In this document: positions 1 through 64,000 of the stretch, piece by piece
How the letters are laid out: every line of letters begins with the position of its first letter
Numbering within the stretch: the first letter of the stretch is position 1
NCBI GenBank assembly: GCA_016744375.1
Contig: JADGEM010000018.1
Span: 1-64,000, forward strand
Origin: Gammaproteobacteria bacterium
GTDB taxonomy: Bacteria; Pseudomonadota; Gammaproteobacteria; GRL18
Length of the DNA: 64,000 nt
Direction: 5' to 3'
Program-made: the position numbers and the translations under genes
The notes under the pieces: generated by a model
What the model saw: the letters and a program-made list of their open reading frames with translations, nothing else
What the model was told of the DNA's origin: nothing
Database searches by the model: none

Positions 1-270
1 TCATATTCTAAGGTCATATTTCCACACTTAATTACGAATTTAACATAGAATAAATTATATTGTATTTGCATGATTTCTACAAGGTTTTACGAATACCCTA
101 AATTTCTAAGAAGAGCATTGTAACTGTTTAACTAAAACTCGATATAGTCTGAACAACTTTAAAGAGCATAATTAAAAGGGTTAATTTTAATGATAATATA
201 CTGCTAACATCATTTATACCCTATTATGATATATGTAACTCAAACTTTCAGACAAAATGAAGTACTTATA

Positions 271-1419
271 ATGAATAAATTAACGATCCCTTTTAACAAA
301 CCCTTTATTTCAGGCAAGGAATTGTATTATGTTGCTAATAGCGTGATGAAAGGGCAGATTAGTGGTAATGGTTACTATACAAAAAAATGTGAGTCTTTCT
401 TGCAGAATCTCACTCATAGTTCAAAAGTACTGATGACAAACTCGTGTACTGCGGCTTTGGAAATGGCTTGCATTTTAATCGATCTCAAGCCGGGTGATGA
501 GGTTATCATGCCGTCTTTTACCTTTGTCTCAACTGCTAATGCGGTTGTTTTAAGAGGTGCAGTACCTGTTTTTTGTGATATTAATCCAGAAACATTTAAT
601 CTGGATGAAACTCAGCTCAGTGCTTGTTTGACTGATAATACGAAGGCAATTATTCCTGTTCACTATGCGGGACAAAGCTGTGAAATGAAAGTAATTAATG
701 ACTTTGCTAAGGAAAATAATCTATATGTGATTGAAGATGCGGCGCAGAGCGTTGGAGCTTATTATTATGGCCAACACTCTGGTGCTTTGGGTGATTTTGG
801 TTGTTTTTCTTTTCATGAAACCAAGAATATTATGTGTGGGGAAGGAGGAGCCTTATTAATTAATAACCCCAAGTTTATTGAACAAGCAGAAATTATTCGT
901 GAAAAAGGGACGAACCGGGAAGCTTTTTTCAGAAGAGAAGTAGAACTTTACACCTGGGTGAACCATGGTTCTTCTTACCTTCCATCTGAACTTCAGATGG
1001 CTTTCCTATATGCGCAGTTGGAAAATTTAAAAAGTGTTGTTAAGAAACGAAGAAAAGCCGTTGAGTATTACCTATTGCATCTAAAGCCTTTGGAAGATAG
1101 AGGTTTGATTCATCTACCCACCTTTTTACCTCATAATGAAGTTAATTTCCATTTATTTGCTATTCTTTGCCGTGATGTTCAGGAACGGACCAAGCTCATT
1201 GAATATCTAAAAAAACAGGGAATAGGAGCAGTCTTTCATTACATTCCCCTGCATTCATCACCAGCAGGAAAGCAGTTTGGACGAACAGGAAAGACGGAGT
1301 TGACAAATACCGAACATGTGAGTGAGTGTTTACTTCGATTGCCTGTCTATTTTGATATTACGATTGAAGAGCAGAGTTATGTTGTTAATGCCATGAATAA
1401 TTTTTTCTCAAAGCTATAA
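271..1419 (+). CDS. wecE: dTDP-4-amino-4,6-dideoxygalactose transaminase (WecE/RffA family)
   Basis: PLP-dependent sugar aminotransferase of the DegT/DnrJ/EryC1/StrS fold. It is predicted to convert dTDP-4-keto-6-deoxyglucose to dTDP-4-amino-4,6-dideoxygalactose for a surface glycan such as enterobacterial common antigen. The product from this start is 382 aa, the family's usual length. Visible landmarks are PGDEVIMPSFTFVSTANA (residues 74-91), PVHYAG, the IEDAAQ cofactor segment and FHETKN, whose Lys185 should be the Schiff-base lysine. The C-terminal FHYIPLHSSPAG is also typical of WecE. An in-frame start 45 bases upstream exists, but homology begins at MNKLTIPFNKP, so 271 is preferred. There is no strong Shine-Dalgarno sequence. 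No other glycan gene follows, so the rest of the pathway must lie to the left or elsewhere. Confidence 0.88.
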   Translation: MNKLTIPFNKPFISGKELYYVANSVMKGQISGNGYYTKKCESFLQNLTHSSKVLMTNSCTAALEMACILIDLKPGDEVIMPSFTFVSTANAVVLRGAVPVFCDINPETFNLDETQLSACLTDNTKAIIPVHYAGQSCEMKVINDFAKENNLYVIEDAAQSVGAYYYGQHSGALGDFGCFSFHETKNIMCGEGGALLINNPKFIEQAEIIREKGTNREAFFRREVELYTWVNHGSSYLPSELQMAFLYAQLENLKSVVKKRRKAVEYYLLHLKPLEDRGLIHLPTFLPHNEVNFHLFAILCRDVQERTKLIEYLKKQGIGAVFHYIPLHSSPAGKQFGRTGKTELTNTEHVSECLLRLPVYFDITIEEQSYVVNAMNNFFSKL

Positions 1420-1466
1420 CTTATTTGTCAATGTCATTCTGTTGTCAGCTGAATAGATTTTAAGTG

Positions 1467-1816
1467 TTACTCATCAATTTTCATTTTTTTGAGTTTATAT
1501 CGCACTGTCAATAGGTGATGCCAAGCAGTTCTGCCGCCGCTTTTCTGTTCCCGCGTGTTTTTTCCAGTGCTTGTTTAATTTGCAGCTCGTCTTTTAAGGG
1601 CGATGCTATTGAATTTATTGGTATGGTGTCTTTAATTGTATCTGATACCGGGCTTATGGGTTCTTGAAGTGATAGATCATCTGCTCGCACTCTTAAGGGT
1701 GGCATGGGTAATTCGATAACATTGATTCGATAGTAGAGATCCTGATGGAAATCACCATCCACACCCTTTGATATAGACATTGCAATGTTTGGGCTTTCTG
1801 GATTTACAATAAGCAT
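1467..1816 (-). pseudogene. Truncated, internally deleted second copy of the pilR 3' end
   Basis: The minus strand encodes pieces nearly identical to the intact PilR at 3046-4431. It carries [20 protein letters not shown], then RADD joined directly to LSLQEP, then the Fis-type helix-turn-helix start KQALEKT...[13 protein letters not shown]. The segment between the two ADD motifs, about 60 codons in the intact gene, is missing. The join falls on a short direct repeat (ATCATC on the plus strand). The reading frame then ends early: TGA replaces an Arg codon and one base is lost in the next Leu codon. The homologous tail can still be followed to about 1467. Similarity begins near 1758 and the upstream part is unrelated. 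It lacks receiver, Walker A and GAFTGA regions and cannot be a functional regulator. Confidence 0.8.
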
Positions 1817-1826
1817 GGGTTATGCA

Positions 1827-2228
1827 TTAGTCACTAAGCAAATCAAAATACTTGAATTTAGGTGCTTTTTTGTCGAAAGTTAAGACAAACTGGCACTCAG
1901 AAAAATGTGCAGAATGAGCAATTAGAATATCAGAAAGATCAAATTTTGCTCCGTATGCTGATGAAATAAAATCCTGGACAACTGTTTGTGCTTCAAACCT
2001 TAGGACAGGTACTAGCAATAAATCACCAATGGCTGATAGTATATTGGTGTCGGATATTTCATAAACTGTTTGTAAAACCCAAATGACTTCAAGTACCACC
2101 AACAGAGGAATAAAAAGTATTTCATTCTCACTTTCAGCTTGTTTAAATCGCTGGTAAACAAGTTCTGACTGCTTTTGATCATCTTTAACCAAAAAATGCA
2201 CCAAAATAATAGTGTCAATAGCTATCAT
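1827..2228 (-). CDS. PIN-domain protein, VapC-like, without visible antitoxin
   Basis: 133 aa PIN-domain ribonuclease of the VapC type. Acidic residues expected for the metal site are present: Asp5 in MIAID, Glu near residue 47 in VVLEVIWVL, Asp in FDLSDILIAH and Asp in TFDKKA. The first motif reads DTI where most relatives have DTN. VapC toxins cleave tRNA or rRNA and are neutralised by a small AbrB- or RHH-type antitoxin encoded just upstream. I find no such ORF in the 200 bases upstream on this strand, so the gene is an orphan or its antitoxin has decayed. It sits in a patch of broken genes. The fold assignment is firm; the toxin activity is inferred. Confidence 0.7.
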   Translation of the reverse strand: MIAIDTIILVHFLVKDDQKQSELVYQRFKQAESENEILFIPLLVVLEVIWVLQTVYEISDTNILSAIGDLLLVPVLRFEAQTVVQDFISSAYGAKFDLSDILIAHSAHFSECQFVLTFDKKAPKFKYFDLLSD

Positions 2229-2332
2229 TCATTCTATTTAAGACAAAACCTGAATGTTATTTTTTCAGCATTATTTTTTACTATTCAACAAACATAAATA
2301 GCAAGCTGTTGTTTTTTTATAGAAATACAATA

Positions 2333-2348
2333 TGGAATGATTATTGCG
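2333..2348 (+). promoter_or_regulatory. Sigma-54-type promoter for the pilin remnant
   Basis: The sequence TGGAATGATTATTGCG has the -24 GG and -12 GC separated by exactly 10 bases and matches TGGCACG-N4-TTGC at most positions. It lies about 55 bases upstream of the pilin ATG at 2402. In pseudomonads pilA is transcribed by sigma-54 with PilR, and pilR/pilS are encoded just downstream here. Confidence 0.6.
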
Positions 2349-2401
2349 CCGATTAACAAATATAATAATTTAATCCGCAATATATCAAAAGGTAGGCTCT
2401 T

Positions 2402-2730
2402 ATGAATAAGCAACCGGTTTTACTCTTATAGAATTAATGATTGTTGTTGCTATTATTGGCATTTTAGCAGCTGTTGCTACTTATATGACTAAAGCAGATG
2501 CCTGTACGCAAACAGGTATGGGTTGTATTTCTCTTAATAATGAAATCACTGCTACCAGTCAACTTGCAGGTTTGATCACCCAGGGAAATAATGGAAGCCT
2601 CACCTATGATGATGGTGATTGTTCTGTGACAGCAACGATTGTCGCTGGTGGCAGTGTGACGTGTACCTTTGCTGCCAATGGTGCTATTGCTAGTGCAGCT
2701 CAATGTCAGTCAGGTGCTGGGCTTAATTAA
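2402..2730 (+). pseudogene. Type IV pilin-like gene with a frameshift in the leader
   Basis: The ATG at 2402, preceded by AAAGGTAGG, begins MNKQ. The conserved prepilin segment [21 protein letters not shown] is in another frame, starting at the GGT at 2416. The mature-frame ORF has an in-frame TAA at 2407 and no start before the internal ATG at 2437, which lies inside the hydrophobic helix. Gain or loss of a base between codons 4 and 5 explains this. The mature part is short (about 105 aa), with four cysteines and a Gly/Ala/Thr-rich tail, like a small pilin or minor pilin. Upstream are a sigma-54 promoter and a ribosome binding site, so the gene was recently functional. A sequencing error or programmed/phase-variable frameshifting is a possible alternative. 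Confidence 0.75.
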
Positions 2731-2761
2731 CCTGAACTCTATTTCTTAAACAGAGTTCAGG
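2731..2761 (+). terminator. Hairpin after the pilin remnant
   Basis: A perfect 10-bp inverted repeat, CCTGAACTCT with AGAGTTCAGG and an 11-base loop, starts immediately after the pilin stop codon. It has no clear T-run. It probably served as transcript end or mRNA stabiliser for the abundant pilin message. Confidence 0.5.
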
Positions 2762-2762
2762 T

Positions 2763-2990
2763 TATATACAATTACGGCGAAAAGGACAACGAATCGATTA
2801 TTACCGAACAAAAAGTGGTTATGAGGTCGATTTTATTTGCACTGCTCAAGATAGCAGGCAATCACTTTATCAGGTTTCATATTATATTGATGATCACAAA
2901 ACCAGAGAAAGAGAAATAAGGGCGCTGGAAGAAGCAATGATTGAGACTGGATTGGATGATGGGATTATTATTACGATGCAGGATGAATAA
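2763..2990 (+). pseudogene. C-terminal remnant of a DUF4143-type AAA ATPase
   Basis: An open stretch of about 75 codons reads LRRKGQRIDYYRTKSGYEVDF, continues through QVSYYIDDHKTREREIRALEEAM, and ends at TAA 2988. The motifs YYRTKSGYEVDF and TREREIRALEEA are typical of the nuclease-like C-terminal domain (DUF4143) of archaeal-type AAA ATPases in mobile or defence contexts. There is no start codon and no upstream ATPase domain; the fragment begins abruptly after the pilin hairpin. It is too short for the ORF to stand alone and is interpreted as the tail left after deletion. Confidence 0.6.
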
Positions 2991-3045
2991 ACTATTAAAT
3001 ATGAACATGGCATCATTAAAATTCTGCCTGCCTGGTTATGGTGTA

Positions 3046-4431
3046 TTAATCCAGGCCCATTTTTTTGAGTCGGTATCGCAACTGGCGGTAGGTGATGCCC
3101 AGTAGTTCAGCAGCAGCTTTTCTATTCCAGTGGGTTTTTTCCAGTGCTTGTTTGATTTGTTGCTCACCTTGTGAAGGCGATATGATTGATTTTATGTTAG
3201 AAGAAGCTTCATCAACATCAACTTGCTGTGTTATTGGTTCCTGAAGTGATAAATCATCGGCATAAATAATTGATTCATCACAAAGGGTGACGGCTCGTTC
3301 TAAAATATTTTCCAGCTCTCTCACATTTCCCGGAAAAGAATAGCTTTGTAGTGCATCAATTGCTTCACTTGATAATTGGAAGTGGCTGTCATCTGATGAA
3401 AGTTGATCTAAAAAGAAATCTGTCAGAAGACGAATATCATCTGCTCGTTCGTTTAAGGGAGGCATGGGTAGCTCAATGACATTGATCCGGTAGTAGAGAT
3501 CCTGACGGAAATCACCATCAGCGACTAGTTGCTTTAGATTTTTATGAGTGGCACTGATAATTCGAATATTAATCTTTTCTTCTTTTTGTGCACCGACAGG
3601 GCGAACAGCTTTTTCCTGTATGGCTCTAAGTAACTTAACCTGCATTGATAAGGGGAGGTCGGCCACTTCGTCGAGGAAAAGCGTACCGCCATTGGCGGCC
3701 TGAAATAAGCCTTGCTTGTCCTTGTTGGCACCGGTAAAACTGCCTTTAGTATGACCAAAAAATTCACTCTCCATAAGTTCTGAGGGGATAGCGCCACAGT
3801 TTACAGGAATAAATGGATACTCTGAGCGGGAGCTCATATTGTGGATTTGATTCGCTGCGAGTTCTTTGCCTGTGCCGGATTCTCCACTGATATAAACTGG
3901 AGCCTGACTTTTAGCCAGCTTGCTAATGAGTTTTTTAGTTTGCTGCATTGCTGGTGAGTTGCCCAGCAGTGATGATTGTTCTTGCTCATTAATGGTTGCT
4001 GTTGTTTTCTGTGAACCTTTTTTTGCCTCTGTTTTTGAGGGAACGGCTTCTTCCTGAGATTTTTGAGCCAGCTTAATGGCAGAGTTAACCAGATTTCTGA
4101 GCTCAGCCAATTCCAGTGGTTTTGAAACAAAATCAAAGGCTCCGGCTTTTAATGCTTCGATGGCAGTATCCATATTGCCATGGGCACTGATCATGGCAAC
4201 AGGAATATGGTTAGACTGAGTTTGTATTTTTTTGACCAGTTCAATACCATTACCATCAGGCAGGCGCATGTCGGTCAGACAAATTGAAATATCATTTTCA
4301 TTCAGTATTTTGTAGGCTGACTTTAAATCCCCGGCTGAAAGGGTATTGATGTCCATGCGGTTAAGTGTCAGTTCAAGTAACTCGCAGATATCAGGCTCAT
4401 CGTCAACAATCAGGGCAAGGTGCTTATTCAT
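3046..4431 (-). CDS. pilR: Sigma-54-dependent response regulator PilR
   Basis: NtrC-family activator of type IV pilin transcription, partner of the PilS kinase. The 461 aa order is: receiver domain with Asp54 (LTDMRLPDG) and Lys104 (FVSKPLE); linker to about 150; AAA+ core with Walker A GESGTGKE (183-190), the sigma-54 contact loop GSFTGA (230-235, Ser instead of the usual Ala), and Walker B LFLDEV (251-256); and a Fis-type HTH at the C-terminus ([20 protein letters not shown]). PilR activates RpoN-dependent pilA; a matching promoter precedes the broken pilin at 2402. The kinase gene lies upstream on the same strand, but 287 bases separate the two instead of the usual close spacing, and that gap holds a decayed gene. 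A partial second copy lies at 1467-1816. Confidence 0.9.
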   Translation of the reverse strand: MNKHLALIVDDEPDICELLELTLNRMDINTLSAGDLKSAYKILNENDISICLTDMRLPDGNGIELVKKIQTQSNHIPVAMISAHGNMDTAIEALKAGAFDFVSKPLELAELRNLVNSAIKLAQKSQEEAVPSKTEAKKGSQKTTATINEQEQSSLLGNSPAMQQTKKLISKLAKSQAPVYISGESGTGKELAANQIHNMSSRSEYPFIPVNCGAIPSELMESEFFGHTKGSFTGANKDKQGLFQAANGGTLFLDEVADLPLSMQVKLLRAIQEKAVRPVGAQKEEKINIRIISATHKNLKQLVADGDFRQDLYYRINVIELPMPPLNERADDIRLLTDFFLDQLSSDDSHFQLSSEAIDALQSYSFPGNVRELENILERAVTLCDESIIYADDLSLQEPITQQVDVDEASSNIKSIISPSQGEQQIKQALEKTHWNRKAAAELLGITYRQLRYRLKKMGLD

Positions 4432-4506
4432 ATAATATAAAGTAGGTATTTTTTAAAATGTTGAACAATTCTGATGACGCAGTCAATAAGTCGTTAAAAC
4501 TGACTA

Positions 4507-4639
4507 TATTACGATGATCAGCAGGTCAATGTCTCCGCCTTTTTTAATCATCGGTTCGACTGTCGAACAAATACACCTTAGCCTGTTTATCAATCGCATG
4601 AATGCATTGCTTGGTATCATTGGCCTTAGTGAGTTCAAG
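4507..4639 (-). pseudogene. Remnant of a small nucleotidyltransferase (MNT-type) gene between pilS and pilR
   Basis: Reading the minus strand from about 4639, one frame gives LELTKANDTKQCIHAIDKQ, then AKVYLFDSRTDD and a TAA. The next frame continues KKGGDIDLLII. Joined, this is the nucleotidyltransferase signature (hydrophobic-FGSR...GGDIDLLI) of small MNT proteins, usually paired with an HEPN protein. The frameshift at an A-run, the Gly-to-Asp change in the GSR motif, and later stops show that it is dead. No HEPN partner is visible. Its presence explains the unusual gap between pilS and pilR. Confidence 0.5.
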
Positions 4640-4718
4640 TCATATTTTTATTTTATCGGTTTAAAGGTTGAGTTCTTATGAAGATAATAGCACTAAATGA
4701 TGGAAAAATCGCGTTGCT

Positions 4719-6392
4719 TCAGGGGGTCATCGTTTCCTGGGGAATACCGGGTTTATTGCGCCTGGGATCGGCAAAGTTTAGCTGGAAACAAGCGCCTTCT
4801 TTAATTGCAACGTATTCAAGTTTTGCTGAATTGCAGGCTGCCATTTCTCGTGAGATATACAGACCCAGACCTGTGCCTGTGGCTTCGGTGGTAAAAAAAG
4901 GTTCAAACAGTTTAGGTAAATCTTCTTCAGGAATACTGGCACCATAATTCATCACTTGCAGATAGATATTTTTATTCATGGAGTCTATGCCGGCCGTGAT
5001 AACAATGGGGCGAAAGTGATGAGCTTGCTCAGTGGTATGTCTTAGTGCATTCTGAATGAGATTATTACATATCTGATGCAGATGTTGTTGATCAAACTGA
5101 ACCTCAAGATCTTCGTTTTCAAATTTCAGGTAAAACCGTTCCTGAGGTAATTGTATATACTCATTTAGAAACTCTTTAATCCATTGAAATAAATTAATTG
5201 TTTCTTTTTCTACCTGCTGGCGCCGGCTTAAGTCCAATACGGTATCAATGATTTCATTGACCCGTATGGATTGTTTATCAATAATTTGGGTGAGACGTTG
5301 ATCGGTTTCTTCAAGAGAGGGGGACTCATTTAATAATTCTCCGGCAGTACGAATCGCGGCTAAAGGATTTCGCAGCTCGTGGGCAATACTTGCAGTTAAT
5401 CGGCCCAGTGAAGCCAGCTTTAATTGCTGTGCCTGTTGCGTTAGTTCTGCATTGTCCTCAATAAAAATCACGGTACCACTGTCTGCTTTTTTTCCCAGAG
5501 CTGCAAATTTTATGTTTAAATCAGTGGAACCATTGTCTAATTTAATATTGTGAACCTGATTGTCAGGTTTTTTTCGCCAGGATTGGAAGAGATCACCGAG
5601 CTCTAATGAGTATTCATAGAGGTTGGTTGGTTTCTGTAATGTTTTTGTGAGTTTTAGTAAGTTGATGGCTGTGTCATTGACTAAGTTTATATTGCCTAGA
5701 TAGTCGGCAACAATGACAGCAGTTTGCATTCGCTGCATAATAAATTGAGTTAATTGCTCCATATTGGCCAGATCAACCTCTCTCTGGCTGGCAATTTCAA
5801 CGCTTTCCTCTGTTTTATGCACCAGATAATTGGTTAATAAAGCGGTTAGGAAGATTATTCCTCCTAACAAACCGGTTTGTGCATAAGAGGGTGAAATACC
5901 AAAAGTGAAGGTGAGATAGCTTTGATCGATAAGCAGAACCAGTGTGATTATCGCGGCATAAAAAATAGATGAGCGCCCAAGAGAAAGAATGCTGATAGCG
6001 GCAATGGGTAATAGTAATAGTAAGCCGACACCGCTTTTGACACCACCGCTGGCATGCATAATAAGAATGATGGCGCAAAAGTCAAAAATGATATGGGTAT
6101 GAGTTTGTAGCCGTAAAGAGGGCCAACGCCAGCGGATAGTGATGCCATTAAGGATGCTGGTAGCCAGATAAGCAAAACTGGCAATTTGAAACAGCTCGGG
6201 ATGAGTGCTGCCAAAGGGACTAATTTGAGTATTAGAAAAAATAATGACAACAAAAATGCCGGAAATTAACAGGCGGTAGAGATTCAGGAGATGCAGTGGC
6301 CGCCAGGATTTTTGTTCTCTGCTTATTATCGGATTAAAATCAGGCAGGAAAAAAGAGCTGTCTGCTGTTTTTTCTTTATTTTTTGTGTTCAA
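4719..6392 (-). CDS. pilS: Two-component sensor histidine kinase PilS
   Basis: 557 aa inner-membrane kinase controlling PilR and type IV pilin expression. Roughly six hydrophobic segments lie between residues 38 and 192. A PAS-like region follows (about 210-315), then the HisKA dimerisation helix with the phospho-acceptor His338 in SIAHELRNPLAAIRTAGELL, and the HATPase domain with N-box NNLIQNALRH and the GTGLGLYI lid. Length and domain order match Pseudomonas PilS, which senses PilA in the membrane. The start overlaps the upstream gene by 17 bases, so the two are probably co-transcribed. Confidence 0.88.
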   Translation of the reverse strand: MNTKNKEKTADSSFFLPDFNPIISREQKSWRPLHLLNLYRLLISGIFVVIIFSNTQISPFGSTHPELFQIASFAYLATSILNGITIRWRWPSLRLQTHTHIIFDFCAIILIMHASGGVKSGVGLLLLLPIAAISILSLGRSSIFYAAIITLVLLIDQSYLTFTFGISPSYAQTGLLGGIIFLTALLTNYLVHKTEESVEIASQREVDLANMEQLTQFIMQRMQTAVIVADYLGNINLVNDTAINLLKLTKTLQKPTNLYEYSLELGDLFQSWRKKPDNQVHNIKLDNGSTDLNIKFAALGKKADSGTVIFIEDNAELTQQAQQLKLASLGRLTASIAHELRNPLAAIRTAGELLNESPSLEETDQRLTQIIDKQSIRVNEIIDTVLDLSRRQQVEKETINLFQWIKEFLNEYIQLPQERFYLKFENEDLEVQFDQQHLHQICNNLIQNALRHTTEQAHHFRPIVITAGIDSMNKNIYLQVMNYGASIPEEDLPKLFEPFFTTEATGTGLGLYISREMAACNSAKLEYVAIKEGACFQLNFADPRRNKPGIPQETMTP

Positions 6393-6657
6393 GATAGCTG
6401 TCTAGGTGTTGGTAACTACAGAAAAAATGATTCTCTTTATAAATACCTTCATCTTCAGGAATATGGGTTTTACAATAGGCACAGGCTTTCATTTGCTGGA
6501 CTTTTTGGGGTTGCTCCTGAAATTTTTTCTGCTCCTGGTGCTCAACTTCTTTAACCCGGGCAGACCAGGTTTTATTAAGAAATCGATAGCCCATCCAGGC
6601 TAAAAAAAGAATGCCCAAAATAAGTAATAGTCGACCCAAAAGAAAAATCCTCCGCAA
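6376..6657 (-). CDS. Small PP0621-type membrane protein with a Cys cluster
   Basis: 93 aa protein with one N-terminal transmembrane helix (residues 4-24), a charged Gln/Lys/Glu-rich linker, and a C-terminal mini zinc-ribbon-like segment with ACAYCKTHIPEDEG and a later Cys in FFCSYQH. It resembles the small PP0621-type proteins found next to pilS in gammaproteobacteria. Function is not known; the cysteines suggest a metal-binding knuckle. It overlaps the start of pilS by 17 bases and probably shares its promoter, which should lie in the 218 bases before sucC. Confidence 0.65.
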   Translation of the reverse strand: MRRIFLLGRLLLILGILFLAWMGYRFLNKTWSARVKEVEHQEQKKFQEQPQKVQQMKACAYCKTHIPEDEGIYKENHFFCSYQHLDSYLEHKK

Positions 6658-6875
6658 TTATCCCTTTTACTCAAGCAAGTGAAAGAAAGAAGCTAAAAAA
6701 CTATTTTGAAAATGCCAAGGACAAATAATAGCAGAAATAGAAAATTTTTTATTGATTATTGTAAATTATGCTTAATACAAGTCTAAAATAGCTTATCAAT
6801 GGCGCCCAGCTAAGTTAAAATACCTGCTTACAAAAGAATTTAAAAGTGACATACAATAAAAATTGGTGAAATATC

Positions 6876-8048
6876 ATGAATTTACATGAGTATCAGGCAA
6901 AACAGGTATTTGCTGACTATGGTATTCCTGTTCCGACTAACCGAACAATTCGTTCTGTTGGAGAAATTGAGCAGGCTGTCAGTGAACTGGGTGGTAATGA
7001 GTGGATGGTTAAAGCGCAGGTGCATGCCGGTGGTCGAGGAAAAGCCGGTGGTGTGATAAAGGCTGGTTCGATTGATGAAATCAAAGCCTTTGCAGAAAAA
7101 ATGCTGGGCACGAATTTAGTGACTTTTCAAACCGATGCCAATGGCCAGCCTGTTAATACCCTGATGATCGAAGTGCCAAGTACGATAGAACGTGAACTTT
7201 ATATGGGAGTCCTGGTTGATCGGGCATCAAAGAAAGTCGCGATTATGGCTTCTGAAGCAGGTGGTATGAACATTGAAGAAGTGGCTGCGGAGACGCCGGA
7301 AAAAATCATTACTTTGGCCATCGATCCAGTTAATGGTTTGATGCCGTATCAGGTTAGAGAAGCTGGTTTTGCCATGAATATGACCCCTGCTCAGCAAAAA
7401 GGCCTGATGAAAGTTATGCAGGGAGTGTATCGAATTTTTATAGAAAAAGATGCCTCTCAGGTTGAAATTAACCCCCTGGTTATTACCGGTGATGATGTGG
7501 TTATGGCTTTGGATGCTAAAATTTCACTGGATGATAATGCTCTGTATAAGCATAAGGACATGCAGGCGTTTCATGATCCATCACAGGAAGATGACAAGGA
7601 AAATCATGCTAAAGAATTTGAACTAAACTACGTGCCTCTGGATGGTGATATTGGCTGTATGGTCAATGGTGCTGGTCTGGCAATGGCCACTATGGACATC
7701 ATTAAAAACAATGGTGGTGATCCGGCCAACTTCCTGGATGTAGGTGGCGGAGTAACCACAGAACGAGTGGCAGAAGCACTTAAATTAATTTTATCTGATC
7801 CTAAAGTGAAAGCCATCCTGATTAATATCTTTGGTGGTATTGTCCGTTGTGACCTGATTGCAGAAGGTATTATTGCAGCGACCAAAGAAGTGAAACTCAG
7901 TGTGCCCGTGGTGGTTCGACTGGAAGGCACAAATGTTGAATTAGGACGTGAGCTATTGGAAAAAAGTGGTTTGGAAATTATTTCCAGAGGTGATTTTACT
8001 GAAGCTGCAGAGGAAGTGGTTAAGGCAGCAAAAGGAGTGGGTGCATAA
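6876..8048 (+). CDS. sucC: Succinyl-CoA synthetase beta subunit
   Basis: 390 aa ADP/GDP-forming subunit. With SucD it interconverts succinyl-CoA and succinate in the TCA cycle with substrate-level phosphorylation. The N-terminal ATP-grasp domain begins [20 protein letters not shown]. The glycine-rich region [15 protein letters not shown] and metal-binding EINPLVI are present. The C-terminal CoA-ligase-like domain has [14 protein letters not shown] and [10 protein letters not shown]. Length and start match the family. Its stop overlaps the sucD ATG by one base (TAATG), so translation is coupled. No sucAB or sdh genes adjoin. Confidence 0.96.
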
Positions 8049-8914
8049 TGTCGATTTTAATTAATAAAGACACCAGAGTCATTTGTCAGGGATTTACCGG
8101 ACAGCAGGGTACTTTTCATTCTGAGCAGGCTATTGCCTATGGTACCAATCTTGTTGGTGGTGTGACTCCGGGCAAGGGCGGGCAGACACATCTTGATAGA
8201 CCCGTTTTTAATACAGTCAAAGATGCTGTTGCTCAAACTGGAGCAGAAGCAACAATGATTTATGTACCTGCCGCTTTTGCAGCAGACGCAATCATGGAAG
8301 CGGCCAACGCCGGTATTAAGGTCATTGCCTGTATTTCAGAGGGTATACCGGTTCTGGATATGTTGAAAGTGAAAGCAAGTCTTCCGGATGATGTCCGTCT
8401 TATTGGCCCTAACTGTCCGGGATTAATTACTCCTGGAGAATGTAAAATTGGTATTATGCCCGGTAATATCCATCTAAAAGGAAAAATTGGCATTGTATCC
8501 CGTTCTGGTACACTGACTTATGAAGCGGTGCATCAGACCACTATTACCGGCCTGGGTCAAAGTACTTGTGTGGGTATTGGCGGTGATCCGATCCATGGTA
8601 TGAACTTCATCGATTGTCTGGACCTGTTTGAAAAAGACTCTCAGACAGAAGGTATTATCATGGTTGGTGAGATTGGTGGTACAGCTGAAGAAGAAGCGGC
8701 TGAGTTCATCAAGAATAGCGTTAGTAAACCCGTTGTTGCCTATATTGCTGGTGTCACTGCCCCCAAAGGAAAGCGCATGGGACATGCCGGAGCAATCATT
8801 GCGGGTGGTAAAGGCACAGCAGAAGAAAAATTTATTGCCCTTGACGCTGCAGGTGTCAGTATTACTCGTTCTCCAGCAGAAATGGGTAAGGTTATGTTGT
8901 CGGTGATGGAGTAA
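8048..8914 (+). CDS. sucD: Succinyl-CoA synthetase alpha subunit
   Basis: 288 aa subunit carrying the CoA-binding Rossmann domain ([19 protein letters not shown]) and the phosphohistidine loop [20 protein letters not shown], whose His receives the phosphate from succinyl phosphate. [20 protein letters not shown] and [10 protein letters not shown] are family-typical. It forms a two-gene operon with sucC. A large hairpin follows the stop and separates it from the convergent nadE. Confidence 0.96.
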
Positions 8915-8926
8915 AGAAATGTTTTT

Positions 8927-8980
8927 AAGTTCGTATGTTAATAAGTTTGTAGTCTTACTCGTTTAATAACATACAAACTT
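8927..8980. terminator. Bidirectional hairpin between convergent sucD and nadE
   Basis: Arms AAGTTCGTATGTTA (8927-8940) and TAACATACAAACTT (8967-8980) pair with one mismatch over 14 bp, with a 26-base loop. They lie between two convergent genes. A TTTTT run precedes the left arm, which would be the T/A tract for nadE transcripts. Confidence 0.55.
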
Positions 8981-8993
8981 AGTCACACATAAC

Positions 8994-9851
8994 TCAATCA
9001 TAAATTGTTGGGATCGGCTGACGTTTATGTTCTGTATTGACGTAGATCTTAATCAGCATTTCTTTAACTGACTCATCAACTTCCCTGCCTTCCAAAAAAT
9101 CATCAATCTGATCATATTTAATGCCTAATGCTAACTCATCAGCTTTTGATGGGGAGTGGCATTCCAGATCGGCTGTGGGTGTTTTGTCAATTAATTGTTG
9201 CGGTGCGCCCAGTGTTTTAGCAATTTGTCGTATCTGGCGTTTGTTCAGGCCAAATAGTGGTGCCAGATCGCAGGCTCCATCGCCATATTTTGTATAGAAG
9301 CCCGTGACATTCTCGGCTGAATGATCGGTACCAATGACCAGTCCGCCCAGGATTCCGGCAATTTCAAACTGAATAATCATCCGGGCCCTGGCTTTTACAT
9401 TGCCTTTGGCAAAATCAATGGCATACTTAGACTGTGTCAGTAAACTTTGTTCTTTGAGTGCACTTAAAGATTCTCGATGGATCTCATCTGTACCGGGTTT
9501 CACATTAACCGATAGACTTTTATCGGGCTTAATAAAAGCCAGGGAAGTTTGTGCATCTTTTTCATCAACCTGTACACCGTAGGGTAAACGAACGGCAATA
9601 AACTGATAAACGGGTGCTTGTGATGTGGCTTGACGGGCATTAAGCTTTTCCACTGCAAGTTGTGCCAGTCGGCCGCAGGTGGTTGAGTCAATACCACCGC
9701 TAATACCCAGGACCAGATTTTTTAATCCGGATTGTTTTAATTGTTTTTGAATAAAAGTGATCCGTCTTTGAATTTCGAAATCAGGATCAATTTCAGGTAG
9801 AACCCGCATTTCCTTTATTATGGTTTGTGCATCCAAGAGGGTTTTCTCCAT
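8994..9851 (-). CDS. nadE: NAD+ synthetase, ammonia-dependent type
   Basis: 285 aa NadE, performing the last step of NAD biosynthesis: amidation of nicotinic acid adenine dinucleotide with ATP. The PP-loop SGGIDST lies at residues 51-57. Downstream [22 protein letters not shown] and [19 protein letters not shown] are diagnostic of the synthetase domain. There is no N-terminal glutaminase (carbon-nitrogen hydrolase) domain, so it should use ammonia. Single gene, convergent with sucCD. Confidence 0.93.
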
Positions 9852-10529
<678 letters not shown>

Positions 10530-10547
10530 GCATTCATTGACGGGAGT

Positions 10548-10577
10548 ATGGGCGCTCTGCCCATGCCTGTTTTTTAA
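10548..10577 (+). terminator. Rho-independent terminator of glnB
   Basis: Stem ATGGGC-GCTCT-GCCCAT (10548-10564) is followed by GCCTGTTTTTT. Its core ATGGGC...GCCCAT belongs to the palindrome family seen after clpB, rluD, the PilZ gene and parC. Confidence 0.75.
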
Positions 10578-10580
10578 TAT

Positions 10581-11447
10581 TTATTCCGCAGGTTTTACCC
10601 AGTCAGGAATGCCTGGAATAACGCTTTCCTCCTCGTAAAAAACATTGTCATGAAATTTATCAACATTAAGGTTATAAACTCGCTGAGCATCTTGCGCCAG
10701 TCGAGGCTGATCCAACTCATTGTAAGCATCCACCATTATTAATAAGGCTTCACTGATGGCCGGCGTTTGCTGATAATGTTCAACGACATACGATGCCCGA
10801 TCAACCGCAGCGATGTAAGCCTCTCTTTTCATATAATACCTTGCTACATGCAATTCGTGTTTGGCGACCTTATTTCTCAGATAACGCATACGCATTATAG
10901 CGTCTGTTGAGTATTTACTATTGGGAAATTTTTGGGTTAATTCGCTGAAATAATTAAAAGACTCCAGGGAAGAATTAGGATCGCGCTTTGACTCATCCTG
11001 AGGAAACACAAATTCAAAAATACTTTTGCGGGCAGGGAAGGCAATGAGGCCGCGTAAATAATAGGCATAATCAACACTGCTGTGTCGGGGATGTAATTTA
11101 ATAAAACGATCAGCAGCGGCAATGGCTGATTCGGGTTCTGAAAACTTATAATATGCATAGGCTGTTTCCAGCTGGGCTTGCTGAGCATAAGCACCATGAG
11201 GATAACGAGCTTCCAGTTTCTCATAGAGTTCTATCGCACTTTTATACTCACCTTCAGCGAGGTTTGCCTTGGCCTCAGCATAGAGTTTGCTTGCAGACCA
11301 GCTTTTTGTTTTATCAACTTCTTCAGGGAACCAGGACTTAATTGTTGAGCAGCCGCTGGAAAATAAGCTGATAAATATAATCAGCAGAACCAGACGTAAC
11401 TGGTGACCCTGATGGCGTGAGTGTGTATGAAAAAGAACTTGAGGCAT
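10581..11447 (-). CDS. bamD: Outer membrane assembly lipoprotein BamD
   Basis: 288 aa essential component of the BAM complex that inserts beta-barrel proteins into the outer membrane. A signal peptide with hydrophobic core (about residues 17-31) ends in the lipobox LFSSGC, giving a lipidated Cys. It is followed by TPR-like helices (ASKLYAEAKANLAEGEYKSAIELYEKLEARYPHG and later repeats). Length and the TPR part match BamD/ComL. The first 15 residues before the hydrophobic stretch are rather long, so a later start is possible, though no better ATG is seen. It is divergent from rluD, the conserved gammaproteobacterial arrangement. Confidence 0.92.
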   Translation of the reverse strand: MPQVLFHTHSRHQGHQLRLVLLIIFISLFSSGCSTIKSWFPEEVDKTKSWSASKLYAEAKANLAEGEYKSAIELYEKLEARYPHGAYAQQAQLETAYAYYKFSEPESAIAAADRFIKLHPRHSSVDYAYYLRGLIAFPARKSIFEFVFPQDESKRDPNSSLESFNYFSELTQKFPNSKYSTDAIMRMRYLRNKVAKHELHVARYYMKREAYIAAVDRASYVVEHYQQTPAISEALLIMVDAYNELDQPRLAQDAQRVYNLNVDKFHDNVFYEEESVIPGIPDWVKPAE

Positions 11448-11543
11448 GAGTCTGAAAAATTCCCGATAATCAATTATTATAGACCCGTAAGTATACTGGT
11501 TTTATTGCTAAATATCATTAAGAAATAGGTTATACTTGTAGGA

Positions 11544-12530
11544 ATGAAATCAAAAGAAAGCACTCAACAAATTGAGCACAGAGAATTTGAAATACCCATG
11601 GAGGCATTTGGTCAACGGCTGGATCAGACTGTTACACAGCTCTTGCCTGAATTCTCTCGATCACGCCTGCAGCAATGGATTAAAAAAGGAAAAATTCTGT
11701 TAAATGGTGAGATTTGCAAATCTAAGACTAAAGTCTCAGGTGGTGAAATATTGCAGGTGACAATTGAGCAGGAACAGCAGGGTGAATGGCAGGCAGAAAA
11801 GATACCGCTGGAAATTGTTTATGAAGATGATAGTATCCTGGTAATTAATAAGCCCATTGGTCTGGTGGTTCATCCTGCTGCAGGTAATCATAACGGTACT
11901 TTGCTCAATGCTTTGCTTTATCATTGCCCTGACCTGATCAATGTACCAAGAGCCGGCATTGTTCACCGTCTTGATAAAGATACCTCGGGGTTACTGGTGG
12001 TCGCTAAAACTCTGCAGGCTCAGACCCATCTTGTTAATCAATTGCAGGATAGAGCGTTTGAGAGGGAATATGAAACCATTGTTCAGGGTGAAATGATCAG
12101 TGGCGGTACAGTGGATGAAGCAATTGGCCGACATCCGGTGCATCGGGTTAGAATGGCTGTGATGAAAAATCCAAATGCTGGAAAGGAAGCCATAACACAC
12201 TATCGTATTAAAGAGCGTTACCGGGGATATACCTGTTTACAGGTAAAATTAGAAACAGGCCGAACGCATCAAATCCGGGTACACCTTTCCTTTATTAACT
12301 TTCCGGTTGTCGGTGATCCTGTTTATGGTGGGCGTCTCAGACTGCCACCTGATTGTGATGCTTCGTTAAAACAGTTTTTAAATCATTTTAAACGCCAGGC
12401 ATTGCATGCGCGGCGTCTGGGACTGGCCCATCCAGAAAATGGGGAGTGGATTGAATGGGAGGTGGATGTTCCGGAAGATATGCAGGAACTGAAGCGACTA
12501 CTTAAAGAACACACTGAAGAGCAGTCTTGA
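11544..12530 (+). CDS. rluD: 23S rRNA pseudouridine synthase RluD
   Basis: 328 aa enzyme converting uridines 1911, 1915 and 1917 (E. coli numbering) of 23S rRNA helix 69 to pseudouridine. An N-terminal S4 RNA-binding domain (QRLDQTVTQLLPEFSRSRLQQWIKKGKILLNG) precedes the catalytic RluA-family domain. The catalytic Asp is in GIVHRLDKDTSGLLVVAKT, and LETGRTHQIRVH is conserved. It heads the plus-strand cluster rluD-pgeF-ACT protein-def-clpB. Confidence 0.94.
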   Translation: MKSKESTQQIEHREFEIPMEAFGQRLDQTVTQLLPEFSRSRLQQWIKKGKILLNGEICKSKTKVSGGEILQVTIEQEQQGEWQAEKIPLEIVYEDDSILVINKPIGLVVHPAAGNHNGTLLNALLYHCPDLINVPRAGIVHRLDKDTSGLLVVAKTLQAQTHLVNQLQDRAFEREYETIVQGEMISGGTVDEAIGRHPVHRVRMAVMKNPNAGKEAITHYRIKERYRGYTCLQVKLETGRTHQIRVHLSFINFPVVGDPVYGGRLRLPPDCDASLKQFLNHFKRQALHARRLGLAHPENGEWIEWEVDVPEDMQELKRLLKEHTEEQS

Positions 12531-12534
12531 TTCC

Positions 12535-12567
12535 CTGGGAATGCCAGGTGACCGCCCATGCTCCCAG
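12535..12567 (+). repeat. Imperfect CATGGG-family palindrome after rluD
   Basis: CTGGGAATGCCAGG and CCCATGCTCCCAG form an imperfect stem immediately after the rluD stop. It resembles the hairpins after clpB and parC. Confidence 0.45.
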
Positions 12568-12577
12568 CATTTAATTT

Positions 12578-13438
12578 ATGAACATGGAGCCATTCTTGTT
12601 AGATAAAAAGGTGTCAGATAAACAGATTATTATTCCAGAGTGGAATGCACCCGGGAACATTAAATCACTGGTCACTACCCGACAGGGCGGCTATAGCAAG
12701 GCACCTTATAATAGTTTTAATCTTGCTGAACATGTTGGCGATAATTCTCAATATGTTCAGCAAAATCGACAGAAACTAGCTGATCTTCTGCCATCAGAGC
12801 CGATCTGGCTCAATCAGGTCCACAGCAACAGAGTAGTCAACGCCAAGCTGTCAACAACAGGATGTGATGCTGATGGCAGCTACAGTACTCACAGCAATGT
12901 GGTTTTAGCGGTTATGACGGCAGATTGCCTACCGGTTTTATTGACTAACCGCCAAGGTAATGGGATTGCTGCAATACATGCTGGCTGGCGAGGTCTGCTC
13001 AATGGTATTCTTGAACAGGGCGCTGAGAAATTACTTAATGCCTGTCAATGTCAGCCTGAAGATTTATTCGTTTGGCTGGGGCCGGCGATTGGCCCTGGAA
13101 TGTTTGAGGTTGGTGATGAAGTAAGGCAGAGTTTTTTGGATAAAGCCTCTGATGAAAACCAAGAGGATATCTCGAAATGTTTTGTGTCATCGCCGGTTGA
13201 GCAGAGAGAACTTTCTGGTCAAAAAACATCACTTCAAAATACCTTTGTAGAAAACTTCGCTATAAAAAGAAAGTGGCTGGCTGATATTTACCAATTGGCC
13301 CGAATGCGACTCTCACACATTGGTGTTGAAAACTTCTCTGGTGGGACTTACTGTACTTATAAACAAAGTGAGCAATTTTATTCTTATCGGCGTGATGGCA
13401 AAACAGGGCGTATGGCCAGCCTGATATGGTTTGAGTGA
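12578..13438 (+). CDS. pgeF: Multicopper polyphenol oxidase / purine nucleoside phosphorylase family (YfiH/PgeF)
   Basis: 286 aa DUF152 protein. Relatives include E. coli YfiH, reported to edit wrongly amidated peptidoglycan precursors, and enzymes with zinc-dependent purine nucleoside phosphorylase activity. Conserved metal-site segments are visible: NQVHSNRV, DCLPVLL within MTADCLPVLLTN, and AAIHAGWRGLLNG, plus GPAIGPGMFEVGDEV. The C-terminal GGTYCTYKQSEQFYSYRRDG is family-typical. A MEPF start 6 bases further is equally possible. An insert of about 25 residues around residues 185-225 differs from most homologues. It follows rluD by 47 bases, as in other gammaproteobacteria. Confidence 0.88.
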   Translation: MNMEPFLLDKKVSDKQIIIPEWNAPGNIKSLVTTRQGGYSKAPYNSFNLAEHVGDNSQYVQQNRQKLADLLPSEPIWLNQVHSNRVVNAKLSTTGCDADGSYSTHSNVVLAVMTADCLPVLLTNRQGNGIAAIHAGWRGLLNGILEQGAEKLLNACQCQPEDLFVWLGPAIGPGMFEVGDEVRQSFLDKASDENQEDISKCFVSSPVEQRELSGQKTSLQNTFVENFAIKRKWLADIYQLARMRLSHIGVENFSGGTYCTYKQSEQFYSYRRDGKTGRMASLIWFE

Positions 13439-13481
13439 TTGCCTAATCTCCCTTATTAATAAGCTGATTGAAGGAAAAAAA

Positions 13482-14003
13482 ATGAGTGAATGGAAAATGC
13501 TGACCCTTGTAGGCCAGGACAAACCGGGTATTGTGGCTAAAATAACCACAGCTTTATTTGAAGCGGGTTCACAGTTGGGTGAAGCTTCTATGATGCGTCT
13601 GGGTGGTAATTTTACTATCATGCTGATGGTAAAAAGTGAGCTTTCAGTTGAGCAGCTTAATCAGAGTATTGAATCAGTGGTTGAAGAAATGCAGCTGACC
13701 AGCTCTTTTCAACGCATTGAAGCCAGTTTGCACCAGCATGAGATACCAGATACCAGAATCACCGTCTATGGCGCCGATCGTCCGGGAATTGTGGCCAAAG
13801 CAACGACAGGCTTACTAGAAGCAGGGTTTAATATTATGGATCTTGAGTCAGATGTTGCGGGTGATGAGGCAGAGCCCATTTATATCATACATATTGAAGG
13901 TGTTGCTGCAAATGGTTCAGAGGCGTTGGAACAAGCCATGGAACAGATAAAAATAAATGGCGTCCATGTTGATGTGACCCCTATTGATGTAATGATAGGA
14001 TAA
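13482..14003 (+). CDS. GcvR-like protein with two ACT domains
   Basis: 173 aa from the ATG at 13482, which has the good ribosome binding site GAAGGA. A longer frame starting at 13431 overlaps pgeF and adds unconserved residues, so it is rejected. Two ACT domains are visible: MLTLVGQDKPGIVAKITTALFEAGSQLGEASMMRLGGNF (about 5-43) and ITVYGADRPGIVAKATTGLLEAGFNIMDLESD. E. coli GcvR is an antagonist of GcvA controlling the glycine cleavage system. Whether this protein binds glycine or GcvA is inference, since no gcv gene is nearby. It lies 12 bases before def. Confidence 0.75.
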   Translation: MSEWKMLTLVGQDKPGIVAKITTALFEAGSQLGEASMMRLGGNFTIMLMVKSELSVEQLNQSIESVVEEMQLTSSFQRIEASLHQHEIPDTRITVYGADRPGIVAKATTGLLEAGFNIMDLESDVAGDEAEPIYIIHIEGVAANGSEALEQAMEQIKINGVHVDVTPIDVMIG

Positions 14004-14014
14004 TTGGAGCCATC

Positions 14015-14515
14015 ATGACTGTATTGGATATTTTAAAATACCCTGATGAATCTTTAAAGCAAATTTCACAACCCGTTGAATCTTTTGATGATGAGCTGTG
14101 TGCTTTTTTGCTTGATCTGGAAGAAACCATGAGAGCCGGCCCTGGTGGTGTGGGGATTGCTGCTGCACAGGTGGGAAATTTTAGTCGAATTGCTATTGTT
14201 GATGTCTCATCTAAGCCAAAAATCAAACACAATGGTTGTCTGATTCTAATCAATCCGGAAATAAAAACCTGGGAAGGCATGAAAATCGGCCGTGAAGGTT
14301 GTATGTCTGTTCCAGACTATACCGGGAATGTGATCCGTGCAGAGAAAATTACTCTGCAGGCATATAACACTGAGGGTGAATTATGTGATTATAAGTGTGA
14401 AGGCTATGAAGCCCGTGCTGTTCAGCATGAGCTGGATCATCTGGATGGATTACTGTTTCTGGATCGTTTGGTAAGCCGGCGGACGGATCTCTTTAAGCGT
14501 AAAAAATATAAGTAG
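14015..14515 (+). CDS. def: Peptide deformylase
   Basis: 166 aa metalloenzyme removing the N-terminal formyl group from nascent proteins. The three motifs are present as GVGIAAAQV (motif 1, Ile for the usual Leu and Ala for Pro), EGCMSVP (motif 2, metal-binding Cys) and QHELDHLDG (motif 3, His-Glu-x-x-His metal site). The usual def-fmt pair is absent; here def follows a GcvR-like gene and precedes clpB. This may be a second deformylase in the genome, and the motif 1 changes fit a divergent paralogue. Confidence 0.9.
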   Translation: MTVLDILKYPDESLKQISQPVESFDDELCAFLLDLEETMRAGPGGVGIAAAQVGNFSRIAIVDVSSKPKIKHNGCLILINPEIKTWEGMKIGREGCMSVPDYTGNVIRAEKITLQAYNTEGELCDYKCEGYEARAVQHELDHLDGLLFLDRLVSRRTDLFKRKKYK

Positions 14516-14569
14516 AGCCTTACTGATATTTATCACTTTTCAAGCTTGGTTACATTATTTGGTTAAAAC

Positions 14570-14653
14570 TTATCCACAATTTAACTGTATGAATAATAAA
14601 TAAAATAAATTTTTTAATGAATTAAATAAAAGAACTTGAAAAAGTTATCCACA
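14570..14653 (+). promoter_or_regulatory. Two perfect DnaA-box sequences upstream of clpB
   Basis: TTATCCACA occurs at 14570-14578 and again at 14645-14653, same orientation, 75 bases apart, with a very AT-rich stretch between. This is the high-affinity DnaA box consensus. CTTGAA at 14635-14640 resembles a heat-shock sigma-32 -35 element for clpB, although no good CCCCAT -10 is seen. Confidence 0.5.
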
Positions 14654-14707
14654 GGCTATATCTACTGGTATATATAGAAATTAAAATTTTTCAAGAGGTG
14701 CTATCGA

Positions 14708-17353
14708 ATGAGAATGGATAAACTAACCAGTAAATTCCAACAGGCAATTGCTGATGCTCAAAGCCTGGCAATTGGTCGTGATCACCAGTTCATTGAATCA
14801 ACCCATGTCATGGTTGCCTTACTGGATCAGGATAATGGCACTGCCAGACACTTACTGACCCAGTCCAATGTGAATATTAATCTATTACGCTCGCGTCTGG
14901 CTCAGGCACTGGATCAAATGGCCAGCATTGATGGTTTTGCCGGTGATGTTCAGGTCTCGCCTGAATTGACCCGCCTGCTTAATATGACTGATAAACTGTC
15001 CCAGCAGCGTAAAGATCAATTTATCTCCAGTGAGCTTTATATACTTGCTGCAACGGATGATAAGGGGCAGTTAGGCAGTATTCTGACAGAGCTTGGGGCC
15101 ACGAAGGGAGCCATTGAAAAAGCCATTGACAATATGCGCGGCGGTCAGACTGTGGATGATCCTAATGCAGAAGAACAACGTCAGGCTTTAGAAAAATATA
15201 CCATTGATCTCACAGAAAGAGCAGAGCAGGGTAAACTGGATCCGGTTATTGGACGTGATGATGAAATTCGTCGTACCATTCAGGTCCTACAGCGACGCAC
15301 TAAAAATAACCCTGTGTTGATTGGTGAACCCGGAGTGGGCAAAACCGCTATTATTGAAGGTCTGGCACAGCGCATTATTAATGGTGAAGTGCCTGAAAGC
15401 TTAAGGCATAAGCGTATTTTATCTCTGGATATGGGGTCTCTCATTGCCGGTGCAAAATTTCGTGGTGAATTTGAAGAACGTCTCAAAGCTGTATTAAGTG
15501 ATCTTGCAAAGCAGGAAGGCAGTGTCATTCTCTTTATCGATGAGTTACACACCATGGTGGGTGCCGGTAAAGCAGAAGGGTCAATGGATGCGGGTAATAT
15601 GCTTAAGCCGGCTCTGGCTCGTGGAGAACTGCATTGTGTGGGTGCGACAACCCTGGACGAATATCGAGACTATCTGGAAAAAGATGCGGCACTGGAACGC
15701 CGTTTTCAAAAGGTACTGGTGGAAGAGCCTACGGTGGAAGATACCATTGCGATTTTGCGTGGCCTTAAAGAAAAATATGAACTGCATCACGGGGTGGATA
15801 TTACTGACCCTGCAATTGTCTCTGCTGCTATCTTGTCACATCGGTATATCACTGAACGTAAGTTACCCGATAAAGCCATTGATCTAATTGATGAGGCTGG
15901 TAGTCGAATTCGTATGGAAATTGATTCCAAACCGGAGAAAATGGATAAGCTGGAACGTCGTATTATTCAACTTAAAATTGAACGTGAGGCATTGGGCAAG
16001 GAATCTGATTCTGCTTCTAAAAAACGTCTGACTATTTTACAGGATGATATCGCTGAGCTTGAGCTGGAATACTCAGAGCTGGAAGAAATCTGGAAGTCTG
16101 AAAAGGCGGCCGTGCAGGGTACTCAGCATATTAAAGAATCTTTGGATCAGGCACGAACCGATCTGGAAACAGCCCAGCGGGCAGGTGATTTAGGACGAAT
16201 GTCTGAACTGCAGTATGGGCGAATCCCGGAATTGGAAAAACAACTGGACATGGCCTCTCAGGCTGAAATGATCGGTATGGATGAGCAGCCAAAATTATTG
16301 CGTAACCGAGTGACTGAAGAAGAAGTGGCAGAAGTCGTCGCCAAGTGGACGGGAATTCCTGTGGCTAAAATGCTTGAAGGCGAAAATGATAAACTGCTGC
16401 GTCTTGAAGAGCAGTTACATGCTCGTGTGGTTGGTCAGGCTGAAGCGGTGACAGCTGTGTCAAATGCTATACGTCGATCCCGTGCTGGTTTATCTGATCC
16501 ACGCCGTCCCAATGGTTCTTTTTTATTTTTAGGACCAACAGGGGTAGGTAAAACGGAATTAACCAAAGCACTGGCAAGTTTCTTATTTGATACTGAAGAT
16601 GCCATGGTGCGCCTGGATATGTCGGAGTTTATGGAAAAACACGCGGTTGCCCGTTTAATTGGTGCCCCTCCCGGTTATGTGGGCTATGAAGAGGGTGGTT
16701 ATCTGACTGAAGCGGTTCGACGTAAGCCTTATTCTGTGATTTTGCTGGATGAAGTAGAAAAAGCACACCCTGATGTGTTTAATATTCTTTTGCAAGTACT
16801 GGATGATGGACGTTTAACCGATGGTCAGGGACGTACTGTTGATTTCCGTAATACTGTGATTATTATGACATCCAATCTGGGATCTCAGCGGATTCAGGAG
16901 TTAAGTGTACTTTCTTCAAATCGGAAAGCATCGCAGTCAAATGAAGAAACTGAGGCTGAATACCAGTTAATGAAGTCCGAAGTCATGGATGTGGTATCAC
17001 AACATTTTCGCCCGGAGTTTATTAACCGTGTCGATGATGTCGTGGTTTTCCATCCACTGGGAAGAGAAGCTATCCATAAAATTGCTAAAATTCAGATGCA
17101 GGATCTGCGTACTCGCTTGCTGGATCGTGAACTGGATATGGCTCTGTCAGCTGAAGCGATGGTGCAAATCAGTGATGCAGGTTTTGATCCCGTGTACGGG
17201 GCCAGGCCACTTAAACGAGCAATACAGCAACTCCTGGAAAATCCATTGGCTCAGGAAATCCTGGCGGGCAAGTTTGTTGCCGGAGATCAGATTGAGGTTG
17301 ATGTGATACCAGATGATCCACAAGGAAGAATGAGTTTTAGAAAGCATCAGTAG
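14708..17353 (+). CDS. clpB: ATP-dependent disaggregase ClpB
   Basis: 881 aa Hsp100 chaperone that works with DnaK to extract proteins from aggregates. Order: Clp N-domain repeats (1-145); NBD1 with Walker [14 protein letters not shown] and Walker [14 protein letters not shown]; coiled-coil M-domain (about 410-525); NBD2 with [15 protein letters not shown] and [17 protein letters not shown]-terminal small domain. It lacks a ClpP-binding IGF/L loop, as expected for ClpB. It is slightly longer than the usual 857-865 aa, with extra residues in NBD2 after [17 protein letters not shown] before 14708 supports this start, though MDKL six bases on is possible. It ends the rluD-to-clpB cluster. Confidence 0.96.
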
Positions 17354-17361
17354 CCTGTTGC

Positions 17362-17386
17362 GAGCATGGGTAAGCCGCCCATGCTC
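17362..17386 (+). terminator. CATGGG-family hairpin after clpB
   Basis: Perfect 9-bp stem GAGCATGGG and CCCATGCTC with a 7-base loop, 9 bases after the clpB stop. No T-run follows, so it may be a repetitive extragenic palindrome as much as a terminator. Confidence 0.6.
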
Positions 17387-17428
17387 CTAAAAGAGAAATG
17401 TATGTGTTTTTGTGAAGAATCCTGTCAA

Positions 17429-18274
17429 TTAGTTCTCTTCTTTAGAAACCTTCCTCAGTATCCAGTCCATTCCCTTAGCAGGCAGTATTCGTTTTAATGT
17501 ACCAAACAAATGAGTTGGAAAGGTAACATAATAATGAGCTCTGGGATGAGTGCTTTCCAGAGCATGTTCCAGCTTTTTATATACGGCTTCTGGAGGCAGG
17601 GTGAAAGGTGCAGCGGGGCCTTTCTTTTTTAAACGTCTCTCCATCCCTTCATAATTGTTTTTAAAAAAACTATTATCTTTATTAATATTTTCCTGGTATT
17701 TTTCAAAAGCATTTTTTCTAAATGCGCTGGTAATGGGGCCAGGTTCAATGATAGAGACTCTGATACCACTGCCATAAAGCTCTAATCGGAGTGTGTCTGC
17801 CAGGCCTTCAATTGCATATTTAGAGGCATTATAAGCGCCGCGAAAGGGAAGGGAAATAATGCCCAGTACCGAACCATTATAGATAATACGGCCATAACCC
17901 TGCTGACGCATAATAGGGATTACTCGGTTAGTTAATTCCTGAGTACCAAAGACATTGCTTTCAAATTGCTGTTTTAAAACATTGCGTTGTAAGTCTTCCA
18001 CGGCCCCGGGCTGGCCATAAGCACCGTTATTAAATAAAGCATATAAGTGTCCCTGAGTGAGTTCTAAAACCACATCAACTGCTTTGTTTATTGATTCACT
18101 GCTGGCCAGATCAAGTTGTAGGCTTTCAAATCCCTGTTCTTGTAGTGCCGTAACATCTTCAGTTTTTCGTGCGCTAGCAAATACCCGATAACCGCGGTTC
18201 TTGAGTTCATGAGCACAGCACAGACCGATTCCTGATGAACAGCCGGTAATTAGTATTGATTTTTGTTTTGACAT
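17429..18274 (-). CDS. Short-chain dehydrogenase/reductase, YbbO-like
   Basis: 281 aa classical SDR. The cofactor motif TGCSSGIG is near the N-terminus (about residues 10-17). NNGAYG replaces the usual NNAG. The catalytic Ser lies in YNGSVLGI, and Tyr/Lys in the YNASK motif of GAYNASKYAIEGLADTLRLEL. SIIEPGPI is also typical. The overall pattern resembles E. coli YbbO, an NADP-dependent aldehyde reductase, including the C-terminal RILPAKGMDWIL. Substrate is not predictable; aldehydes or lipid-derived ketones are likely. Divergent from pomA across a 164-base spacer containing a near-perfect palindrome. Confidence 0.82.
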   Translation of the reverse strand: MSKQKSILITGCSSGIGLCCAHELKNRGYRVFASARKTEDVTALQEQGFESLQLDLASSESINKAVDVVLELTQGHLYALFNNGAYGQPGAVEDLQRNVLKQQFESNVFGTQELTNRVIPIMRQQGYGRIIYNGSVLGIISLPFRGAYNASKYAIEGLADTLRLELYGSGIRVSIIEPGPITSAFRKNAFEKYQENINKDNSFFKNNYEGMERRLKKKGPAAPFTLPPEAVYKKLEHALESTHPRAHYYVTFPTHLFGTLKRILPAKGMDWILRKVSKEEN

Positions 18275-18325
18275 ATAATTTGTTTAAAATAATGGATTGC
18301 TGTTGTTATTTCTGGAATTTTGGCT

Positions 18326-18364
18326 ATTCTTTTAACTAGTGTCCTAGACACCAGTTAAAAGAAT
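18326..18364. repeat. 39-bp near-perfect palindrome between SDR gene and pomA
   Basis: Arms ATTCTTTTAACTAGTGTC (18326-18343) and GACACCAGTTAAAAGAAT (18347-18364) pair at 17 of 18 positions around a 3-base centre. Its position between two divergent genes fits an operator or a repeat insertion; the minimal centre argues against a normal terminator. Confidence 0.7.
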
Positions 18365-18438
18365 TCGTCAAAAGATCAAAAGAATAGTCATATACTAAAA
18401 CAAAATATTTATTGGTGCATTAGAAAGGTAGTTATTGA

Positions 18439-19194
18439 GTGGATATAGCAACAGTCATTGGAATTATTGGGGCGTTAGCCATTATTGCAGTGGCAATGGT
18501 TCTCAGTGGCGGCATTATTTTATTTATTAATGTGCCGTCAATGCTGGTGGTTTTTGGTGGTGCTTCATTTGCAGTAGTGGCTATGTTTCCTCTGGGAACG
18601 ACCATTAGCTCATTTAAAGTCGTCTTAAAAGCAATTTTAAATAAACCTGAAAGTTCTAATGAGCTGATTGAAAAAGGTGTTGAACTAGCCACTATTGCCA
18701 GAAAAGAAGGTATTCTGGGTCTTGAAGGCCAGGAAATTCCTAATGAGTTTTTGCAAAAAGGCATTAGCCTTTGTGTCGATGGTCATGAACCGGATTTTGT
18801 ACAACGGATGTTATCTAAAGATATCAACCTTGCCGTAGAACGTCATGAACTGGGACAGAAATTTTTAATGAAACTGGCGGATATGGGGCCGGCAATGGGC
18901 ATGATTGGTACGTTGATCGGCCTGGTGGGCATGCTGGCAAATATGGATGATCCAAAAACCATTGGCCCTTCAATGGCGGTCGCATTACTAACTACTCTTT
19001 ATGGTGCTGTCTTAGCAAATGCCGTCTGTATCCCTCTTGCGGACAAATTAACCTTTGTGATGGATCAACAGCGCTTGAGCAGAACTCTGATTCTTGAGAT
19101 CATTGGTGCTATTCAGGAAGGCATTAATCCTAAAGTCATGGGTGAAATGCTGCAAACTTATTTACCTGAAGGTCAGCGTGCAGTTGCTGAATAG
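18439..19194 (+). CDS. pomA: Flagellar stator subunit PomA/MotA
   Basis: 251 aa inner-membrane stator protein starting with GTG. Four transmembrane segments: two at the N-terminus (about 4-22 and 28-50) and two near residues 150-200 (MGPAMGMIGTLIGLVGMLANMDDP and AVALLTTLYGAVLANAVCIPLADK). The latter pair carries the conserved Pro and Ala/Thr residues of the ion channel. The loop between contains the charged torque-generating residues. Sequence is closer to Na+-type PomA than to E. coli MotA. Followed 94 bases later by pomB; the pair lies away from any flagellar cluster in this window. Confidence 0.88.
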   Translation: MDIATVIGIIGALAIIAVAMVLSGGIILFINVPSMLVVFGGASFAVVAMFPLGTTISSFKVVLKAILNKPESSNELIEKGVELATIARKEGILGLEGQEIPNEFLQKGISLCVDGHEPDFVQRMLSKDINLAVERHELGQKFLMKLADMGPAMGMIGTLIGLVGMLANMDDPKTIGPSMAVALLTTLYGAVLANAVCIPLADKLTFVMDQQRLSRTLILEIIGAIQEGINPKVMGEMLQTYLPEGQRAVAE

Positions 19195-19288
19195 GAGCCT
19201 TCAGCCAATAAGACTGTGATCAATTTTATCTTAGAAATGAGAATAATGATAAATAATTATCTGATTATAATACACAAGTTGTTTTTGG

Positions 19289-20458
19289 ATGGATGACGAG
19301 CAACCCTGCAAATGCCCGGCAGGCATTCCTGCCTGGGTTTTAACATTTGCCGATCTCATGTCCCTCCTGATGTGCTTCTTTGTACTGCTGCTCTCTTTTG
19401 CAGAGATGGATGTACAGAAATTCAAACAAATTGCCGGTTCACTTAAAGTGGCCTTTGGTGTGCAACGCGATATTAAAGCGGTTGAAATTCCCAAAGGGGT
19501 GAATATTGTTGCCAGAGAATTCAGTCCTGCCCCGCCTCAGCCTACTGTTATCAATGAAGTCAAACAAGTCACCAGTGATGATACCCAGCAGGAGCTTAAG
19601 CTTATTAATAAACTGGAACAATTGCAGGATGAAAGCAAAGAGCTCAAAGACAAGATGGAGAATATGTCTGAAGCAGTTGCAGAGGCGGAGGGTTTAAAGA
19701 AACAACTGAGTAAAGTCGAAGCAGAAATTGTTGAGGTTGAACAGGAATTAAGTGAACTGCAGCAAAAAATGGATCAACTGCAGGAAAACAAAATTAAAGA
19801 AAAAGCCGATGCATTAAGTGCTGCCCTGGAACAGGAAATTGAAGCAGAGATGATTGATGTGGAAGCGAAAGACGATAGTATTGTCATTCGCATCCGTGAT
19901 AAAGGTTCTTTTTCAGCAGGTTCAGCCAGGCTCACGGATGATTTTATTGAAATTCTTGAAATTATTGCTAAAGAATTAAGCAGCACACAAGGTAATATTA
20001 TTGTTGCTGGTCACACCGATGATATTCCTATTAATACAGCACAATTTCGGTCAAACTGGGCTTTGTCATCGGCACGTGCGGTTGCAGTGACCCATGAGCT
20101 GCTGCTGGATGATCGACTGTTGAAATCTCGCTTCAGTATTCAGGGTTTTGCAGATGCCAGGCCGCTGGTTGATAATGACACACCTGACAAGAGGGCAAAA
20201 AACCGTCGTGTCGAAATTATTATTTCACAAGGCAAAATGGATCTTGGGATAACACCGGATGATAATTCTGGAGCATCTGATGGCAAGGCCGGCCGTGCAG
20301 AGAAGAACAGGAACAAAAGAGAGCCAAAGAATCAAGGCAAAACCGGAAATAGTGTACAGAAGACGCGTCCTGGGAACAGAAATAGTCGTGGTTCAAATTC
20401 AAACAATGTAAATGCTCCGGGTGCAGTAGAAGAGACACCAAGCTTTATTCAATTTTGA
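19289..20458 (+). CDS. pomB: Flagellar stator subunit PomB/MotB with OmpA-type peptidoglycan-binding domain
   Basis: 389 aa. A short cytoplasmic N-terminus (CKCPAGIPAW) precedes a single transmembrane helix carrying the ion-binding Asp22 in FADLMSLLMCFFVLLLSF. A long Glu/Lys/Gln coiled coil (about 95-175) follows, then an OmpA/MotB C-terminal domain (about 190-310, VAGHTDDIPINTAQFRSNWALSSARA). The tail from about 320 is a low-complexity, basic, Asn/Arg/Gly/Lys-rich segment not normally found in PomB. The coiled coil is longer than usual. Anchors the stator to peptidoglycan. The next gene starts 8 bases downstream. Confidence 0.88.
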   Translation: MDDEQPCKCPAGIPAWVLTFADLMSLLMCFFVLLLSFAEMDVQKFKQIAGSLKVAFGVQRDIKAVEIPKGVNIVAREFSPAPPQPTVINEVKQVTSDDTQQELKLINKLEQLQDESKELKDKMENMSEAVAEAEGLKKQLSKVEAEIVEVEQELSELQQKMDQLQENKIKEKADALSAALEQEIEAEMIDVEAKDDSIVIRIRDKGSFSAGSARLTDDFIEILEIIAKELSSTQGNIIVAGHTDDIPINTAQFRSNWALSSARAVAVTHELLLDDRLLKSRFSIQGFADARPLVDNDTPDKRAKNRRVEIIISQGKMDLGITPDDNSGASDGKAGRAEKNRNKREPKNQGKTGNSVQKTRPGNRNSRGSNSNNVNAPGAVEETPSFIQF

Positions 20459-20466
20459 GGGATAGT

Positions 20467-21051
20467 ATGAATTCAAGTGTTCAAACTGATGAGCGGCGCC
20501 AATATTATCGAATCGATGATAGTGCCATCTTTTCGTATCATGTTATAAAAAAAGAACTGGAAAACAAACCAGTCGATGACAGCAAAAAAATTTCAACTGC
20601 ATTTGAAATGATTGAATTATTTGGTCAGATGAATCAGCAGATGAGCGTTGCTCTGGGGCGCATCAGTGATCATTCAGCGGATATCGCAACTTATCTGAAA
20701 GGGCTGGACAATAAAGTAGAATTACTGGCTCAAATGTATTTATTTAAAGATAGTGGCTCTGATTTAGAACCGCAGAGACAAATTAATCTTGGTGCTGGAG
20801 GTCTGGCTTTTGGCTCGGATGAAAAGCTCAAACAGGGGACTTTAATTGCTATGGATATGATTCTGTCCACTGATTTATTATGTCTGCACCTGACAGGGCG
20901 AGTGATTCAGGTTTCCAGTGAAAAAAATGGCGATTTTCCCTATCGCATTTCTATTGGCTTTGTTGATATTTCAGATGTAGAAGTTGACCAAATCATAAAA
21001 CACATTATGCGCCTGCAGTCGGAGCAGCTAAGAGCTAAAAGAGAATCCTAA
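20467..21051 (+). CDS. PilZ-domain protein
   Basis: 194 aa from the ATG at 20467, preceded by GAGGG; a TTG start 12 bases earlier would overlap pomB. The N-terminus ERRQYYRIDDSAIFSY carries the PilZ c-di-GMP RxxxR-like motif, unusually at the very start. A helical middle part (about 35-85) contains QMNQQMSVALGRISDHSADIA. A C-terminal beta-barrel has INLGAGGLAFGSDE, where the second motif (D/N-x-S-x-x-G) is Asn-Leu-Gly-Ala-Gly-Gly. Such proteins bind c-di-GMP and some act as flagellar brakes. Its place directly behind pomAB suggests stator control; that link is inference. Confidence 0.75.
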   Translation: MNSSVQTDERRQYYRIDDSAIFSYHVIKKELENKPVDDSKKISTAFEMIELFGQMNQQMSVALGRISDHSADIATYLKGLDNKVELLAQMYLFKDSGSDLEPQRQINLGAGGLAFGSDEKLKQGTLIAMDMILSTDLLCLHLTGRVIQVSSEKNGDFPYRISIGFVDISDVEVDQIIKHIMRLQSEQLRAKRES

Positions 21052-21079
21052 TTTCCTTCCTCAATATTCTTATTTCTGG

Positions 21080-21102
21080 AACATGGACGGTTTGTCCATG
21101 TT
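21080..21102 (+). terminator. Hairpin after the PilZ gene
   Basis: Perfect 9-bp stem AACATGGAC / GTCCATGTT with a 5-base loop, 28 bases after the stop. A variant of the CATGGG palindrome family. Confidence 0.55.
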
Positions 21103-21186
21103 ATGAAGATGAGCAATTCCAGGCAAAGCTTGTAATCAGTTCCACTTATCCCAAACTATGATTTAATACTAAATTTAGGAAAAAAT

Positions 21187-21429
21187 ATGCCAATTTATGA
21201 ATACCGTTGTGATGGTTGTGGTCATGAGATGGAATTGATACAAAAAATGTCAGATGATCCCATGAAAGATTGCCCTGTCTGCGAAGAATCAAAGTTGAAA
21301 AAGCTGATCTCTGCAGCCGGTTTTCGTCTTAAGGGCAGCGGCTGGTATGAAACTGATTTTAAAAATAATAAAAACAGCAAAAAAAGTAGTGGTTCCGACA
21401 GCTCTTGCAGTGGTGGTGCGTCAAAGTAA
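21187..21429 (+). CDS. FmdB-family zinc ribbon protein
   Basis: 80 aa. Starts MPIYEYRCDGCGHEMELIQKM and has a second CPVC pair, giving a CxxC...CxxC zinc ribbon, followed by GFRLKGSGWYETDF, the hallmark of the FmdB/regulatory zinc-ribbon family. The C-terminus is a short Ser/Lys/Gly low-complexity tail with a lone Cys. Named after a putative regulator in methylotrophs; the real role is not known. As in many proteobacteria it lies directly before aspS. Confidence 0.88.
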   Translation: MPIYEYRCDGCGHEMELIQKMSDDPMKDCPVCEESKLKKLISAAGFRLKGSGWYETDFKNNKNSKKSSGSDSSCSGGASK

Positions 21430-21513
21430 TATACCCCTTGTAGTCTGAGCAAACAAAGCTTAAAATTACCGGTTTTATATAGATAAACGTGAATTATAAT
21501 CAGGAAACAGGGT

Positions 21514-23304
21514 ATGCGAAGCCATTATTGCGGGCACTTAACACAAGAAAACATTGATCAGGAAGTTATTCTCAGTGGTTGGGTGCATCGTCGCCGTGAT
21601 CATGGTGGTGTGATCTTTGTCGATCTCAGAGATCGTGAAGGTATTTCACAAATTGTTTTTGATCCCGATATCCCTGAAATGTTTATGCTGGCTGAAAAAA
21701 TTCGTAATGAATTTGTTATCCAGATTAAAGGCAAGGTTCGTCAACGTCCGCAGGGAACAGAAAACGCTGAAATGTTAACAGGGCAGATTGAAGTTCTGGC
21801 TCTGGATCTGACGGTTCTGAATGCCTCAGAAACCCCTCCATTCCAACTGGATGATGAAGACGTCTCTGAAGAACACCGGTTACGCTACCGATACATTGAT
21901 TTACGTCGTCCTGAAATGCAAAAGCGTCTAAAACTGCGTTCACAAATCACCCGCATGCTGCGTAATTATCTTGATGATAGTGGTTTCCTTGATATTGAAA
22001 CTCCTATTCTGACTAAGGCAACACCAGAAGGTGCTCGCGACTATCTTGTTCCCAGCCGAACTCATCAGGGTGAATTTTTTGCCTTGCCCCAATCGCCTCA
22101 GTTATTCAAGCAGCTGCTTATGATGTCGGGAATGGATCGCTACTATCAGGTCGTTCGCTGCTTTCGCGATGAAGATTTACGTGCTGATCGACAGCCGGAA
22201 TTTACTCAGATTGATATCGAAACTTCCTTTATGGAAGAAGAGCAACTGATGACGATGATGGAAGATATGATGCGCTCTATCTTTGCCAAAGTGTTAGAAC
22301 AGCAGCTGCCTAATCCGTTTCCACGTATGACTTATGCTGAAGCAATGAATCGTTACGGCAGTGATAAGCCAGACTTGCGTATTGATCTGGAGTTGGTTGA
22401 AGTGGCTGATGTGCTGACCGATGTTGATTTTAAAGTCTTTTCCGGTCCTGCAAAAGATCCCAATAGCCGTGTTACCGCATTGCGCGTACCCAATGGGTCG
22501 GCACTGACACGTAAGCAGATTGATGAATATACCAAATATGTCTCAATTTATGGTGCTAGAGGGTTAGCTTACATAAAAGTGAATGAAATTGCTGCGGGTC
22601 GTGAAGGTCTGCAGTCACCCATTGTTAAATTCATTCCTGATGAGTCCCTGAGCACTATTTTAGAAAGAACTGGTGCACAAGACGGTGATTTAATTTTCTT
22701 CGGTGCAGATAAAGCAAAAGTTGTTAACGAAGCTCTTGGAGCTTTGCGTGTTAAAGTTGCTCAGGATCTGGAGTTGGTCAAACATGGCTGGCAGCCTCTC
22801 TGGGTTGTTGACTTCCCGATGTTTGAATACGATGCCAGTGCTAAACGCTGGACAGCATTGCACCACCCATTTACTTCCCCCAGCAGTGATAATCCACAGG
22901 ATTTACTGGATAACCCAGGTGATAGTCTGTCCAGAGCCTATGATATGGTCCTCAATGGTACAGAACTGGGCGGTGGCTCCGTTCGTATTCATCAGCAGGC
23001 GATGCAGGAAAGTGTCTTTAAATTACTGGGAATTGACGACAAAGAAGCACAGGACAAATTCGGCTTCTTATTAGATGCCTTGAAATACGGCTGCCCGCCT
23101 CATGCTGGTATCGCATTTGGCCTGGATCGCCTGGTGATGTTGATGACGGGTGCCTGTTCAATTCGTGAAGTCATGGCTTTTCCAAAAACACAATCCGCAG
23201 CTTGTTTGCTGACATCAGCACCATCAGAAGTGAGTCCTGCTCAACTGAAAGAGCTGGGAATTAAAAAACGTGAAGTTTTGACTGAGAAGTTAGCTGAAAG
23301 CTAA
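21514..23304 (+). CDS. aspS: Aspartyl-tRNA synthetase
   Basis: 596 aa class IIb synthetase. N-terminal OB-fold anticodon-binding domain ([24 protein letters not shown]). Motif 2 region [25 protein letters not shown] and motif 3 [13 protein letters not shown]. The bacterial GAD insertion domain lies between them. HHPFTSP is also visible. Length matches the bacterial discriminating or non-discriminating enzyme; which it is depends on whether gatCAB exists elsewhere. Starts the aspS-yebC-ruvCAB-tol cluster. Confidence 0.96.
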
Positions 23305-23351
23305 AGAATAACGGGCACAGCAGTATTTAATGAAAGAGAAAAGAGGTTTTC

Positions 23352-24104
23352 ATGGCAGGTCATAGTAAGTGGGCAAACATTCAGCATCGTAAAAAAGGGC
23401 AGGATGCAAAACGTGGTAAATTGTTTACTAAACTCATTCGTGAAATCACAGTGGCTGCTCGTCTGGGTGGTGGTGATGCGGATGCTAATCCTCGATTAAG
23501 AGCGATTATAGATAAATCATTACGTGCCAATATGACTCGTGACACAGTTGAGCGTGCTGTAAAACGTGGTGCAGGTGATACGGATGGCGAAAACTTTGAT
23601 GAAATTCGTTACGAAGGTTATGGCCCAAATGGTGTCGCTGTTATGGTTGACTGTCTGACTGATAATCGTAATCGCACCGTTGCTGAAGTGCGCCATGCTT
23701 TTACCAAATCAGGCGGCAATCTGGGTACTGATGGCTCAGTTTCCTATTTGTTTAGTAAAATTGGTATTCTAAGCTATCCTGTCGGTAGTGATGAAGATGC
23801 GATTATGGAAGCTGCACTAGAAGCTGGAGCAGAAGATGTTGAGACCAATGATGATGGTTCCATTGATGTGACTACAGTGCCTGAAGATTTTATGGATGTT
23901 AAAGATGCTATGGTTGTTGCAGGTTTTGATCCGGAAATGGCTGAAGTGACCATGAAAGCATCAACCAGTGTTGACCTGGAGCTTGAGGATGCACAGAAGG
24001 TAATGCGTCTGGTGGATATGCTGGAAGATCTGGATGATGTGCAGAATGTTTACTCAAATTCTGAATTTTCGGATGAAGTCATGGTGCAGTTGGCCGAAGG
24101 CTAA
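23352..24104 (+). CDS. yebC: YebC/TACO1-family protein
   Basis: 250 aa, starting [22 protein letters not shown], the unmistakable family N-terminus, with [14 protein letters not shown] in the middle. Members are described both as DNA-binding transcriptional regulators and as translation factors easing ribosome stalling (TACO1/YebC). Acidic C-terminal domain. Conserved position immediately upstream of ruvC. Ribosome binding site AAGAGGT lies before the ATG. Confidence 0.93.
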
Positions 24105-24181
24105 AGTTAGCTAGGCTCATCCATTTATTCTCGATGCCATAGTGGTTTTGAGGTTTTGCTTTTTAATTGTAAGGAAAGCTG

Positions 24182-24763
24182 ATCATCTTAACACCCCCTA
24201 ATACAACAATAATACTGGGCATCGACCCTGGATCATTGAAAACAGGCTATGGTCTCATAGAATCCTCAGGGAACCGACTTCGTTTTTTAGAATGTGGTAC
24301 CATCAAAACTGGCGGCGGCCCATTACCTCCCCGATTAAAAATAATTTTCAATGATATTCGTCAGGTTGTGCAGCACTGGTCACCTGATGAAATGGCAATA
24401 GAGAATGTTTTTCTGGCACGCAACCCCGATTCAGCGTTAAAATTAGGGCAGGCCAGAGGTGCAGCAATTTGTGCGGTGATGACGGATGATATTCCGGTGG
24501 CAGAATACACAGCAAACCAGGTTAAGCAAGCGATTGTCGGAAAAGGTCATGCGGCAAAAACCCAGGTTCAGCACATGATTAAAATTCTACTGAATTTAAA
24601 TGAAACACCCCAGTCGGATGCAGCCGATGCACTGGCAATCGCCCTTTGTCATGCCAATACTAGAAAGACAATGACTGAGCTAAAAAGCAAAGCCAGTGAA
24701 CGGTACCCTGCAGAAGTACTAAAATCAATTCGTGGCCGAAGAAAAAAACGTTTTAAAATGTAA
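24182..24763 (+). CDS. ruvC: Holliday junction resolvase RuvC, non-canonical start
   Basis: Endonuclease that resolves four-way junctions with RuvAB. Residues needed for catalysis are present: Asp in LGIDPGS (codon at 24224), Glu in MAIENVFLA, and the Asp pair in SDAADALAIAL. The frame contains no ATG, GTG or TTG between the in-frame stop at 24170 and the LGIDPGS motif. The first standard start is TTG at 24236, after the catalytic Asp, and would give a dead enzyme. AAGGAAAG at 24171-24178 is a good ribosome binding site for a start at ATC 24182 or 24185, or less likely CTG 24179. The start given is a best guess. Directly upstream of ruvAB. Confidence 0.8.
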   Translation: MILTPPNTTIILGIDPGSLKTGYGLIESSGNRLRFLECGTIKTGGGPLPPRLKIIFNDIRQVVQHWSPDEMAIENVFLARNPDSALKLGQARGAAICAVMTDDIPVAEYTANQVKQAIVGKGHAAKTQVQHMIKILLNLNETPQSDAADALAIALCHANTRKTMTELKSKASERYPAEVLKSIRGRRKKRFKM

Positions 24764-24796
24764 AACACTTACATACAAGCACAACTACAGGTTCTT

Positions 24797-25411
24797 ATGA
24801 TTGGACGATTGTCAGGTATTCTGATACAAAAACAACCCCCCTTATTGATGATTGATGTACATGGTGTCGGCTACGAAGTTCAAGCTCCCATGAGTACTTT
24901 TTACAATTTACCAGAACTGGATAAATCCGTTGTTCTGTTGACTCACATGGTGGTTCGCGAAGATGCACAATTATTGTATGGATTTTATTGTGAGTCTGAA
25001 CGCCGATTATTTAAAAGTCTGATTAAAGTGAATGGTGTCGGGCCCAAATTAGCTTTAACCATTTTATCGGGTATTAGTGCGGATGAATTTGTCCAGGTGG
25101 TTAAAAATAATGATGAAAGTGGCCTGATTCGTTTGCCTGGAATCGGTAAGAAAACGGCTCAGCGGTTGATTGTAGAAATGAAAGATCGCCTGGATGACTG
25201 GCAAGGGGAAGATGAGGCAGGGCTGGACAAAACCACGACTGCATCAGATAATTTAATTTCCGGACAGGATATTATAAAAGAGGCGACCAGTGCTTTAATT
25301 GCATTAGGCTATAAACCCGTTGAAGCCAGTAAAATGATCAGTAAACTCGATAAACAGAATCAAAGCAGCGAATCCTTAATTAAACAAGCTTTGAAAAACA
25401 CCGTCAGATAA
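24797..25411 (+). CDS. ruvA: Holliday junction DNA helicase subunit RuvA
   Basis: 204 aa tetrameric junction-binding protein. The N-terminal OB-fold begins MIGRLSGILIQKQPP. Helix-hairpin-helix motifs LIKVNGVGPKLALTILSG and LIRLPGIGKKTAQRLIVEMKDRL contact the DNA. The flexible linker and C-terminal domain III (about 155-204) bind RuvB. Lies 33 bases after ruvC and 17 bases before ruvB. Confidence 0.95.
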   Translation: MIGRLSGILIQKQPPLLMIDVHGVGYEVQAPMSTFYNLPELDKSVVLLTHMVVREDAQLLYGFYCESERRLFKSLIKVNGVGPKLALTILSGISADEFVQVVKNNDESGLIRLPGIGKKTAQRLIVEMKDRLDDWQGEDEAGLDKTTTASDNLISGQDIIKEATSALIALGYKPVEASKMISKLDKQNQSSESLIKQALKNTVR

Positions 25412-25428
25412 CCTAAACCAGGCTTCTT

Positions 25429-26427
25429 ATGTTAGAGAATGAACGCATCATTTCAGCAATTGAAATACAGAATGAGGAGCAGTCCGATCGCGCTATTCGT
25501 CCAAAAACTCTGAAAGATTATGTCGGTCAGCCTTCTGTGTGTGAGCAGATGGAGATCTTTATTCCAGCTGCCAGAAACCGAAATGAAGCATTAGATCATG
25601 TGCTTATTTTTGGTCCCCCGGGTCTGGGCAAAACCACTCTATCTCACATTATTGCCAATGAAATGAGCGTTAATTTGCGCCAAACTTCAGGACCCGTACT
25701 TGAGCGTCCAGGTGACCTTGCCGCTTTGCTGACCAATCTCGAAGAAGGTGATGTCTTATTTATTGATGAAATTCATCGTTTGAGTGCTGTGGTTGAAGAA
25801 GTCTTATACCCGGCAATGGAAGACAACCAGCTTGATATTATGATTGGTGAAGGCCCGGCTGCCCGCTCAATTAAACTGGATTTACCCCCTTTTACCCTCA
25901 TTGGTGCAACCACAAGAGCCGGCTTATTAACGTCACCTCTGCGTGATCGTTTCGGCATTGTGCAAAGACTGGAATTTTATTCTATTGTTGATTTAACTCA
26001 TATTGTCAGTCGTTCAGCAAAAATTATGAATATACAGATTGATCCTCATGGCGCCAGTGAAATTGCCAAACGTTCCCGAGGTACGCCTCGGATCGCCAAC
26101 CGTCTTTTGAGACGTGTCCGGGATTATGCTGAAATAAAGGGGGATGGACTTGTTAATGTGGATATTGCCGATCGTGCTTTAAATATGCTGGAAGTTGATC
26201 CAATGGGCTTTGATATGATGGATCGTAAATTAATGTTGAGCATCATTGAAAAATTTGATGGTGGCCCTGTAGGCGTTGATAATCTGGCAGCGGCAATCAG
26301 TGAAGAAAAAGGGACGATTGAAGATGTTCTGGAACCTTTTTTAATCCAACAGGGGTATATCATGCGGACACCTCGGGGACGGGTTGCAACAGATATGGCT
26401 TATTTACACTTTGGCTTGCAACGATAG
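25429..26427 (+). CDS. ruvB: Holliday junction branch-migration ATPase RuvB
   Basis: 332 aa hexameric AAA+ motor. Walker [11 protein letters not shown], Walker [11 protein letters not shown], sensor [10 protein letters not shown] and arginine finger region PLRDRFGI are intact. The C-terminal winged helix includes [17 protein letters not shown]. It drives branch migration with RuvA. The product is of usual length. It ends the ruv operon, 123 bases before ybgC. Confidence 0.96.
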
Positions 26428-26550
26428 ATGCACAGCGTAATATTTTTTACATGAGCGGACTCCCATGCTCTAAGAAAGTGTTGCTCCGATATAGCAGGCA
26501 TCAAGGAGTGTGAAAAAGTAAGCAATCATGTGATGAACCAAAAGAGAGTT

Positions 26551-26970
26551 ATGATTTTGAATGAATTTATTTGGCCTGTTAGAGTCTACTATGAAGACAC
26601 TGATAGTGGTGGGGTGGTTTATCATTCCAACTATCTTAATTTTATGGAACGAGCCAGAACTGAGTGGCTGAGATCAATGTATCTGGAACAAGATGATATT
26701 GTTAAAGAATATGGTATCTTATTTGTTGTTCACTCATTATCCATCAGTTATATAAAACCTGCTCTGTTTAATGAGGCATTATTAGTTAAAAGTAAAATTG
26801 ATAAATTAAGCAGGGCCAGCCTTATTTTTGAGCAGCTGATTGTCCGGCAGGATAATGACGGCAATGAAGAAATTTTAACTCGGGGCACAGTGAAGATCGT
26901 CAGTTTGGGCGTCGAACAAAAAAGGCCAGTGCCTTTGCCAAAAGCAATTTATGAGCGATTTGCCAGATAG
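26551..26970 (+). CDS. ybgC: Tol-Pal-associated acyl-CoA thioesterase YbgC
   Basis: 139 aa hot-dog thioesterase of the 4-hydroxybenzoyl-CoA thioesterase family. Motif VYYEDTDSGGVVYHSNYLNFMERARTEWLR contains the catalytic Asp. It acts on acyl-CoA or acyl-ACP and is linked to phospholipid metabolism at the Tol-Pal complex. An earlier frame start at 26530 lacks a ribosome binding site, whereas AAAGAGAG precedes the ATG at 26551, so the later start is chosen. First gene of the tol-pal operon. Confidence 0.9.
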   Translation: MILNEFIWPVRVYYEDTDSGGVVYHSNYLNFMERARTEWLRSMYLEQDDIVKEYGILFVVHSLSISYIKPALFNEALLVKSKIDKLSRASLIFEQLIVRQDNDGNEEILTRGTVKIVSLGVEQKRPVPLPKAIYERFAR

Positions 26971-27033
26971 CTCTCAGTAAAGCAGGGTTAAGCTGTTATG
27001 ATAGTAGATGGAAAAAAATATGGATAAACAATA

Positions 27034-27705
27034 ATGCATACAGATATGTCAATTCTTTCCCTCGTTGGAGGGGCCAGCTTTATGGTTCAGCTGGTTTTGT
27101 TCAGTCTTCTGTTGATTTCAGTTATTTCCTGGACAATGATTTTTCAAAAATGGATTGTCATAAAAAAGGCAAGGGAAGAAGCAAATCTATTTGAGCGCCG
27201 TTTCTGGTCAGGTGCTGATCTTGTGGATTTATATAAAGCATTGGCACAGAGAAAAGGTTCTCAGGGGATGGCCAGCATTTTTGAATCAGGTTTTCGAGAA
27301 TACGCTAAATTGCATAAACAGCCTGGTATTGACAGTGATGCGGTTCTGGAAGGTGCACAACGGGCGATGCGCGTGACGATGAATCGGGAAGTTGATCGAA
27401 TAGAAGCAGGACTCCCTTTTTTAGCAACAGTGGGATCAACCAGCCCTTATGTTGGTCTATTTGGCACAGTTTGGGGAATAATGAATTCATTCCGTGCTCT
27501 GGGGCAGGTTGAGCAGGCAACAATGGCGATGGTTGCACCAGGTATTGCCGAGGCTTTGATTGCCACTGCAATGGGCTTATTTGCAGCCATACCTGCAGTG
27601 ATTGCATACAACCGTTTTTCCTATAGTGTTGAGCGTATTGAAGCACAATATGATGCCTTTATGGAAGAGTTTTCCAACTTGCTGAATCGTCAGGTTCGCA
27701 GCTGA
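27034..27705 (+). CDS. tolQ: Tol-Pal system inner-membrane protein TolQ
   Basis: 223 aa MotA/ExbB-type proton channel subunit. Three membrane helices: about 12-35 (GGASFMVQLVLFSLLLISVISWTMIF), about 130-155 (LATVGSTSPYVGLFGTVWGIMNSF) and about 165-190 (MVAPGIAEALIATAMGLFAAIPAVIAYN). The second and third form the channel with TolR. Uses the proton motive force to energise TolA for outer-membrane constriction. Stop overlaps the start of tolR. Confidence 0.95.
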   Translation: MHTDMSILSLVGGASFMVQLVLFSLLLISVISWTMIFQKWIVIKKAREEANLFERRFWSGADLVDLYKALAQRKGSQGMASIFESGFREYAKLHKQPGIDSDAVLEGAQRAMRVTMNREVDRIEAGLPFLATVGSTSPYVGLFGTVWGIMNSFRALGQVEQATMAMVAPGIAEALIATAMGLFAAIPAVIAYNRFSYSVERIEAQYDAFMEEFSNLLNRQVRS

Positions 27706-28139
27706 TGGCCAGAAAGCGCCGTAAGCCGATGGCTGATATTAATGTCGTACCTTATATTGATGTCATGATGGTTTTACTGGTGATTTTTATGATTTCAACT
27801 CCTTTATTAACTCAGGGTGTGAAAGTTGACTTGCCGCAGGCTAATGAGACAGAGTCTCTGGATCCTAAACCCAGTGAAACAGTAATTGTCAAGGTTGATG
27901 TTCAGGGGCAATATTATCTGACTTTCGGTACGGGAAAAGAACACTCTGTGGCTCGTGATGAACTGGTAGCTCAGATACAAAATAAATTATTAGAGAGTCC
28001 CAAACTTTCTATTTTAGTCGCTGGAGATAAAGATGTTCAATATTTCTATATTATGGATGTGCTGGCTTTATTGAGTCAGGCGGGTATTCCCAATGTTGGG
28101 CTGATGACTAAAACCATTGAAAAAAGCCAGGCGAACTAA
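27705..28139 (+). CDS. tolR: Tol-Pal system protein TolR
   Basis: 144 aa ExbD-type protein. One N-terminal helix with the proton-binding Asp in NVVPYIDVMMVLLVIFMIS and a periplasmic domain. Works with TolQ. The 1-base overlap with tolQ indicates translational coupling. Confidence 0.95.
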   Translation: MARKRRKPMADINVVPYIDVMMVLLVIFMISTPLLTQGVKVDLPQANETESLDPKPSETVIVKVDVQGQYYLTFGTGKEHSVARDELVAQIQNKLLESPKLSILVAGDKDVQYFYIMDVLALLSQAGIPNVGLMTKTIEKSQAN

Positions 28140-28164
28140 TGGTTATTAAAGATGATTTCTAGCG

Positions 28165-29046
28165 ATGATTGACTGGATTAAGGAAAATCGTACTGCTTTT
28201 ATCATAGCGCTGGTCTTTCATGTGATGATTTTGAGTGCTTTGTTTATTAACTGGCAAATGGATGAGCCAAAGAAAATTGTTATGGAACAGGGTGATATCA
28301 TTCAGGTAACCTCTGTGGATGCTAACTCCTATGAGACTGAAATAAAAAAAATTGAGCAGGAAAAACAGGCGAAGCGCAATCTGGAAATGCAACGCCTTGA
28401 GAAACAGCGCAAGGCCAAGGCGCTGAAGGAAAAGAAGAAAAAACAGGAGCAGCTGCGTCGAAAAAAAGAAAAACAACTTAAAGCGGAAGAAGTAAAACGC
28501 AAGAAGGCCCTCGCTAAAAAGAAAAAAGCGGAGCAAGAAAAAAAGCGTAAAGAAGCAGAGAAAAAAGCGGCACAGGCAAAGCAGAAGAAAGCAGAACAAA
28601 AACGTCAGGAAGCGTTGAAAAAAGAAAAACTTGAAAAGCAACGCCTTAAAGAAAAGAAGCATCAGGAAGCAGAACAAAAACGCATAGCAGAAGAAAAGAA
28701 GCACCAGGCAGAAGTCAAGCGTCAGGAAGAACGGGCAATTGCTGAGCGTAAACGTTTGAGTAAAGGTATAATTAATCGTCATATTGCCATGATTTCACAG
28801 AAAATTGAGCGTAACTGGCGACAGCCCCTCGATGCCCCTTCCAATCTAAAGTGTAAGGTTGACATTTCGTTACTGCCCAGTGGCAAGGTCATTTCAGTTA
28901 AAGTGGCGCAAAGCAGCGGTAATGCTTCTTTTGATCGTTCTGTTGAAACGGCTGTCAGGAAAGCATCACCATTGCCTGTTCCCGCGGATAGTGTTATTTT
29001 TAAACAATTTGAAGTAATGAGATTACGATTTGAGCCAGGACGCTAA
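28165..29046 (+). CDS. tolA: Tol-Pal system protein TolA
   Basis: 293 aa. An N-terminal membrane anchor (about 10-30) with the SH-x3-L-type segment FHVMILSALF is followed by a long Lys/Glu/Ala/Gln-rich alpha-helical domain (about 60-200) that spans the periplasm. The C-terminal TonB-like domain (about 205-293, NWRQPLDAPSNLKCKVDISLLPSGKV...GNASFDRSVETAV) contacts Pal and TolB. The plus strand here is strongly purine-rich, so apparent minus-strand frames are artefacts. Confidence 0.93.
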   Translation: MIDWIKENRTAFIIALVFHVMILSALFINWQMDEPKKIVMEQGDIIQVTSVDANSYETEIKKIEQEKQAKRNLEMQRLEKQRKAKALKEKKKKQEQLRRKKEKQLKAEEVKRKKALAKKKKAEQEKKRKEAEKKAAQAKQKKAEQKRQEALKKEKLEKQRLKEKKHQEAEQKRIAEEKKHQAEVKRQEERAIAERKRLSKGIINRHIAMISQKIERNWRQPLDAPSNLKCKVDISLLPSGKVISVKVAQSSGNASFDRSVETAVRKASPLPVPADSVIFKQFEVMRLRFEPGR

Positions 29047-29049
29047 TTA

Positions 29050-30390
29050 ATGCAAACAATAAAGTTGAAAATGAAACTTACATTATTATCCTTAATTTTT
29101 CCGTTCCTGTTGTTTTTGGTCAGTCCGGTTTTTGCGGTACTTGAAATCGATATTAGCGGTGGTTTTCAAAGTGCTGATCCCATTGCTGTTGTGCCTTTTT
29201 CATGGTCACAAACCGGTAAGGCTCCAGTTAATATTGCACAAATTGTCATTTCCGATCTGACCCGCAGTGGTGTTTTTTCACCTCTGAGCACGAATCAGTT
29301 ACCAGAGCATCCTAAGATGGACGGCCCTGTTAACCTGGCTCGCTGGAAAAATACCGGGGCAGAAAATCTGGTGATAGGTCAGATTGTTGCTGTGGGCCAG
29401 GGGCGTTATGACATAAAATTCAAAATGCTGGATATTTTTACTGGCAGAAACAGTCTGGAATATCAATACACGGTTGAGCGTAAAAATCTCCGCCGTGCTG
29501 CACATCAGATCAGCGATAAAATTTATCAGGAGTTAACCCATACTCGCGGTGCCTTTGATACTTTAATTGCCTACGTAGTTGTTAATAATGATGTTAATGT
29601 AAAAAAACGGGTGTACACTTTGGCGGTTGCAGATTCTGATGGTTATGGTGAACAAATCATCCTGAAATCCAGAAAGCCGATTATGTCTCCGAGCTGGTCG
29701 CCCAGCGGTAAACGACTGGCCTATGTCTCTTTTGAAAAAAACCGTTCAGTGGTCTATATTCAGGAACTGAAATCTGGTCAGCGAAAGCTTATTGCTCAGT
29801 TTAAAGGGATTAATAGTGCTCCGGTCTGGTCACCGGATGGAAAGCGTCTGGCGATGACACTTTCCAAAGACGGCAATTCTGAAATTTATGTCATGTATAC
29901 CGCCAGTGGAGTTTTACAACGTATCACCAGCCATTATGGTATTGATACAGAGCCGTCATGGGCACCGGACGGCCAGTCTTTAATCTTTACCTCCGATCGG
30001 GCAGGCAAGCCGCAAATTTATCAAGTTGCCATTAGTCAGAAAGGTCGTGCCGGGACACCAAAACGTTTAACCTATGAAGGAAACTATAACGCCGGTGCAA
30101 GTTTCTCCCCGGATGGTAAATCACTGGTTTTTATCACTCGTGACAGTGGGAGTTTTCGAGTAGCGATTTTAGAGTTGTCGACTCGTTATTTACATGTATT
30201 GACGAATTCTAAACTAGATGAATCACCGTCTTTTTCACCCAATGGTAAAATGGTTTTATATGCAACTGAATTGCGTGGTCGAGGTATACTCGAAGCCATT
30301 GCAGTTGATGGCAGTAGTTCCCCACAGCGCTTACGTGTTTTGAGCGGTGATGTCAGAGAGCCTGCCTGGTCACCCTATCGTCATCGATAA
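29050..30390 (+). CDS. tolB: Tol-Pal system periplasmic beta-propeller TolB
   Basis: 446 aa secreted protein. Signal peptide (about 1-33, hydrophobic core LLSLIFPFLLFLVSPVFA). N-terminal alpha/beta domain, then WD40-like beta-propeller blades with repeated SPxWSPxGKRLAY-type motifs (PSWSPSGKRLAYVSFE, PVWSPDGKRLAMT, PSWAPDGQSLIFTSDR, ASFSPDGKSLVF). Docks on Pal and is recycled by TolA. Gene starts 3 bases after tolA. Confidence 0.95.
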   Translation: MQTIKLKMKLTLLSLIFPFLLFLVSPVFAVLEIDISGGFQSADPIAVVPFSWSQTGKAPVNIAQIVISDLTRSGVFSPLSTNQLPEHPKMDGPVNLARWKNTGAENLVIGQIVAVGQGRYDIKFKMLDIFTGRNSLEYQYTVERKNLRRAAHQISDKIYQELTHTRGAFDTLIAYVVVNNDVNVKKRVYTLAVADSDGYGEQIILKSRKPIMSPSWSPSGKRLAYVSFEKNRSVVYIQELKSGQRKLIAQFKGINSAPVWSPDGKRLAMTLSKDGNSEIYVMYTASGVLQRITSHYGIDTEPSWAPDGQSLIFTSDRAGKPQIYQVAISQKGRAGTPKRLTYEGNYNAGASFSPDGKSLVFITRDSGSFRVAILELSTRYLHVLTNSKLDESPSFSPNGKMVLYATELRGRGILEAIAVDGSSSPQRLRVLSGDVREPAWSPYRHR

Positions 30391-30408
30391 TCATAGGAAT
30401 CAAATATT

Positions 30409-31029
30409 ATGAATTTTTTCTCGAATTCTTTTTTGCAGCAAAATGTAGTAAAAAAAATCCCTGTTTTATTAATTATGGTACCGTTATCATTTTTAACGGC
30501 CTGTTCGACCACGGATACAGAAGGTGATGTCAATAATGCCGCAGTTGAAGATCGAACTGGTGGCACCAATGGAGAATTAAGACCTGGAGATGAAGGCTAT
30601 GAAGGTCAAACCGGAGGTTATAGTGATTCTGGGATGACGGATGGTACCGCCATGAATGGACAATCTTATAGTGGTGATCCTTTGGCCGATCCCAATAGCC
30701 CTTTAACCGTGCGTACCATTTATTTTGAATATGACAGCATTACGATTAATTCTGAAGGTCAATCTGCTTTAAATGCTCATGCAGAATATTTGTCACTAAA
30801 CTCTGATAAAACCATGATAGTAGAAGGGCATACTGATGAGCGTGGTACTCGTGAATACAACTTGTCACTGGGTGAAAGAAGGGCTCGCGCTATTGCTGAT
30901 TTTTTAACGGCTTCAGGCGTTCAGGGGCAGCAGATTGAAGTCAGGAGTTACGGTGAAGAAAATCCTGTGGCTCTGGATCATAGTGAGTCTGCATGGCAAT
31001 TAAACCGCCGGGTTGAGCTTTTGTATTGA
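30409..31029 (+). CDS. pal: Peptidoglycan-associated lipoprotein Pal
   Basis: 206 aa. Signal peptide with lipobox FLTAC (lipidated Cys about residue 28), then a long Gly/Asp/Thr-rich low-complexity linker (about 30-85). The OmpA-like domain contains TIYFEYDSITINSEG, EGHTDERGTREYNLSLGERRA and the RRVELLY terminus. The linker is longer than in E. coli Pal. Anchors the outer membrane to peptidoglycan via meso-DAP. Confidence 0.94.
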   Translation: MNFFSNSFLQQNVVKKIPVLLIMVPLSFLTACSTTDTEGDVNNAAVEDRTGGTNGELRPGDEGYEGQTGGYSDSGMTDGTAMNGQSYSGDPLADPNSPLTVRTIYFEYDSITINSEGQSALNAHAEYLSLNSDKTMIVEGHTDERGTREYNLSLGERRARAIADFLTASGVQGQQIEVRSYGEENPVALDHSESAWQLNRRVELLY

Positions 31030-31048
31030 TTTTAAGTGGGCATTTTTT

Positions 31049-32044
31049 ATGACTTTATTGAGTTTAAAACCCCTGTGTTTAAAAATGATTTTTTTTAAAA
31101 AAAATTATTTAAATAATAATGGTGGTTCAAAGCAAGTGCTACTGAGCTCGCTGATAATTGTTTCATTATTTGCTGTGAGCACTTGTTTTACTTCTGTTTA
31201 TGCTGAATCTGAAGCTGCTTATAAAAAACGTCCATTAGATATTCGGGTGGATCGACTTGAACGCTTAATGGGCTCACAGAAGCAGTTGGAACTTTTGTAT
31301 CGAATGAAGCAACTCCAGGAAGAAAATCAACAACTAAGAGCCTTACTGGAAGAGCAGTCTAATGAGATGCGACTTATTAAACAGCAACAAAGAGAGCTGT
31401 ATACTGACTTAAATCGGCGTCTAAGCCAGATGGAAGGTAGTGCTGCAACAACAGTGATGAGTACTTCACCATCAGGAGAGCCATCAACCTCTCCCAAAGA
31501 AGCACTAAATGGTAAACAGGAACAACCCGTTGTTGTTGATAAATCTAGTGTTTCACAGTCAAGATATGGTGTCACTGAGCGGGAAGAGGTTCAGGTCATG
31601 CCGGAAAAAAATAAGCCGGAAAAAGAGCCTGTTGCTGTTTACAAAAAACAAAAAATGTCTCAAAAAGAACGTAAAGATGAACAAAATCTTTATCAGAAAG
31701 CTTATGATGAACTCAGAGCTCGTCAATATAATAAAGCCAGAGAATCATTTACGGGAGTGATTAATAAATACCCTGGTGGGAACTATGCACATATTGCCCA
31801 ATACTGGGTGGCTGAATCCAGCTATGCTCAGCAGAATTATACGCAAGCCATAAGTGATTACCAGCAATTACTTGATGTCTATCCCATGAGCCCAAAAAAG
31901 GCAGAGGCTGAGCTAAAAAAAGCCTATAGTTTCTATGAACTCGGTGATAAAAAAGTGGCGCGTCAAACTTTGAATAAACTCCTAATCGATTACCCGGGTA
32001 CCACTGAAGCGGGACAGGCTAAGCGTCTGCTAAAGCAATTATAA
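31049..32044 (+). CDS. cpoB: Cell division coordinator CpoB (YbgF)
   Basis: Periplasmic partner of TolA that coordinates outer-membrane constriction with peptidoglycan synthesis by PBP1b. Start at ATG 31049 is chosen; an earlier TTG overlaps pal, and 31085 is another option. A signal sequence with core LLSSLIIVSLFAVSTCFTSVYA ends near residue 50. The N-terminal coiled-coil trimerisation part (RVDRLERLMGSQKQLELL...) is followed by a variable Ser/Pro/Glu linker and three TPR repeats (YQKAYDELRARQYNKARESF, YWVAESSYAQQNYTQAISDYQQLL, KAYSFYELGDKKVARQTL). Last gene of the tol-pal operon. Confidence 0.9.
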   Translation: MTLLSLKPLCLKMIFFKKNYLNNNGGSKQVLLSSLIIVSLFAVSTCFTSVYAESEAAYKKRPLDIRVDRLERLMGSQKQLELLYRMKQLQEENQQLRALLEEQSNEMRLIKQQQRELYTDLNRRLSQMEGSAATTVMSTSPSGEPSTSPKEALNGKQEQPVVVDKSSVSQSRYGVTEREEVQVMPEKNKPEKEPVAVYKKQKMSQKERKDEQNLYQKAYDELRARQYNKARESFTGVINKYPGGNYAHIAQYWVAESSYAQQNYTQAISDYQQLLDVYPMSPKKAEAELKKAYSFYELGDKKVARQTLNKLLIDYPGTTEAGQAKRLLKQL

Positions 32045-32071
32045 AAAGTTGTAAAATAATTGTAAAAAAGC

Positions 32072-32099
32072 TTGCCATAAATAATAAAAACGGTAGAAT
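32072..32099 (+). promoter_or_regulatory. Promoter of tRNA-Lys
   Basis: TTGCCA (32072-32077), a 16-base spacer and TAGAAT (32094-32099), followed by a GC-rich discriminator (GCGC), as is typical of stringently controlled tRNA promoters. About 50 bases lie between the -10 and the mature tRNA. Confidence 0.65.
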
Positions 32100-32149
32100 A
32101 TGCGCATCTTAAAGAGACGAGTATTAATTTGCTTAGTTCTTTTTTTGAA

Positions 32150-32225
32150 GGGCCGTTAGCTCAGTTGGTAGAGCAGTGGACTTTTAATCCATTTGTCCGG
32201 GGTTCGAATCCCCGACGGCCCACCA
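32150..32225 (+). tRNA. tRNA-Lys (anticodon TTT)
   Basis: 76-base cloverleaf including an encoded CCA end. Acceptor arms GGGCCGT and ACGGCCC pair. The D-arm has TAGCTCAGTTGGTAGAGCAG, the anticodon loop CTTTTAA with anticodon TTT lies in the stem GGA/TCC, and the T-arm is GGGTTCGAATCCCC. Followed by a strong terminator. Confidence 0.97.
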
Positions 32226-32232
32226 TTATTCT

Positions 32233-32268
32233 AAAAAAGCTCTGTAAATCCTTTACAGGGCTTTTTTT
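32233..32268 (+). terminator. Rho-independent terminator after tRNA-Lys
   Basis: Stem AAAAAAGCTCTGTAAA / TTTACAGGGCTTTTTTT with a 3-base loop and one T-G pair, then a T-run. Directly behind the CCA end. Confidence 0.9.
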
Positions 32269-32360
32269 ATTTTATAGTCTCTTTTTTATCCTCTGAATAC
32301 TGTGAACCTTTAGCTTCTGAGCCATTTGGAAGCTATATTAGAAAGAGCTTATATAAATTC

Positions 32361-32389
32361 TTGCTAATATGGTTTTATCTCTATATAAT
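32361..32389 (+). promoter_or_regulatory. Strong sigma-70-type promoter of the sulfur globule-like gene
   Basis: TTGCTA (32361-32366), a 17-base spacer and perfect TATAAT (32384-32389). The predicted leader is about 150 bases, AT-rich, with GGAGAG just before the ATG at 32544. The long leader could stabilise an abundant message. Apart from this promoter, I see nothing else in the 318-base gap between tRNA-Lys and the gene. Confidence 0.7.
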
Positions 32390-32543
32390 TATATGCAAAT
32401 AAAGAGATTGAACAATAAACAGACTTTTATTCGTATCAATCCATGATGAATGAACCTTATTAAATCATATGTTGTCATCATTTGATGATAATAAACAAAA
32501 CACAAACAAATTACATTTTTTATAAAATATTGGAGAGTATCAA

Positions 32544-33149
32544 ATGAAAAAATTATTAATTGCTGCAGCGATTGTTGCTGCGACTGCTTCTATGTCAGTA
32601 TCTGCATCTTCATGGGGTCCTTGGAGTGATGGAAACAGCAACACAAACTGGAATGGCAACGGCTATAACAACATGAACAACAATGCTTATGGCAATGGCT
32701 ATGGTAATGGCTGGGGCGACGGTTCTGGTGATGCTGACATGGATGGTGATGTTGAAATCACTATCAAAGCTCGTGGTCGTGGTCGTGGTAAAGGCAACAC
32801 TCGTGGTTCTGCTTATGGAAGCGGTAACAGTAACTACAATGGTTATAACAACTCTAACTTCCGTGGTAATGGCTACAATAACTATGCAAACACTGATGGT
32901 TATGGATATGGTCGCCCAGCACCTGTGATGCAAGCACCTATGGCTGCACCTGCTCCAATGGCTGCTCCAGCACCAACTGCACAACAAAAAGCTCAGATGG
33001 AAGTTCATCAGCAGCGTATGCAGGAAATGCAAAAGCAACAGCAAGCTCAAATGCAGGCTGCTCGTAAAGCATACGAAGAGAGAATGAAGCAATGGGCTGC
33101 TCAAGCACCTGCTGCTCCAGTAGCACCTACAGCTCCTGCTGCTAAATAA
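32544..33149 (+). CDS. Secreted Asn/Gly-rich protein, sulfur globule protein-like
   Basis: 201 aa. Clear Sec signal peptide (MKKLLIAAAIVAATASMSVSA, cleavage after residue 21). The mature protein opens with SSWGPWSDG and is dominated by Asn, Gly and Tyr (NGNGYNNMNNN, GNGYGNGWGDGSGDADMDGD), with a VEITIKARGRGRGKG segment around 70-85, then a Pro/Ala/Met part (APAPMAAPAP) and a Gln/Met-rich helix (about 145-185). The W-GPW start, Asp-Gly-Asp run and RGRGRG segment resemble sulfur globule family proteins of sulfur-oxidising gammaproteobacteria, which coat periplasmic sulfur globules. Low complexity makes homology calls risky; other secreted structural proteins remain possible. Own strong promoter and terminator indicate high expression. 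Confidence 0.6.
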   Translation: MKKLLIAAAIVAATASMSVSASSWGPWSDGNSNTNWNGNGYNNMNNNAYGNGYGNGWGDGSGDADMDGDVEITIKARGRGRGKGNTRGSAYGSGNSNYNGYNNSNFRGNGYNNYANTDGYGYGRPAPVMQAPMAAPAPMAAPAPTAQQKAQMEVHQQRMQEMQKQQQAQMQAARKAYEERMKQWAAQAPAAPVAPTAPAAK

Positions 33150-33200
33150 TTTATACTTGCCCTTTTTAATAGGGCAGTAGATGTTATTTATTGTGAAAAA

Positions 33201-33236
33201 AAGCCTGTAACATAAAATTGTTACGGGCTTTTTTAT
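33201..33236 (+). terminator. Rho-independent terminator of the sulfur globule-like gene
   Basis: Stem AAGCCTGTAAC (33201-33211) / GTTACGGGCTT (33220-33230), one T-G pair, followed by TTTT. A second smaller hairpin TGCCCT / AGGGCA lies just upstream at 33158-33176. Confidence 0.85.
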
Positions 33237-33299
33237 TTTAATCTTTTATCAAATATGCGCTTGTCTCACTGTCCTATTGACTGAGGGCTCTAATAAAGC

Positions 33300-34643
33300 C
33301 TATGAAAATAATTTTTTCATAACCCAGTTCTTATCCGCCGCATGTATGCTATTAATAATTTCTTCTGAGTCAATATCATAGGAACCCAGGGGAATGCTAT
33401 TGATAATTTTAGGACAAACACCTTTATCTCTACTTAACTTTGAAAGATCAAGAATTTTTAATGTACTAATCTTTTTTTTCTGTGAGTCCCGGAGGATCAT
33501 GACTTTTGGCATCAGCCGGTGATGTTCATTTTGTTCGACAATAACTGCAATTTCTTTTGAATTTAATTCAATTAGAGATCCTGCTGGATAGATTCCTATT
33601 GACTGAATAAATTCTTCAACCAGTTCGGTCTGGAATTTAGTGTTTCTAAGCTGATAGAGATGCTCCATCGCTCTGGTTGCATCCAGAGAATACTTGCTGT
33701 CGCGCTGATTTGTAATCTTTTCGTAGTAGCAGACAATTCCAGCAATTTGTGCTGGAAAAATAATTTGCTCTCCAGTTAATTTTTTTGGATACCCCGAACC
33801 ATCAAATCGTTCACAGTGTGCTGCAACTGTTTCAATGGTCCCTTTAGAAAACAGGCTCATTTTTTTTAATAAGTTGACAGAAATGTTTATGTGCTTTCGA
33901 TAAACGGAGCGTTCTGCGCCTTCCAGATTTTCTGATTTTTCCAGTAGTTGTCTGGGTAAACGGGCTTTACCTATATTCGCCAGCAAAACGGCAATAGAAA
34001 GCTCAGTTAAGTCGGTTTTTGGTAATGAAAGGTGGCGCCCAAAGGCAATGGCCCATATAGTGGCTCGGATGGAGCGATTGTGAGTATGTGTATCCTTGGC
34101 TTTAAGTCGAGAAAGCCATAAGAAGGCATCAGGATTACGAATAATACTCTCAACCATTGCCCCTGCAGTTGTTTTGACTTGTTTGATGTCAAACTCATGA
34201 CCTGAAGCGATCTGCTCTAATACTTTTTCAGCATTTTGAGTGATGCTTTCATAAAGTTTATTCGCTGTTTTAAATTCTTTTTCAAATGGTGTTCGTTCAG
34301 TATACAGAGATTGATCACGTTTGAGCTGTATTCTACTTTGAACGTGATTATGCTCCTTGCTGGAGTAAATGGTTTGTTCATCTACGCTGGATTGGATGTT
34401 GAGTCCTTGTGTGCTTCCAGAAGAAATATTTTCGAGATGGCTTATGTCAACACGCAGCTTGGTTAAATCAACATCAATATAGACAAATTGGCAAAGAGAG
34501 GATAGTTTCTGGATGTCTTTTTGGTCTTGAATATAAAAACCTTCGATGGGGTAAGATGTTTTGATCCAGGGCACATCCAACTTTGAGATATACATTCCCA
34601 GAGCCAGGTTTTTAACATCTATCTGTTTACTATTGACGGCCAT
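33300..34643 (-). CDS. DUF3391/HD-GYP-domain protein with degenerate metal site
   Basis: 447 aa. The N-terminal DUF3391 domain (MAVNSKQIDVKNLALGMYISKLDVPW, residues 1-90) and the HD-GYP domain (about 170-380) are typical of c-di-GMP phosphodiesterases. Catalytic positions are altered. The first metal His is Arg190 (HNRSIR where active enzymes have a THS- or NHS-type motif). The HD pair is Ala222-Asn223 (LLANIGKARLP instead of LLHDIGK). HHE has become HCE (AHCERFDGSGYP). The later Asp of DVYDAL is replaced (VCYYEKI). GYP itself (284-286) is intact. The protein probably does not hydrolyse c-di-GMP but may bind it or partner proteins. Divergent from the receiver-cyclase gene at 35127. Confidence 0.85.
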   Translation of the reverse strand: MAVNSKQIDVKNLALGMYISKLDVPWIKTSYPIEGFYIQDQKDIQKLSSLCQFVYIDVDLTKLRVDISHLENISSGSTQGLNIQSSVDEQTIYSSKEHNHVQSRIQLKRDQSLYTERTPFEKEFKTANKLYESITQNAEKVLEQIASGHEFDIKQVKTTAGAMVESIIRNPDAFLWLSRLKAKDTHTHNRSIRATIWAIAFGRHLSLPKTDLTELSIAVLLANIGKARLPRQLLEKSENLEGAERSVYRKHINISVNLLKKMSLFSKGTIETVAAHCERFDGSGYPKKLTGEQIIFPAQIAGIVCYYEKITNQRDSKYSLDATRAMEHLYQLRNTKFQTELVEEFIQSIGIYPAGSLIELNSKEIAVIVEQNEHHRLMPKVMILRDSQKKKISTLKILDLSKLSRDKGVCPKIINSIPLGSYDIDSEEIINSIHAADKNWVMKKLFS

Positions 34644-35126
34644 TTTTCTCTCTTATGTAACAAAAAACTGTACTTCTGTCCTATTTTTGCAAACAAAATA
34701 AAGGGCTCTTTATCTAACAAGGCAAGGACTCATTTTCAAACACGCTAAAGGTTTGCATAAACAGCTAAAGGCTTTCATAAATATCTGAGCCATTCTTTTT
34801 TAAGCATGGATACTATGGTGATAAAAAGAAGTTGTGTTTATCATATTTTTCAAAAAAACTATAGAATTAGCTCACATTTCTAAGAAAACGATTGAGTTTT
34901 TAAGTGTTATTAACTATATTGGTAAGTAAACTATTACGTTTAATTGATAATAACCTACTAGTATAGGGTAATTATTATTTAAAACAATTTGAAATGGATT
35001 GCACAATAGTTATAAGGACATTAGTTATAAGGATATTTTTATAATTCGCCTGACAATATTCAGTTGTTTTTAACAATGATTGGTTTTGTATTGATGTGGT
35101 GAGGTTTGAGGGCGACATGAGTTTTC
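34644..35126. promoter_or_regulatory. Divergent intergenic region with two tandem repeat pairs
   Basis: 483 AT-rich bases between the HD-GYP gene and the cyclase gene, without a gene. GCTAAAGGTTTGCATAAA (34744-34761) and GCTAAAGGCTTTCATAAA (34764-34781) repeat with a 20-base period. TAGTTATAAGGA repeats at 35007-35018 and 35022-35033 with a 15-base period. The first pair fits tandem operator half-sites two helical turns apart. A five-codon frame ATG...TAA at 35117 behind GAGGG overlaps the cyclase start and may be a leader peptide. Confidence 0.45.
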
Positions 35127-36998
35127 ATGGATAATCATATAATAAATGCCGTTTTATTAACGGACTCATCAACAATTGATGGTTTGATTTCATCTTTACT
35201 GGATAGTGACCGTTTCAAAATCAAAGCCATCCACTCAAGTGAAGATGACTATTTCCAGAAAATTCTTGATTGTCATCCAGATCTTATCTTTATCAGAGCC
35301 ATGCTTTCAAATATGGATGGACTCTCTGTGTGTGATCGAATTCGTTCACATCCCTCACTCAGCCAGGCTCGTCTGATCTTTATTTCATCAAATACTGTTA
35401 ATCGAGAGCATGCGATTGATCATCGAGCCAATAAATTTCTGCAGTTACCCTTTTCGCGCCAGGACTTGAACCAGGTTATCAGCCCTTTATTTGAGCAAAA
35501 CACACAACTATTACTGGTTGATGACAGTAAAACCTGCCGAAGATTAATTAAACCTTTTCTGGAACAGGAAGGCTATGATGTTATTGAAGCTGATAATGGT
35601 GAACAGGCATTAAAGCTCATTCGCAGTAAAAAAGTTGATGTAATTGTCAGTGATGTTGAAATGCCCGTTCTGGATGGTATTACATTATGCCGAATTATTC
35701 GTCAGCAGGATCATCTGTCAACTCCTGTTTTATTATTGTCTTCACAACAAACTGATAAGGCTATTCTGAGTGGCTTCAGTGCGGGTGCAGATGATTACAT
35801 TATTAAATCTGATCATTCTGCAACTCGTAAAGTTGTTGTACCTGAACTTCTTTCACGTATTGAACGTTTATTGATCAGCAGAAATTCACAAGGTCGCCCG
35901 GAACGGATTTTAGTGGTAGAAGACTCTGCAACGATGCTCTATCAGCTCAAAAACTCATTGAAAATTCAGGGGTTTCAGGTGGATATTGCTGAAGATGGAC
36001 AGTCCGCCTGGAAAAAATTAAATATCAATCAATATGATCTTGTGATTACTGATTATGATATGCCTTATGTTGACGGGTTGGAATTATGTACTCGAATACG
36101 TCAGTCTAATCGATTTGAAAATCTGCCAATTATCATCGAAACCAGTAAAGATTCTAAAGCTGATCAAGTAAAAATCCGTTCCATTGGTATTCAGGCCTTT
36201 ATTACCAAACCTTTTTCACCAGATAGAATGATTGCTGAAGTGGAGCGGGTGCTGGCTGAGACCCGTTTAAAGCACAACCAAAATGCCATGAGCCAGTATT
36301 TGCCTGACTCAACTGTGACGCATATTTCTGATAAGAATAAGAATGGCAACGGGCCCATTGCAGAAGATAAATTCAGAACCTTATTATTTTTAGACATTGT
36401 ACAATTTACCCACATGTCGAGTCATCTGGCTTCAAGAGATGTGGTTGTTTTTCTAAATGCTTTTTTTGACCGAATGGTTGAAGAATTAATGCATTTTGAT
36501 GCGACAATTGAAAAGTTTATCGGAGATGGTATTTTTGCCTCATTTGACTTGCAGGAAGAAGGGGCCTTTCGCTCAGTCTGTGCCGCTGCTGCGATGCTGA
36601 AAGCATTACCAGAATTGCGAAAAATGACAGGGCTTGATGTCCATATACGTATTGGAATTCATTCTGGGCATGTGATTTCAGGTGATATCGGCAGTCGCCA
36701 TTCAAGAAGAGATTTCACCCTGATTGGGGAAAACGTCAATATTGCTGCACGTTTGGAACATTTAGCTAAGCATGATGGAATATTGATCAGTCATGCAACG
36801 TATAAAATGATTAAAGAGCGCATCACTGTGATTCCCACGCCGCCCTTAAAATTAAAAGGCATCAAAGAGCCTGTTCAGGCCTATCTGGTTAAATCCATAA
36901 AATCTTATCATTCATTTTCTCGACAAATGGAGCAGAAATCATTATCGGGAAAACAAAGTAAAAATTCCATTGAAAAAGTGTTTAATTCTCACTTTTAG
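35127..36998 (+). CDS. Triple-receiver class III adenylate/guanylate cyclase
   Basis: 623 aa cytoplasmic signalling protein. Receiver 1 (about 5-122) has Arg57 in place of the phospho-acceptor Asp (LIFIRAMLSNMDG), so it is a pseudo-receiver. Receiver 2 (127-250) has Asp176 (IVSDVEMP) and receiver 3 (260-380) Asp309 (VITDYDMP). The class III cyclase domain (415-590) has both metal Asp residues (Asp423 in FLDIVQFT, Asp467 in FIGDGIF), purine-specifying Lys463 and a Thr in DFTLIGENVNIAARLE. This combination usually indicates ATP and cAMP. The transition-state Asn and Arg are also present. It should make cAMP under control of one or two phosphorelays. A start codon is clear, but the ribosome binding site is weak. 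Confidence 0.88.
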   Translation: MDNHIINAVLLTDSSTIDGLISSLLDSDRFKIKAIHSSEDDYFQKILDCHPDLIFIRAMLSNMDGLSVCDRIRSHPSLSQARLIFISSNTVNREHAIDHRANKFLQLPFSRQDLNQVISPLFEQNTQLLLVDDSKTCRRLIKPFLEQEGYDVIEADNGEQALKLIRSKKVDVIVSDVEMPVLDGITLCRIIRQQDHLSTPVLLLSSQQTDKAILSGFSAGADDYIIKSDHSATRKVVVPELLSRIERLLISRNSQGRPERILVVEDSATMLYQLKNSLKIQGFQVDIAEDGQSAWKKLNINQYDLVITDYDMPYVDGLELCTRIRQSNRFENLPIIIETSKDSKADQVKIRSIGIQAFITKPFSPDRMIAEVERVLAETRLKHNQNAMSQYLPDSTVTHISDKNKNGNGPIAEDKFRTLLFLDIVQFTHMSSHLASRDVVVFLNAFFDRMVEELMHFDATIEKFIGDGIFASFDLQEEGAFRSVCAAAAMLKALPELRKMTGLDVHIRIGIHSGHVISGDIGSRHSRRDFTLIGENVNIAARLEHLAKHDGILISHATYKMIKERITVIPTPPLKLKGIKEPVQAYLVKSIKSYHSFSRQMEQKSLSGKQSKNSIEKVFNSHF

Positions 36999-37021
36999 TA
37001 GAATTGAACTAAGATTAAGTT

Positions 37022-38104
37022 ATGAAGCATTATTTAATCTATAGCCTTATTATTCTCAGCACTCTTCTAACGACTGCGTCTGCGGCACCAAAAGATGCCA
37101 ATTACTATTTAAAAAAAGCCTCTGTTGCCTATAATCAGGGGGATTATCTTCGTGCAGAACAAGCGTTCAGACAGCTTCTAAAAATGAAGGTCTCCTTACA
37201 TCGGGACTTTTATTACTTTTATGGGAAAACACTTTTTCATAATAGGCAATACAAAAAAGCAGCACATAATCTAAGTTTATATACTGAGACAGTCGGTAAT
37301 AAAAGTAAATATTTTACAGACGCCAAACGAATATTACTTCTGACAGAAAAAAAATTAGCTCAGAAAAAGCCAAAAAAGGCAAAGAAAAAAAAGAAAATTG
37401 CTAAACTGCCAAATATTCCAGAAATGATCAGAGTTCCTGCTGGTTCATTTACTATGGGTAGCAACCATGGCTCTCCGGATCAAAAGCCACCCCAAAAAGT
37501 TAAAATCAAAAAAGATTTTGCTATTGGGAAATATGAAGTCAGCTTTTCTCAGTATGATGCTTTTGCCAAAGCAAGTGGGCAAAAAAAACCTGATGATATG
37601 GGGTGGGGGCGTGGCAATCGTCCTGTTATCAATGTTTCTGTGCTAAATGCGACAGACTATGCACAGTGGCTTAGTAAAAAAACCAATAGAAATTTTCGTT
37701 TACCAACGGAAGCTGAGTGGGAATACGTTGCCCGGACAGGCTTTAAACGTCAGCTTGGATTTAATGACTTATTAGGTCTGGGTGATGCGAACTGTGATGA
37801 TTGTCGCTACTTCTGGGAAAGTGATCAAACCATGGAGATTGGTAGCTATGATGCCAATAAATATGGAATTCATGATCTTTTTGGTAATGTCTGGGAATGG
37901 ACCTGCTCTGTATATACACGCCAATACAATGGTGAAGAACGCTATTGTGCAGATAAAAGTGACCTGAATGGAAAAACAATGGCTGTCCGGGGGGGAGGTT
38001 GGAATTCATTCAGTGCGATCCTAAGATCCTATGTTCGTTATAACAATTTTCCAACCTATTTAAGCAATGAACAGGGGTTTCGGTTGGTAGAGGAAATAGA
38101 ATAA
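37022..38104 (+). CDS. Secreted TPR plus FGE-sulfatase-domain protein
   Basis: 360 aa. Signal peptide (MKHYLIYSLIILSTLLTTASA). Two TPR-like repeats (about 25-95, YLKKASVAYNQGDYLRAEQAFRQLL). A Lys-rich linker (108-125). C-terminal formylglycine-generating-enzyme-like domain with MIRVPAGSFTMGS, KYEVSFSQYDAF, RLPTEAEWEYVAR, GNVWEWTC and VRGGGWNSF. The catalytic Cys pair of true FGEs is not evident in its usual place, so sulfatase activation is unlikely. Related domains serve in carbohydrate or protein binding and other oxidations. It starts 23 bases after the cyclase gene, so both are probably co-transcribed. Only 1 base separates its stop from the convergent gene at 38106. Confidence 0.75.
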   Translation: MKHYLIYSLIILSTLLTTASAAPKDANYYLKKASVAYNQGDYLRAEQAFRQLLKMKVSLHRDFYYFYGKTLFHNRQYKKAAHNLSLYTETVGNKSKYFTDAKRILLLTEKKLAQKKPKKAKKKKKIAKLPNIPEMIRVPAGSFTMGSNHGSPDQKPPQKVKIKKDFAIGKYEVSFSQYDAFAKASGQKKPDDMGWGRGNRPVINVSVLNATDYAQWLSKKTNRNFRLPTEAEWEYVARTGFKRQLGFNDLLGLGDANCDDCRYFWESDQTMEIGSYDANKYGIHDLFGNVWEWTCSVYTRQYNGEERYCADKSDLNGKTMAVRGGGWNSFSAILRSYVRYNNFPTYLSNEQGFRLVEEIE

Positions 38105-38105
38105 G

Positions 38106-39617
38106 TTATTCTAATAAATCTATCCAGCTTGCACTGGCACCTTTGGTCACGTCAAGAATGATATCAGGAAAAATTCCAAATATAATAATGAGCAGTCCAA
38201 AAGCAATGGCAAGTAGTAATTCCCGTGTTCGCAAATCCATTGCCGTAATGATCACATCATTTTTCACAGGTCCTAAAAATGCTCGTTGATAAATAGTTAG
38301 AAAGTAAGCAGCCGCAAGAACGATTCCGATCAAAGCTGCAATTCCAGCACCCGTATGGGTTTCAAGGACACTGATAAGAATTAAATTTTCAGCAATAAAA
38401 CCATTGGTTCCCGGTACCCCTAAACCTGCGAGGCCAAAGATAAAGAAAAAACTAGCCAGTAAAGGCATTGTTTTTGCAACACCTCCTAAACTTAATAATT
38501 CAGTTGAACCGGTGCGATGATGTAGAAAGCCGATAAGAATAAAAAGACCACCAGCGACCAGAGTAAAATTAAATAACTGAAATAAAGCACCTTGAAGCCC
38601 CTGAGTTGAGAATGATGCGATCCCCAAAATGACCAGACCCACATGGCTGACACTAGAAAAGGCAAGCATTTTACGTAAGTTTGTTTGACTGATTGCAAGT
38701 ACTGCCCCATACAGAACGCCCATAATCCCAAGCCCGGCTAATAACCAATGAAAATTTTGAGCCGCATCTGGTGCTAAGGGGACAGTAAATCTGATCAGAC
38801 CGTAAGCCCCTAGTTTTAGTCCTGTCATAATTGCTGCAATACTTGCAGGTCCTTCCATTGCAATGGCGGGCAGCCAGGTATGTAAAGGAAAAATGGGCGC
38901 TTTAAAAGCAAATCCCAATAAAAGTAGAAAGAAAATAGTGGTTTGAAGCTCTACCGGTAATGGATTATTTAATAGATTTATGTAGTCAAATACCAGTTCA
39001 CCAGAAGCTACTTTTGCATGTTCAAAGGCCGCAAGAATAAAACCAAAGAGTAGAGGGACGCCGCCTGCCATCATAACCATCGTATATTTCACTGCAGCAT
39101 AGCGCCTGTTGGGACCGATCCCCCAGTAAATAATCAGGAAATAAATAGGGATTAATGTCAGCTCCCAAAATAAGAAAAAGAGGATTGTATTGAGTGAAAT
39201 AAAAATGCCGAGCGTTGCTGTTTGTAATAGCAGCAGTAAAATAAAAAATAAACGTGGCATGGTTCGAATACTATTCCAGGAAGCAATAATTATCCCCATA
39301 AATAATAAACTGGTTAGTGGTAAAAAAAGGATTGATATGCCGTCAATGCCAACAATATAATCAATGTTAAGGCTGGGAATCCAGGGTAAACGTTCAACAA
39401 ATTGGAAGCCTGAATTGGTTTTATCAAACTGAAAAACAAGTATCAGAGAGAGCAGCAGCGTAATTATGTTTGCGATTAATGCAATCCAACGTGCCTTTAA
39501 ATGATCAGAAGTCAATAAAATAATTGCAGATGCAATAGGCAATATAATTAATAACAGACTGAGAATAGGAAATCCTATTGCTGATTCAACGTTTGCAAGA
39601 GTTGTTTCTGAAATCAT
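38106..39617 (-). CDS. NuoM/MrpD-like antiporter subunit, last gene of the dab locus
   Basis: 503 aa polytopic membrane protein of the complex I subunit 4 family, about 14 helices. Proton-channel residues are all present: Glu of helix 5 (FWELTLIPIYFLI), Lys of helix 7 (FKAPIFPLHTWLPA), Lys of helix 8 (GLKLGAYGLIRF) and Glu of helix 12 (GTNGFIAENLIL). By family it should conduct protons (or Na+) as part of a larger complex. It lies in a minus-strand run with dabA, dabB and two further NuoM-like genes. No core complex I gene (NuoBCDEFGHIAJK) is present in the window, so this is not a nuo operon. Confidence 0.85.
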   Translation of the reverse strand: MISETTLANVESAIGFPILSLLLIILPIASAIILLTSDHLKARWIALIANIITLLLSLILVFQFDKTNSGFQFVERLPWIPSLNIDYIVGIDGISILFLPLTSLLFMGIIIASWNSIRTMPRLFFILLLLLQTATLGIFISLNTILFFLFWELTLIPIYFLIIYWGIGPNRRYAAVKYTMVMMAGGVPLLFGFILAAFEHAKVASGELVFDYINLLNNPLPVELQTTIFFLLLLGFAFKAPIFPLHTWLPAIAMEGPASIAAIMTGLKLGAYGLIRFTVPLAPDAAQNFHWLLAGLGIMGVLYGAVLAISQTNLRKMLAFSSVSHVGLVILGIASFSTQGLQGALFQLFNFTLVAGGLFILIGFLHHRTGSTELLSLGGVAKTMPLLASFFFIFGLAGLGVPGTNGFIAENLILISVLETHTGAGIAALIGIVLAAAYFLTIYQRAFLGPVKNDVIITAMDLRTRELLLAIAFGLLIIIFGIFPDIILDVTKGASASWIDLLE

Positions 39618-39676
39618 CAGAAAATCCTTAAAGTATTTATATTATGTAATGTGACGTAAAAGGTTTTGCTATAAGC

Positions 39677-41194
39677 CTAATGAAGATGACTGTATAATTC
39701 ACCCAGCCCATGCATGGAATTTTCAATTAAGCCAAGCCATGGTTCTGTATAAAATCCGGTGGTTAATAAAGTAATAATAATCATTGCCGCCAGGACTTCT
39801 TCTGAGCGTGATGCCGGGGCAATAGCCTTCTGATGCCAGCTGCCGATTTTGGGGGATAAAAATGCTCTTTGGAAGGCCCAGAGTAAAAATCCTGCAGCCA
39901 CAACGTTACCCAGTGCAGCGGCGATAGTAATGAGTGCACCAAAGCGATGAATTGAGGCTTCAAGTATTAAATGTGCGGCATCAAATCCAGGCGTGCCGGG
40001 CATACCCACAATACTGAGGCCGGAGATTAAAAAGGTGATGCCGATAAAGGGAATATGGTCAAATAGCCCGCCCAGTTTTTTTAATAACATTGTGTTTGTA
40101 CGCCAGAATACAAAACCCGTCATAAATAACAGCCCAGAGGTTGCCAGACCAAAATTAATTGACAGTAATATGGCTCCTTCAAAGGCAGTTTGATTCAGGC
40201 TGAACAAGCCGATAATAAGGACGCTGGTATGGCTGACAACTGCAAATGAAAGTAGTCTGCGCAGATTTGCCTGCATCATCGCCATGACTGCAGCATAAAA
40301 AACACCAGCTACTGCAAAAGTGACAACATATTCATGCCATTGAATGACTGCTTCCGGCAGGAGCGGTAAAACAAAACGTATTAAAGCATAGATGCCCACC
40401 TTTAACCCCAGCAGCAAAACCAGAGCCATAGCGACTGTGCCATGCTCTGCCGTAAGCGGCAGCCAGCCATGTAGAGGAAAAATAGGAATGCGAATACCAA
40501 GACCATAGAATAGTAGAAAAAAGATGATGGACTGGATATTTTCATCCACAGCAACGTCTTTAAGGAGCATGAGGTCAAAGGTCCAGGCGCTTCCTGTTTC
40601 ATGGGTATAGTTCCAGCCCAGCATTGAAACGCCTACGGCAAGAAGAAAAAGACCGGAGAGCATGAACTGCAGATAACGGGCTATAGCCAGATCGCGTTCA
40701 GGTGAAGTGGCCCAGCGGCGTAACATATAACCAATTAAAGACAGCTCAATAAAAGATATCAGGGTAAACCACATCAGGTCGAGAGTGGTAAATAAGCTCA
40801 TCAGGCAGGCTTCAATAATTAAAATCGTAAAAGGCAGGTGCTTTGGTCGTTCAAGTGGAATAATACTGCAATAGATCATGACCATAATACTTAACAGGGC
40901 TGTGAGGAGCATAAATAAAACACTCATGCCATCAACGGCGGTATGATATGAAAGTGGTGAGAGCAAAGTGAGTTGCTCTGAGAACTGCATTGCTGAATTT
41001 GTCTGATCAAAATGTCTGAATAAATCAACAGCAAAAAACATTTCCAAAACAGTCAGGGCAATACCAACATTCATTAAGTGTTTTGAATTGCGGAAGCCGT
41101 ATAAAACAAAGAGTCCTAATAACGGGATGATCTGCAAGGTGCTTAATATGGGATAGGCTGACTGAGAAGCCCAATGAATTTCAGTAATAGTCAC
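39677..41194 (-). CDS. Divergent NuoM/MrpD-like antiporter subunit
   Basis: 505 aa, same fold as its neighbour. Helix 5 Glu is kept (SFIELSLIGYML) and helix 8 Lys is kept (GLKVGIYALIRF). The helix 7 Lys is Arg (GIRIPIFPLHGWLPL), and the helix 12 Glu is lost (GFDAAHLILEASI). The longer gaps and substitutions suggest a channel with altered proton path, perhaps with a structural role in the carbon pump. Starts 10 bases after dabB and ends 59 bases before the next gene, so all are probably in one transcript. Confidence 0.82.
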   Translation of the reverse strand: MTITEIHWASQSAYPILSTLQIIPLLGLFVLYGFRNSKHLMNVGIALTVLEMFFAVDLFRHFDQTNSAMQFSEQLTLLSPLSYHTAVDGMSVLFMLLTALLSIMVMIYCSIIPLERPKHLPFTILIIEACLMSLFTTLDLMWFTLISFIELSLIGYMLRRWATSPERDLAIARYLQFMLSGLFLLAVGVSMLGWNYTHETGSAWTFDLMLLKDVAVDENIQSIIFFLLFYGLGIRIPIFPLHGWLPLTAEHGTVAMALVLLLGLKVGIYALIRFVLPLLPEAVIQWHEYVVTFAVAGVFYAAVMAMMQANLRRLLSFAVVSHTSVLIIGLFSLNQTAFEGAILLSINFGLATSGLLFMTGFVFWRTNTMLLKKLGGLFDHIPFIGITFLISGLSIVGMPGTPGFDAAHLILEASIHRFGALITIAAALGNVVAAGFLLWAFQRAFLSPKIGSWHQKAIAPASRSEEVLAAMIIITLLTTGFYTEPWLGLIENSMHGLGELYSHLH

Positions 41195-41204
41195 TTGCCT
41201 CTCC

Positions 41205-42785
41205 CTAAATGATGACTACAAAGGTAGTCAGGATTAGTAATATTAAATAACGTGGCTGGCTGAGTAGCTCTTCAATCTGGAGCAGGTAATGCCCCACCAC
41301 ATTAAGCAATTTAAGCAGACCATCACCACCACTTTTGAGAACCAGATGCTCTTCAAACCAGAAGAGCATGTCAGCCAGATTTTCAAGAATTTTTCCAGCA
41401 ATACCATGACCCCGACTGATTTCATACTTCTCTGCCGCACTCATTTCAGAAGCAGATTTATGCATTTCCCAATCGGCAATGGAAGTGATGGCACTGGTTT
41501 GTTCTGGCAAACCTACCAAGCGATTAATCACTTTTTCATCAAAGCGTTCGGTGTCGTGGGCAATGCTTTTAATGGGTTTGACTAAAAGCCAGTCTGCTAT
41601 TGGATCAAGCCAGAAACGCTGTAAGCTTGCTGTGTATAACCAGCCCTGTTTTTTTAATAAGGGATGGATGGGGCGTGTTTTGCGATCCATCATGTGCATC
41701 ATGGCTGGCGCATGTAAAAATTGATAAGCTCGCCAGATTGAATGTAATACCAGATGCCAGCTGGCTAATTCAAACCAGCCCATGCCGCAACTAAAAAACA
41801 TCAGACCCACCTGTGATGTGGTGGAAAAAATCAAATTACTTTTTACGTCGGTTTGCACCAGGTTACAGAAAAATCCATATGCGACTGTGAGTAAACCAAT
41901 CATGGTCATAGTGGTCATAATAATTGGGGCATTATCCAGGACAGGTTGCAGGCGAATGATGAGATAAACGCCGGCATGAACCATGAGAGAACCATAAAAG
42001 ATGGCACTTGATGGTGTCGGCCCTTCTAATGCGCGAGATATCCACGGAGCAAAAGGCACTTGAGCTGATTTTGCAATAGCCGCAAGGAGAAAACTGGCCG
42101 CCAGGATATTGCTGCCCAATGGACTTAATGAATTGGCATCGCTGAGAATTTCATTCCACTCCAATGTCTTGAGCAGATGAAATGAAAGAAATATCGCAAT
42201 GATAAAGCCGACATCACCAATACGATTGGTAATAAAAACCCGTGTGGCATTTTTAGTTGCAATCGGGCGATCATAAACATAAGCGATGAGCAGATAGGAG
42301 CTGACACCTGCCAGCTCCCAGCCGGTAAACATCAGAACCAGATTGCCAGCCATTACAATGAGCAGCATAGCTCCCATAAACAGGCTCATAATCATGAAAA
42401 ATCGCTGATAGCCTGCTTCACGGTGCATATAATTGACGGAAAAACGAATCATCAGAACAGAAATAACCGCTACCAGAGTCATCATGACTAAAGCAAAAGT
42501 ATCCAGGTTAAAACTTAAGGTGATTTGATAATCACCACTGCTGAACCATTGTGCCAGTTCCAGGTGGCCTGGAATGCCAATAACGATGGCATGTAAATCA
42601 ACAGCAAGGACAATTAATAAAGACAGCAGAGCTGTGCCATTGGCAATTAAGGTGGTTTGTTTTTCACCGGACTCACCTCGATTTTTACCGCTGATAAAAC
42701 CAATCGCAATGGCTAAAGCACCCAGCATGGGTAAAAAAGGAATTAACCAGACAAACGCTTTGAGTATTGAGTTTGCTTCGTTCAT
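41205..42785 (-). CDS. dabB: DabB-type inorganic carbon transporter subunit (NuoL-like)
   Basis: 526 aa membrane partner of DabA, related to complex I subunit 5 (NuoL). Helix 5 Glu (FTGWELAGVSSYLLIAY), Lys of helix 7 (KSAQVPFAPWISRALEGPTP) and a His at the helix 8 position (MVHAGVYLIIRLQP) are visible. The start ATG overlaps the dabA stop by 4 bases (ATGA), meaning tight coupling. DabAB couples a cation gradient to one-way hydration of CO2 to bicarbonate in the cytoplasm, raising the inorganic carbon pool for Rubisco. Confidence 0.88.
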   Translation of the reverse strand: MNEANSILKAFVWLIPFLPMLGALAIAIGFISGKNRGESGEKQTTLIANGTALLSLLIVLAVDLHAIVIGIPGHLELAQWFSSGDYQITLSFNLDTFALVMMTLVAVISVLMIRFSVNYMHREAGYQRFFMIMSLFMGAMLLIVMAGNLVLMFTGWELAGVSSYLLIAYVYDRPIATKNATRVFITNRIGDVGFIIAIFLSFHLLKTLEWNEILSDANSLSPLGSNILAASFLLAAIAKSAQVPFAPWISRALEGPTPSSAIFYGSLMVHAGVYLIIRLQPVLDNAPIIMTTMTMIGLLTVAYGFFCNLVQTDVKSNLIFSTTSQVGLMFFSCGMGWFELASWHLVLHSIWRAYQFLHAPAMMHMMDRKTRPIHPLLKKQGWLYTASLQRFWLDPIADWLLVKPIKSIAHDTERFDEKVINRLVGLPEQTSAITSIADWEMHKSASEMSAAEKYEISRGHGIAGKILENLADMLFWFEEHLVLKSGGDGLLKLLNVVGHYLLQIEELLSQPRYLILLILTTFVVII

Positions 42786-45700
42786 TGGTTTTCTCCCTTG
42801 GTCTGTTCTGTCTGACGCCCGCGAATGTTATCACCTTCAGGCTGGCTGATTAATGCCAGACTTAAGGCATTGCTATGGCCGGCATACCATTGGGAAGAGG
42901 CTTTTACTTCAGGTGTTTTCTCCTGTTTGCCTGTCCACGGGACAAAACCTTTATCGGGTTTAAACTGGGTGATTTTATCACTGTCCGGATCTTTGGCCGT
43001 GAGTAAAATCCAGCCTTTACCAATAAGTTCTTGCAGGGCTGGTTGGGCTGTATAGATTTTAGTCAACACTTCGATGCTGTGTTCAACGACAATTTGTAAA
43101 CGCATGGCTTCATGAATTTCAATCATCTGTTTGGGCAGGCCAGTTCTTAAATCACCACTGCTGCCATCCATAACACCGAACAAGCCATTGACATTGTGGG
43201 TAATTTTAGAGCCGCTCCCATAGCGTTCATTATCCACCGTTGAAAAGTAATACTCCAGGCTGATACCGGCACCCACAGGGCCATTGGCCAGAAGCAGTCC
43301 TTCGAGAAGATTTCCCTCTGGATCAGTGCTGGGATCATAGGAGATTAAAAAGATACGGCGGTCAAAAAAGGCTCCCTGTGTAGCACTGCGGCGCCCAATA
43401 AAACAGATTGCGTTGGTGGCATGGCCTAATTCGGGACGGGCCTGACTGAAGTCATAGGAACGACCAATAATATGTTTAAGCGCCTTTTCTTTAGGGGTAT
43501 TTTGTGGATTTGGGGCTGAGGCCAGACGGCGGCAGCGTTCATGAGCTGACCATTGACTGGCTTCATAAGTATCTGATTTCATTTTTTCAAATGAATTTTT
43601 CAATTTGTCAGGAATTTGATCGGTATCATACCAGGTGAATTTTTCATCACAAGTATTGTGCTCAGCTCCTAAAAACCAGGTGTCTTTAGTAATATCGAGA
43701 CCACGTTGTTTTAATAAGACACGAATTTCAGGTCGATTAGCAATGGTGGCAAAGGTTCGGGCATTTGGGCCGCTATGGCGACCGCTGCAGGCACCACAAT
43801 CATAAGCGGCCAGATGAGGATTATTCTGGCTGATAGAACCATGGCCAACAATGACAATAAAAGGGGAAAAGCCACTAGCCAGACCAATATTGCGGAGAAA
43901 GCCTTCAATTCTGTCGACCTGCTCTAAGTCGGTAAAACCAATTTGCTCATCTCCAGGTTTTGGTTCTTCTTTTTCATGCTGGCAATTAACGGACACTTCT
44001 GTAGCAATGCTTAAATCAAATTTATCCCGTAATGACTCGGCCAGTTCACCCGTTTGCCTGGGAATAAAGACTTTTCCAATCAGGGTCACTAGTGCCGCAG
44101 GTGCTGACAGTGCAATAAGGGCTGCTGTGCTTAATAAATTACGGCGTGTTTCCTGTTGGATGAGTGCTTTAGTCTGTAAACGCCAGTGGCGCTTTTTCTT
44201 GTGTTTAGCCAGCAATTTATCCTGCCCTTGATGGGCAACTTCCTGGAACTCATAACAGGGTACTGTGACCACAGGACACAAGGGCGAAGCCTTATCTTCA
44301 TCCAGACCTTGCCAGTTAATATGCATACCAAAATGAGCCGCAGCACCGAGTGTTTCGATATTAGGATTTAATTCTTCCAGATGGCGGCGAATACCTTCCT
44401 CTCGATCATCCATGCAGAAAACCAGCTGTGCATCCGGCAGTTCTTTACGCTCTTTCCAGCGTCCTCGTCCTTCATTATCAACCAGTGTATTGAAATAAAT
44501 CTCATGGTAGTGATGCTCATAGGCCTGTAGCCAGATAAAACCACTGGTGTCTTCATCCATCTGATTGATTAAAGTAAATATTTCATCAATCTGTGTTTGT
44601 TCTAATGCGCTGATATCCTGGGCAGTAAAACCAATATACTGAAACAGACGAAACAGAGGCCAGGCATGTTTGCTGACACGATAACCCGGTGTTTTGGTAC
44701 CCACTGGACTTTGTTGCCAGGTCCAGATCATGTTAGCCAGTTTTAGCCAGTTATCTTCATTGGAATGGTTGGTTTTAGAGCGTTCAATCTGATGGCTTGA
44801 AAGAGTGGATAAATATTCAGGCAGGCGCTCATTATGGAGCGTGTAGCGAACCAGAAAATCAGAGCTGCGATGACGAAAATAATATCGAAGTGTTTCTAAA
44901 CTGGCTTCTGTACGCCAATATTCACTACAGACTCTTTGCGCAAAAATACGTTCTAATACCAGACGTACAGCCAGATAGTCCAACATATTAACTGGTGTAG
45001 TCAGACCATCATAGCCGGGTTTTGTATGCCGCCAAAGGAACATTCCTGACCAGCCGGGTAACTCCAGTGCAAGACGTTCAAGATAAGCTGTCCAGCGGTT
45101 TTTATTGATTCCCTGACGCTGCAGTTCCTGAACAATGGTGTCCATGGGATCATCGGACAGAGCATCCAGATTATCACTCCAGTCATCCAGCTCTTCAAAT
45201 ATCCAGGCCAGATCTTCATGAGCACTTTGTCTCCAGAAAGCATAAAAGCCCTGTTCCTGAAAGTTGTGATTCCAGGCTGCCATGCCCTGATCTAAATAAG
45301 AAGCCAGGTAACGTAATAGAACTGGCCGGATATCATCCATTAAGTCAACACCTGTGAGGGCTTTAATGAAACCACTGAGTGTATTTTTTTGTCCGATACT
45401 ATCCAGAAGGTTGCTCAGGAGCTTTTTAGATTCCTTTTGTACCTGCTTATGAATATGAGAACGGCCGGCATCTTTTTTATTGCTGCCTTTGACCTGTTGG
45501 TTGAGCATTTCTTCAGCACGATCTGGTGATATATCAATCATATCTTCTGGATGCAACAATAGATGATCCAGCTTTAGGGCTTTTAAAATGCTCTGCCAGA
45601 GTTCTGAAATAACAACTTCTTCTTTTTGCTCGGAACGGCTTATCAATGCCTGACATTGCTCCTGAGTCAAATCATTCTGACAGGATTTCAGAGCTTGAAG

Positions 45701-46174
45701 TTCTTCAATCTGCCAGGTTAACTGGCAGTTGGTGACAGGTTTTAGCGAATAAAGCAAAGTACTGAAGATGATGTCTTTATGACTGATACTCTGGTCATTA
45801 TGTGAATAAATGATTTTATCCAGCTCCAGGTTACTCTGTTCTGCAAGGACATTTTCCAGGTCTTTAAGGGTAATTCGGCCCTGAGAAAAATATTGGCGAA
45901 ATTGCTCATTACTGAGATAACCTTTGGCACCTGTGGTTGCTTTAGATTGAGCCAGAGCCTCAGGAAAGGCCAGATGTTGATAACCGTGGAGAGTATTGTG
46001 ATGGACAAAATCTTTGATAGAGGCCTGTGCTGGCAGGACATGCTCAAGATGCTCAATTAAATGCAGTATCTGATCACGCATGTCATCCATATTGCCTGTT
46101 TTGCCATGGCTGTTCTGGATTGAATTACTTTGAACTGAGCTTTGAGTCGCAGAAGTTTGGCTAGAATCTGGCAT
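42782..46174 (-). CDS. dabA: DabA-type inorganic carbon transporter subunit (DUF2309)
   Basis: 1130 aa, at the long end of the family. DabA is a cytoplasmic, beta-carbonic-anhydrase-like zinc protein. The four expected zinc ligands are visible: Cys587 and Asp589 (LVFCMDDREEGIRRH), His778 (IVGHGSISQNNPH) and Cys793 (YDCGACSGRHSGPN). The His-to-Cys spacing of 15 matches Halothiobacillus DabA. The N-terminal part has the conserved LPAQASIKDFVHHNTLHGYQ. The C-terminal third carries GRSYDFSQARPELGHATN and LLANGPVGAGISLEYYFSTVD. Extra length is mostly in the N-terminal 550 residues. Forms an overlapping pair with dabB and is preceded by an NuoM-like gene 15 bases upstream. Confidence 0.93.
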   Translation of the reverse strand: MPDSSQTSATQSSVQSNSIQNSHGKTGNMDDMRDQILHLIEHLEHVLPAQASIKDFVHHNTLHGYQHLAFPEALAQSKATTGAKGYLSNEQFRQYFSQGRITLKDLENVLAEQSNLELDKIIYSHNDQSISHKDIIFSTLLYSLKPVTNCQLTWQIEELQALKSCQNDLTQEQCQALISRSEQKEEVVISELWQSILKALKLDHLLLHPEDMIDISPDRAEEMLNQQVKGSNKKDAGRSHIHKQVQKESKKLLSNLLDSIGQKNTLSGFIKALTGVDLMDDIRPVLLRYLASYLDQGMAAWNHNFQEQGFYAFWRQSAHEDLAWIFEELDDWSDNLDALSDDPMDTIVQELQRQGINKNRWTAYLERLALELPGWSGMFLWRHTKPGYDGLTTPVNMLDYLAVRLVLERIFAQRVCSEYWRTEASLETLRYYFRHRSSDFLVRYTLHNERLPEYLSTLSSHQIERSKTNHSNEDNWLKLANMIWTWQQSPVGTKTPGYRVSKHAWPLFRLFQYIGFTAQDISALEQTQIDEIFTLINQMDEDTSGFIWLQAYEHHYHEIYFNTLVDNEGRGRWKERKELPDAQLVFCMDDREEGIRRHLEELNPNIETLGAAAHFGMHINWQGLDEDKASPLCPVVTVPCYEFQEVAHQGQDKLLAKHKKKRHWRLQTKALIQQETRRNLLSTAALIALSAPAALVTLIGKVFIPRQTGELAESLRDKFDLSIATEVSVNCQHEKEEPKPGDEQIGFTDLEQVDRIEGFLRNIGLASGFSPFIVIVGHGSISQNNPHLAAYDCGACSGRHSGPNARTFATIANRPEIRVLLKQRGLDITKDTWFLGAEHNTCDEKFTWYDTDQIPDKLKNSFEKMKSDTYEASQWSAHERCRRLASAPNPQNTPKEKALKHIIGRSYDFSQARPELGHATNAICFIGRRSATQGAFFDRRIFLISYDPSTDPEGNLLEGLLLANGPVGAGISLEYYFSTVDNERYGSGSKITHNVNGLFGVMDGSSGDLRTGLPKQMIEIHEAMRLQIVVEHSIEVLTKIYTAQPALQELIGKGWILLTAKDPDSDKITQFKPDKGFVPWTGKQEKTPEVKASSQWYAGHSNALSLALISQPEGDNIRGRQTEQTKGENQ

Positions 46175-46189
46175 TTTGAATAAACTCCC

Positions 46190-47653
46190 TTATTTTAAGC
46201 TCGTAAATAGTTGACTAAAATTATTAGCTGAAGCACCCATTAAATCCAGAGTGAATCCTGGGAAAAAACCAAGATATAAAAATCCAAATACCAGAATACT
46301 GGCGGCAAATAACTCAACTGGTTTTAAATCACTGATACCATCCATATTCCCGTGGCTGGGACCGGTAAATAAACGTCCCATGGTTCGGGCCGCATAGGCT
46401 GCACTGATCATTACACCAATGCTCACCAGTATGACGGTCCAGCCCCACTGTTCAAAAGCGCCGATAATGATATGAAGTTCAGCAATAAAACCTGCTGTAC
46501 CGGGCATGCCTACGGCCGCAAGAAAGGCTAAAGAGGTAAACACTGCAAATCGAGGGGTTATCTTAACCAGAGAACTATAATCGGTGATTTCCCGGGTGTG
46601 AGTGCGCTCATACAACAGACCGATGAGTAAAAATAAAGCGCCCGCCACCAGACCATGGGCGACCATTTGCATCAGGGCACCGGTGATACCTGAAATATTT
46701 AATGCTGCAATGCCTAATAATACAACGCCCATATGACTGATGGAAGAATAAGCAATCATGCCCTTTAAATCCGATTGCCGCCAGGCTAATAAGCCTCCGT
46801 AAATCAGACTGAATAGTGCTAAAACCATCAAAAATGTCTGTAAGGATAAAACGGCTTCAGGCAGCATAAATGCGGTACGGATGAGACCGTAAGCGCCCAT
46901 TTTTAATAAAATACCAGAGAGTAATATACTGACAGGACTAGGTGCTTCAACATGAGCCAGAGGTAACCAGCCATGTATAGGGAAAATGGGCATTTTGACC
47001 CCGAAACCGACTAAAAACCCAAGAAAGATCAAAACCTGTGTTTGTTCTGGTAGTGCCCGGGCACCTTCGAGCATAGCATCCATGGCAAATGAGTGGCCGG
47101 GTGTGGCATCAAATAAAACCAGCAGACTTAACAGCATAAAAACAGAGCCGCCCATGGTATAGAGGACAAAGTTAAGTGAAGCCATGCTGCGGCGTTTGCC
47201 ACCCCAGCGATCAATCAGAAAAAATAACGGGATAAGAGTAAATTCCCAGAAAACATAAAACAGTGACCAGTCCTGAGCCATGAAAACACCCAGCATGGCA
47301 CTTTCAAGCAGCAGCATGAGTAGATAATAGCCTTTGGTTCGTTCGGTGATGCTCTGGGAAGCGATAATGGCAATAAAACATAATAAAGTGGCCAGTAAAA
47401 CCATAGGAAATGAAATACCATCAATGCCCAGAGCAAAAGAAGTACCCATTCGAGTATTCCAGGGGACAATTTTACTAAATTGAAGGGCACTGCTATTGGT
47501 ATCGAAGGCAAAAATAAAGCTGATGGCATAAAGAAGAGTTATAGAGGCAAATGCTATGGCTGCTGTTCGAATCAAGGTTGATTGACTTGGCAATATGCTG
47601 ATGATTATTGCGCCAATGACCGGTAGCAATAATAATAATGTTAGACTATGCAT
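46190..47653 (-). CDS. NuoM/NdhD-like antiporter subunit, first gene of the dab locus
   Basis: 487 aa complex I subunit 4 homologue. Helix 5 Glu (FWEFTLIPLFFL), helix 7 Lys (VKMPIFPIHGWLPLAH), helix 8 Lys (LLKMGAYGLIRTA) and helix 12 Glu (GTAGFIAELHIII) are all intact. It looks like a competent proton-translocating subunit. It begins the minus-strand operon; the promoter should lie in the 242 bases shared with the divergent parE. Those bases contain TCTGGAATATTA (47709-47720) and TCTGGAATAATG (47767-47778), a possible repeated operator. Confidence 0.86.
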   Translation of the reverse strand: MHSLTLLLLLPVIGAIIISILPSQSTLIRTAAIAFASITLLYAISFIFAFDTNSSALQFSKIVPWNTRMGTSFALGIDGISFPMVLLATLLCFIAIIASQSITERTKGYYLLMLLLESAMLGVFMAQDWSLFYVFWEFTLIPLFFLIDRWGGKRRSMASLNFVLYTMGGSVFMLLSLLVLFDATPGHSFAMDAMLEGARALPEQTQVLIFLGFLVGFGVKMPIFPIHGWLPLAHVEAPSPVSILLSGILLKMGAYGLIRTAFMLPEAVLSLQTFLMVLALFSLIYGGLLAWRQSDLKGMIAYSSISHMGVVLLGIAALNISGITGALMQMVAHGLVAGALFLLIGLLYERTHTREITDYSSLVKITPRFAVFTSLAFLAAVGMPGTAGFIAELHIIIGAFEQWGWTVILVSIGVMISAAYAARTMGRLFTGPSHGNMDGISDLKPVELFAASILVFGFLYLGFFPGFTLDLMGASANNFSQLFTSLK

Positions 47654-47895
47654 GAATTCATTCTTTAGTAAAATGTTTTAGTAAAAAACAGGGCTTTGCA
47701 AAAATAGGTCTGGAATATTATTGCCAGAATAAATTTGCCAGTAAGACATAGCAAGATATAGAAATTTCTGGAATAATGGCGACAGATTATACGTTAAATA
47801 GTGATTTTAAGCCAATTCGGTTTTGATTCGTTTTTAATAAAAAAAACACAATTAATGATACTACTACAGACAAATAAGTAAGGTAAAAGAAATAA

Positions 47896-49800
47896 ATGGC
47901 AGCAAGCTCCTATGATGCACAGGACATTGAAGTTTTAAATGGTCTTGACCCTGTAAAAAGGCGTCCTGGAATGTACACCCAGATTGAACGGCCAAATCAT
48001 CTGGCACAGGAAGTTATTGACAATAGTGTGGATGAGGCAATGGCCGGTTTTGCCCGTCGTATTGATGTTCTTCTCTATAAAGACGGATCTTTATCTGTTA
48101 AAGATGATGGCCGGGGTATGCCAGTTGACCTGCATCCAGAAGAAAAAATACCTGGAATTGAGCTTATACTGACTCGCTTACATGCGGGGGGTAAGTTTTC
48201 TAATGACAACTATCAGTTCTCAGGTGGTTTACATGGTGTCGGTGTATCCGTGGTGAATGCTTTGTCACTCAAACTGGAGATCTGGGTGCGCCGTAATGGT
48301 GAGGAGCACCACATGGCATTTGCCGATGGTGATAAAATTCAGGATCTTGAAGTGATTGGTGAAGTGGGAAAACGCAACACCGGCACGACACTTCGTTTTT
48401 GGCCAAATAAAAATTATTTTGATACTACTAAATTTTCTGTTCGCCGATTAAAACATGGTCTTAAAGCCAAAGCGGTACTTTGTCCCGGTCTGGAAATTAA
48501 TTTTAAAGATGAAAATAGTGGCGAAAGTGAGTGCTGGTTTTATGAAAATGGTTTGTCCGATTACCTGTTGGATGAAATCAATGGGCGTGAATGCATTCCT
48601 GCCATTCCCTTTACCGGACATCTTGAAGGCAATAATGAGCAGGTAGAATGGGCTGTGCTCTGGCTGGATAAGAATGGTGAGCCTCAGGATAGTACACCTA
48701 TTATGGAGAGCTATGCGAATTTAATTCCAACTGCACAAGGTGGTACGCATGTTAATGGCTTTCGCACGGGCTTGACAGAAGCGATACGTGAGTTTTGTGA
48801 GTTCCGTAATTTATTACCCAGAGGGGTAAAACTAACCCCTGATGATGTCTGGGACAGCTGCTGTTATATTTTATCGGTTAAATTACTGGATCCGCTATTT
48901 TCAGGCCAGACTAAAGAACGTTTGTCTTCTCGTGAATGCGCCTCCTTTGTCTCCGGGGTGGCAAAAGATGCCCTCAGCTTATGGCTCAACGAGCATACGG
49001 AAGATGGTGAGCGACTGGCAGAGCAGGTTATTAGTCGAGCTAATCAGCGTATTCGTGCGGGTAAAAAAATTGTCCGCAAAAAAGTCACTCAAGGGCCTGC
49101 ATTACCTGGAAAACTGGCTGATTGCACTTCTTCCGATTTTAACGAAACAGAATTATTTTTAGTGGAAGGGGATTCAGCCGGAGGTTCAGCCAAACAGGCC
49201 CGGGATCGATATTTTCAGGCTATTATGCCTCTGCGGGGCAAAATCTTAAATACCTGGGAAGTGGACTCGACTCAGGTGCTGGCTTCTAACGAAGTACATG
49301 ATATTTCAGTGGCAGTGGGTGTTGAACCCGGTTCCTCGGATATAAAAGGTCTCCGTTATGGCAAAATTTGTATTCTTGCCGATGCAGATTCGGATGGTTT
49401 ACATATTGCTACATTACTCTGTGCTTTGTTTATCCGCCACTTTCAACCCTTAGTGGATGCTGGTCATATTTATGTTGCCATGCCGCCATTGTTTCGCATT
49501 GATGTCGGCAAACAAGTTTTTTATGCTCTGGATGAGTCAGAGAAAACAGGCATTCTGGATCGGATTGAGGCTGAAAAAATCAGAGGTAAAATCAATGTTC
49601 AGCGCTTCAAAGGACTGGGTGAAATGAATCCTCTGCAATTAAGAGAAACCACCATTGCCCCGGATACCCGCCGACTGGTTCGGTTGACCATGGGTGAAAA
49701 TGATAAAACATACCAAATGATGGACATGCTGCTTGGTAAAAAACGAGCAGCTGATCGTCGTTCATGGCTTGAGAATAAAGGTGATCTGGCCGTTATTTAA
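47896..49800 (+). CDS. parE: DNA topoisomerase IV subunit B
   Basis: 634 aa ATPase subunit. The GHKL ATPase domain contains VIDNSVDEAMAGFA, DDGRGMPVD and GGLHGVGVSVVNALS. The TOPRIM domain contains LVEGDSAGGSAKQARDRYFQ and the metal site ADADSDGLHIATLL, and the C-terminal segment has RFKGLGEMNPLQLRET. The length matches E. coli ParE (630) and rules out GyrB, which has an insertion. Decatenates chromosomes with ParC, encoded 2.5 kb downstream beyond an inserted toxin-antitoxin region. Confidence 0.95.
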   Translation: MAASSYDAQDIEVLNGLDPVKRRPGMYTQIERPNHLAQEVIDNSVDEAMAGFARRIDVLLYKDGSLSVKDDGRGMPVDLHPEEKIPGIELILTRLHAGGKFSNDNYQFSGGLHGVGVSVVNALSLKLEIWVRRNGEEHHMAFADGDKIQDLEVIGEVGKRNTGTTLRFWPNKNYFDTTKFSVRRLKHGLKAKAVLCPGLEINFKDENSGESECWFYENGLSDYLLDEINGRECIPAIPFTGHLEGNNEQVEWAVLWLDKNGEPQDSTPIMESYANLIPTAQGGTHVNGFRTGLTEAIREFCEFRNLLPRGVKLTPDDVWDSCCYILSVKLLDPLFSGQTKERLSSRECASFVSGVAKDALSLWLNEHTEDGERLAEQVISRANQRIRAGKKIVRKKVTQGPALPGKLADCTSSDFNETELFLVEGDSAGGSAKQARDRYFQAIMPLRGKILNTWEVDSTQVLASNEVHDISVAVGVEPGSSDIKGLRYGKICILADADSDGLHIATLLCALFIRHFQPLVDAGHIYVAMPPLFRIDVGKQVFYALDESEKTGILDRIEAEKIRGKINVQRFKGLGEMNPLQLRETTIAPDTRRLVRLTMGENDKTYQMMDMLLGKKRAADRRSWLENKGDLAVI

Positions 49801-50232
49801 AAGATGTGTCGTTATATCAAAAGATTATAATTTTTTACCAGAAATTTATATTAAATAAGTCTTAGAAAGGTGTATGTTGTAAGTAATTAAGATTTCTGGT
49901 GTATACCTGTTATGGTTATGCCAGCCACCGAGTAGAGAATACTGGGCCGGTAGATTGTAATTCACTGTTATAAAAGGGTTTTTTAAATACCAATAGTGAA
50001 TGTTAATTAAAATATGGGGAATTCTATAAATAAAGTTGGGGATTGTCTTTGTAAAATAGGCTAACTTTTTATTACGAATAAACTAGTTTGAAAACAATAC
50101 TTGGTGAACATATCATATATGATAAATATTGCTCTTTAAATAGCTATAACTATCATATAAGATAAATTGATAATAGCTAAATATGATACTATACTGTTTT
50201 TATGAGGTTTTTTCTATCAAATAAGGCTATTT
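49801..50232 (+). promoter_or_regulatory. hipB upstream region with palindromic operators
   Basis: 432 AT-rich bases with no gene. TATCATATATGATA (50111-50124) is a perfect palindrome. TATCATATAAGATA (50151-50164) is the same with one changed pair. The two start exactly 40 bases apart (about four helical turns), and a further half-site TATGATA lies at 50182-50188. TATC...GATA dyads upstream of an XRE gene fit autorepression by the antitoxin HipB. The earlier part of the gap contains no clear terminator for parE. Confidence 0.55.
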
Positions 50233-50478
50233 ATGTTGGTTTCACTCATTCAAATTCTTAATAATATCGTGGCAGAAGGTAAACGCCAAGGACTGACTCA
50301 AAAAGAAATCTGTCAGAAAGCGGGTGTGTCTGAAATAACGATTTCAAGAGCGAAAAAGCAGGGGGATATTCGTTTTTCTACACTGGAAAAGTTGGCAAAA
50401 TGTGTGGGGATGCAGTTAACAACCAGTGCTGACACACCTTTAATGACGCTCATTAACGATGGCGAGTTGTTTCAATGA
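50233..50478 (+). CDS. hipB: XRE-family antitoxin, HipB-like
   Basis: 81 aa single-domain DNA-binding protein with a helix-turn-helix at about 20-45 (LTQKEICQKAGVSEITISRAKKQ) and a following segment typical of XRE repressors. The frame overlaps the start of the kinase toxin gene by 4 bases (ATGA), the classic order for hipBA. It is predicted to bind the upstream TATC/GATA palindromes and to neutralise HipA. Confidence 0.8.
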   Translation: MLVSLIQILNNIVAEGKRQGLTQKEICQKAGVSEITISRAKKQGDIRFSTLEKLAKCVGMQLTTSADTPLMTLINDGELFQ

Positions 50479-51848
50479 GGGACCGCCACGCTGTAGTCTG
50501 GACTCGAATATCAGGAGAACCTGTTAAAATGGGCGAGCTCTATACGACAGAGCTTGAATCTCGTTTTGTCTATGATGAATCCTTTATTTCATTAAAGTTA
50601 CCTGGTCTGGGGTTAATTTTGTCCCCTGAGATTTTTGGTCTGAGCACCTTAAAGTGGACACGGACAGAACGCTTTGACTTTCCACCTCCACTGCAATCCT
50701 TGATCCCCCCTGCAGATGAGCATAATTTCCAACGCCATCTTATTATGAATTATCTTGAAACTTCAGGCGTGAAACGAGCTACTGATTTAGAAAATGACTG
50801 GAACATACTGACACTAAGTGGCCATGGTGGAATAGGGCATCTGGACACGTTTGCCTCAGATGAAAAAGCGATTGCCTGGTACTCGACACCCGCTTTGCCA
50901 CAAAAAGAACTGCTGGCCAGAGATACGACACTGGGCTTTTCCTTGAAAAATATGCTGACCTGGTTTGATGATGAAACAGGCAATCTGCTTGATTTTATTG
51001 GTCCGACCCCGAGTGTGGGTGGTGCGATACCTAAATTACTGCTATCCATTCCTAAAGCTGGTTGGAATGGTACAGTAGGTTTGCCAACCCGTTTTGGTAA
51101 TACTCAGTATACGGATGTGATTTTAAAGCTGGAGAAAGATACGGCTTACCCGGGCATATCAGAGCTGGAAGCCTTAGGATTGGATATTCATAAAAAGGCA
51201 GGGTTTGAAACGCCACGGTACTGGCTTACGGAATTTAATGGCATTCATGCCATTGCCATTGAACGCTTTGATAGAGATGAAAAGTGTATTCCTGTTTTCC
51301 AGGAAAGTATTTTTTCTGTTCTTGCTTCAGGCAATAGAGAGATTCAGAGTCATTATGATTCAAGCTATGACCAGATCGGACGTATGTTTGATAATCCTCG
51401 TATTGTCTTGATTGATGATCGCCGTGCTGCAAAAAAACATTTGCTAAAGCGACTATTGCTCTCTTTTTTAACCGGTAATGGTGATCTGCACTTGGAAAAT
51501 CTGAGCATTCAAATAAGAAAAGGAGTCAGTGATTTTTCACCAATTTATGATCCTGTACCGATGCGAGCGTATAGTATTCACAATATGTTGAACGTCATGC
51601 CGTTTGGTGACTATGGGGATTATATTGATGATCAGAATGATCCCGTTGATTTTACTCTGGCTTTGCAACGATTTAATCAATCCTTAGGTTTTGATCGCAA
51701 TTTATTAACGGAAATAATCAATGAATTGTTAATGGTAACCGATGATTTTTGTGAACAAGTGAATCAATTATCACGCTTGCCTGAAGAAAATAAAAAAAAT
51801 CTAATTCAGATCCATAAAAAGATCAGAGCGTTGTTGTCCGTTTTCTAA
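50475..51848 (+). CDS. hipA: HipA-type serine/threonine kinase toxin
   Basis: 457 aa. Recognisable HipA elements: substrate/phosphate loop GGAIPK (182-187), ATP-binding Lys218 (VILKLEKD), ERFDR (264-268), catalytic loop FLTGNGDLHLENLS with Asp337 and Asn342, and metal-binding Asp359 (SPIYDPVP). All residues needed for kinase activity appear intact. E. coli HipA phosphorylates GltX, inhibits translation and causes persistence; targets of this divergent member are unknown. It lies between parE and parC, an unusual site. It is followed by a broken in-frame ORF. Confidence 0.85.
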   Translation: MRDRHAVVWTRISGEPVKMGELYTTELESRFVYDESFISLKLPGLGLILSPEIFGLSTLKWTRTERFDFPPPLQSLIPPADEHNFQRHLIMNYLETSGVKRATDLENDWNILTLSGHGGIGHLDTFASDEKAIAWYSTPALPQKELLARDTTLGFSLKNMLTWFDDETGNLLDFIGPTPSVGGAIPKLLLSIPKAGWNGTVGLPTRFGNTQYTDVILKLEKDTAYPGISELEALGLDIHKKAGFETPRYWLTEFNGIHAIAIERFDRDEKCIPVFQESIFSVLASGNREIQSHYDSSYDQIGRMFDNPRIVLIDDRRAAKKHLLKRLLLSFLTGNGDLHLENLSIQIRKGVSDFSPIYDPVPMRAYSIHNMLNVMPFGDYGDYIDDQNDPVDFTLALQRFNQSLGFDRNLLTEIINELLMVTDDFCEQVNQLSRLPEENKKNLIQIHKKIRALLSVF

Positions 51849-52094
51849 GTATTGTTTGGACATTTCTATGAACGACTCTTTGATGATCAATTGTTGTCTT
51901 GTCGGGAGATATTAGAACTTGTCGCAGACAATCATATTCCTGATATTGCCCAGTATCAAATTATGCGTTTCATGCTTATAAACGGGTATTAGTATGGACG
52001 AATTTTAAATTTATCGGATCTCAGAGAGCCAAAAAGTGGTGTTTTCATGCAACGTTGGCCACAGATAAATATTTCTCACTCAATCTTCGCTTAA
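51849..52094 (+). pseudogene. Unrecognised ORF remnant after hipA, interrupted by one amber codon
   Basis: In the same frame as hipA, after its TAA, about 47 codons read like real coding sequence (FGHFYERLFDDQLLSCREIL, then ELVADNHIPDIAQYQIMRF) up to TAG at 51990. The frame then continues (YGRILNLSDLREPKSGVFMQ, RWPQINISHS) to TAA at 52092. No ATG start is suitable. I do not recognise the family. It is most likely the remains of a third gene of the inserted cassette, or a C-terminal part of a formerly longer protein. Confidence 0.35.
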
Positions 52095-52110
52095 TAATTA
52101 CAAAAAATTA

Positions 52111-52183
52111 TTATAAACTTATGGTATAAACAGGCTGAGAGTCGTATAGTTGCGTGGTTTGGTTATAAACTTTTGGTATAACC
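52111..52183 (+). repeat. Pair of 19-bp direct repeats with dyad symmetry upstream of parC
   Basis: TTATAAACTTATGGTATAA (52111-52129) and TTATAAACTTTTGGTATAA (52163-52181) differ at one position and are 52 bases apart. The second is framed as GGTTATA...TATAACC, a perfect 7-bp dyad at 52161-52183. They look like operators of a lost regulator, or of the toxin-antitoxin insertion. They lie about 100 bases before parC and may overlap its promoter. Confidence 0.5.
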
Positions 52184-52279
52184 GGCAAGACGTTGGTTGT
52201 CGGTATGATAGACCGATCTCTGTTCCTCTTTGTATCAACTTCATAATTATAAATACATTAATATAAGAACTTAAAATAT

Positions 52280-54538
52280 ATGTCCGAAACTACTTTCCAG
52301 GAAGATGGAACAGAGTCACAACCTATTAAAGAATTTACCGAGCAGGCGTATCTGGATTATTCCATGTATGTCATTTTGGATCGGGCTCTGCCGCATATTG
52401 CAGATGGTCTGAAACCGGTGCAGCGGCGGATTATTTTTGCCATGTCTGAATTGGGTCTGAAGGCCGGGGCAAAGCATAAAAAGTCAGCCAGAACGGTTGG
52501 AGATGTTTTAGGTAAATATCATCCGCATGGTGACAGTGCCTGTTATGAAGCTATGGTTCTTATGGCACAACCTTTTACCTATCGTTATCCTCTGGTGGAC
52601 GGGCAGGGTAACTGGGGCTCGCTGGATGATCCAAAATCTTTTGCCGCTATGCGTTATACGGAATCAAAATTATCCTTGTTTTCAGAAGTTCTATTAGATG
52701 AGCTAGGACAGGGAACAGTTGACTGGGAACCCAACTTTGATGGTACCCTGGAAGAACCTCGTCTGCTACCTGCGCAAGTCCCTCATATTTTATTAAATGG
52801 CACCACTGGTATTGCTGTGGGTATGGCCACAGATATTCCTGCCCATAATCTTAATGAAGTTGTTAATGCCTGTATTCTGCTGCTGGATTCACCCAAGGCG
52901 ACAATCGAGCAGATTACTGAAGAAATTAAAGGTCCTGACTATCCAACAGATGCTGAAATTATTACGCCTCAGGAAGATATTCTAAAAATGTATCGTACGG
53001 GCAATGGCTCGATCCGAATGAGGGGATGCTATGAGAAAGAAGGCTGCGATGTGATCATCACTGCCTTGCCTCATCAGACTTCAGGCAGTAAGGTGCTGGA
53101 ACAAATTGCGGCACAGATGCAGGCTAAAAAATTACCCATGGTGTCGGATCTTCGGGATGAATCGGATCATGAAAATCCTACTCGACTGGTTATTGTGCCT
53201 CGTTCTAACCGAATTGATGTTGAGCAGGTCATGCAGCATTTATTTGCCACAACGGATCTGGAAAAGACTTATCGGGTCAATATGAATATGATTGGTCTTG
53301 AGGGGCGTCCTCAGGTCAAGGATCTGAAAGCTATTCTTGAAGAGTGGCTGATGTATCGCTTTGAAACGGTTCGCCGGCGTCTGCAATATCGTCTGGATAA
53401 AGTAAATGATCGCCTGCATTTACTCGATGGCCTGTTAATCGCTTTTTTAAATATTGATGAAGTTATCCATATTATTCGTACAGAGGATAAGCCAAAACCT
53501 GTTTTGATGGCACGTTTTTCTTTGAGTGATGTTCAGGCTGAAGCGGTACTCAATCTTAAGTTACGCCATCTGGCTAAACTTGAAGAAATGCAGATCCGTA
53601 AAGAACAAAAAGAATTGCAGATTGAAAAAAGCTGGCTGACAAAAACTCTGGGATCACGCCAGCGCATGAAAACCCTGATCAAAAAAGAACTGCTTGCTGC
53701 TGTTGAAAAACATGGTGATGAACGTCGCTCACCTCTGGTTTCCAGAGAAGCGGCAAAAGCAATGGATGAAACTGATTTAGTTGGGGCGGATCCCATTACC
53801 GTTGTGCTCTCTGAAAAAGGCTGGATACGTGCAGCAAAAGGACATGATGTTGATGCTCTGGCACTTAATTATAAAGCCGGAGATGCATTTAAAGCCAGTA
53901 CTCAGGGGAAAACCAATCAGCAAGTGGCTATTTTAGATAGTGCCGGGCGCAGCTATTCTTTAACAGGGCATACCCTGCCCTCGGCAAGAGGGCAGGGTGA
54001 GCCTCTGACCGGACGTATTTCACCGGCTGGAAATGTTAATTTTATTTCTGTACTGATGAACGTGAATGAAGATCAACTCTATTTATTTACAACGGATGCC
54101 GGTTATGGTTTTGTCGGTAAACTCAGTGACATGTTCAGCAAAAATAAAAAAGGAAAGGCACTCATTAAGGTGCCTGGAGGTGCCCAGGTATTAGAACCGG
54201 TTGCCGTGAATGATATCAAAACTGATAAAGTGGTTGCCGTAACCAATGAAGGACGTTTGCTAATCCATTCTTTATCAGAGCTGCCGATTCTTGCAAAAGG
54301 TAAAGGAGTTAAAATTATTTCAATCCCGTCATCTCGAGTGGCTGAGCGTGAAGAATTTGTTGAGGGCATTATTATCTTACCTGAAGGTGAAAAATTGACC
54401 ATTATTTCAGGTAAACGTCATTTGACATTAAAGATATCTGATCTTGAACATTATATTCATGAGCGTGGTCGTCGTGGTAATAAACTGCCGAGGGGTTTAC
54501 AGAAAGTTGATGCAATCTATGCAGGAGAGAAAGAATAA
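52280..54538 (+). CDS. parC: DNA topoisomerase IV subunit A
   Basis: 752 aa, same length as E. coli ParC. The winged-helix breakage domain has the catalytic Tyr within [12 protein letters not shown], and the quinolone-resistance region reads [21 protein letters not shown] (Ser and Ala-Cys at the usual positions). The C-terminal beta-pinwheel is present but short relative to GyrA, with no GyrA box. Pairs with ParE at 47896. Ends in a very strong hairpin shared with the convergent FimX-like gene. Confidence 0.95.
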
Positions 54539-54558
54539 CATTAATATATGCTTAACTC

Positions 54559-54621
54559 CGGGAGACATGGGTGGCTTGCCCATCTTTTGACGTGGGCAAG
54601 CCACCCATGTCTCCCGTTTTT
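54559..54621. terminator. 24-bp perfect stem terminator after parC
   Basis: Arms at 54559-54582 and 54593-54616 are perfectly complementary for 24 bp (core GACATGGGTGGCTTGCCCA) with a 10-base loop, followed by TTTTTC on the plus strand. It lies between convergent genes and can end both transcripts. Largest member of the CATGGG palindrome family. Confidence 0.92.
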
Positions 54622-54622
54622 C

Positions 54623-56749
54623 TTATGAAAAACTTGAGAAGTCAAAGTCCAGTGATTCACTGGCTTCCTGTAAAAAGACGCCCTGAATGAAGTGCGCTCC
54701 TGATTGCCAGATGACAGACAGGGAACCAGCCTCTTCAACAAAGGGTACAATTGTCTGGACATTCAACTCATTAGCCTGAGCACAAACCTCATTTAATTCA
54801 GTTAATCTATCTGCATTTTTGGAAATATCCTGTACCAGATTAATATCCAGTTTTAGAAAATCAACATTAATGTGTTTTAGGAGTGTAAATGGATTTACGT
54901 CACTGCCAAAATGTTCGATGGAAAAAAAGCATCCCAAATGCTTTAATTGTTTGGTTAAATGCTGTGTTTGACGAAGGTTGTCTGCAACCTGGCTTGCTTT
55001 GGCCTGAAAAATGACTGAATCAGGCTTGAGCTCATAGCGCTCTAGATTATGTTTAACCCAGGCAATGACTTTGTCATCAGAAAGTGACGCGCTGGTGAGT
55101 TTTATAATAAAGCGATTATTATATCCAGCCTTGATTCGTTCAGAAAGTGTGCGCATCGCTTCTGCAATAATCCAGCGATCGATATGGATTGAATGACCGG
55201 AAGCTTCTGCAGGTGGTAAAAATTCTCGTGGGAATATTGTATCACCCTGCTCATTTCGCAGGCGGATAAACAGCTCAAAATTTTCACTGCCTTCACCCAG
55301 GAGGTTGACAAAGGGTTGAAAGACCAAAAACATCCGATGTTGTTTAATGGCACTTGTAATCTCATTGGACCAGAATTTCAGCAGTTCCTTATCACCCATT
55401 TCACTGGCATCAGGGATATGCAGATGGATCTGATTGCCACCCTGCTCAATTGCCTGGGTGCAGGCTCTTTGGACATAAGTCAGGCTGCTTTGTGAGCCAT
55501 TAGTGGATGAGTTTATTAATAAAATGCCAATACTACAGGTCGTTGTAACGCTTTTATCACTCACATCCGCAATATGGTCATCGATTGTTTTGCGAATATT
55601 TTCAGCTATTTTCAATGCGACTGCTTCATCATCCGTTTTAATGATTGCTGCGAAGCGATATGATTCATAGCGAGCCAGAAATGTGTTTTCATCGCAAGTT
55701 TGTTTTATTAATTTTGCAAGATCTACAATAACCTGATCACTATTGATGTCACCCAGCTTTTCTTTTATATCAATAAATTTATCGAGTGTAATATAGAGTA
55801 AGTAGGCATTATTGTCGTTGTTCACTGCATCAATAACCGTTTCTTCCAGGTATTCAAGAAAAAATCGGCGATTATACAAGCCTGTCTCCTGACACTGACT
55901 GTTGAGTGTTGCAAGTTTTTCCTGTAATTTTTCCTGTGCTTTTTGGTTGATGCCGTCATTTCGGATAATGATTTGAATGCATTCCTCTCCTGACATACTG
56001 GCTGGTTGAAATTCCATTTTCATTTGAAATTCAGTACCATCATCTTTAATACCTTTCACTTTCAGGGCATTATCCGGATTATTTTCAGAGGTGGAGGATT
56101 TTGATAAGGATTGTTTATTAAATTCAGAGTAGTGGCGCAGAGATTCCTTAAGTTTATCGCTATCACCGGAAGAAACCAGATCCATAACAGGCATGGCTTC
56201 AATATCTTCACGGCTTTCATAACCAAACATCTTATAATAAGGGTCATTTGACAGAATATGCATGCCTTCATGAATATAGGCGATGGCATCTCGTGAGCTG
56301 TCAATCAGCTGCTGGCAGCGTATTTCAGAATCTTCAAGCTGTTTGCTTAGTATGTGTTCACTGCGCAGACCTTTTAATGCGTTATATTCTTTCTTTATAA
56401 TGAGCCCGATTAATTCTTCGGGTTCATCAGGAATGACCGCTGTGACACCTTGTTCCATGAAGTCCAGAATGCTTTGTGGGGACTCGTTGCTTAGAAGAAT
56501 AAAGGCGGCATCACTGTTTATTTTTTTTAATTGATTCAGTGCAGTTTCTATCTTAAGGTCAACAACATTGGCTGTGAACAAAATAATATCGTAATTTTTT
56601 TTATTAATTTCCTTTTCAAACAATTCGGCTTGAGTAACAAATTTAGGGCGAAGAGTTAATCCACAATTACGTAAACTATTACTTGTTTCTACTGATTCAT
56701 TTTCCGAATGATTGACTAATAACAGTTGAATTATATTATTTTCTTTCAC
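54623..56749 (-). CDS. FimX-like protein: receiver-like, PAS, degenerate GGDEF, EAL
   Basis: 708 aa. N-terminal receiver-like domain (about 5-125) without a clear phospho-acceptor Asp in context. PAS domain (about 145-265). GGDEF domain (285-445) whose active-site motif is YESYR (361-365) in place of GGDEF, so cyclase activity is not expected. EAL domain (455-700) with ELF (492-494) for EAL, EHFG for DDFG, but KLD retained. The same domain order and erosion are seen in Pseudomonas FimX, a c-di-GMP receptor promoting type IV pilus assembly with PilZ and PilB. PilS/PilR in the window fits a pilus role. Actual ligand binding is inferred. Confidence 0.8.
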   Translation of the reverse strand: MKENNIIQLLLVNHSENESVETSNSLRNCGLTLRPKFVTQAELFEKEINKKNYDIILFTANVVDLKIETALNQLKKINSDAAFILLSNESPQSILDFMEQGVTAVIPDEPEELIGLIIKKEYNALKGLRSEHILSKQLEDSEIRCQQLIDSSRDAIAYIHEGMHILSNDPYYKMFGYESREDIEAMPVMDLVSSGDSDKLKESLRHYSEFNKQSLSKSSTSENNPDNALKVKGIKDDGTEFQMKMEFQPASMSGEECIQIIIRNDGINQKAQEKLQEKLATLNSQCQETGLYNRRFFLEYLEETVIDAVNNDNNAYLLYITLDKFIDIKEKLGDINSDQVIVDLAKLIKQTCDENTFLARYESYRFAAIIKTDDEAVALKIAENIRKTIDDHIADVSDKSVTTTCSIGILLINSSTNGSQSSLTYVQRACTQAIEQGGNQIHLHIPDASEMGDKELLKFWSNEITSAIKQHRMFLVFQPFVNLLGEGSENFELFIRLRNEQGDTIFPREFLPPAEASGHSIHIDRWIIAEAMRTLSERIKAGYNNRFIIKLTSASLSDDKVIAWVKHNLERYELKPDSVIFQAKASQVADNLRQTQHLTKQLKHLGCFFSIEHFGSDVNPFTLLKHINVDFLKLDINLVQDISKNADRLTELNEVCAQANELNVQTIVPFVEEAGSLSVIWQSGAHFIQGVFLQEASESLDFDFSSFS

Positions 56750-56840
56750 TGATTATCCTACTATCCTGTAAAATTCTACTTTATATTATCTGTTTTGTTA
56801 TATTTATTCATATAACTTACCAGAGCAGAGACTTCATTAA

Positions 56841-58706
56841 TTATAAATCATCCCAGATGGAGTCAAAGTCGGTATCACTATCCAATGATAAAGTATCATC
56901 GACTGTATTTTCAGGAGAGGAGATGTTTTTGGTATTAGTACCATAAAAATCCTCGGCCAGGGTATACTTAAACCGAGAAAAGTGCGAACTGATTTCTAAA
57001 GTATCCAGAAGGACTACTTTTGTTTTAACGCTGGTAATGTTTGAATTTATCAGGCGATATTCATCAAGCATGACCTGATCCCGGACTTTATATCCCAAGC
57101 CCGTTGTAATGAGTGTTTTAGGTTGTTTCATTATTGGGATAGCAGGCAACAGAATTGCACGTGACTTCATACCTTCCTGCATACTGACAAATTTTGCAGT
57201 ACTCACTGCAATCGCATTTGGAGCAATAATTTGTACCCCGATTTGGATCTTGTCAGTTCGGACACATTTTAACCAGCGAATGGTGCCGACAAACCAATAA
57301 CCTTCTTTTTTCCCTGGTTCATGGCTAATTGCAATGAGCTCACCGACTTTGGCATTGATGGAGTCATTGTTATCCCATAGGAGACAGTAACCGCCAATAC
57401 TCTCATTGATCATTTCCCACTCGTGAGGTTTTTTAGGATCCGTTTTTTTCTGTGACTTATTATCTTTATTAAGGCCCTCGGTTTTATCCGATGACAATGA
57501 TTTATTTTGAAAAACTTCTCCCCAAATATCACTGACTTTTACTGTGGACTCTACACTTCGGGAACTAAAACCGTTATCAGAGAGTGTCGTGTTTTCGTTG
57601 AGTATCAGATTGTTATCACTTTCTACTTCTCTGGGTTTCATCCAGTCTGGATCAGTATTACCATTTAAGACATAGTGGACATTATTCAGACCAATGGCCA
57701 CTTTTAACTGAGCCTTAGCTGGACGCCTGCTGTGCTGCCTGTTTGGAGCAATTCCCCAGGAGAGAGAAAGCTGTTTTAAAAGGTCAACATTAATCTCCGT
57801 GGTTTGAGTTTCAGGGCCATGAAAATGTTCAATCAGATGCGCATAGTCAAGCTTTGTTGTATCGATTGTCCAGATAGCCTGCTTGTCTGAAATATCTTGG
57901 GGTGCAACAAAAGAGGGTTGAGAGTCACTGGACAGGTCAATAACTAAAGCATCTTTATCTTCACTATCTTTGTGCAAATGAATATCAGCAAGTGCAGACC
58001 ACTCTTCCAGTTGTTTAAAAATAGAATAGGTATGGTGTTGAGCCATGCGGTATGGATCGGCAATAGAAACTAATAATATCTGTAAATAAATATTTTTTAT
58101 TGTAGTTTCGCTAATCAATTGCAGTGATGGATCGGTTATTTTTTTATTGAGAATATTCTCTTTATGGGCTAATAAAAATAATTGATGGACATCAGACCAT
58201 TGCCCCTTTCCAGGTGCATTATAGAACTGGTAATTGGCAATAATAGCCAGGCTGCTATGGCGAATAATACGCTGAATGACCAGGGTAATTAATTTACGTT
58301 TTCCAAGGCAAAGGAAAAAAACCTTGCAGTTTAATAAATCTCTTAAAATCTGTTTGTAACCGATACTGATCTGTCTGTGTAATTTCTGAATCAAGATTGC
58401 AATTCGTGTGTGCTTTTCATCCAGAGGTAATTCCCTGTTCAGATTTAACATTTTTAGATTTGTAGTGAGATCAACAACTGGTTCATGAATTTTTTCTAAA
58501 AAATACAGACGTTTCTTGTAGGCTACTAAATGCTGATTCGTTTCTTTCAACGTTTTATAAATGGTTTTAGTTGAAACCCTTATGTTGGCTAATGGGAGTG
58601 TATCAAACCATTGATCAATTGCATTTTGTTGAAATTTGAATCCGGATTTCCCTGGTTTTGTTTGTTCCGGCAGGTTTTTAAATAAAGCTTGCTCTGTCGT
58701 TTGCAA
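56841..58706 (-). CDS. Large cytoplasmic protein with C-terminal PilZ-like domain
   Basis: 621 aa, not firmly recognised. The N-terminal 250 residues are helical, with no signal peptide or membrane helix (RKLITLVIQRIIRHSSLAII is only weakly hydrophobic). A conserved-looking AQHHTYSIFKQLEEWSALADI follows. The middle (about 290-420) is acidic and variable. From about 430 to 560 a beta-rich part (EWEMINESIGGYCLLW, AKVGELIAISHEPGKKEGYWFVGTIRWLK, KIQIGVQIIAPNA) has the spacing of an atypical PilZ barrel (N-x-S-x-x-G pattern in NESIGG). It stands 91 bases upstream of the FimX-like gene on the same strand. FimX partners include PilZ proteins, so a shared c-di-GMP role is a reasonable inference. Confidence 0.6.
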   Translation of the reverse strand: MQTTEQALFKNLPEQTKPGKSGFKFQQNAIDQWFDTLPLANIRVSTKTIYKTLKETNQHLVAYKKRLYFLEKIHEPVVDLTTNLKMLNLNRELPLDEKHTRIAILIQKLHRQISIGYKQILRDLLNCKVFFLCLGKRKLITLVIQRIIRHSSLAIIANYQFYNAPGKGQWSDVHQLFLLAHKENILNKKITDPSLQLISETTIKNIYLQILLVSIADPYRMAQHHTYSIFKQLEEWSALADIHLHKDSEDKDALVIDLSSDSQPSFVAPQDISDKQAIWTIDTTKLDYAHLIEHFHGPETQTTEINVDLLKQLSLSWGIAPNRQHSRRPAKAQLKVAIGLNNVHYVLNGNTDPDWMKPREVESDNNLILNENTTLSDNGFSSRSVESTVKVSDIWGEVFQNKSLSSDKTEGLNKDNKSQKKTDPKKPHEWEMINESIGGYCLLWDNNDSINAKVGELIAISHEPGKKEGYWFVGTIRWLKCVRTDKIQIGVQIIAPNAIAVSTAKFVSMQEGMKSRAILLPAIPIMKQPKTLITTGLGYKVRDQVMLDEYRLINSNITSVKTKVVLLDTLEISSHFSRFKYTLAEDFYGTNTKNISSPENTVDDTLSLDSDTDFDSIWDDL

Positions 58707-59195
58707 ATCCCTTCTCCACAGAAAGTCTATAAAATAATGAGAGCCTTAAAGTATTAATGTGCACAAATTACATACAAATTAATGAGACAGTGGACATCAC
58801 ATTTATTATTTTTATTGGTTATTTTATTAATAAAGTCTGAAAATCAGACTCTATTTTACATTTCATCAGATACTTCGATTGCACAAAGCCTCTTTGATTA
58901 ATTGACCGAGTTGTTCCTTAATATCGCCAAGCATCGTTTGGCTGTTAAATAAAGTAAAGGAGACATTTTCCCTATTTCATTGATTTTTATATTAAAATAT
59001 AAGAAATCTCTATTATGCATATAAATCAACAAATAAGAAAATAGGCAAATTAGTAAAAGTATAGCATTTTTGATTATTTTTGGAAGGTAGAATCAATCAA
59101 TATATGAATTAAATCAAAAGGTTGATATCCTCTCTTTCTCAGCTTTTCAGACTTTTATTATCTCAAAGGTATGGCCACTTGTCCTTATTGATAGA
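58707..59195. other. AT-rich gap between the PilZ-like gene and the flavoprotein gene
   Basis: 489 bases. No intact gene. On the minus strand 58866-58976 there is a 36-codon open run (LFNSQTMLGDIKEQLGQLIK near its centre) without a start codon; it may be a decayed gene end. An imperfect hairpin (GTCCTTAT / ATAAGGATGGAC) at 59177-59208 overlaps the flavoprotein stop and may be its terminator. The rest is featureless. Confidence 0.3.
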
Positions 59196-60548
59196 TTATA
59201 AGGATGGACGTTCAATTTTGTCTTCAGGCATCGTCCCTTGAGTGAAAATCTCTTTTACATTTCTGCGTCGCTTCAGCCAGGATTTTATTGTTCCGGGTAA
59301 CATTCTGAAGGCATGAGTGTAGTAAATGAAATGAAACAATTTAAGTCGCAATTTGACAGCTTTATTGTCAAAAATATCGCCTGCCAGCATTGAAATGACA
59401 GCGGACTCAAGTTGCCAGTCATTTCTTGGTGCCATAAACAGGCGCTTCATGACGGGAGAGGTAAAGCGATAAATGAACCAGCACATTTCATTGATTCCTT
59501 TACGCAGGCGTTTTTCCAGATTATTGCAATAGAAAGCAGTTTTTTCAGGATTTTTAAAAGATTGATTAATGGCTTCAGCTGCCTGTTCAGCACCACTCAT
59601 ACCAAGATAAACACCACTGGAAAAAACGGGATCAACAAATGCAAAAGCATCTCCCAGTAACATGAAGTCACGCCCCCACATTTTTTTAGAGGTATAAGCA
59701 AAATTACCGGTTGCTCGAATCTCGCCTAAATTTTTGGCGTTTTTCATGCGTGCTGATACGGCACTATTCATGGCGATGGTTTTCCATAAAAATTTTTCAG
59801 TAGAACCTTCCAGTGTTTTTAGATACTCAGGCCAACAGACGGCACCCACACTCATGCTGCCGTCACTCAGAGGGATCAGCCAGAACCAGCCGTGTTCAAA
59901 CCAGTATATGCTTATATTTCCTGCATCTCTTCCAGTGCGGGGTTCTACATCTGAGAAATGGCCAAAAATAGCAGAACTCTGATGGTCGGGGTTTTTCTGT
60001 TTGAGTTTCATTGTTCGGGATAAAAGAGAATCTCTTCCAGACGCATCAATGATATAGCGGCCATGTAATTGCTCAGATTCATTATCTTGCTTTTTATAAG
60101 AGGCAATAACATGACCAGCTGAAGGAAATTCAACTTGTGTCACCTTATGTTTTTCCAGTACGCTGACACCTTTATCTTTACAATTTTCTAACAGGATGTG
60201 ATCAAATTCACTGCGTTTAACTTCGTAGGCATAAGGATATTTTTTATTAAATGATTTTTCAAAATAGAATGTTTCACGCCGCCATTGCTGTGTCTCAGGA
60301 TCAAGTGCATTAAATTCAGCACCATATTTAATCAGACCAATTTCTTTTATCTGTTCAAGCACGCCCAGGCGTTCCAGAATGGGTAAGTTCATTGGTAAGA
60401 GTGATTCACCGATATGAAATCGAGGATGTTCAGCTTTCTCCAGCAGGCAGACACTATAACCTTTTTCGCTTAAGAATGTGGCGGCCGTAGTGCCTACAGG
60501 CCCCCCTCCAATAATAATAATGTCATATTGTACCTTAGTTGAATTCAT
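59196..60548 (-). CDS. FAD-dependent oxidoreductase of the tryptophan/phenol halogenase family
   Basis: 450 aa. The Rossmann FAD motif GGGPVGTTAA (14-23) is followed by the family segment ESLLPMNLPILERLG (48-62). WFWLIP (221-226) matches the WxWxIP motif of flavin-dependent halogenases. LIKYGAEF (72-79) places Lys74 at the position of the catalytic lysine of phenolic halogenases. GDAFAFVDPVFSSGVYLGM is the second FAD motif. The family also includes monooxygenases and geranylgeranyl reductase-like enzymes, so halogenation is possible, not shown. No dedicated biosynthetic cluster is nearby. Divergent from a cupin-like gene, a pairing seen in other bacteria. Confidence 0.75.
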   Translation of the reverse strand: MNSTKVQYDIIIIGGGPVGTTAATFLSEKGYSVCLLEKAEHPRFHIGESLLPMNLPILERLGVLEQIKEIGLIKYGAEFNALDPETQQWRRETFYFEKSFNKKYPYAYEVKRSEFDHILLENCKDKGVSVLEKHKVTQVEFPSAGHVIASYKKQDNESEQLHGRYIIDASGRDSLLSRTMKLKQKNPDHQSSAIFGHFSDVEPRTGRDAGNISIYWFEHGWFWLIPLSDGSMSVGAVCWPEYLKTLEGSTEKFLWKTIAMNSAVSARMKNAKNLGEIRATGNFAYTSKKMWGRDFMLLGDAFAFVDPVFSSGVYLGMSGAEQAAEAINQSFKNPEKTAFYCNNLEKRLRKGINEMCWFIYRFTSPVMKRLFMAPRNDWQLESAVISMLAGDIFDNKAVKLRLKLFHFIYYTHAFRMLPGTIKSWLKRRRNVKEIFTQGTMPEDKIERPSL

Positions 60549-60681
60549 TGCTTATTCCGTTACGGAGACACTAGAGAAAATGATATGGGTCAAAATGAAG
60601 TAAAGATAAATAGCCTCAGCTTTGCTTCATTATTTTTATCTGATAATATCAGAATAACGTAATAATCTAAATAGATACAAA

Positions 60682-61563
60682 ATGATTAAAGTTTCTCCCA
60701 TAGAAAAAATCGATCACCTTGATGCGCAAACATTTATAAACAACTACAAAAAAAAGAACAAACCCGTTGTTATAAAAAAGCTGACCGAAAATTGGCCTGC
60801 TCAAAAGAAATGGAGCTTTGAGTATATTAAAGAGATTGCAGGTGACAAACAGGTTCCTCTTTATGATTGCGTGCCATCAAAAGACCGAAAGCATCAACAT
60901 GCCCCTGCTGTGACCATGTCTCTTGCTCAGTATATAAATCGCCTGGATCAGGGAAAAACAGATTTGCGTTTATTTTTTTACAATTTTCTCAGTGAAATTC
61001 CACTTTTAAGTAAAGATTTTTCATATCCTGAGATAGGACTCAAATTCTTTAAAAAATTACCTGTGTTGTTTATTGCAGGTGCTGGAACAAAAGTACAAAT
61101 GCATTTTGATATTGATTATGCCGATATATTTTTGTGTCATTTTGGTGGCAAAAAACGGGTTATGATGTTCTCACATGAACAAACTCGATATATGTATCAT
61201 GTGCCTTTTTCCTATAGCAGTTTACATGATGTGGATTTTGATTCCCCTGATTATGATAAATACCCTGCTTTAAAATATTTGCAGGGTGAAGTGGCTGAAT
61301 TACATCATGGTGATATTCTCTATATCCCTCCCGGTTACTGGCATTATATTGTTTATGAAGAGGCTAGTTTATCTATGGCTCTCAGGGCATTCCCAAGAAC
61401 CCCTGTCAATTTTCTCAAAATGCTTAATAATCTGCTGATTATCCGAACAGTTGAAGGATTGATGCGAAAACTTGTCGGTCAATCATGGAATAATAGAAAT
61501 GAACGTCAGGCAGTGATTCAAACCAATGAGGCTATTGCAAAAAAATCTACTAAATTGATTTGA
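60682..61563 (+). CDS. JmjC/cupin-like 2-oxoglutarate oxygenase
   Basis: 293 aa cupin_8/JmjC-fold protein. The iron facial triad is visible: His141 and Asp143 (QMHFDIDYADIF) and His221 (IPPGYWHYIVYE). FLCHFGGKKRVMMF and GDILYIPPG are typical of the FIH/JmjC-like group. It may hydroxylate a protein or small molecule. The FAD halogenase-like gene lies divergently 133 bases away. Cupin-like proteins and tryptophan-halogenase-like proteins co-occur in other genomes, so they may act on the same substrate. A lipoprotein gene follows by 48 bases. Confidence 0.78.
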   Translation: MIKVSPIEKIDHLDAQTFINNYKKKNKPVVIKKLTENWPAQKKWSFEYIKEIAGDKQVPLYDCVPSKDRKHQHAPAVTMSLAQYINRLDQGKTDLRLFFYNFLSEIPLLSKDFSYPEIGLKFFKKLPVLFIAGAGTKVQMHFDIDYADIFLCHFGGKKRVMMFSHEQTRYMYHVPFSYSSLHDVDFDSPDYDKYPALKYLQGEVAELHHGDILYIPPGYWHYIVYEEASLSMALRAFPRTPVNFLKMLNNLLIIRTVEGLMRKLVGQSWNNRNERQAVIQTNEAIAKKSTKLI

Positions 61564-61611
61564 ATTCATATATTCTTACATTACAATTTATTTTAGACTA
61601 AGGAAAATCGC

Positions 61612-62004
61612 ATGCTGAAAAAAAATATTATTTTATTAATTCTTCTTTCTATTTTTATCATAGGTTGTCGAACAGCCCCTGTCGTGGCAATTACCGATGC
61701 GCCTATCAACACCGAATCCGGGAAAACACCGCCTTTATCTGCTGTTACTCATGATATTATTCAGGCGGGGATTGCATTAGGCTGGCAAATGAAAAAAGTA
61801 CAGCCGGGTTATATCATTGCTACACTTAATTTGAGAAAGCATATGGCTCAGGTTGATATTAACTACTCGCGAACCAAATACTCTATCTTTTACAAAGACA
61901 GCCATGAAATGAGATATGACGGCACTAATATACATGCAAATTACAATAGCTGGGTGCAAAACCTGGAGAAAAAAATAAGTGCGTATGCTTATAGTAATAA
62001 TTAA
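61612..62004 (+). CDS. Small lipoprotein of unknown function
   Basis: 130 aa. Signal peptide with lipobox IFIIGC (lipidated Cys at residue 19). The mature part has a conserved-looking core: VTHDIIQAGIALGWQMKKVQPGYIIATLNLRKHMAQVDINYSRTKYSIFYKDS. It resembles short outer-membrane lipoproteins annotated only as hypothetical. RBS AAGGAAA before the ATG. A 13-bp hairpin follows 58 bases later. May be co-transcribed with the cupin-like gene. Confidence 0.65.
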   Translation: MLKKNIILLILLSIFIIGCRTAPVVAITDAPINTESGKTPPLSAVTHDIIQAGIALGWQMKKVQPGYIIATLNLRKHMAQVDINYSRTKYSIFYKDSHEMRYDGTNIHANYNSWVQNLEKKISAYAYSNN

Positions 62005-62062
62005 CTTAGAAAATCACCCTGAAAAATAAAACTTAAAGAGTGTAAGTCTATATTTGAAACAT

Positions 62063-62102
62063 AAGAACTATAAAACCAATCTTGAATTTTTTTATAGTTC
62101 TT
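62063..62102 (+). terminator. Hairpin after the lipoprotein gene
   Basis: AAGAACTATAAAA (62063-62075) and TTTTATAGTTCTT (62090-62102) form a perfect 13-bp stem with a 14-base loop. A T-run is part of the right arm. Probable transcript end for the cupin-lipoprotein unit. Confidence 0.65.
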
Positions 62103-62205
62103 CAACTTAATATACATAAATCTGAACTATCCAGTTGCTGAAAAAGCTGATTTTGATACTTATAAACCTTAATGTCTAAAATGACTTTGGAAGTGAAATA
62201 AGTAA

Positions 62206-62394
62206 AAGAGTGGGTTTTCTATAATTATAGCAATTGCACCATCTTTTGCAGTAATTTTATTTCGAATAACAAATTCTGATGACATTTACAAAAGCTATAA
62301 ATGTAGAATTTTCCCAGTATTTCTGTATGAATTCTATCCAGAAACCGATGATCAAAACAAATTGCGTGTTATCCAGAAAGGGATTGAGAGCTGA
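62206..62394 (+). pseudogene. Start-less coding remnant
   Basis: A 62-codon open run between TAA at 62203 and TGA at 62392 has coding-like composition: a hydrophobic stretch (SIIIAIAPSFAVILF), then YKCRIFPVFLYEFYPETDDQ and NKLRVIQKGIES. There is no ATG, GTG or TTG start. Family not recognised. It lies in the 716-base gap between the lipoprotein and the cassette genes; the remainder of that gap holds the hairpin, the inverted repeat element and the attC-like fold listed separately. Confidence 0.3.
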
Positions 62395-62520
62395 AAGTAA
62401 CATTATTGAGCTGGGATCAGAATTGAGGCATACTTAAACGAAAACTAGTCAACTACTGGTTCTCACAGACAACCCATTGATTATGATGAAAAACTTTGAC
62501 ATAGTTTCAAAAATAGTTTA

Positions 62521-62587
62521 TTAGTGTAACCTTCGTTGGTTACCGGATAACGGAGTTAATCACGGATACCAACGAAGGTTACACTAA
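62521..62587. repeat. 20-bp perfect inverted repeat element
   Basis: TTAGTGTAACCTTCGTTGGT (62521-62540) and its exact complement ACCAACGAAGGTTACACTAA (62568-62587) surround a 27-base centre containing TACCGG...CACGGAT. No T-run and no adjacent gene end. The 67-base unit looks like a miniature transposable element or a fold recruited by mobile DNA. Confidence 0.65.
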
Positions 62588-62638
62588 GCAATGAGTTTTT
62601 TTAGCTATCGTGATCCATTTTTTGCAATCAGAAGTCTA

Positions 62639-62700
62639 TAGCCAGCATTGAGAACTAGCCGCTTCACCAGACAAGCTGGTGAGCTTCTATCATTAGGCTA
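62639..62700 (+). mobile_element. Possible degenerate attC-like fold before the cassette genes
   Basis: Outer arms TAGCC (62639-62643) and GGCTA (62696-62700) enclose an inner stem GCTTCACCAG / CTGGTGAGC with one unpaired T, reminiscent of the bulged base of attC sites. The 3' end reads CATTAGGC, one base from the GTTAGGC core. The 5' core box is not convincing. Confidence 0.3.
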
Positions 62701-62720
62701 AGAACGAGGAAGTACTATAT

Positions 62721-63458
62721 ATGACAATTGACCAGGTTATTGCTCTATCTGCAAGTCTAGGTGCTTTCATGTCCGCTACAGCTGCATTTCTAGCTGTTCG
62801 ACAAAATACAAAGCAACGTGAAGCATCATATAGACCAGAATTGGCATTAACTCGAACAATATTTACTGCATCAAAAAATCCATTATCAAAAGGTTCATTT
62901 GCAGAGTTTTGGGTAGAAAAAAAAGATGAAGAAGTCTTAGAAACAGAATCTATATTGTCATCTTTGACAATTCCACTTCATAACGTTGGTCTTGGCGCTG
63001 CAAAGGAATTAAGCCTTAAATGGTCATTTCCTATTAATCAGCTTGTTTCTATTGTTAACGAAAAAGCACAAAAATCTCTAATACCTGCATATTTTGAGTT
63101 TGATAATGAAATGTTATCACTTAAATCTGAAGAGCTTAATGCATCTACATCTATGTGGAGTAACCAAAAAAATGATTCAGTAGATTATGTGCTTCCTGCA
63201 TCAACAGATCAGGAAGGAGTTAGTGTTAAAGTCCCACATGCGTATATGGAATTAGTGTCAGCACTTATATATTTTTCATCAAAAGAAAATGACTACCACT
63301 CTTTATCAGATGTGCCTTTACTAACCTTAGAGTTAGAATACTTTGATATAGGCGGGGATAAGCACAAAACATCCTTTAACATTGAATTGAACCTAAATGC
63401 AATCCATGGGGATGGCGAGGGATTTTATGGATTCATGCAAAGCAGAAAAAATGCCTAA
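62721..63458 (+). CDS. Hypothetical membrane-anchored protein, probable cassette gene
   Basis: 245 aa, not recognised. One N-terminal transmembrane helix (QVIALSASLGAFMSATAAFLAV, residues 5-26, N-terminus out or in unknown), then a basic stretch and a soluble domain of mixed alpha/beta character with LTIPLHNVGLGAAKEL, a phrase typical of small proteins of unknown function in mobile elements. It contains no cysteines. RBS GAGGAAG lies 10 bases before the ATG. Its end overlaps the next gene by 8 bases. Position between attC-like sites suggests an integron cassette. Confidence 0.6.
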   Translation: MTIDQVIALSASLGAFMSATAAFLAVRQNTKQREASYRPELALTRTIFTASKNPLSKGSFAEFWVEKKDEEVLETESILSSLTIPLHNVGLGAAKELSLKWSFPINQLVSIVNEKAQKSLIPAYFEFDNEMLSLKSEELNASTSMWSNQKNDSVDYVLPASTDQEGVSVKVPHAYMELVSALIYFSSKENDYHSLSDVPLLTLELEYFDIGGDKHKTSFNIELNLNAIHGDGEGFYGFMQSRKNA

Positions 63459-63897
63459 CACATCATCAAACCCCAAAGTACAAAAATCAATTGCTCTTCC
63501 ATCATCAAAGTTCTTATTCAAAGGCTTCTATAACACTATAGAGTTTGAGCACTCGATGGCAAATGGTCAGGTGAAAAAAGTCAGTATTCCCTTGATTGAC
63601 GAGTCAGGCCTGATTTTCTCTAAATGCAAAAGTGCTCAGGTCCCGAAGAGGCCCAGGGATTCATATGATATATTCTTGGCACTAAAGCAGCCGAATGTGG
63701 ATTCGACAATAGATAGGCTTAAATCGGCATCGAAATCTTTTCCTGCTGTAAAAGAATCTGTTTCTTCCTTGTTGTCATTTGTTGAGGATGAAAAGAGTAA
63801 CTTTTCTTATAACATATATAAATACACAAACGACCGCGACCCTGAAGAGCACAGAGAATATTGCGCATCAAAGCTACGAGAGGTCGTCAATGCTTAA
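63451..63897 (+). CDS. Hypothetical protein ending at an attC site
   Basis: 148 aa from ATG 63451, which overlaps the previous stop (ATGCCTAA); an earlier in-frame start at 63397 would lengthen the overlap to 62 bases and is less likely. Soluble, basic, no recognised domain; contains YNTIEFEHSMANGQVKKVSIPL and KQPNVDSTIDRLKSASKSF. Ends with stop TAA that is part of the attC 5' core (GCTTAAC), the usual arrangement for cassette genes. Translation is probably coupled to the upstream gene. Confidence 0.55.
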   Translation: MPNTSSNPKVQKSIALPSSKFLFKGFYNTIEFEHSMANGQVKKVSIPLIDESGLIFSKCKSAQVPKRPRDSYDIFLALKQPNVDSTIDRLKSASKSFPAVKESVSSLLSFVEDEKSNFSYNIYKYTNDRDPEEHREYCASKLREVVNA

Positions 63898-63948
63898 CAA
63901 AGGGCTGCAAGCGACCGCCTGCAGCGGCACTTGAGCCCGGCGTTAGCA
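63892..63948 (+). mobile_element. attC recombination site of an integron cassette
   Basis: 5' core GCTTAAC fits RYYYAAC and 3' core GTTAGCA fits GTTRRRY except for one base. Between them GGGCT-G-CAAG pairs with CTTGAGCCC, leaving one extrahelical G, and CCGC/GCGG forms the tip. The length of 57 bases, imperfect palindrome, GC-rich content in an AT-rich context and overlap with the upstream stop codon are all attC hallmarks. The next cassette starts right behind it. Confidence 0.75.
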
Positions 63949-63978
63949 CTTAAAAGTTTACTGACAAAGGAGAAACAA

Positions 63979-64000
63979 ATGAAGAGACTTAAATGGTTAA
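63979..64000 (+). CDS. Start of next cassette gene (partial)
   Basis: ATG at 63979 is preceded by AAAGGAG (63967-63973) and begins MKRLKWL; the window ends after seven codons. Basic N-terminus followed by hydrophobic residues would suit a signal or membrane anchor. Too short to identify. Confidence 0.45.

Follow-up and report, generated by a model that had tools for sequence, protein, structure and literature searches.

Apparent enlarged DAB pump in a sulfur-oxidizing bacterium, with three extra NuoM-like proteins that recur beside it in diverse bacterial lineages and probably now supply its energy

The window, i.e. the whole stretch of 64,000 nucleotides that was analyzed, contains five open reading frames on the minus strand that follow each other in the order M1-DabA-DabB-M2-M3 with intergenic gaps of 15, -4, 10 and 59 bases. 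An earlier note on this DNA had described a minus-strand run of a NuoM-like gene, DabA, DabB and two further NuoM-like genes spaced by -4 to 59 bases, and its coordinates and gaps were confirmed. M1 (46190..47653, minus strand, 487 amino acids) and M3 (38106..39617, minus strand, 503 amino acids) are NuoM-like subunits according to open reading frame, NCBIfam and Pfam analysis, and M2 (39677..41194, minus strand, 505 amino acids, GTG start) is an altered subunit of the same kind; all three score above the cut-off of the NuoM subfamily TIGR01972 in NCBIfam. DabA (42782..46174, minus strand, 1130 amino acids) is beta-carbonic-anhydrase-like and matches PF10070 with 779.5 bits in Pfam, and the remaining four proteins belong to Proton_antipo_M. 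DabB (41205..42785, minus strand, 526 amino acids) is NuoL-like but stays below the NuoL cut-offs of NCBIfam; it is encoded beside DabA, as expected for a DAB/DAC pump. The region 47654..47895 (minus strand) is a possible promoter region, shared with a divergently transcribed gyrB-type gene, with a sigma-70-like match at 47815-47786. Its 20 promoter-like sites do not exceed the mean of 24.3 in shuffled sequences, and a terminator scan at the locus gave no excess over shuffles either.

Mrp antiporter operons encompass MrpA-G including small subunits. The run studied here consists of five genes only, and the scanned flanking proteins are unrelated. Other complex I genes for the quinone/NADH core were not seen among the five open reading frames and the four flanking proteins scanned. 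The statement that no other complex I subunits are present thus applies to the run itself but not to the genome, in which nuoL, nuoM, nuoN and nuoH reside on a separate contig (C31). A further antiporter-type pair on contig C75, adjoined by a NuoH-like gene and with NCBIfam matches below cut-off, looks like a hydrogenase-type membrane set.

The gene arrangement is not restricted to the host. The full M1-A-B-M2-M3 order on one strand, i.e. with three NuoM-like genes, was found in 58 of 80 named relative loci. Another 19 are collinear but interrupted by a contig end, and three deviate. All five genes evolve at dN/dS values of 0.03-0.16 in four comparisons with relatives. Because the order recurs in so many loci and all genes are under such constraint, chance association is ruled out and the five genes are a conserved cassette, which supports the enlarged DAB membrane module proposed in the earlier note. 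Within a class-wide draw of 232 genomes, M2 occurs in 13, all of them among the 59 that carry DabA. Where the cluster is broken up, all five parts are still present in five of six genomes (G086, G203, G090, G541 and G542), with a DabA of divergent type in the dispersed clusters of G090 and G541. In G086 and G203, which belong to the same genus, DabB and M2 are naturally fused into a single protein. At locus L163, for which DabB, M2 and M3 were considered, M2-M3 lie apart from DabB. Distribution is patchy even close to the host: DabA is present in 11 of 15 other genomes of its genus and in none of eight genomes from other genera of its family. Of 54 loci, 13 have a SulP-type transporter gene immediately upstream; close Thiodiazotropha-type relatives account for seven of the 13, and family assignment was confirmed for two of these transporters.

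Whether one locus assigned to "Aquificaceae" (L187) extends the system to that phylum is doubtful; M1, DabB and M2 from L187 share 85-88 % identity with proteins of a Leucothrix record, and wrong binning of the genome is therefore likely. Locus L171 stems from a Nitrospirota record; the identity check for wrong binning covered L187 only. For the residue counts given below, L097, L074, L075 and L086 were counted as five-part loci, either fused or dispersed, L068, which repeats L096, was removed, and L080, in which M1-DabA-DabB is followed by a contig end and the type is unsure, was left out of both the five-part and the two-part counts. Some contigs are present under two identifiers, such that unique sequences number 70 for M1, 88 for M2 and 81 for M3.

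In a quick tree calculated without bootstrap, M1, M2 and M3 each form one clade outside NuoM (SH-aLRT 100, 100 and 96; NuoM 92), so that at the sequence level they are three old lineages distinct from NuoM. A grouping with canonical nuo genes, which the earlier note had named as evidence against its reading, was not obtained. Recent duplication from the host nuo operon was also considered and rejected on the basis of the separate clades and of the 24 to 37 % identity to host NuoM. As had been noted, two of the proteins keep all proton-path residues, E137/K220/K251/E392 in M1 and E152/K239/K268/E410 in M3, and the E/K/K/E set is found in 77/77 aligned M1 (70 unique) and 89/89 aligned M3 sequences (81 unique). 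The middle protein is indeed altered: it carries R235 at the helix-7 position, keeps K265 and has A407 followed by H408 where the helix-12 Glu is gone. Arginine for the helix-7 Lys and loss of the helix-12 Glu apply to all 97 aligned M2 sequences (88 unique), and the Arg, the Lys and the helix-12 His are invariant in the alignment. The acidic residue of helix 5 is variable in M2, with Glu, Gln or His two places past the aligned column (18 sequences). The idea that M2 is a decaying duplicate was dismissed in view of dN/dS values of 0.04-0.09 (four comparisons) and the invariant Arg/Lys/His.

DabA retains the Cys/Asp/His/Cys zinc site previously noted (C587/D589/H778/C793), accompanied by R591. 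Cys587, His778, Asp589 and Arg591 are present in 76/76 sequences and Cys793 in 75/76, with a gap in the remaining one. Among the Foldseek matches of the predicted DabA model none fell below E 0.001; the top match, at E 3.5e-3 and with a probability of 0.98, is a beta-carbonic anhydrase, and entry 9rd0 is not among the best 50 matches listed. That entry is DAB2 of Halothiobacillus neapolitanus (DabA2-DabB2), to which host DabA (E 3e-65) and DabB (E 1e-37) are homologous, with the same zinc ligands and Asp-Arg pair. DAB2 has two subunits where the host cassette has five. The view that described pumps consist of DabA and DabB only is correct for DAB2; DAB1 is reported to have a third small membrane protein (PMC13144422).

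The proton path is where host locus and DAB2 part. According to the description of DAB2, alanine at DabB His260 or Lys347 impairs activity and alanine or glutamine at DabA Glu444 abolishes it; DabB2 is further given 15 transmembrane helices and an Ile at the helix-5 Glu position (PMC13144422). The host proteins differ in all these respects. Host DabB has E157, K239 and H270, Y264 and R352 take the place of His260 and Lys347 in the residue alignment, and beyond the NuoL-like TM1-11 the helices are only weakly hydrophobic up to a last hydrophobic segment at 508-526. The exchanges of His260 for Tyr and Lys347 for Arg occur in 84/84 five-part DabB versus 0/28 two-part DabB, and the helix-5 Glu, which in NuoL contributes to an ion pair at the subunit interface, in 83/84 versus 0/28. 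A single hydrophobic segment follows TM11 in 77/82 five-part DabB compared with three to five in 28/29 sequences labelled two-part, a crude count in which the host's own NuoL scores only three segments and in which the 29 two-part rows were labelled before L097, L074, L075 and L086 were reassigned. Structure prediction covered DabB and DabA as single chains; the C-terminal end of the DabB model has a pLDDT below 50, and the tail weakly matches that of NdhF. In DabA, a finger hairpin is predicted (helices 652-675 and 680-703), with A688 in the column of DAB2 Glu444. An acidic residue occurs in this column in only 3/76 five-part DabA versus 38/38 two-part DabA; the finger Asp is retained in G144, G086 and G203 and also in L080. 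Since His260, Lys347 and Glu444 are the hallmark of the DAB2 mechanism as characterized, the host locus is, by sequence, a DAB homologue and not a DAB2-type member.

It could be argued that DabA and DabB suffice for activity as in DAB2 and that M1-M3 are accessories for pH or ion homeostasis or for regulation. The zinc site and the predicted finger hairpin of DabA are kept, and five-part DabB retains three further path residues of DAB2 (Lys310, His343, Ser256), so that it may still move protons part of the way. The losses in DabB and DabA just described, the absence of any M2 without DabA among the 232 genomes and the fact that M2 can be fused to DabB render this quite improbable. Since M1 and M3 are complete, M2 never is, and DabB has lost His260, Lys347 and most segments after TM11 and DabA mostly its Glu444, the proton path has probably shifted to M1 and M3. 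The "up to four channels" of the earlier note are not supported by these counts; the full residue set is confined to M1 and M3.

We thus favor, with moderate confidence, that the five genes encode one membrane complex in which DabA sits on four NuoL/NuoM-type subunits and in which M1 and M3 carry the protons that drive the conversion of CO2 to bicarbonate. Cassette, co-inheritance, fusion, residue changes and the intact zinc site are established from sequence, and from these we infer complex formation, the direction of the reaction and inward proton flow via M1 and M3 at about two protons per CO2. CO2 would be hydrated by DabA at its Cys2His zinc site. DabB would serve as an adapter, with a NuoL-like half that keeps the residues for pairing at subunit contacts and without an exit half-channel of its own, and M2, for which the natural fusions show that a covalent link to DabB is possible, may have a coupling or structural role, with a chemistry altered by its Arg and His. 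Protons carried inward by M1 and M3 would be relayed along the row of subunits in a complex I-like manner, such that CO2 is converted to bicarbonate in one direction.

In cyanobacterial NDH-1MS, NdhD3, NdhF3 and CupA take the tip position on an NDH core, and NDH-1MS/MS' and the host module would both couple CO2 hydration to NuoL/NuoM-type subunits. The likeness pointed out earlier is valid as an analogy: the cyanobacterial complexes use the NDH core and ferredoxin, host DabA is PF10070, and a complex I core may take part in the host system, given that NuoH is found in 29/29 genomes with M2. DabA, DabB and the M proteins might accordingly replace NuoL/NuoM on the nuo core as an alternative complex I tip, with electron flow instead of the proton gradient driving CO2 hydration. 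The helix-5 Glu and the NdhF-like tail of DabB as well as the NuoM-like nature of M1 and M3 would fit. Nevertheless, we consider it unlikely: the cassette lacks a visible nuo core gene, the host also has canonical nuoL/M/N, NuoH is common anyway (11/14 control genomes) and carries little weight, and a complex I tip holds fewer than four membrane subunits.

The genomes compared point at a physiological distinction. A carboxysome shell gene is present in 1/29 five-part-type genomes (G086 and G203 included; the Fisher test was run on 1/27 without them) versus 20/22 comparison genomes, i.e. the five-part type goes with absence of carboxysomes. RuBisCO was detected in 14/29 and gave no match in 15/29. 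A point against our preferred explanation is that vectorial hydration of CO2 brings RuBisCO no evident benefit unless a carboxysome is present. Operation in reverse, either as an ion pump or as gradient-driven dehydration of bicarbonate, fed by SulP, to supply RuBisCO with CO2 in carboxysome-free cells, would agree with these counts and with the upstream SulP genes, and exergonic ion pumping was proposed for such operons in 2017 (PMC5700660). However, DAB2 with the same zinc site is reported to complement carbonic-anhydrase-deficient E. coli and to be inactive without membrane potential (PMC13144422), and with a RuBisCO match absent from 15/29 genomes we regard reversal as very improbable. In the proton-driven complex that we favor, the service to carboxysome-free bacteria, with or without detected RuBisCO, would possibly be bicarbonate retention or the catching of leaking CO2.

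NuoM genes adjoining ybcC/dabA have been known since 2017, and in the openly licensed literature this is the only mention of DAB loci with NuoM genes that we found (PMC5700660). In the "clade C" DUF2309/ybcC-nuoL-nuoM of that COGNAT paper, ybcC (dabA) precedes nuoL, and NuoM and a SulP-type gene lie close by, an arrangement shared with loci of the five-part type, and it was proposed that more membrane-subunit genes move more ions; unlike here, its description of the clade gives no number of NuoM genes, residue analysis, fusion or role in CO2 metabolism (PMC5700660). The rebuilt DabB, the DabB::M2 fusion and the link to carboxysomes were not found in print in that literature. Complex_I_3 of Manganitrophaceae likewise has its row extended by extra NuoM-type subunits, which the terminal subunit presumably spans with an elongated lateral helix, but it is described as a complex I with redox core, and that description does not mention DabA (PMC9040806). 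MpsAB and two-gene DAC loci share DabA and DabB homologues with the cassette but NuoM subunits are absent in the two-gene loci examined, and sodium use has been argued for MpsAB (PMC13144422).

Tentatively, and with somewhat less than an even chance in our estimation, the cassette may represent a distinct class of carbonic anhydrase driven by the proton motive force that marks carboxysome-free bacteria: a zinc enzyme without its own channel, neither the half-channel of DabB nor the acidic finger residue of DabA having been kept, that would be powered remotely by two NuoM-type pumps via DabB and an altered M2, through long-range coupling in the manner of complex I but without a redox module. 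DAB pumps would then testably split into two mechanisms with marker residues for each. How antiporter-like subunits hand proton flow on to their neighbors has yet to be settled for complex I, and a row of the host type, seemingly coupled to simple hydration without flavin, iron-sulfur clusters and quinone, could allow coupling to be studied alone. By record titles the hosts include tubeworm and clam symbionts and other sulfur oxidizers, and the finding may thus be relevant to carbon handling in these organisms.

The cassette is a minus-strand run of five ORFs that comprises, in transcription order, the genes for the NuoM-like M1 (46190-47653), DabA, the NuoL-like DabB and two further NuoM-like subunits, M2 (39677-41194) and M3 (38106-39617), with gaps of 15, -4, 10 and 59 bases between them. 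All five ORFs lie where the earlier note had read them from the DNA. The genome (4.29 Mb, 137 contigs, 94.7 % complete) encodes a single DabA. The window sits on contig C78, and nuoL, nuoM, nuoN and nuoH reside on contig C31, apart from the cassette. A second NuoH-like gene is found on contig C75 beside two antiporter-like genes; this set (21695-25670), separate from nuo, resembles a hydrogenase-type or formate-hydrogenlyase-type complex. The cassette is adjoined by genes for a response regulator that combines three receiver domains with a guanylate cyclase domain (35127-36998, plus strand) and for an HD-domain protein with DUF3391 (33300-34643, minus strand), and an ORF at 50475-51848 (plus strand) resembles, by eye, a HipA-type kinase. 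The closest relatives in the contig scan are gammaproteobacterial MAGs, including Bathyaustriella and Taylorina symbionts and Thiohalomonas sp.

In 2017, the COGNAT paper described NuoM and SulP-type neighbours as frequent where ybcC (dabA) precedes nuoL, proposed a new energy-converting complex for this neighbourhood and tied the ions moved to the number of membrane subunits (PMC5700660). The ybcC-nuoL neighbourhood is very probably the present cassette, seen before a role with CO2 was known. NuoM and NuoL are absent from the main text of a 2024 toolkit review covering DACs, and in the openly licensed literature, taken without the original DABs paper, we found no description of three NuoM subunits with DAB, of a DabB::M2 fusion or of a rebuilt DabB.

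When genome_contigs (84,980 species, one genome each) was scanned with an M2 profile and the best 80 loci were analysed, M1-DabA-DabB-M2-M3 was present in identical order and strand in 58, while 19 were collinear but interrupted by a contig end and three (L163, L187 and L208) deviated. Hosts among these 80 loci include Ca. Thiodiazotropha, endosymbionts of Escarpia and Lamellibrachia, a Solemya symbiont, Ca. Venteria, Sulfuricella, Thiobacillus, Accumulibacter and Magnetococcales. Of 15 other genomes in the window's genus, 11 have DabA, and gene order is conserved in all seven of these 11 whose contig spans the whole stretch; in eight genomes from other genera of the same family DabA was sought and found in none. 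DabA was not found in one genome of the genus (G013) that is near-complete (99 %, ten contigs), which makes the distribution of the system patchy even between near kin. M2-like matches (E < 1e-120) were obtained in 35 of 299 genomes drawn phylum-wide, counting the window's own. In the class-wide draw of 232 genomes, M2 (E up to 1e-100) was present in 13, and DabA was found in 13/13 of these versus 46/219 genomes without M2 (Fisher p 6e-9, kinship ignored; the counts come from two draws of equal size and settings, assumed to hold identical genomes). In G107 (contig C62, 8116-12768), an M2 gene next to DabB and a partial DabA carries one in-frame TAA, possibly reflecting decay or a sequencing error.

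The five-part type differs from the two-part type, i.e. DabA and DabB without NuoM-like genes, in its genomic company. Carboxysome shell genes (PF00936) occur in 1/29 five-part but 20/22 two-part genomes, the latter having been chosen from high-scoring DabA matches, some of them close to carboxysome genes. The 29 consist of 27 genomes with the cassette genes together, 14 of which are assigned by M2 and DabA (DabA found in 14/14) and one of which (G462) has the sole match, plus G086 and G203 without any. For the 27 versus 22 genomes Fisher p is 2e-10 (kinship ignored), and counted per family the ratio is 1/15 versus 18/20. RuBisCO was found in 14/29 five-part and 20/22 two-part genomes; 13 of the 15 five-part genomes lacking it lie outside the window's class, and the other two are G086 and G203. 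In 13 of 54 loci the gene immediately upstream, on the cassette's strand, encodes a SulP-type transporter (family checked for two). Downstream of the cassette in L149, a gene (13487-14608, minus strand) weakly matches the catalytic domain of CsoSCA carbonic anhydrase (23.1 bits, cut-off 21.5), and similar genes are located near L147, L152, L157, L165, L167 and L183, the domain scan having covered the L149 gene. Extra antiporter-like genes, hydrogenase-4-like by eye, adjoin the cassette in L204 (13357-18339) and L195 (10050-15122), the latter including a HyfC-like gene.

The structure paper on DAB2, the DabA2-DabB2 pump of Halothiobacillus neapolitanus, supplies the mechanism for comparison (PMC13144422); position names follow it via an alignment, and 84 five-part DabB sequences were set against 28 two-part ones, some of the latter incomplete ORFs. 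In the five-part type, Ile151 is replaced by Glu (83/84; 0/28 two-part), His260 by Tyr and Lys347 by Arg (84/84 each), whereas the two-part type has His and Lys in 28/28. His242, present in 28/28 two-part sequences, is absent from the five-part type, and a new His270 (window numbering) appears in 84/84 versus 0/28. Arg182, Asp185, Lys235, Ser256, Lys310 and His343 are retained, as is His339 in 72/84. By simple hydropathy, a crude count that finds only three segments in the host's own NuoL, one hydrophobic segment follows TM11 in 77/82 five-part sequences versus 3-5 such segments in 28 of the 29 rows labelled two-part at that stage. The AlphaFold model of DabB (mean pLDDT 80) contains TM1-11 and then helices within 375-424 and 461-525, with 425-455 and 510-526 mostly below pLDDT 50; Foldseek aligns about 366 columns of it with NuoL-type chains at 2.2 A. 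The NuoL-type Glu at position 151 is consistent with DabB contacting a neighbour subunit. In DabA, for which a finger-like hairpin is predicted, the zinc ligands are kept and the Glu444 column is acidic in 3/76 five-part versus 38/38 two-part sequences. In DAB2, activity is impaired by Ala in place of His260 or Lys347 and abolished by Ala or Gln in place of Glu444, and Glu introduced at 151 halves growth yield (PMC13144422). Since His260 and Lys347 are replaced and Glu444 mostly so, a DAB2-type path would hardly function alike in the five-part type.

M1 and M3 keep the Glu/Lys/Lys/Glu set in 77/77 (70 unique) and 89/89 (81 unique) aligned sequences. In M2 (97 sequences, 88 unique), helix 7 always has Arg and helix 8 Lys, and the helix-12 column never has Glu, with His one position further in 97/97. 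That M2 is a decayed subunit is ruled out by its dN/dS of 0.04-0.09; constraint is about equal to that of the other cassette genes, which argues for a subunit with its own chemistry. In a quick tree of 90 sequences (no bootstraps, long outgroup branches), M1, M2 and M3 are each split off as a group by a single branch (SH-aLRT 100, 100 and 96), M2 and M3 are neighbours (95), and 13 NuoM sequences, 11 of them from ten genomes having cassette parts, are set apart (92). Tight clustering with a canonical nuo operon, which the earlier note had named as counting against its reading, is thus not seen; judged by this tree, M1, M2 and M3 are three old lineages.

Some genomes have scattered clusters. In G086 and G203, a single 1045-residue ORF next to DabA consists of DabB fused to M2, the M2 half bearing the M2 signature residues, and M1 and M3 are encoded elsewhere. 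G090 has M1-DabB-M2-M3 together and DabA separate; DabA resides on a different contig in G541 (genome of L187), the five genes are spread over four contigs in G542 (L208), and in G551, the genome of L163, a DabB lies apart on a different contig. The G541 DabA was rejected as the cassette's own type, sharing 38 % identity with that of its near relative L179 versus 85-88 % for DabB, M1 and M2. Its closest counterparts are the DabA that stands alone in G090 (48 %) and a second, reversed DabA beside the L198 cassette (1-2699, minus strand). The latter (55 %) belongs to a divergent subfamily with L214 6867-10232 (minus) and L086 7508-10738 (plus), at 48-55 % mutual identity where compared. Such a divergent DabA seems to substitute for the lost cassette DabA in G090 and G541, so that the enzyme may have been exchanged while the membrane arm stayed constant. 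That the five proteins act jointly and that M2 adjoins DabB is indicated most strongly by co-retention and fusion.

The earlier note's enlarged DAB module is thereby supported, but not its up to four channels, as the proton path is complete only in M1 and M3, M2 is altered and DabB is rebuilt. The two complete NuoM-type channels of M1 and M3 would be the natural replacement for the DAB2 path. The locus would encode a five-subunit relative of DAB, with energy coupling probably transferred from DabB and DabA to separate subunits of the NuoM type.
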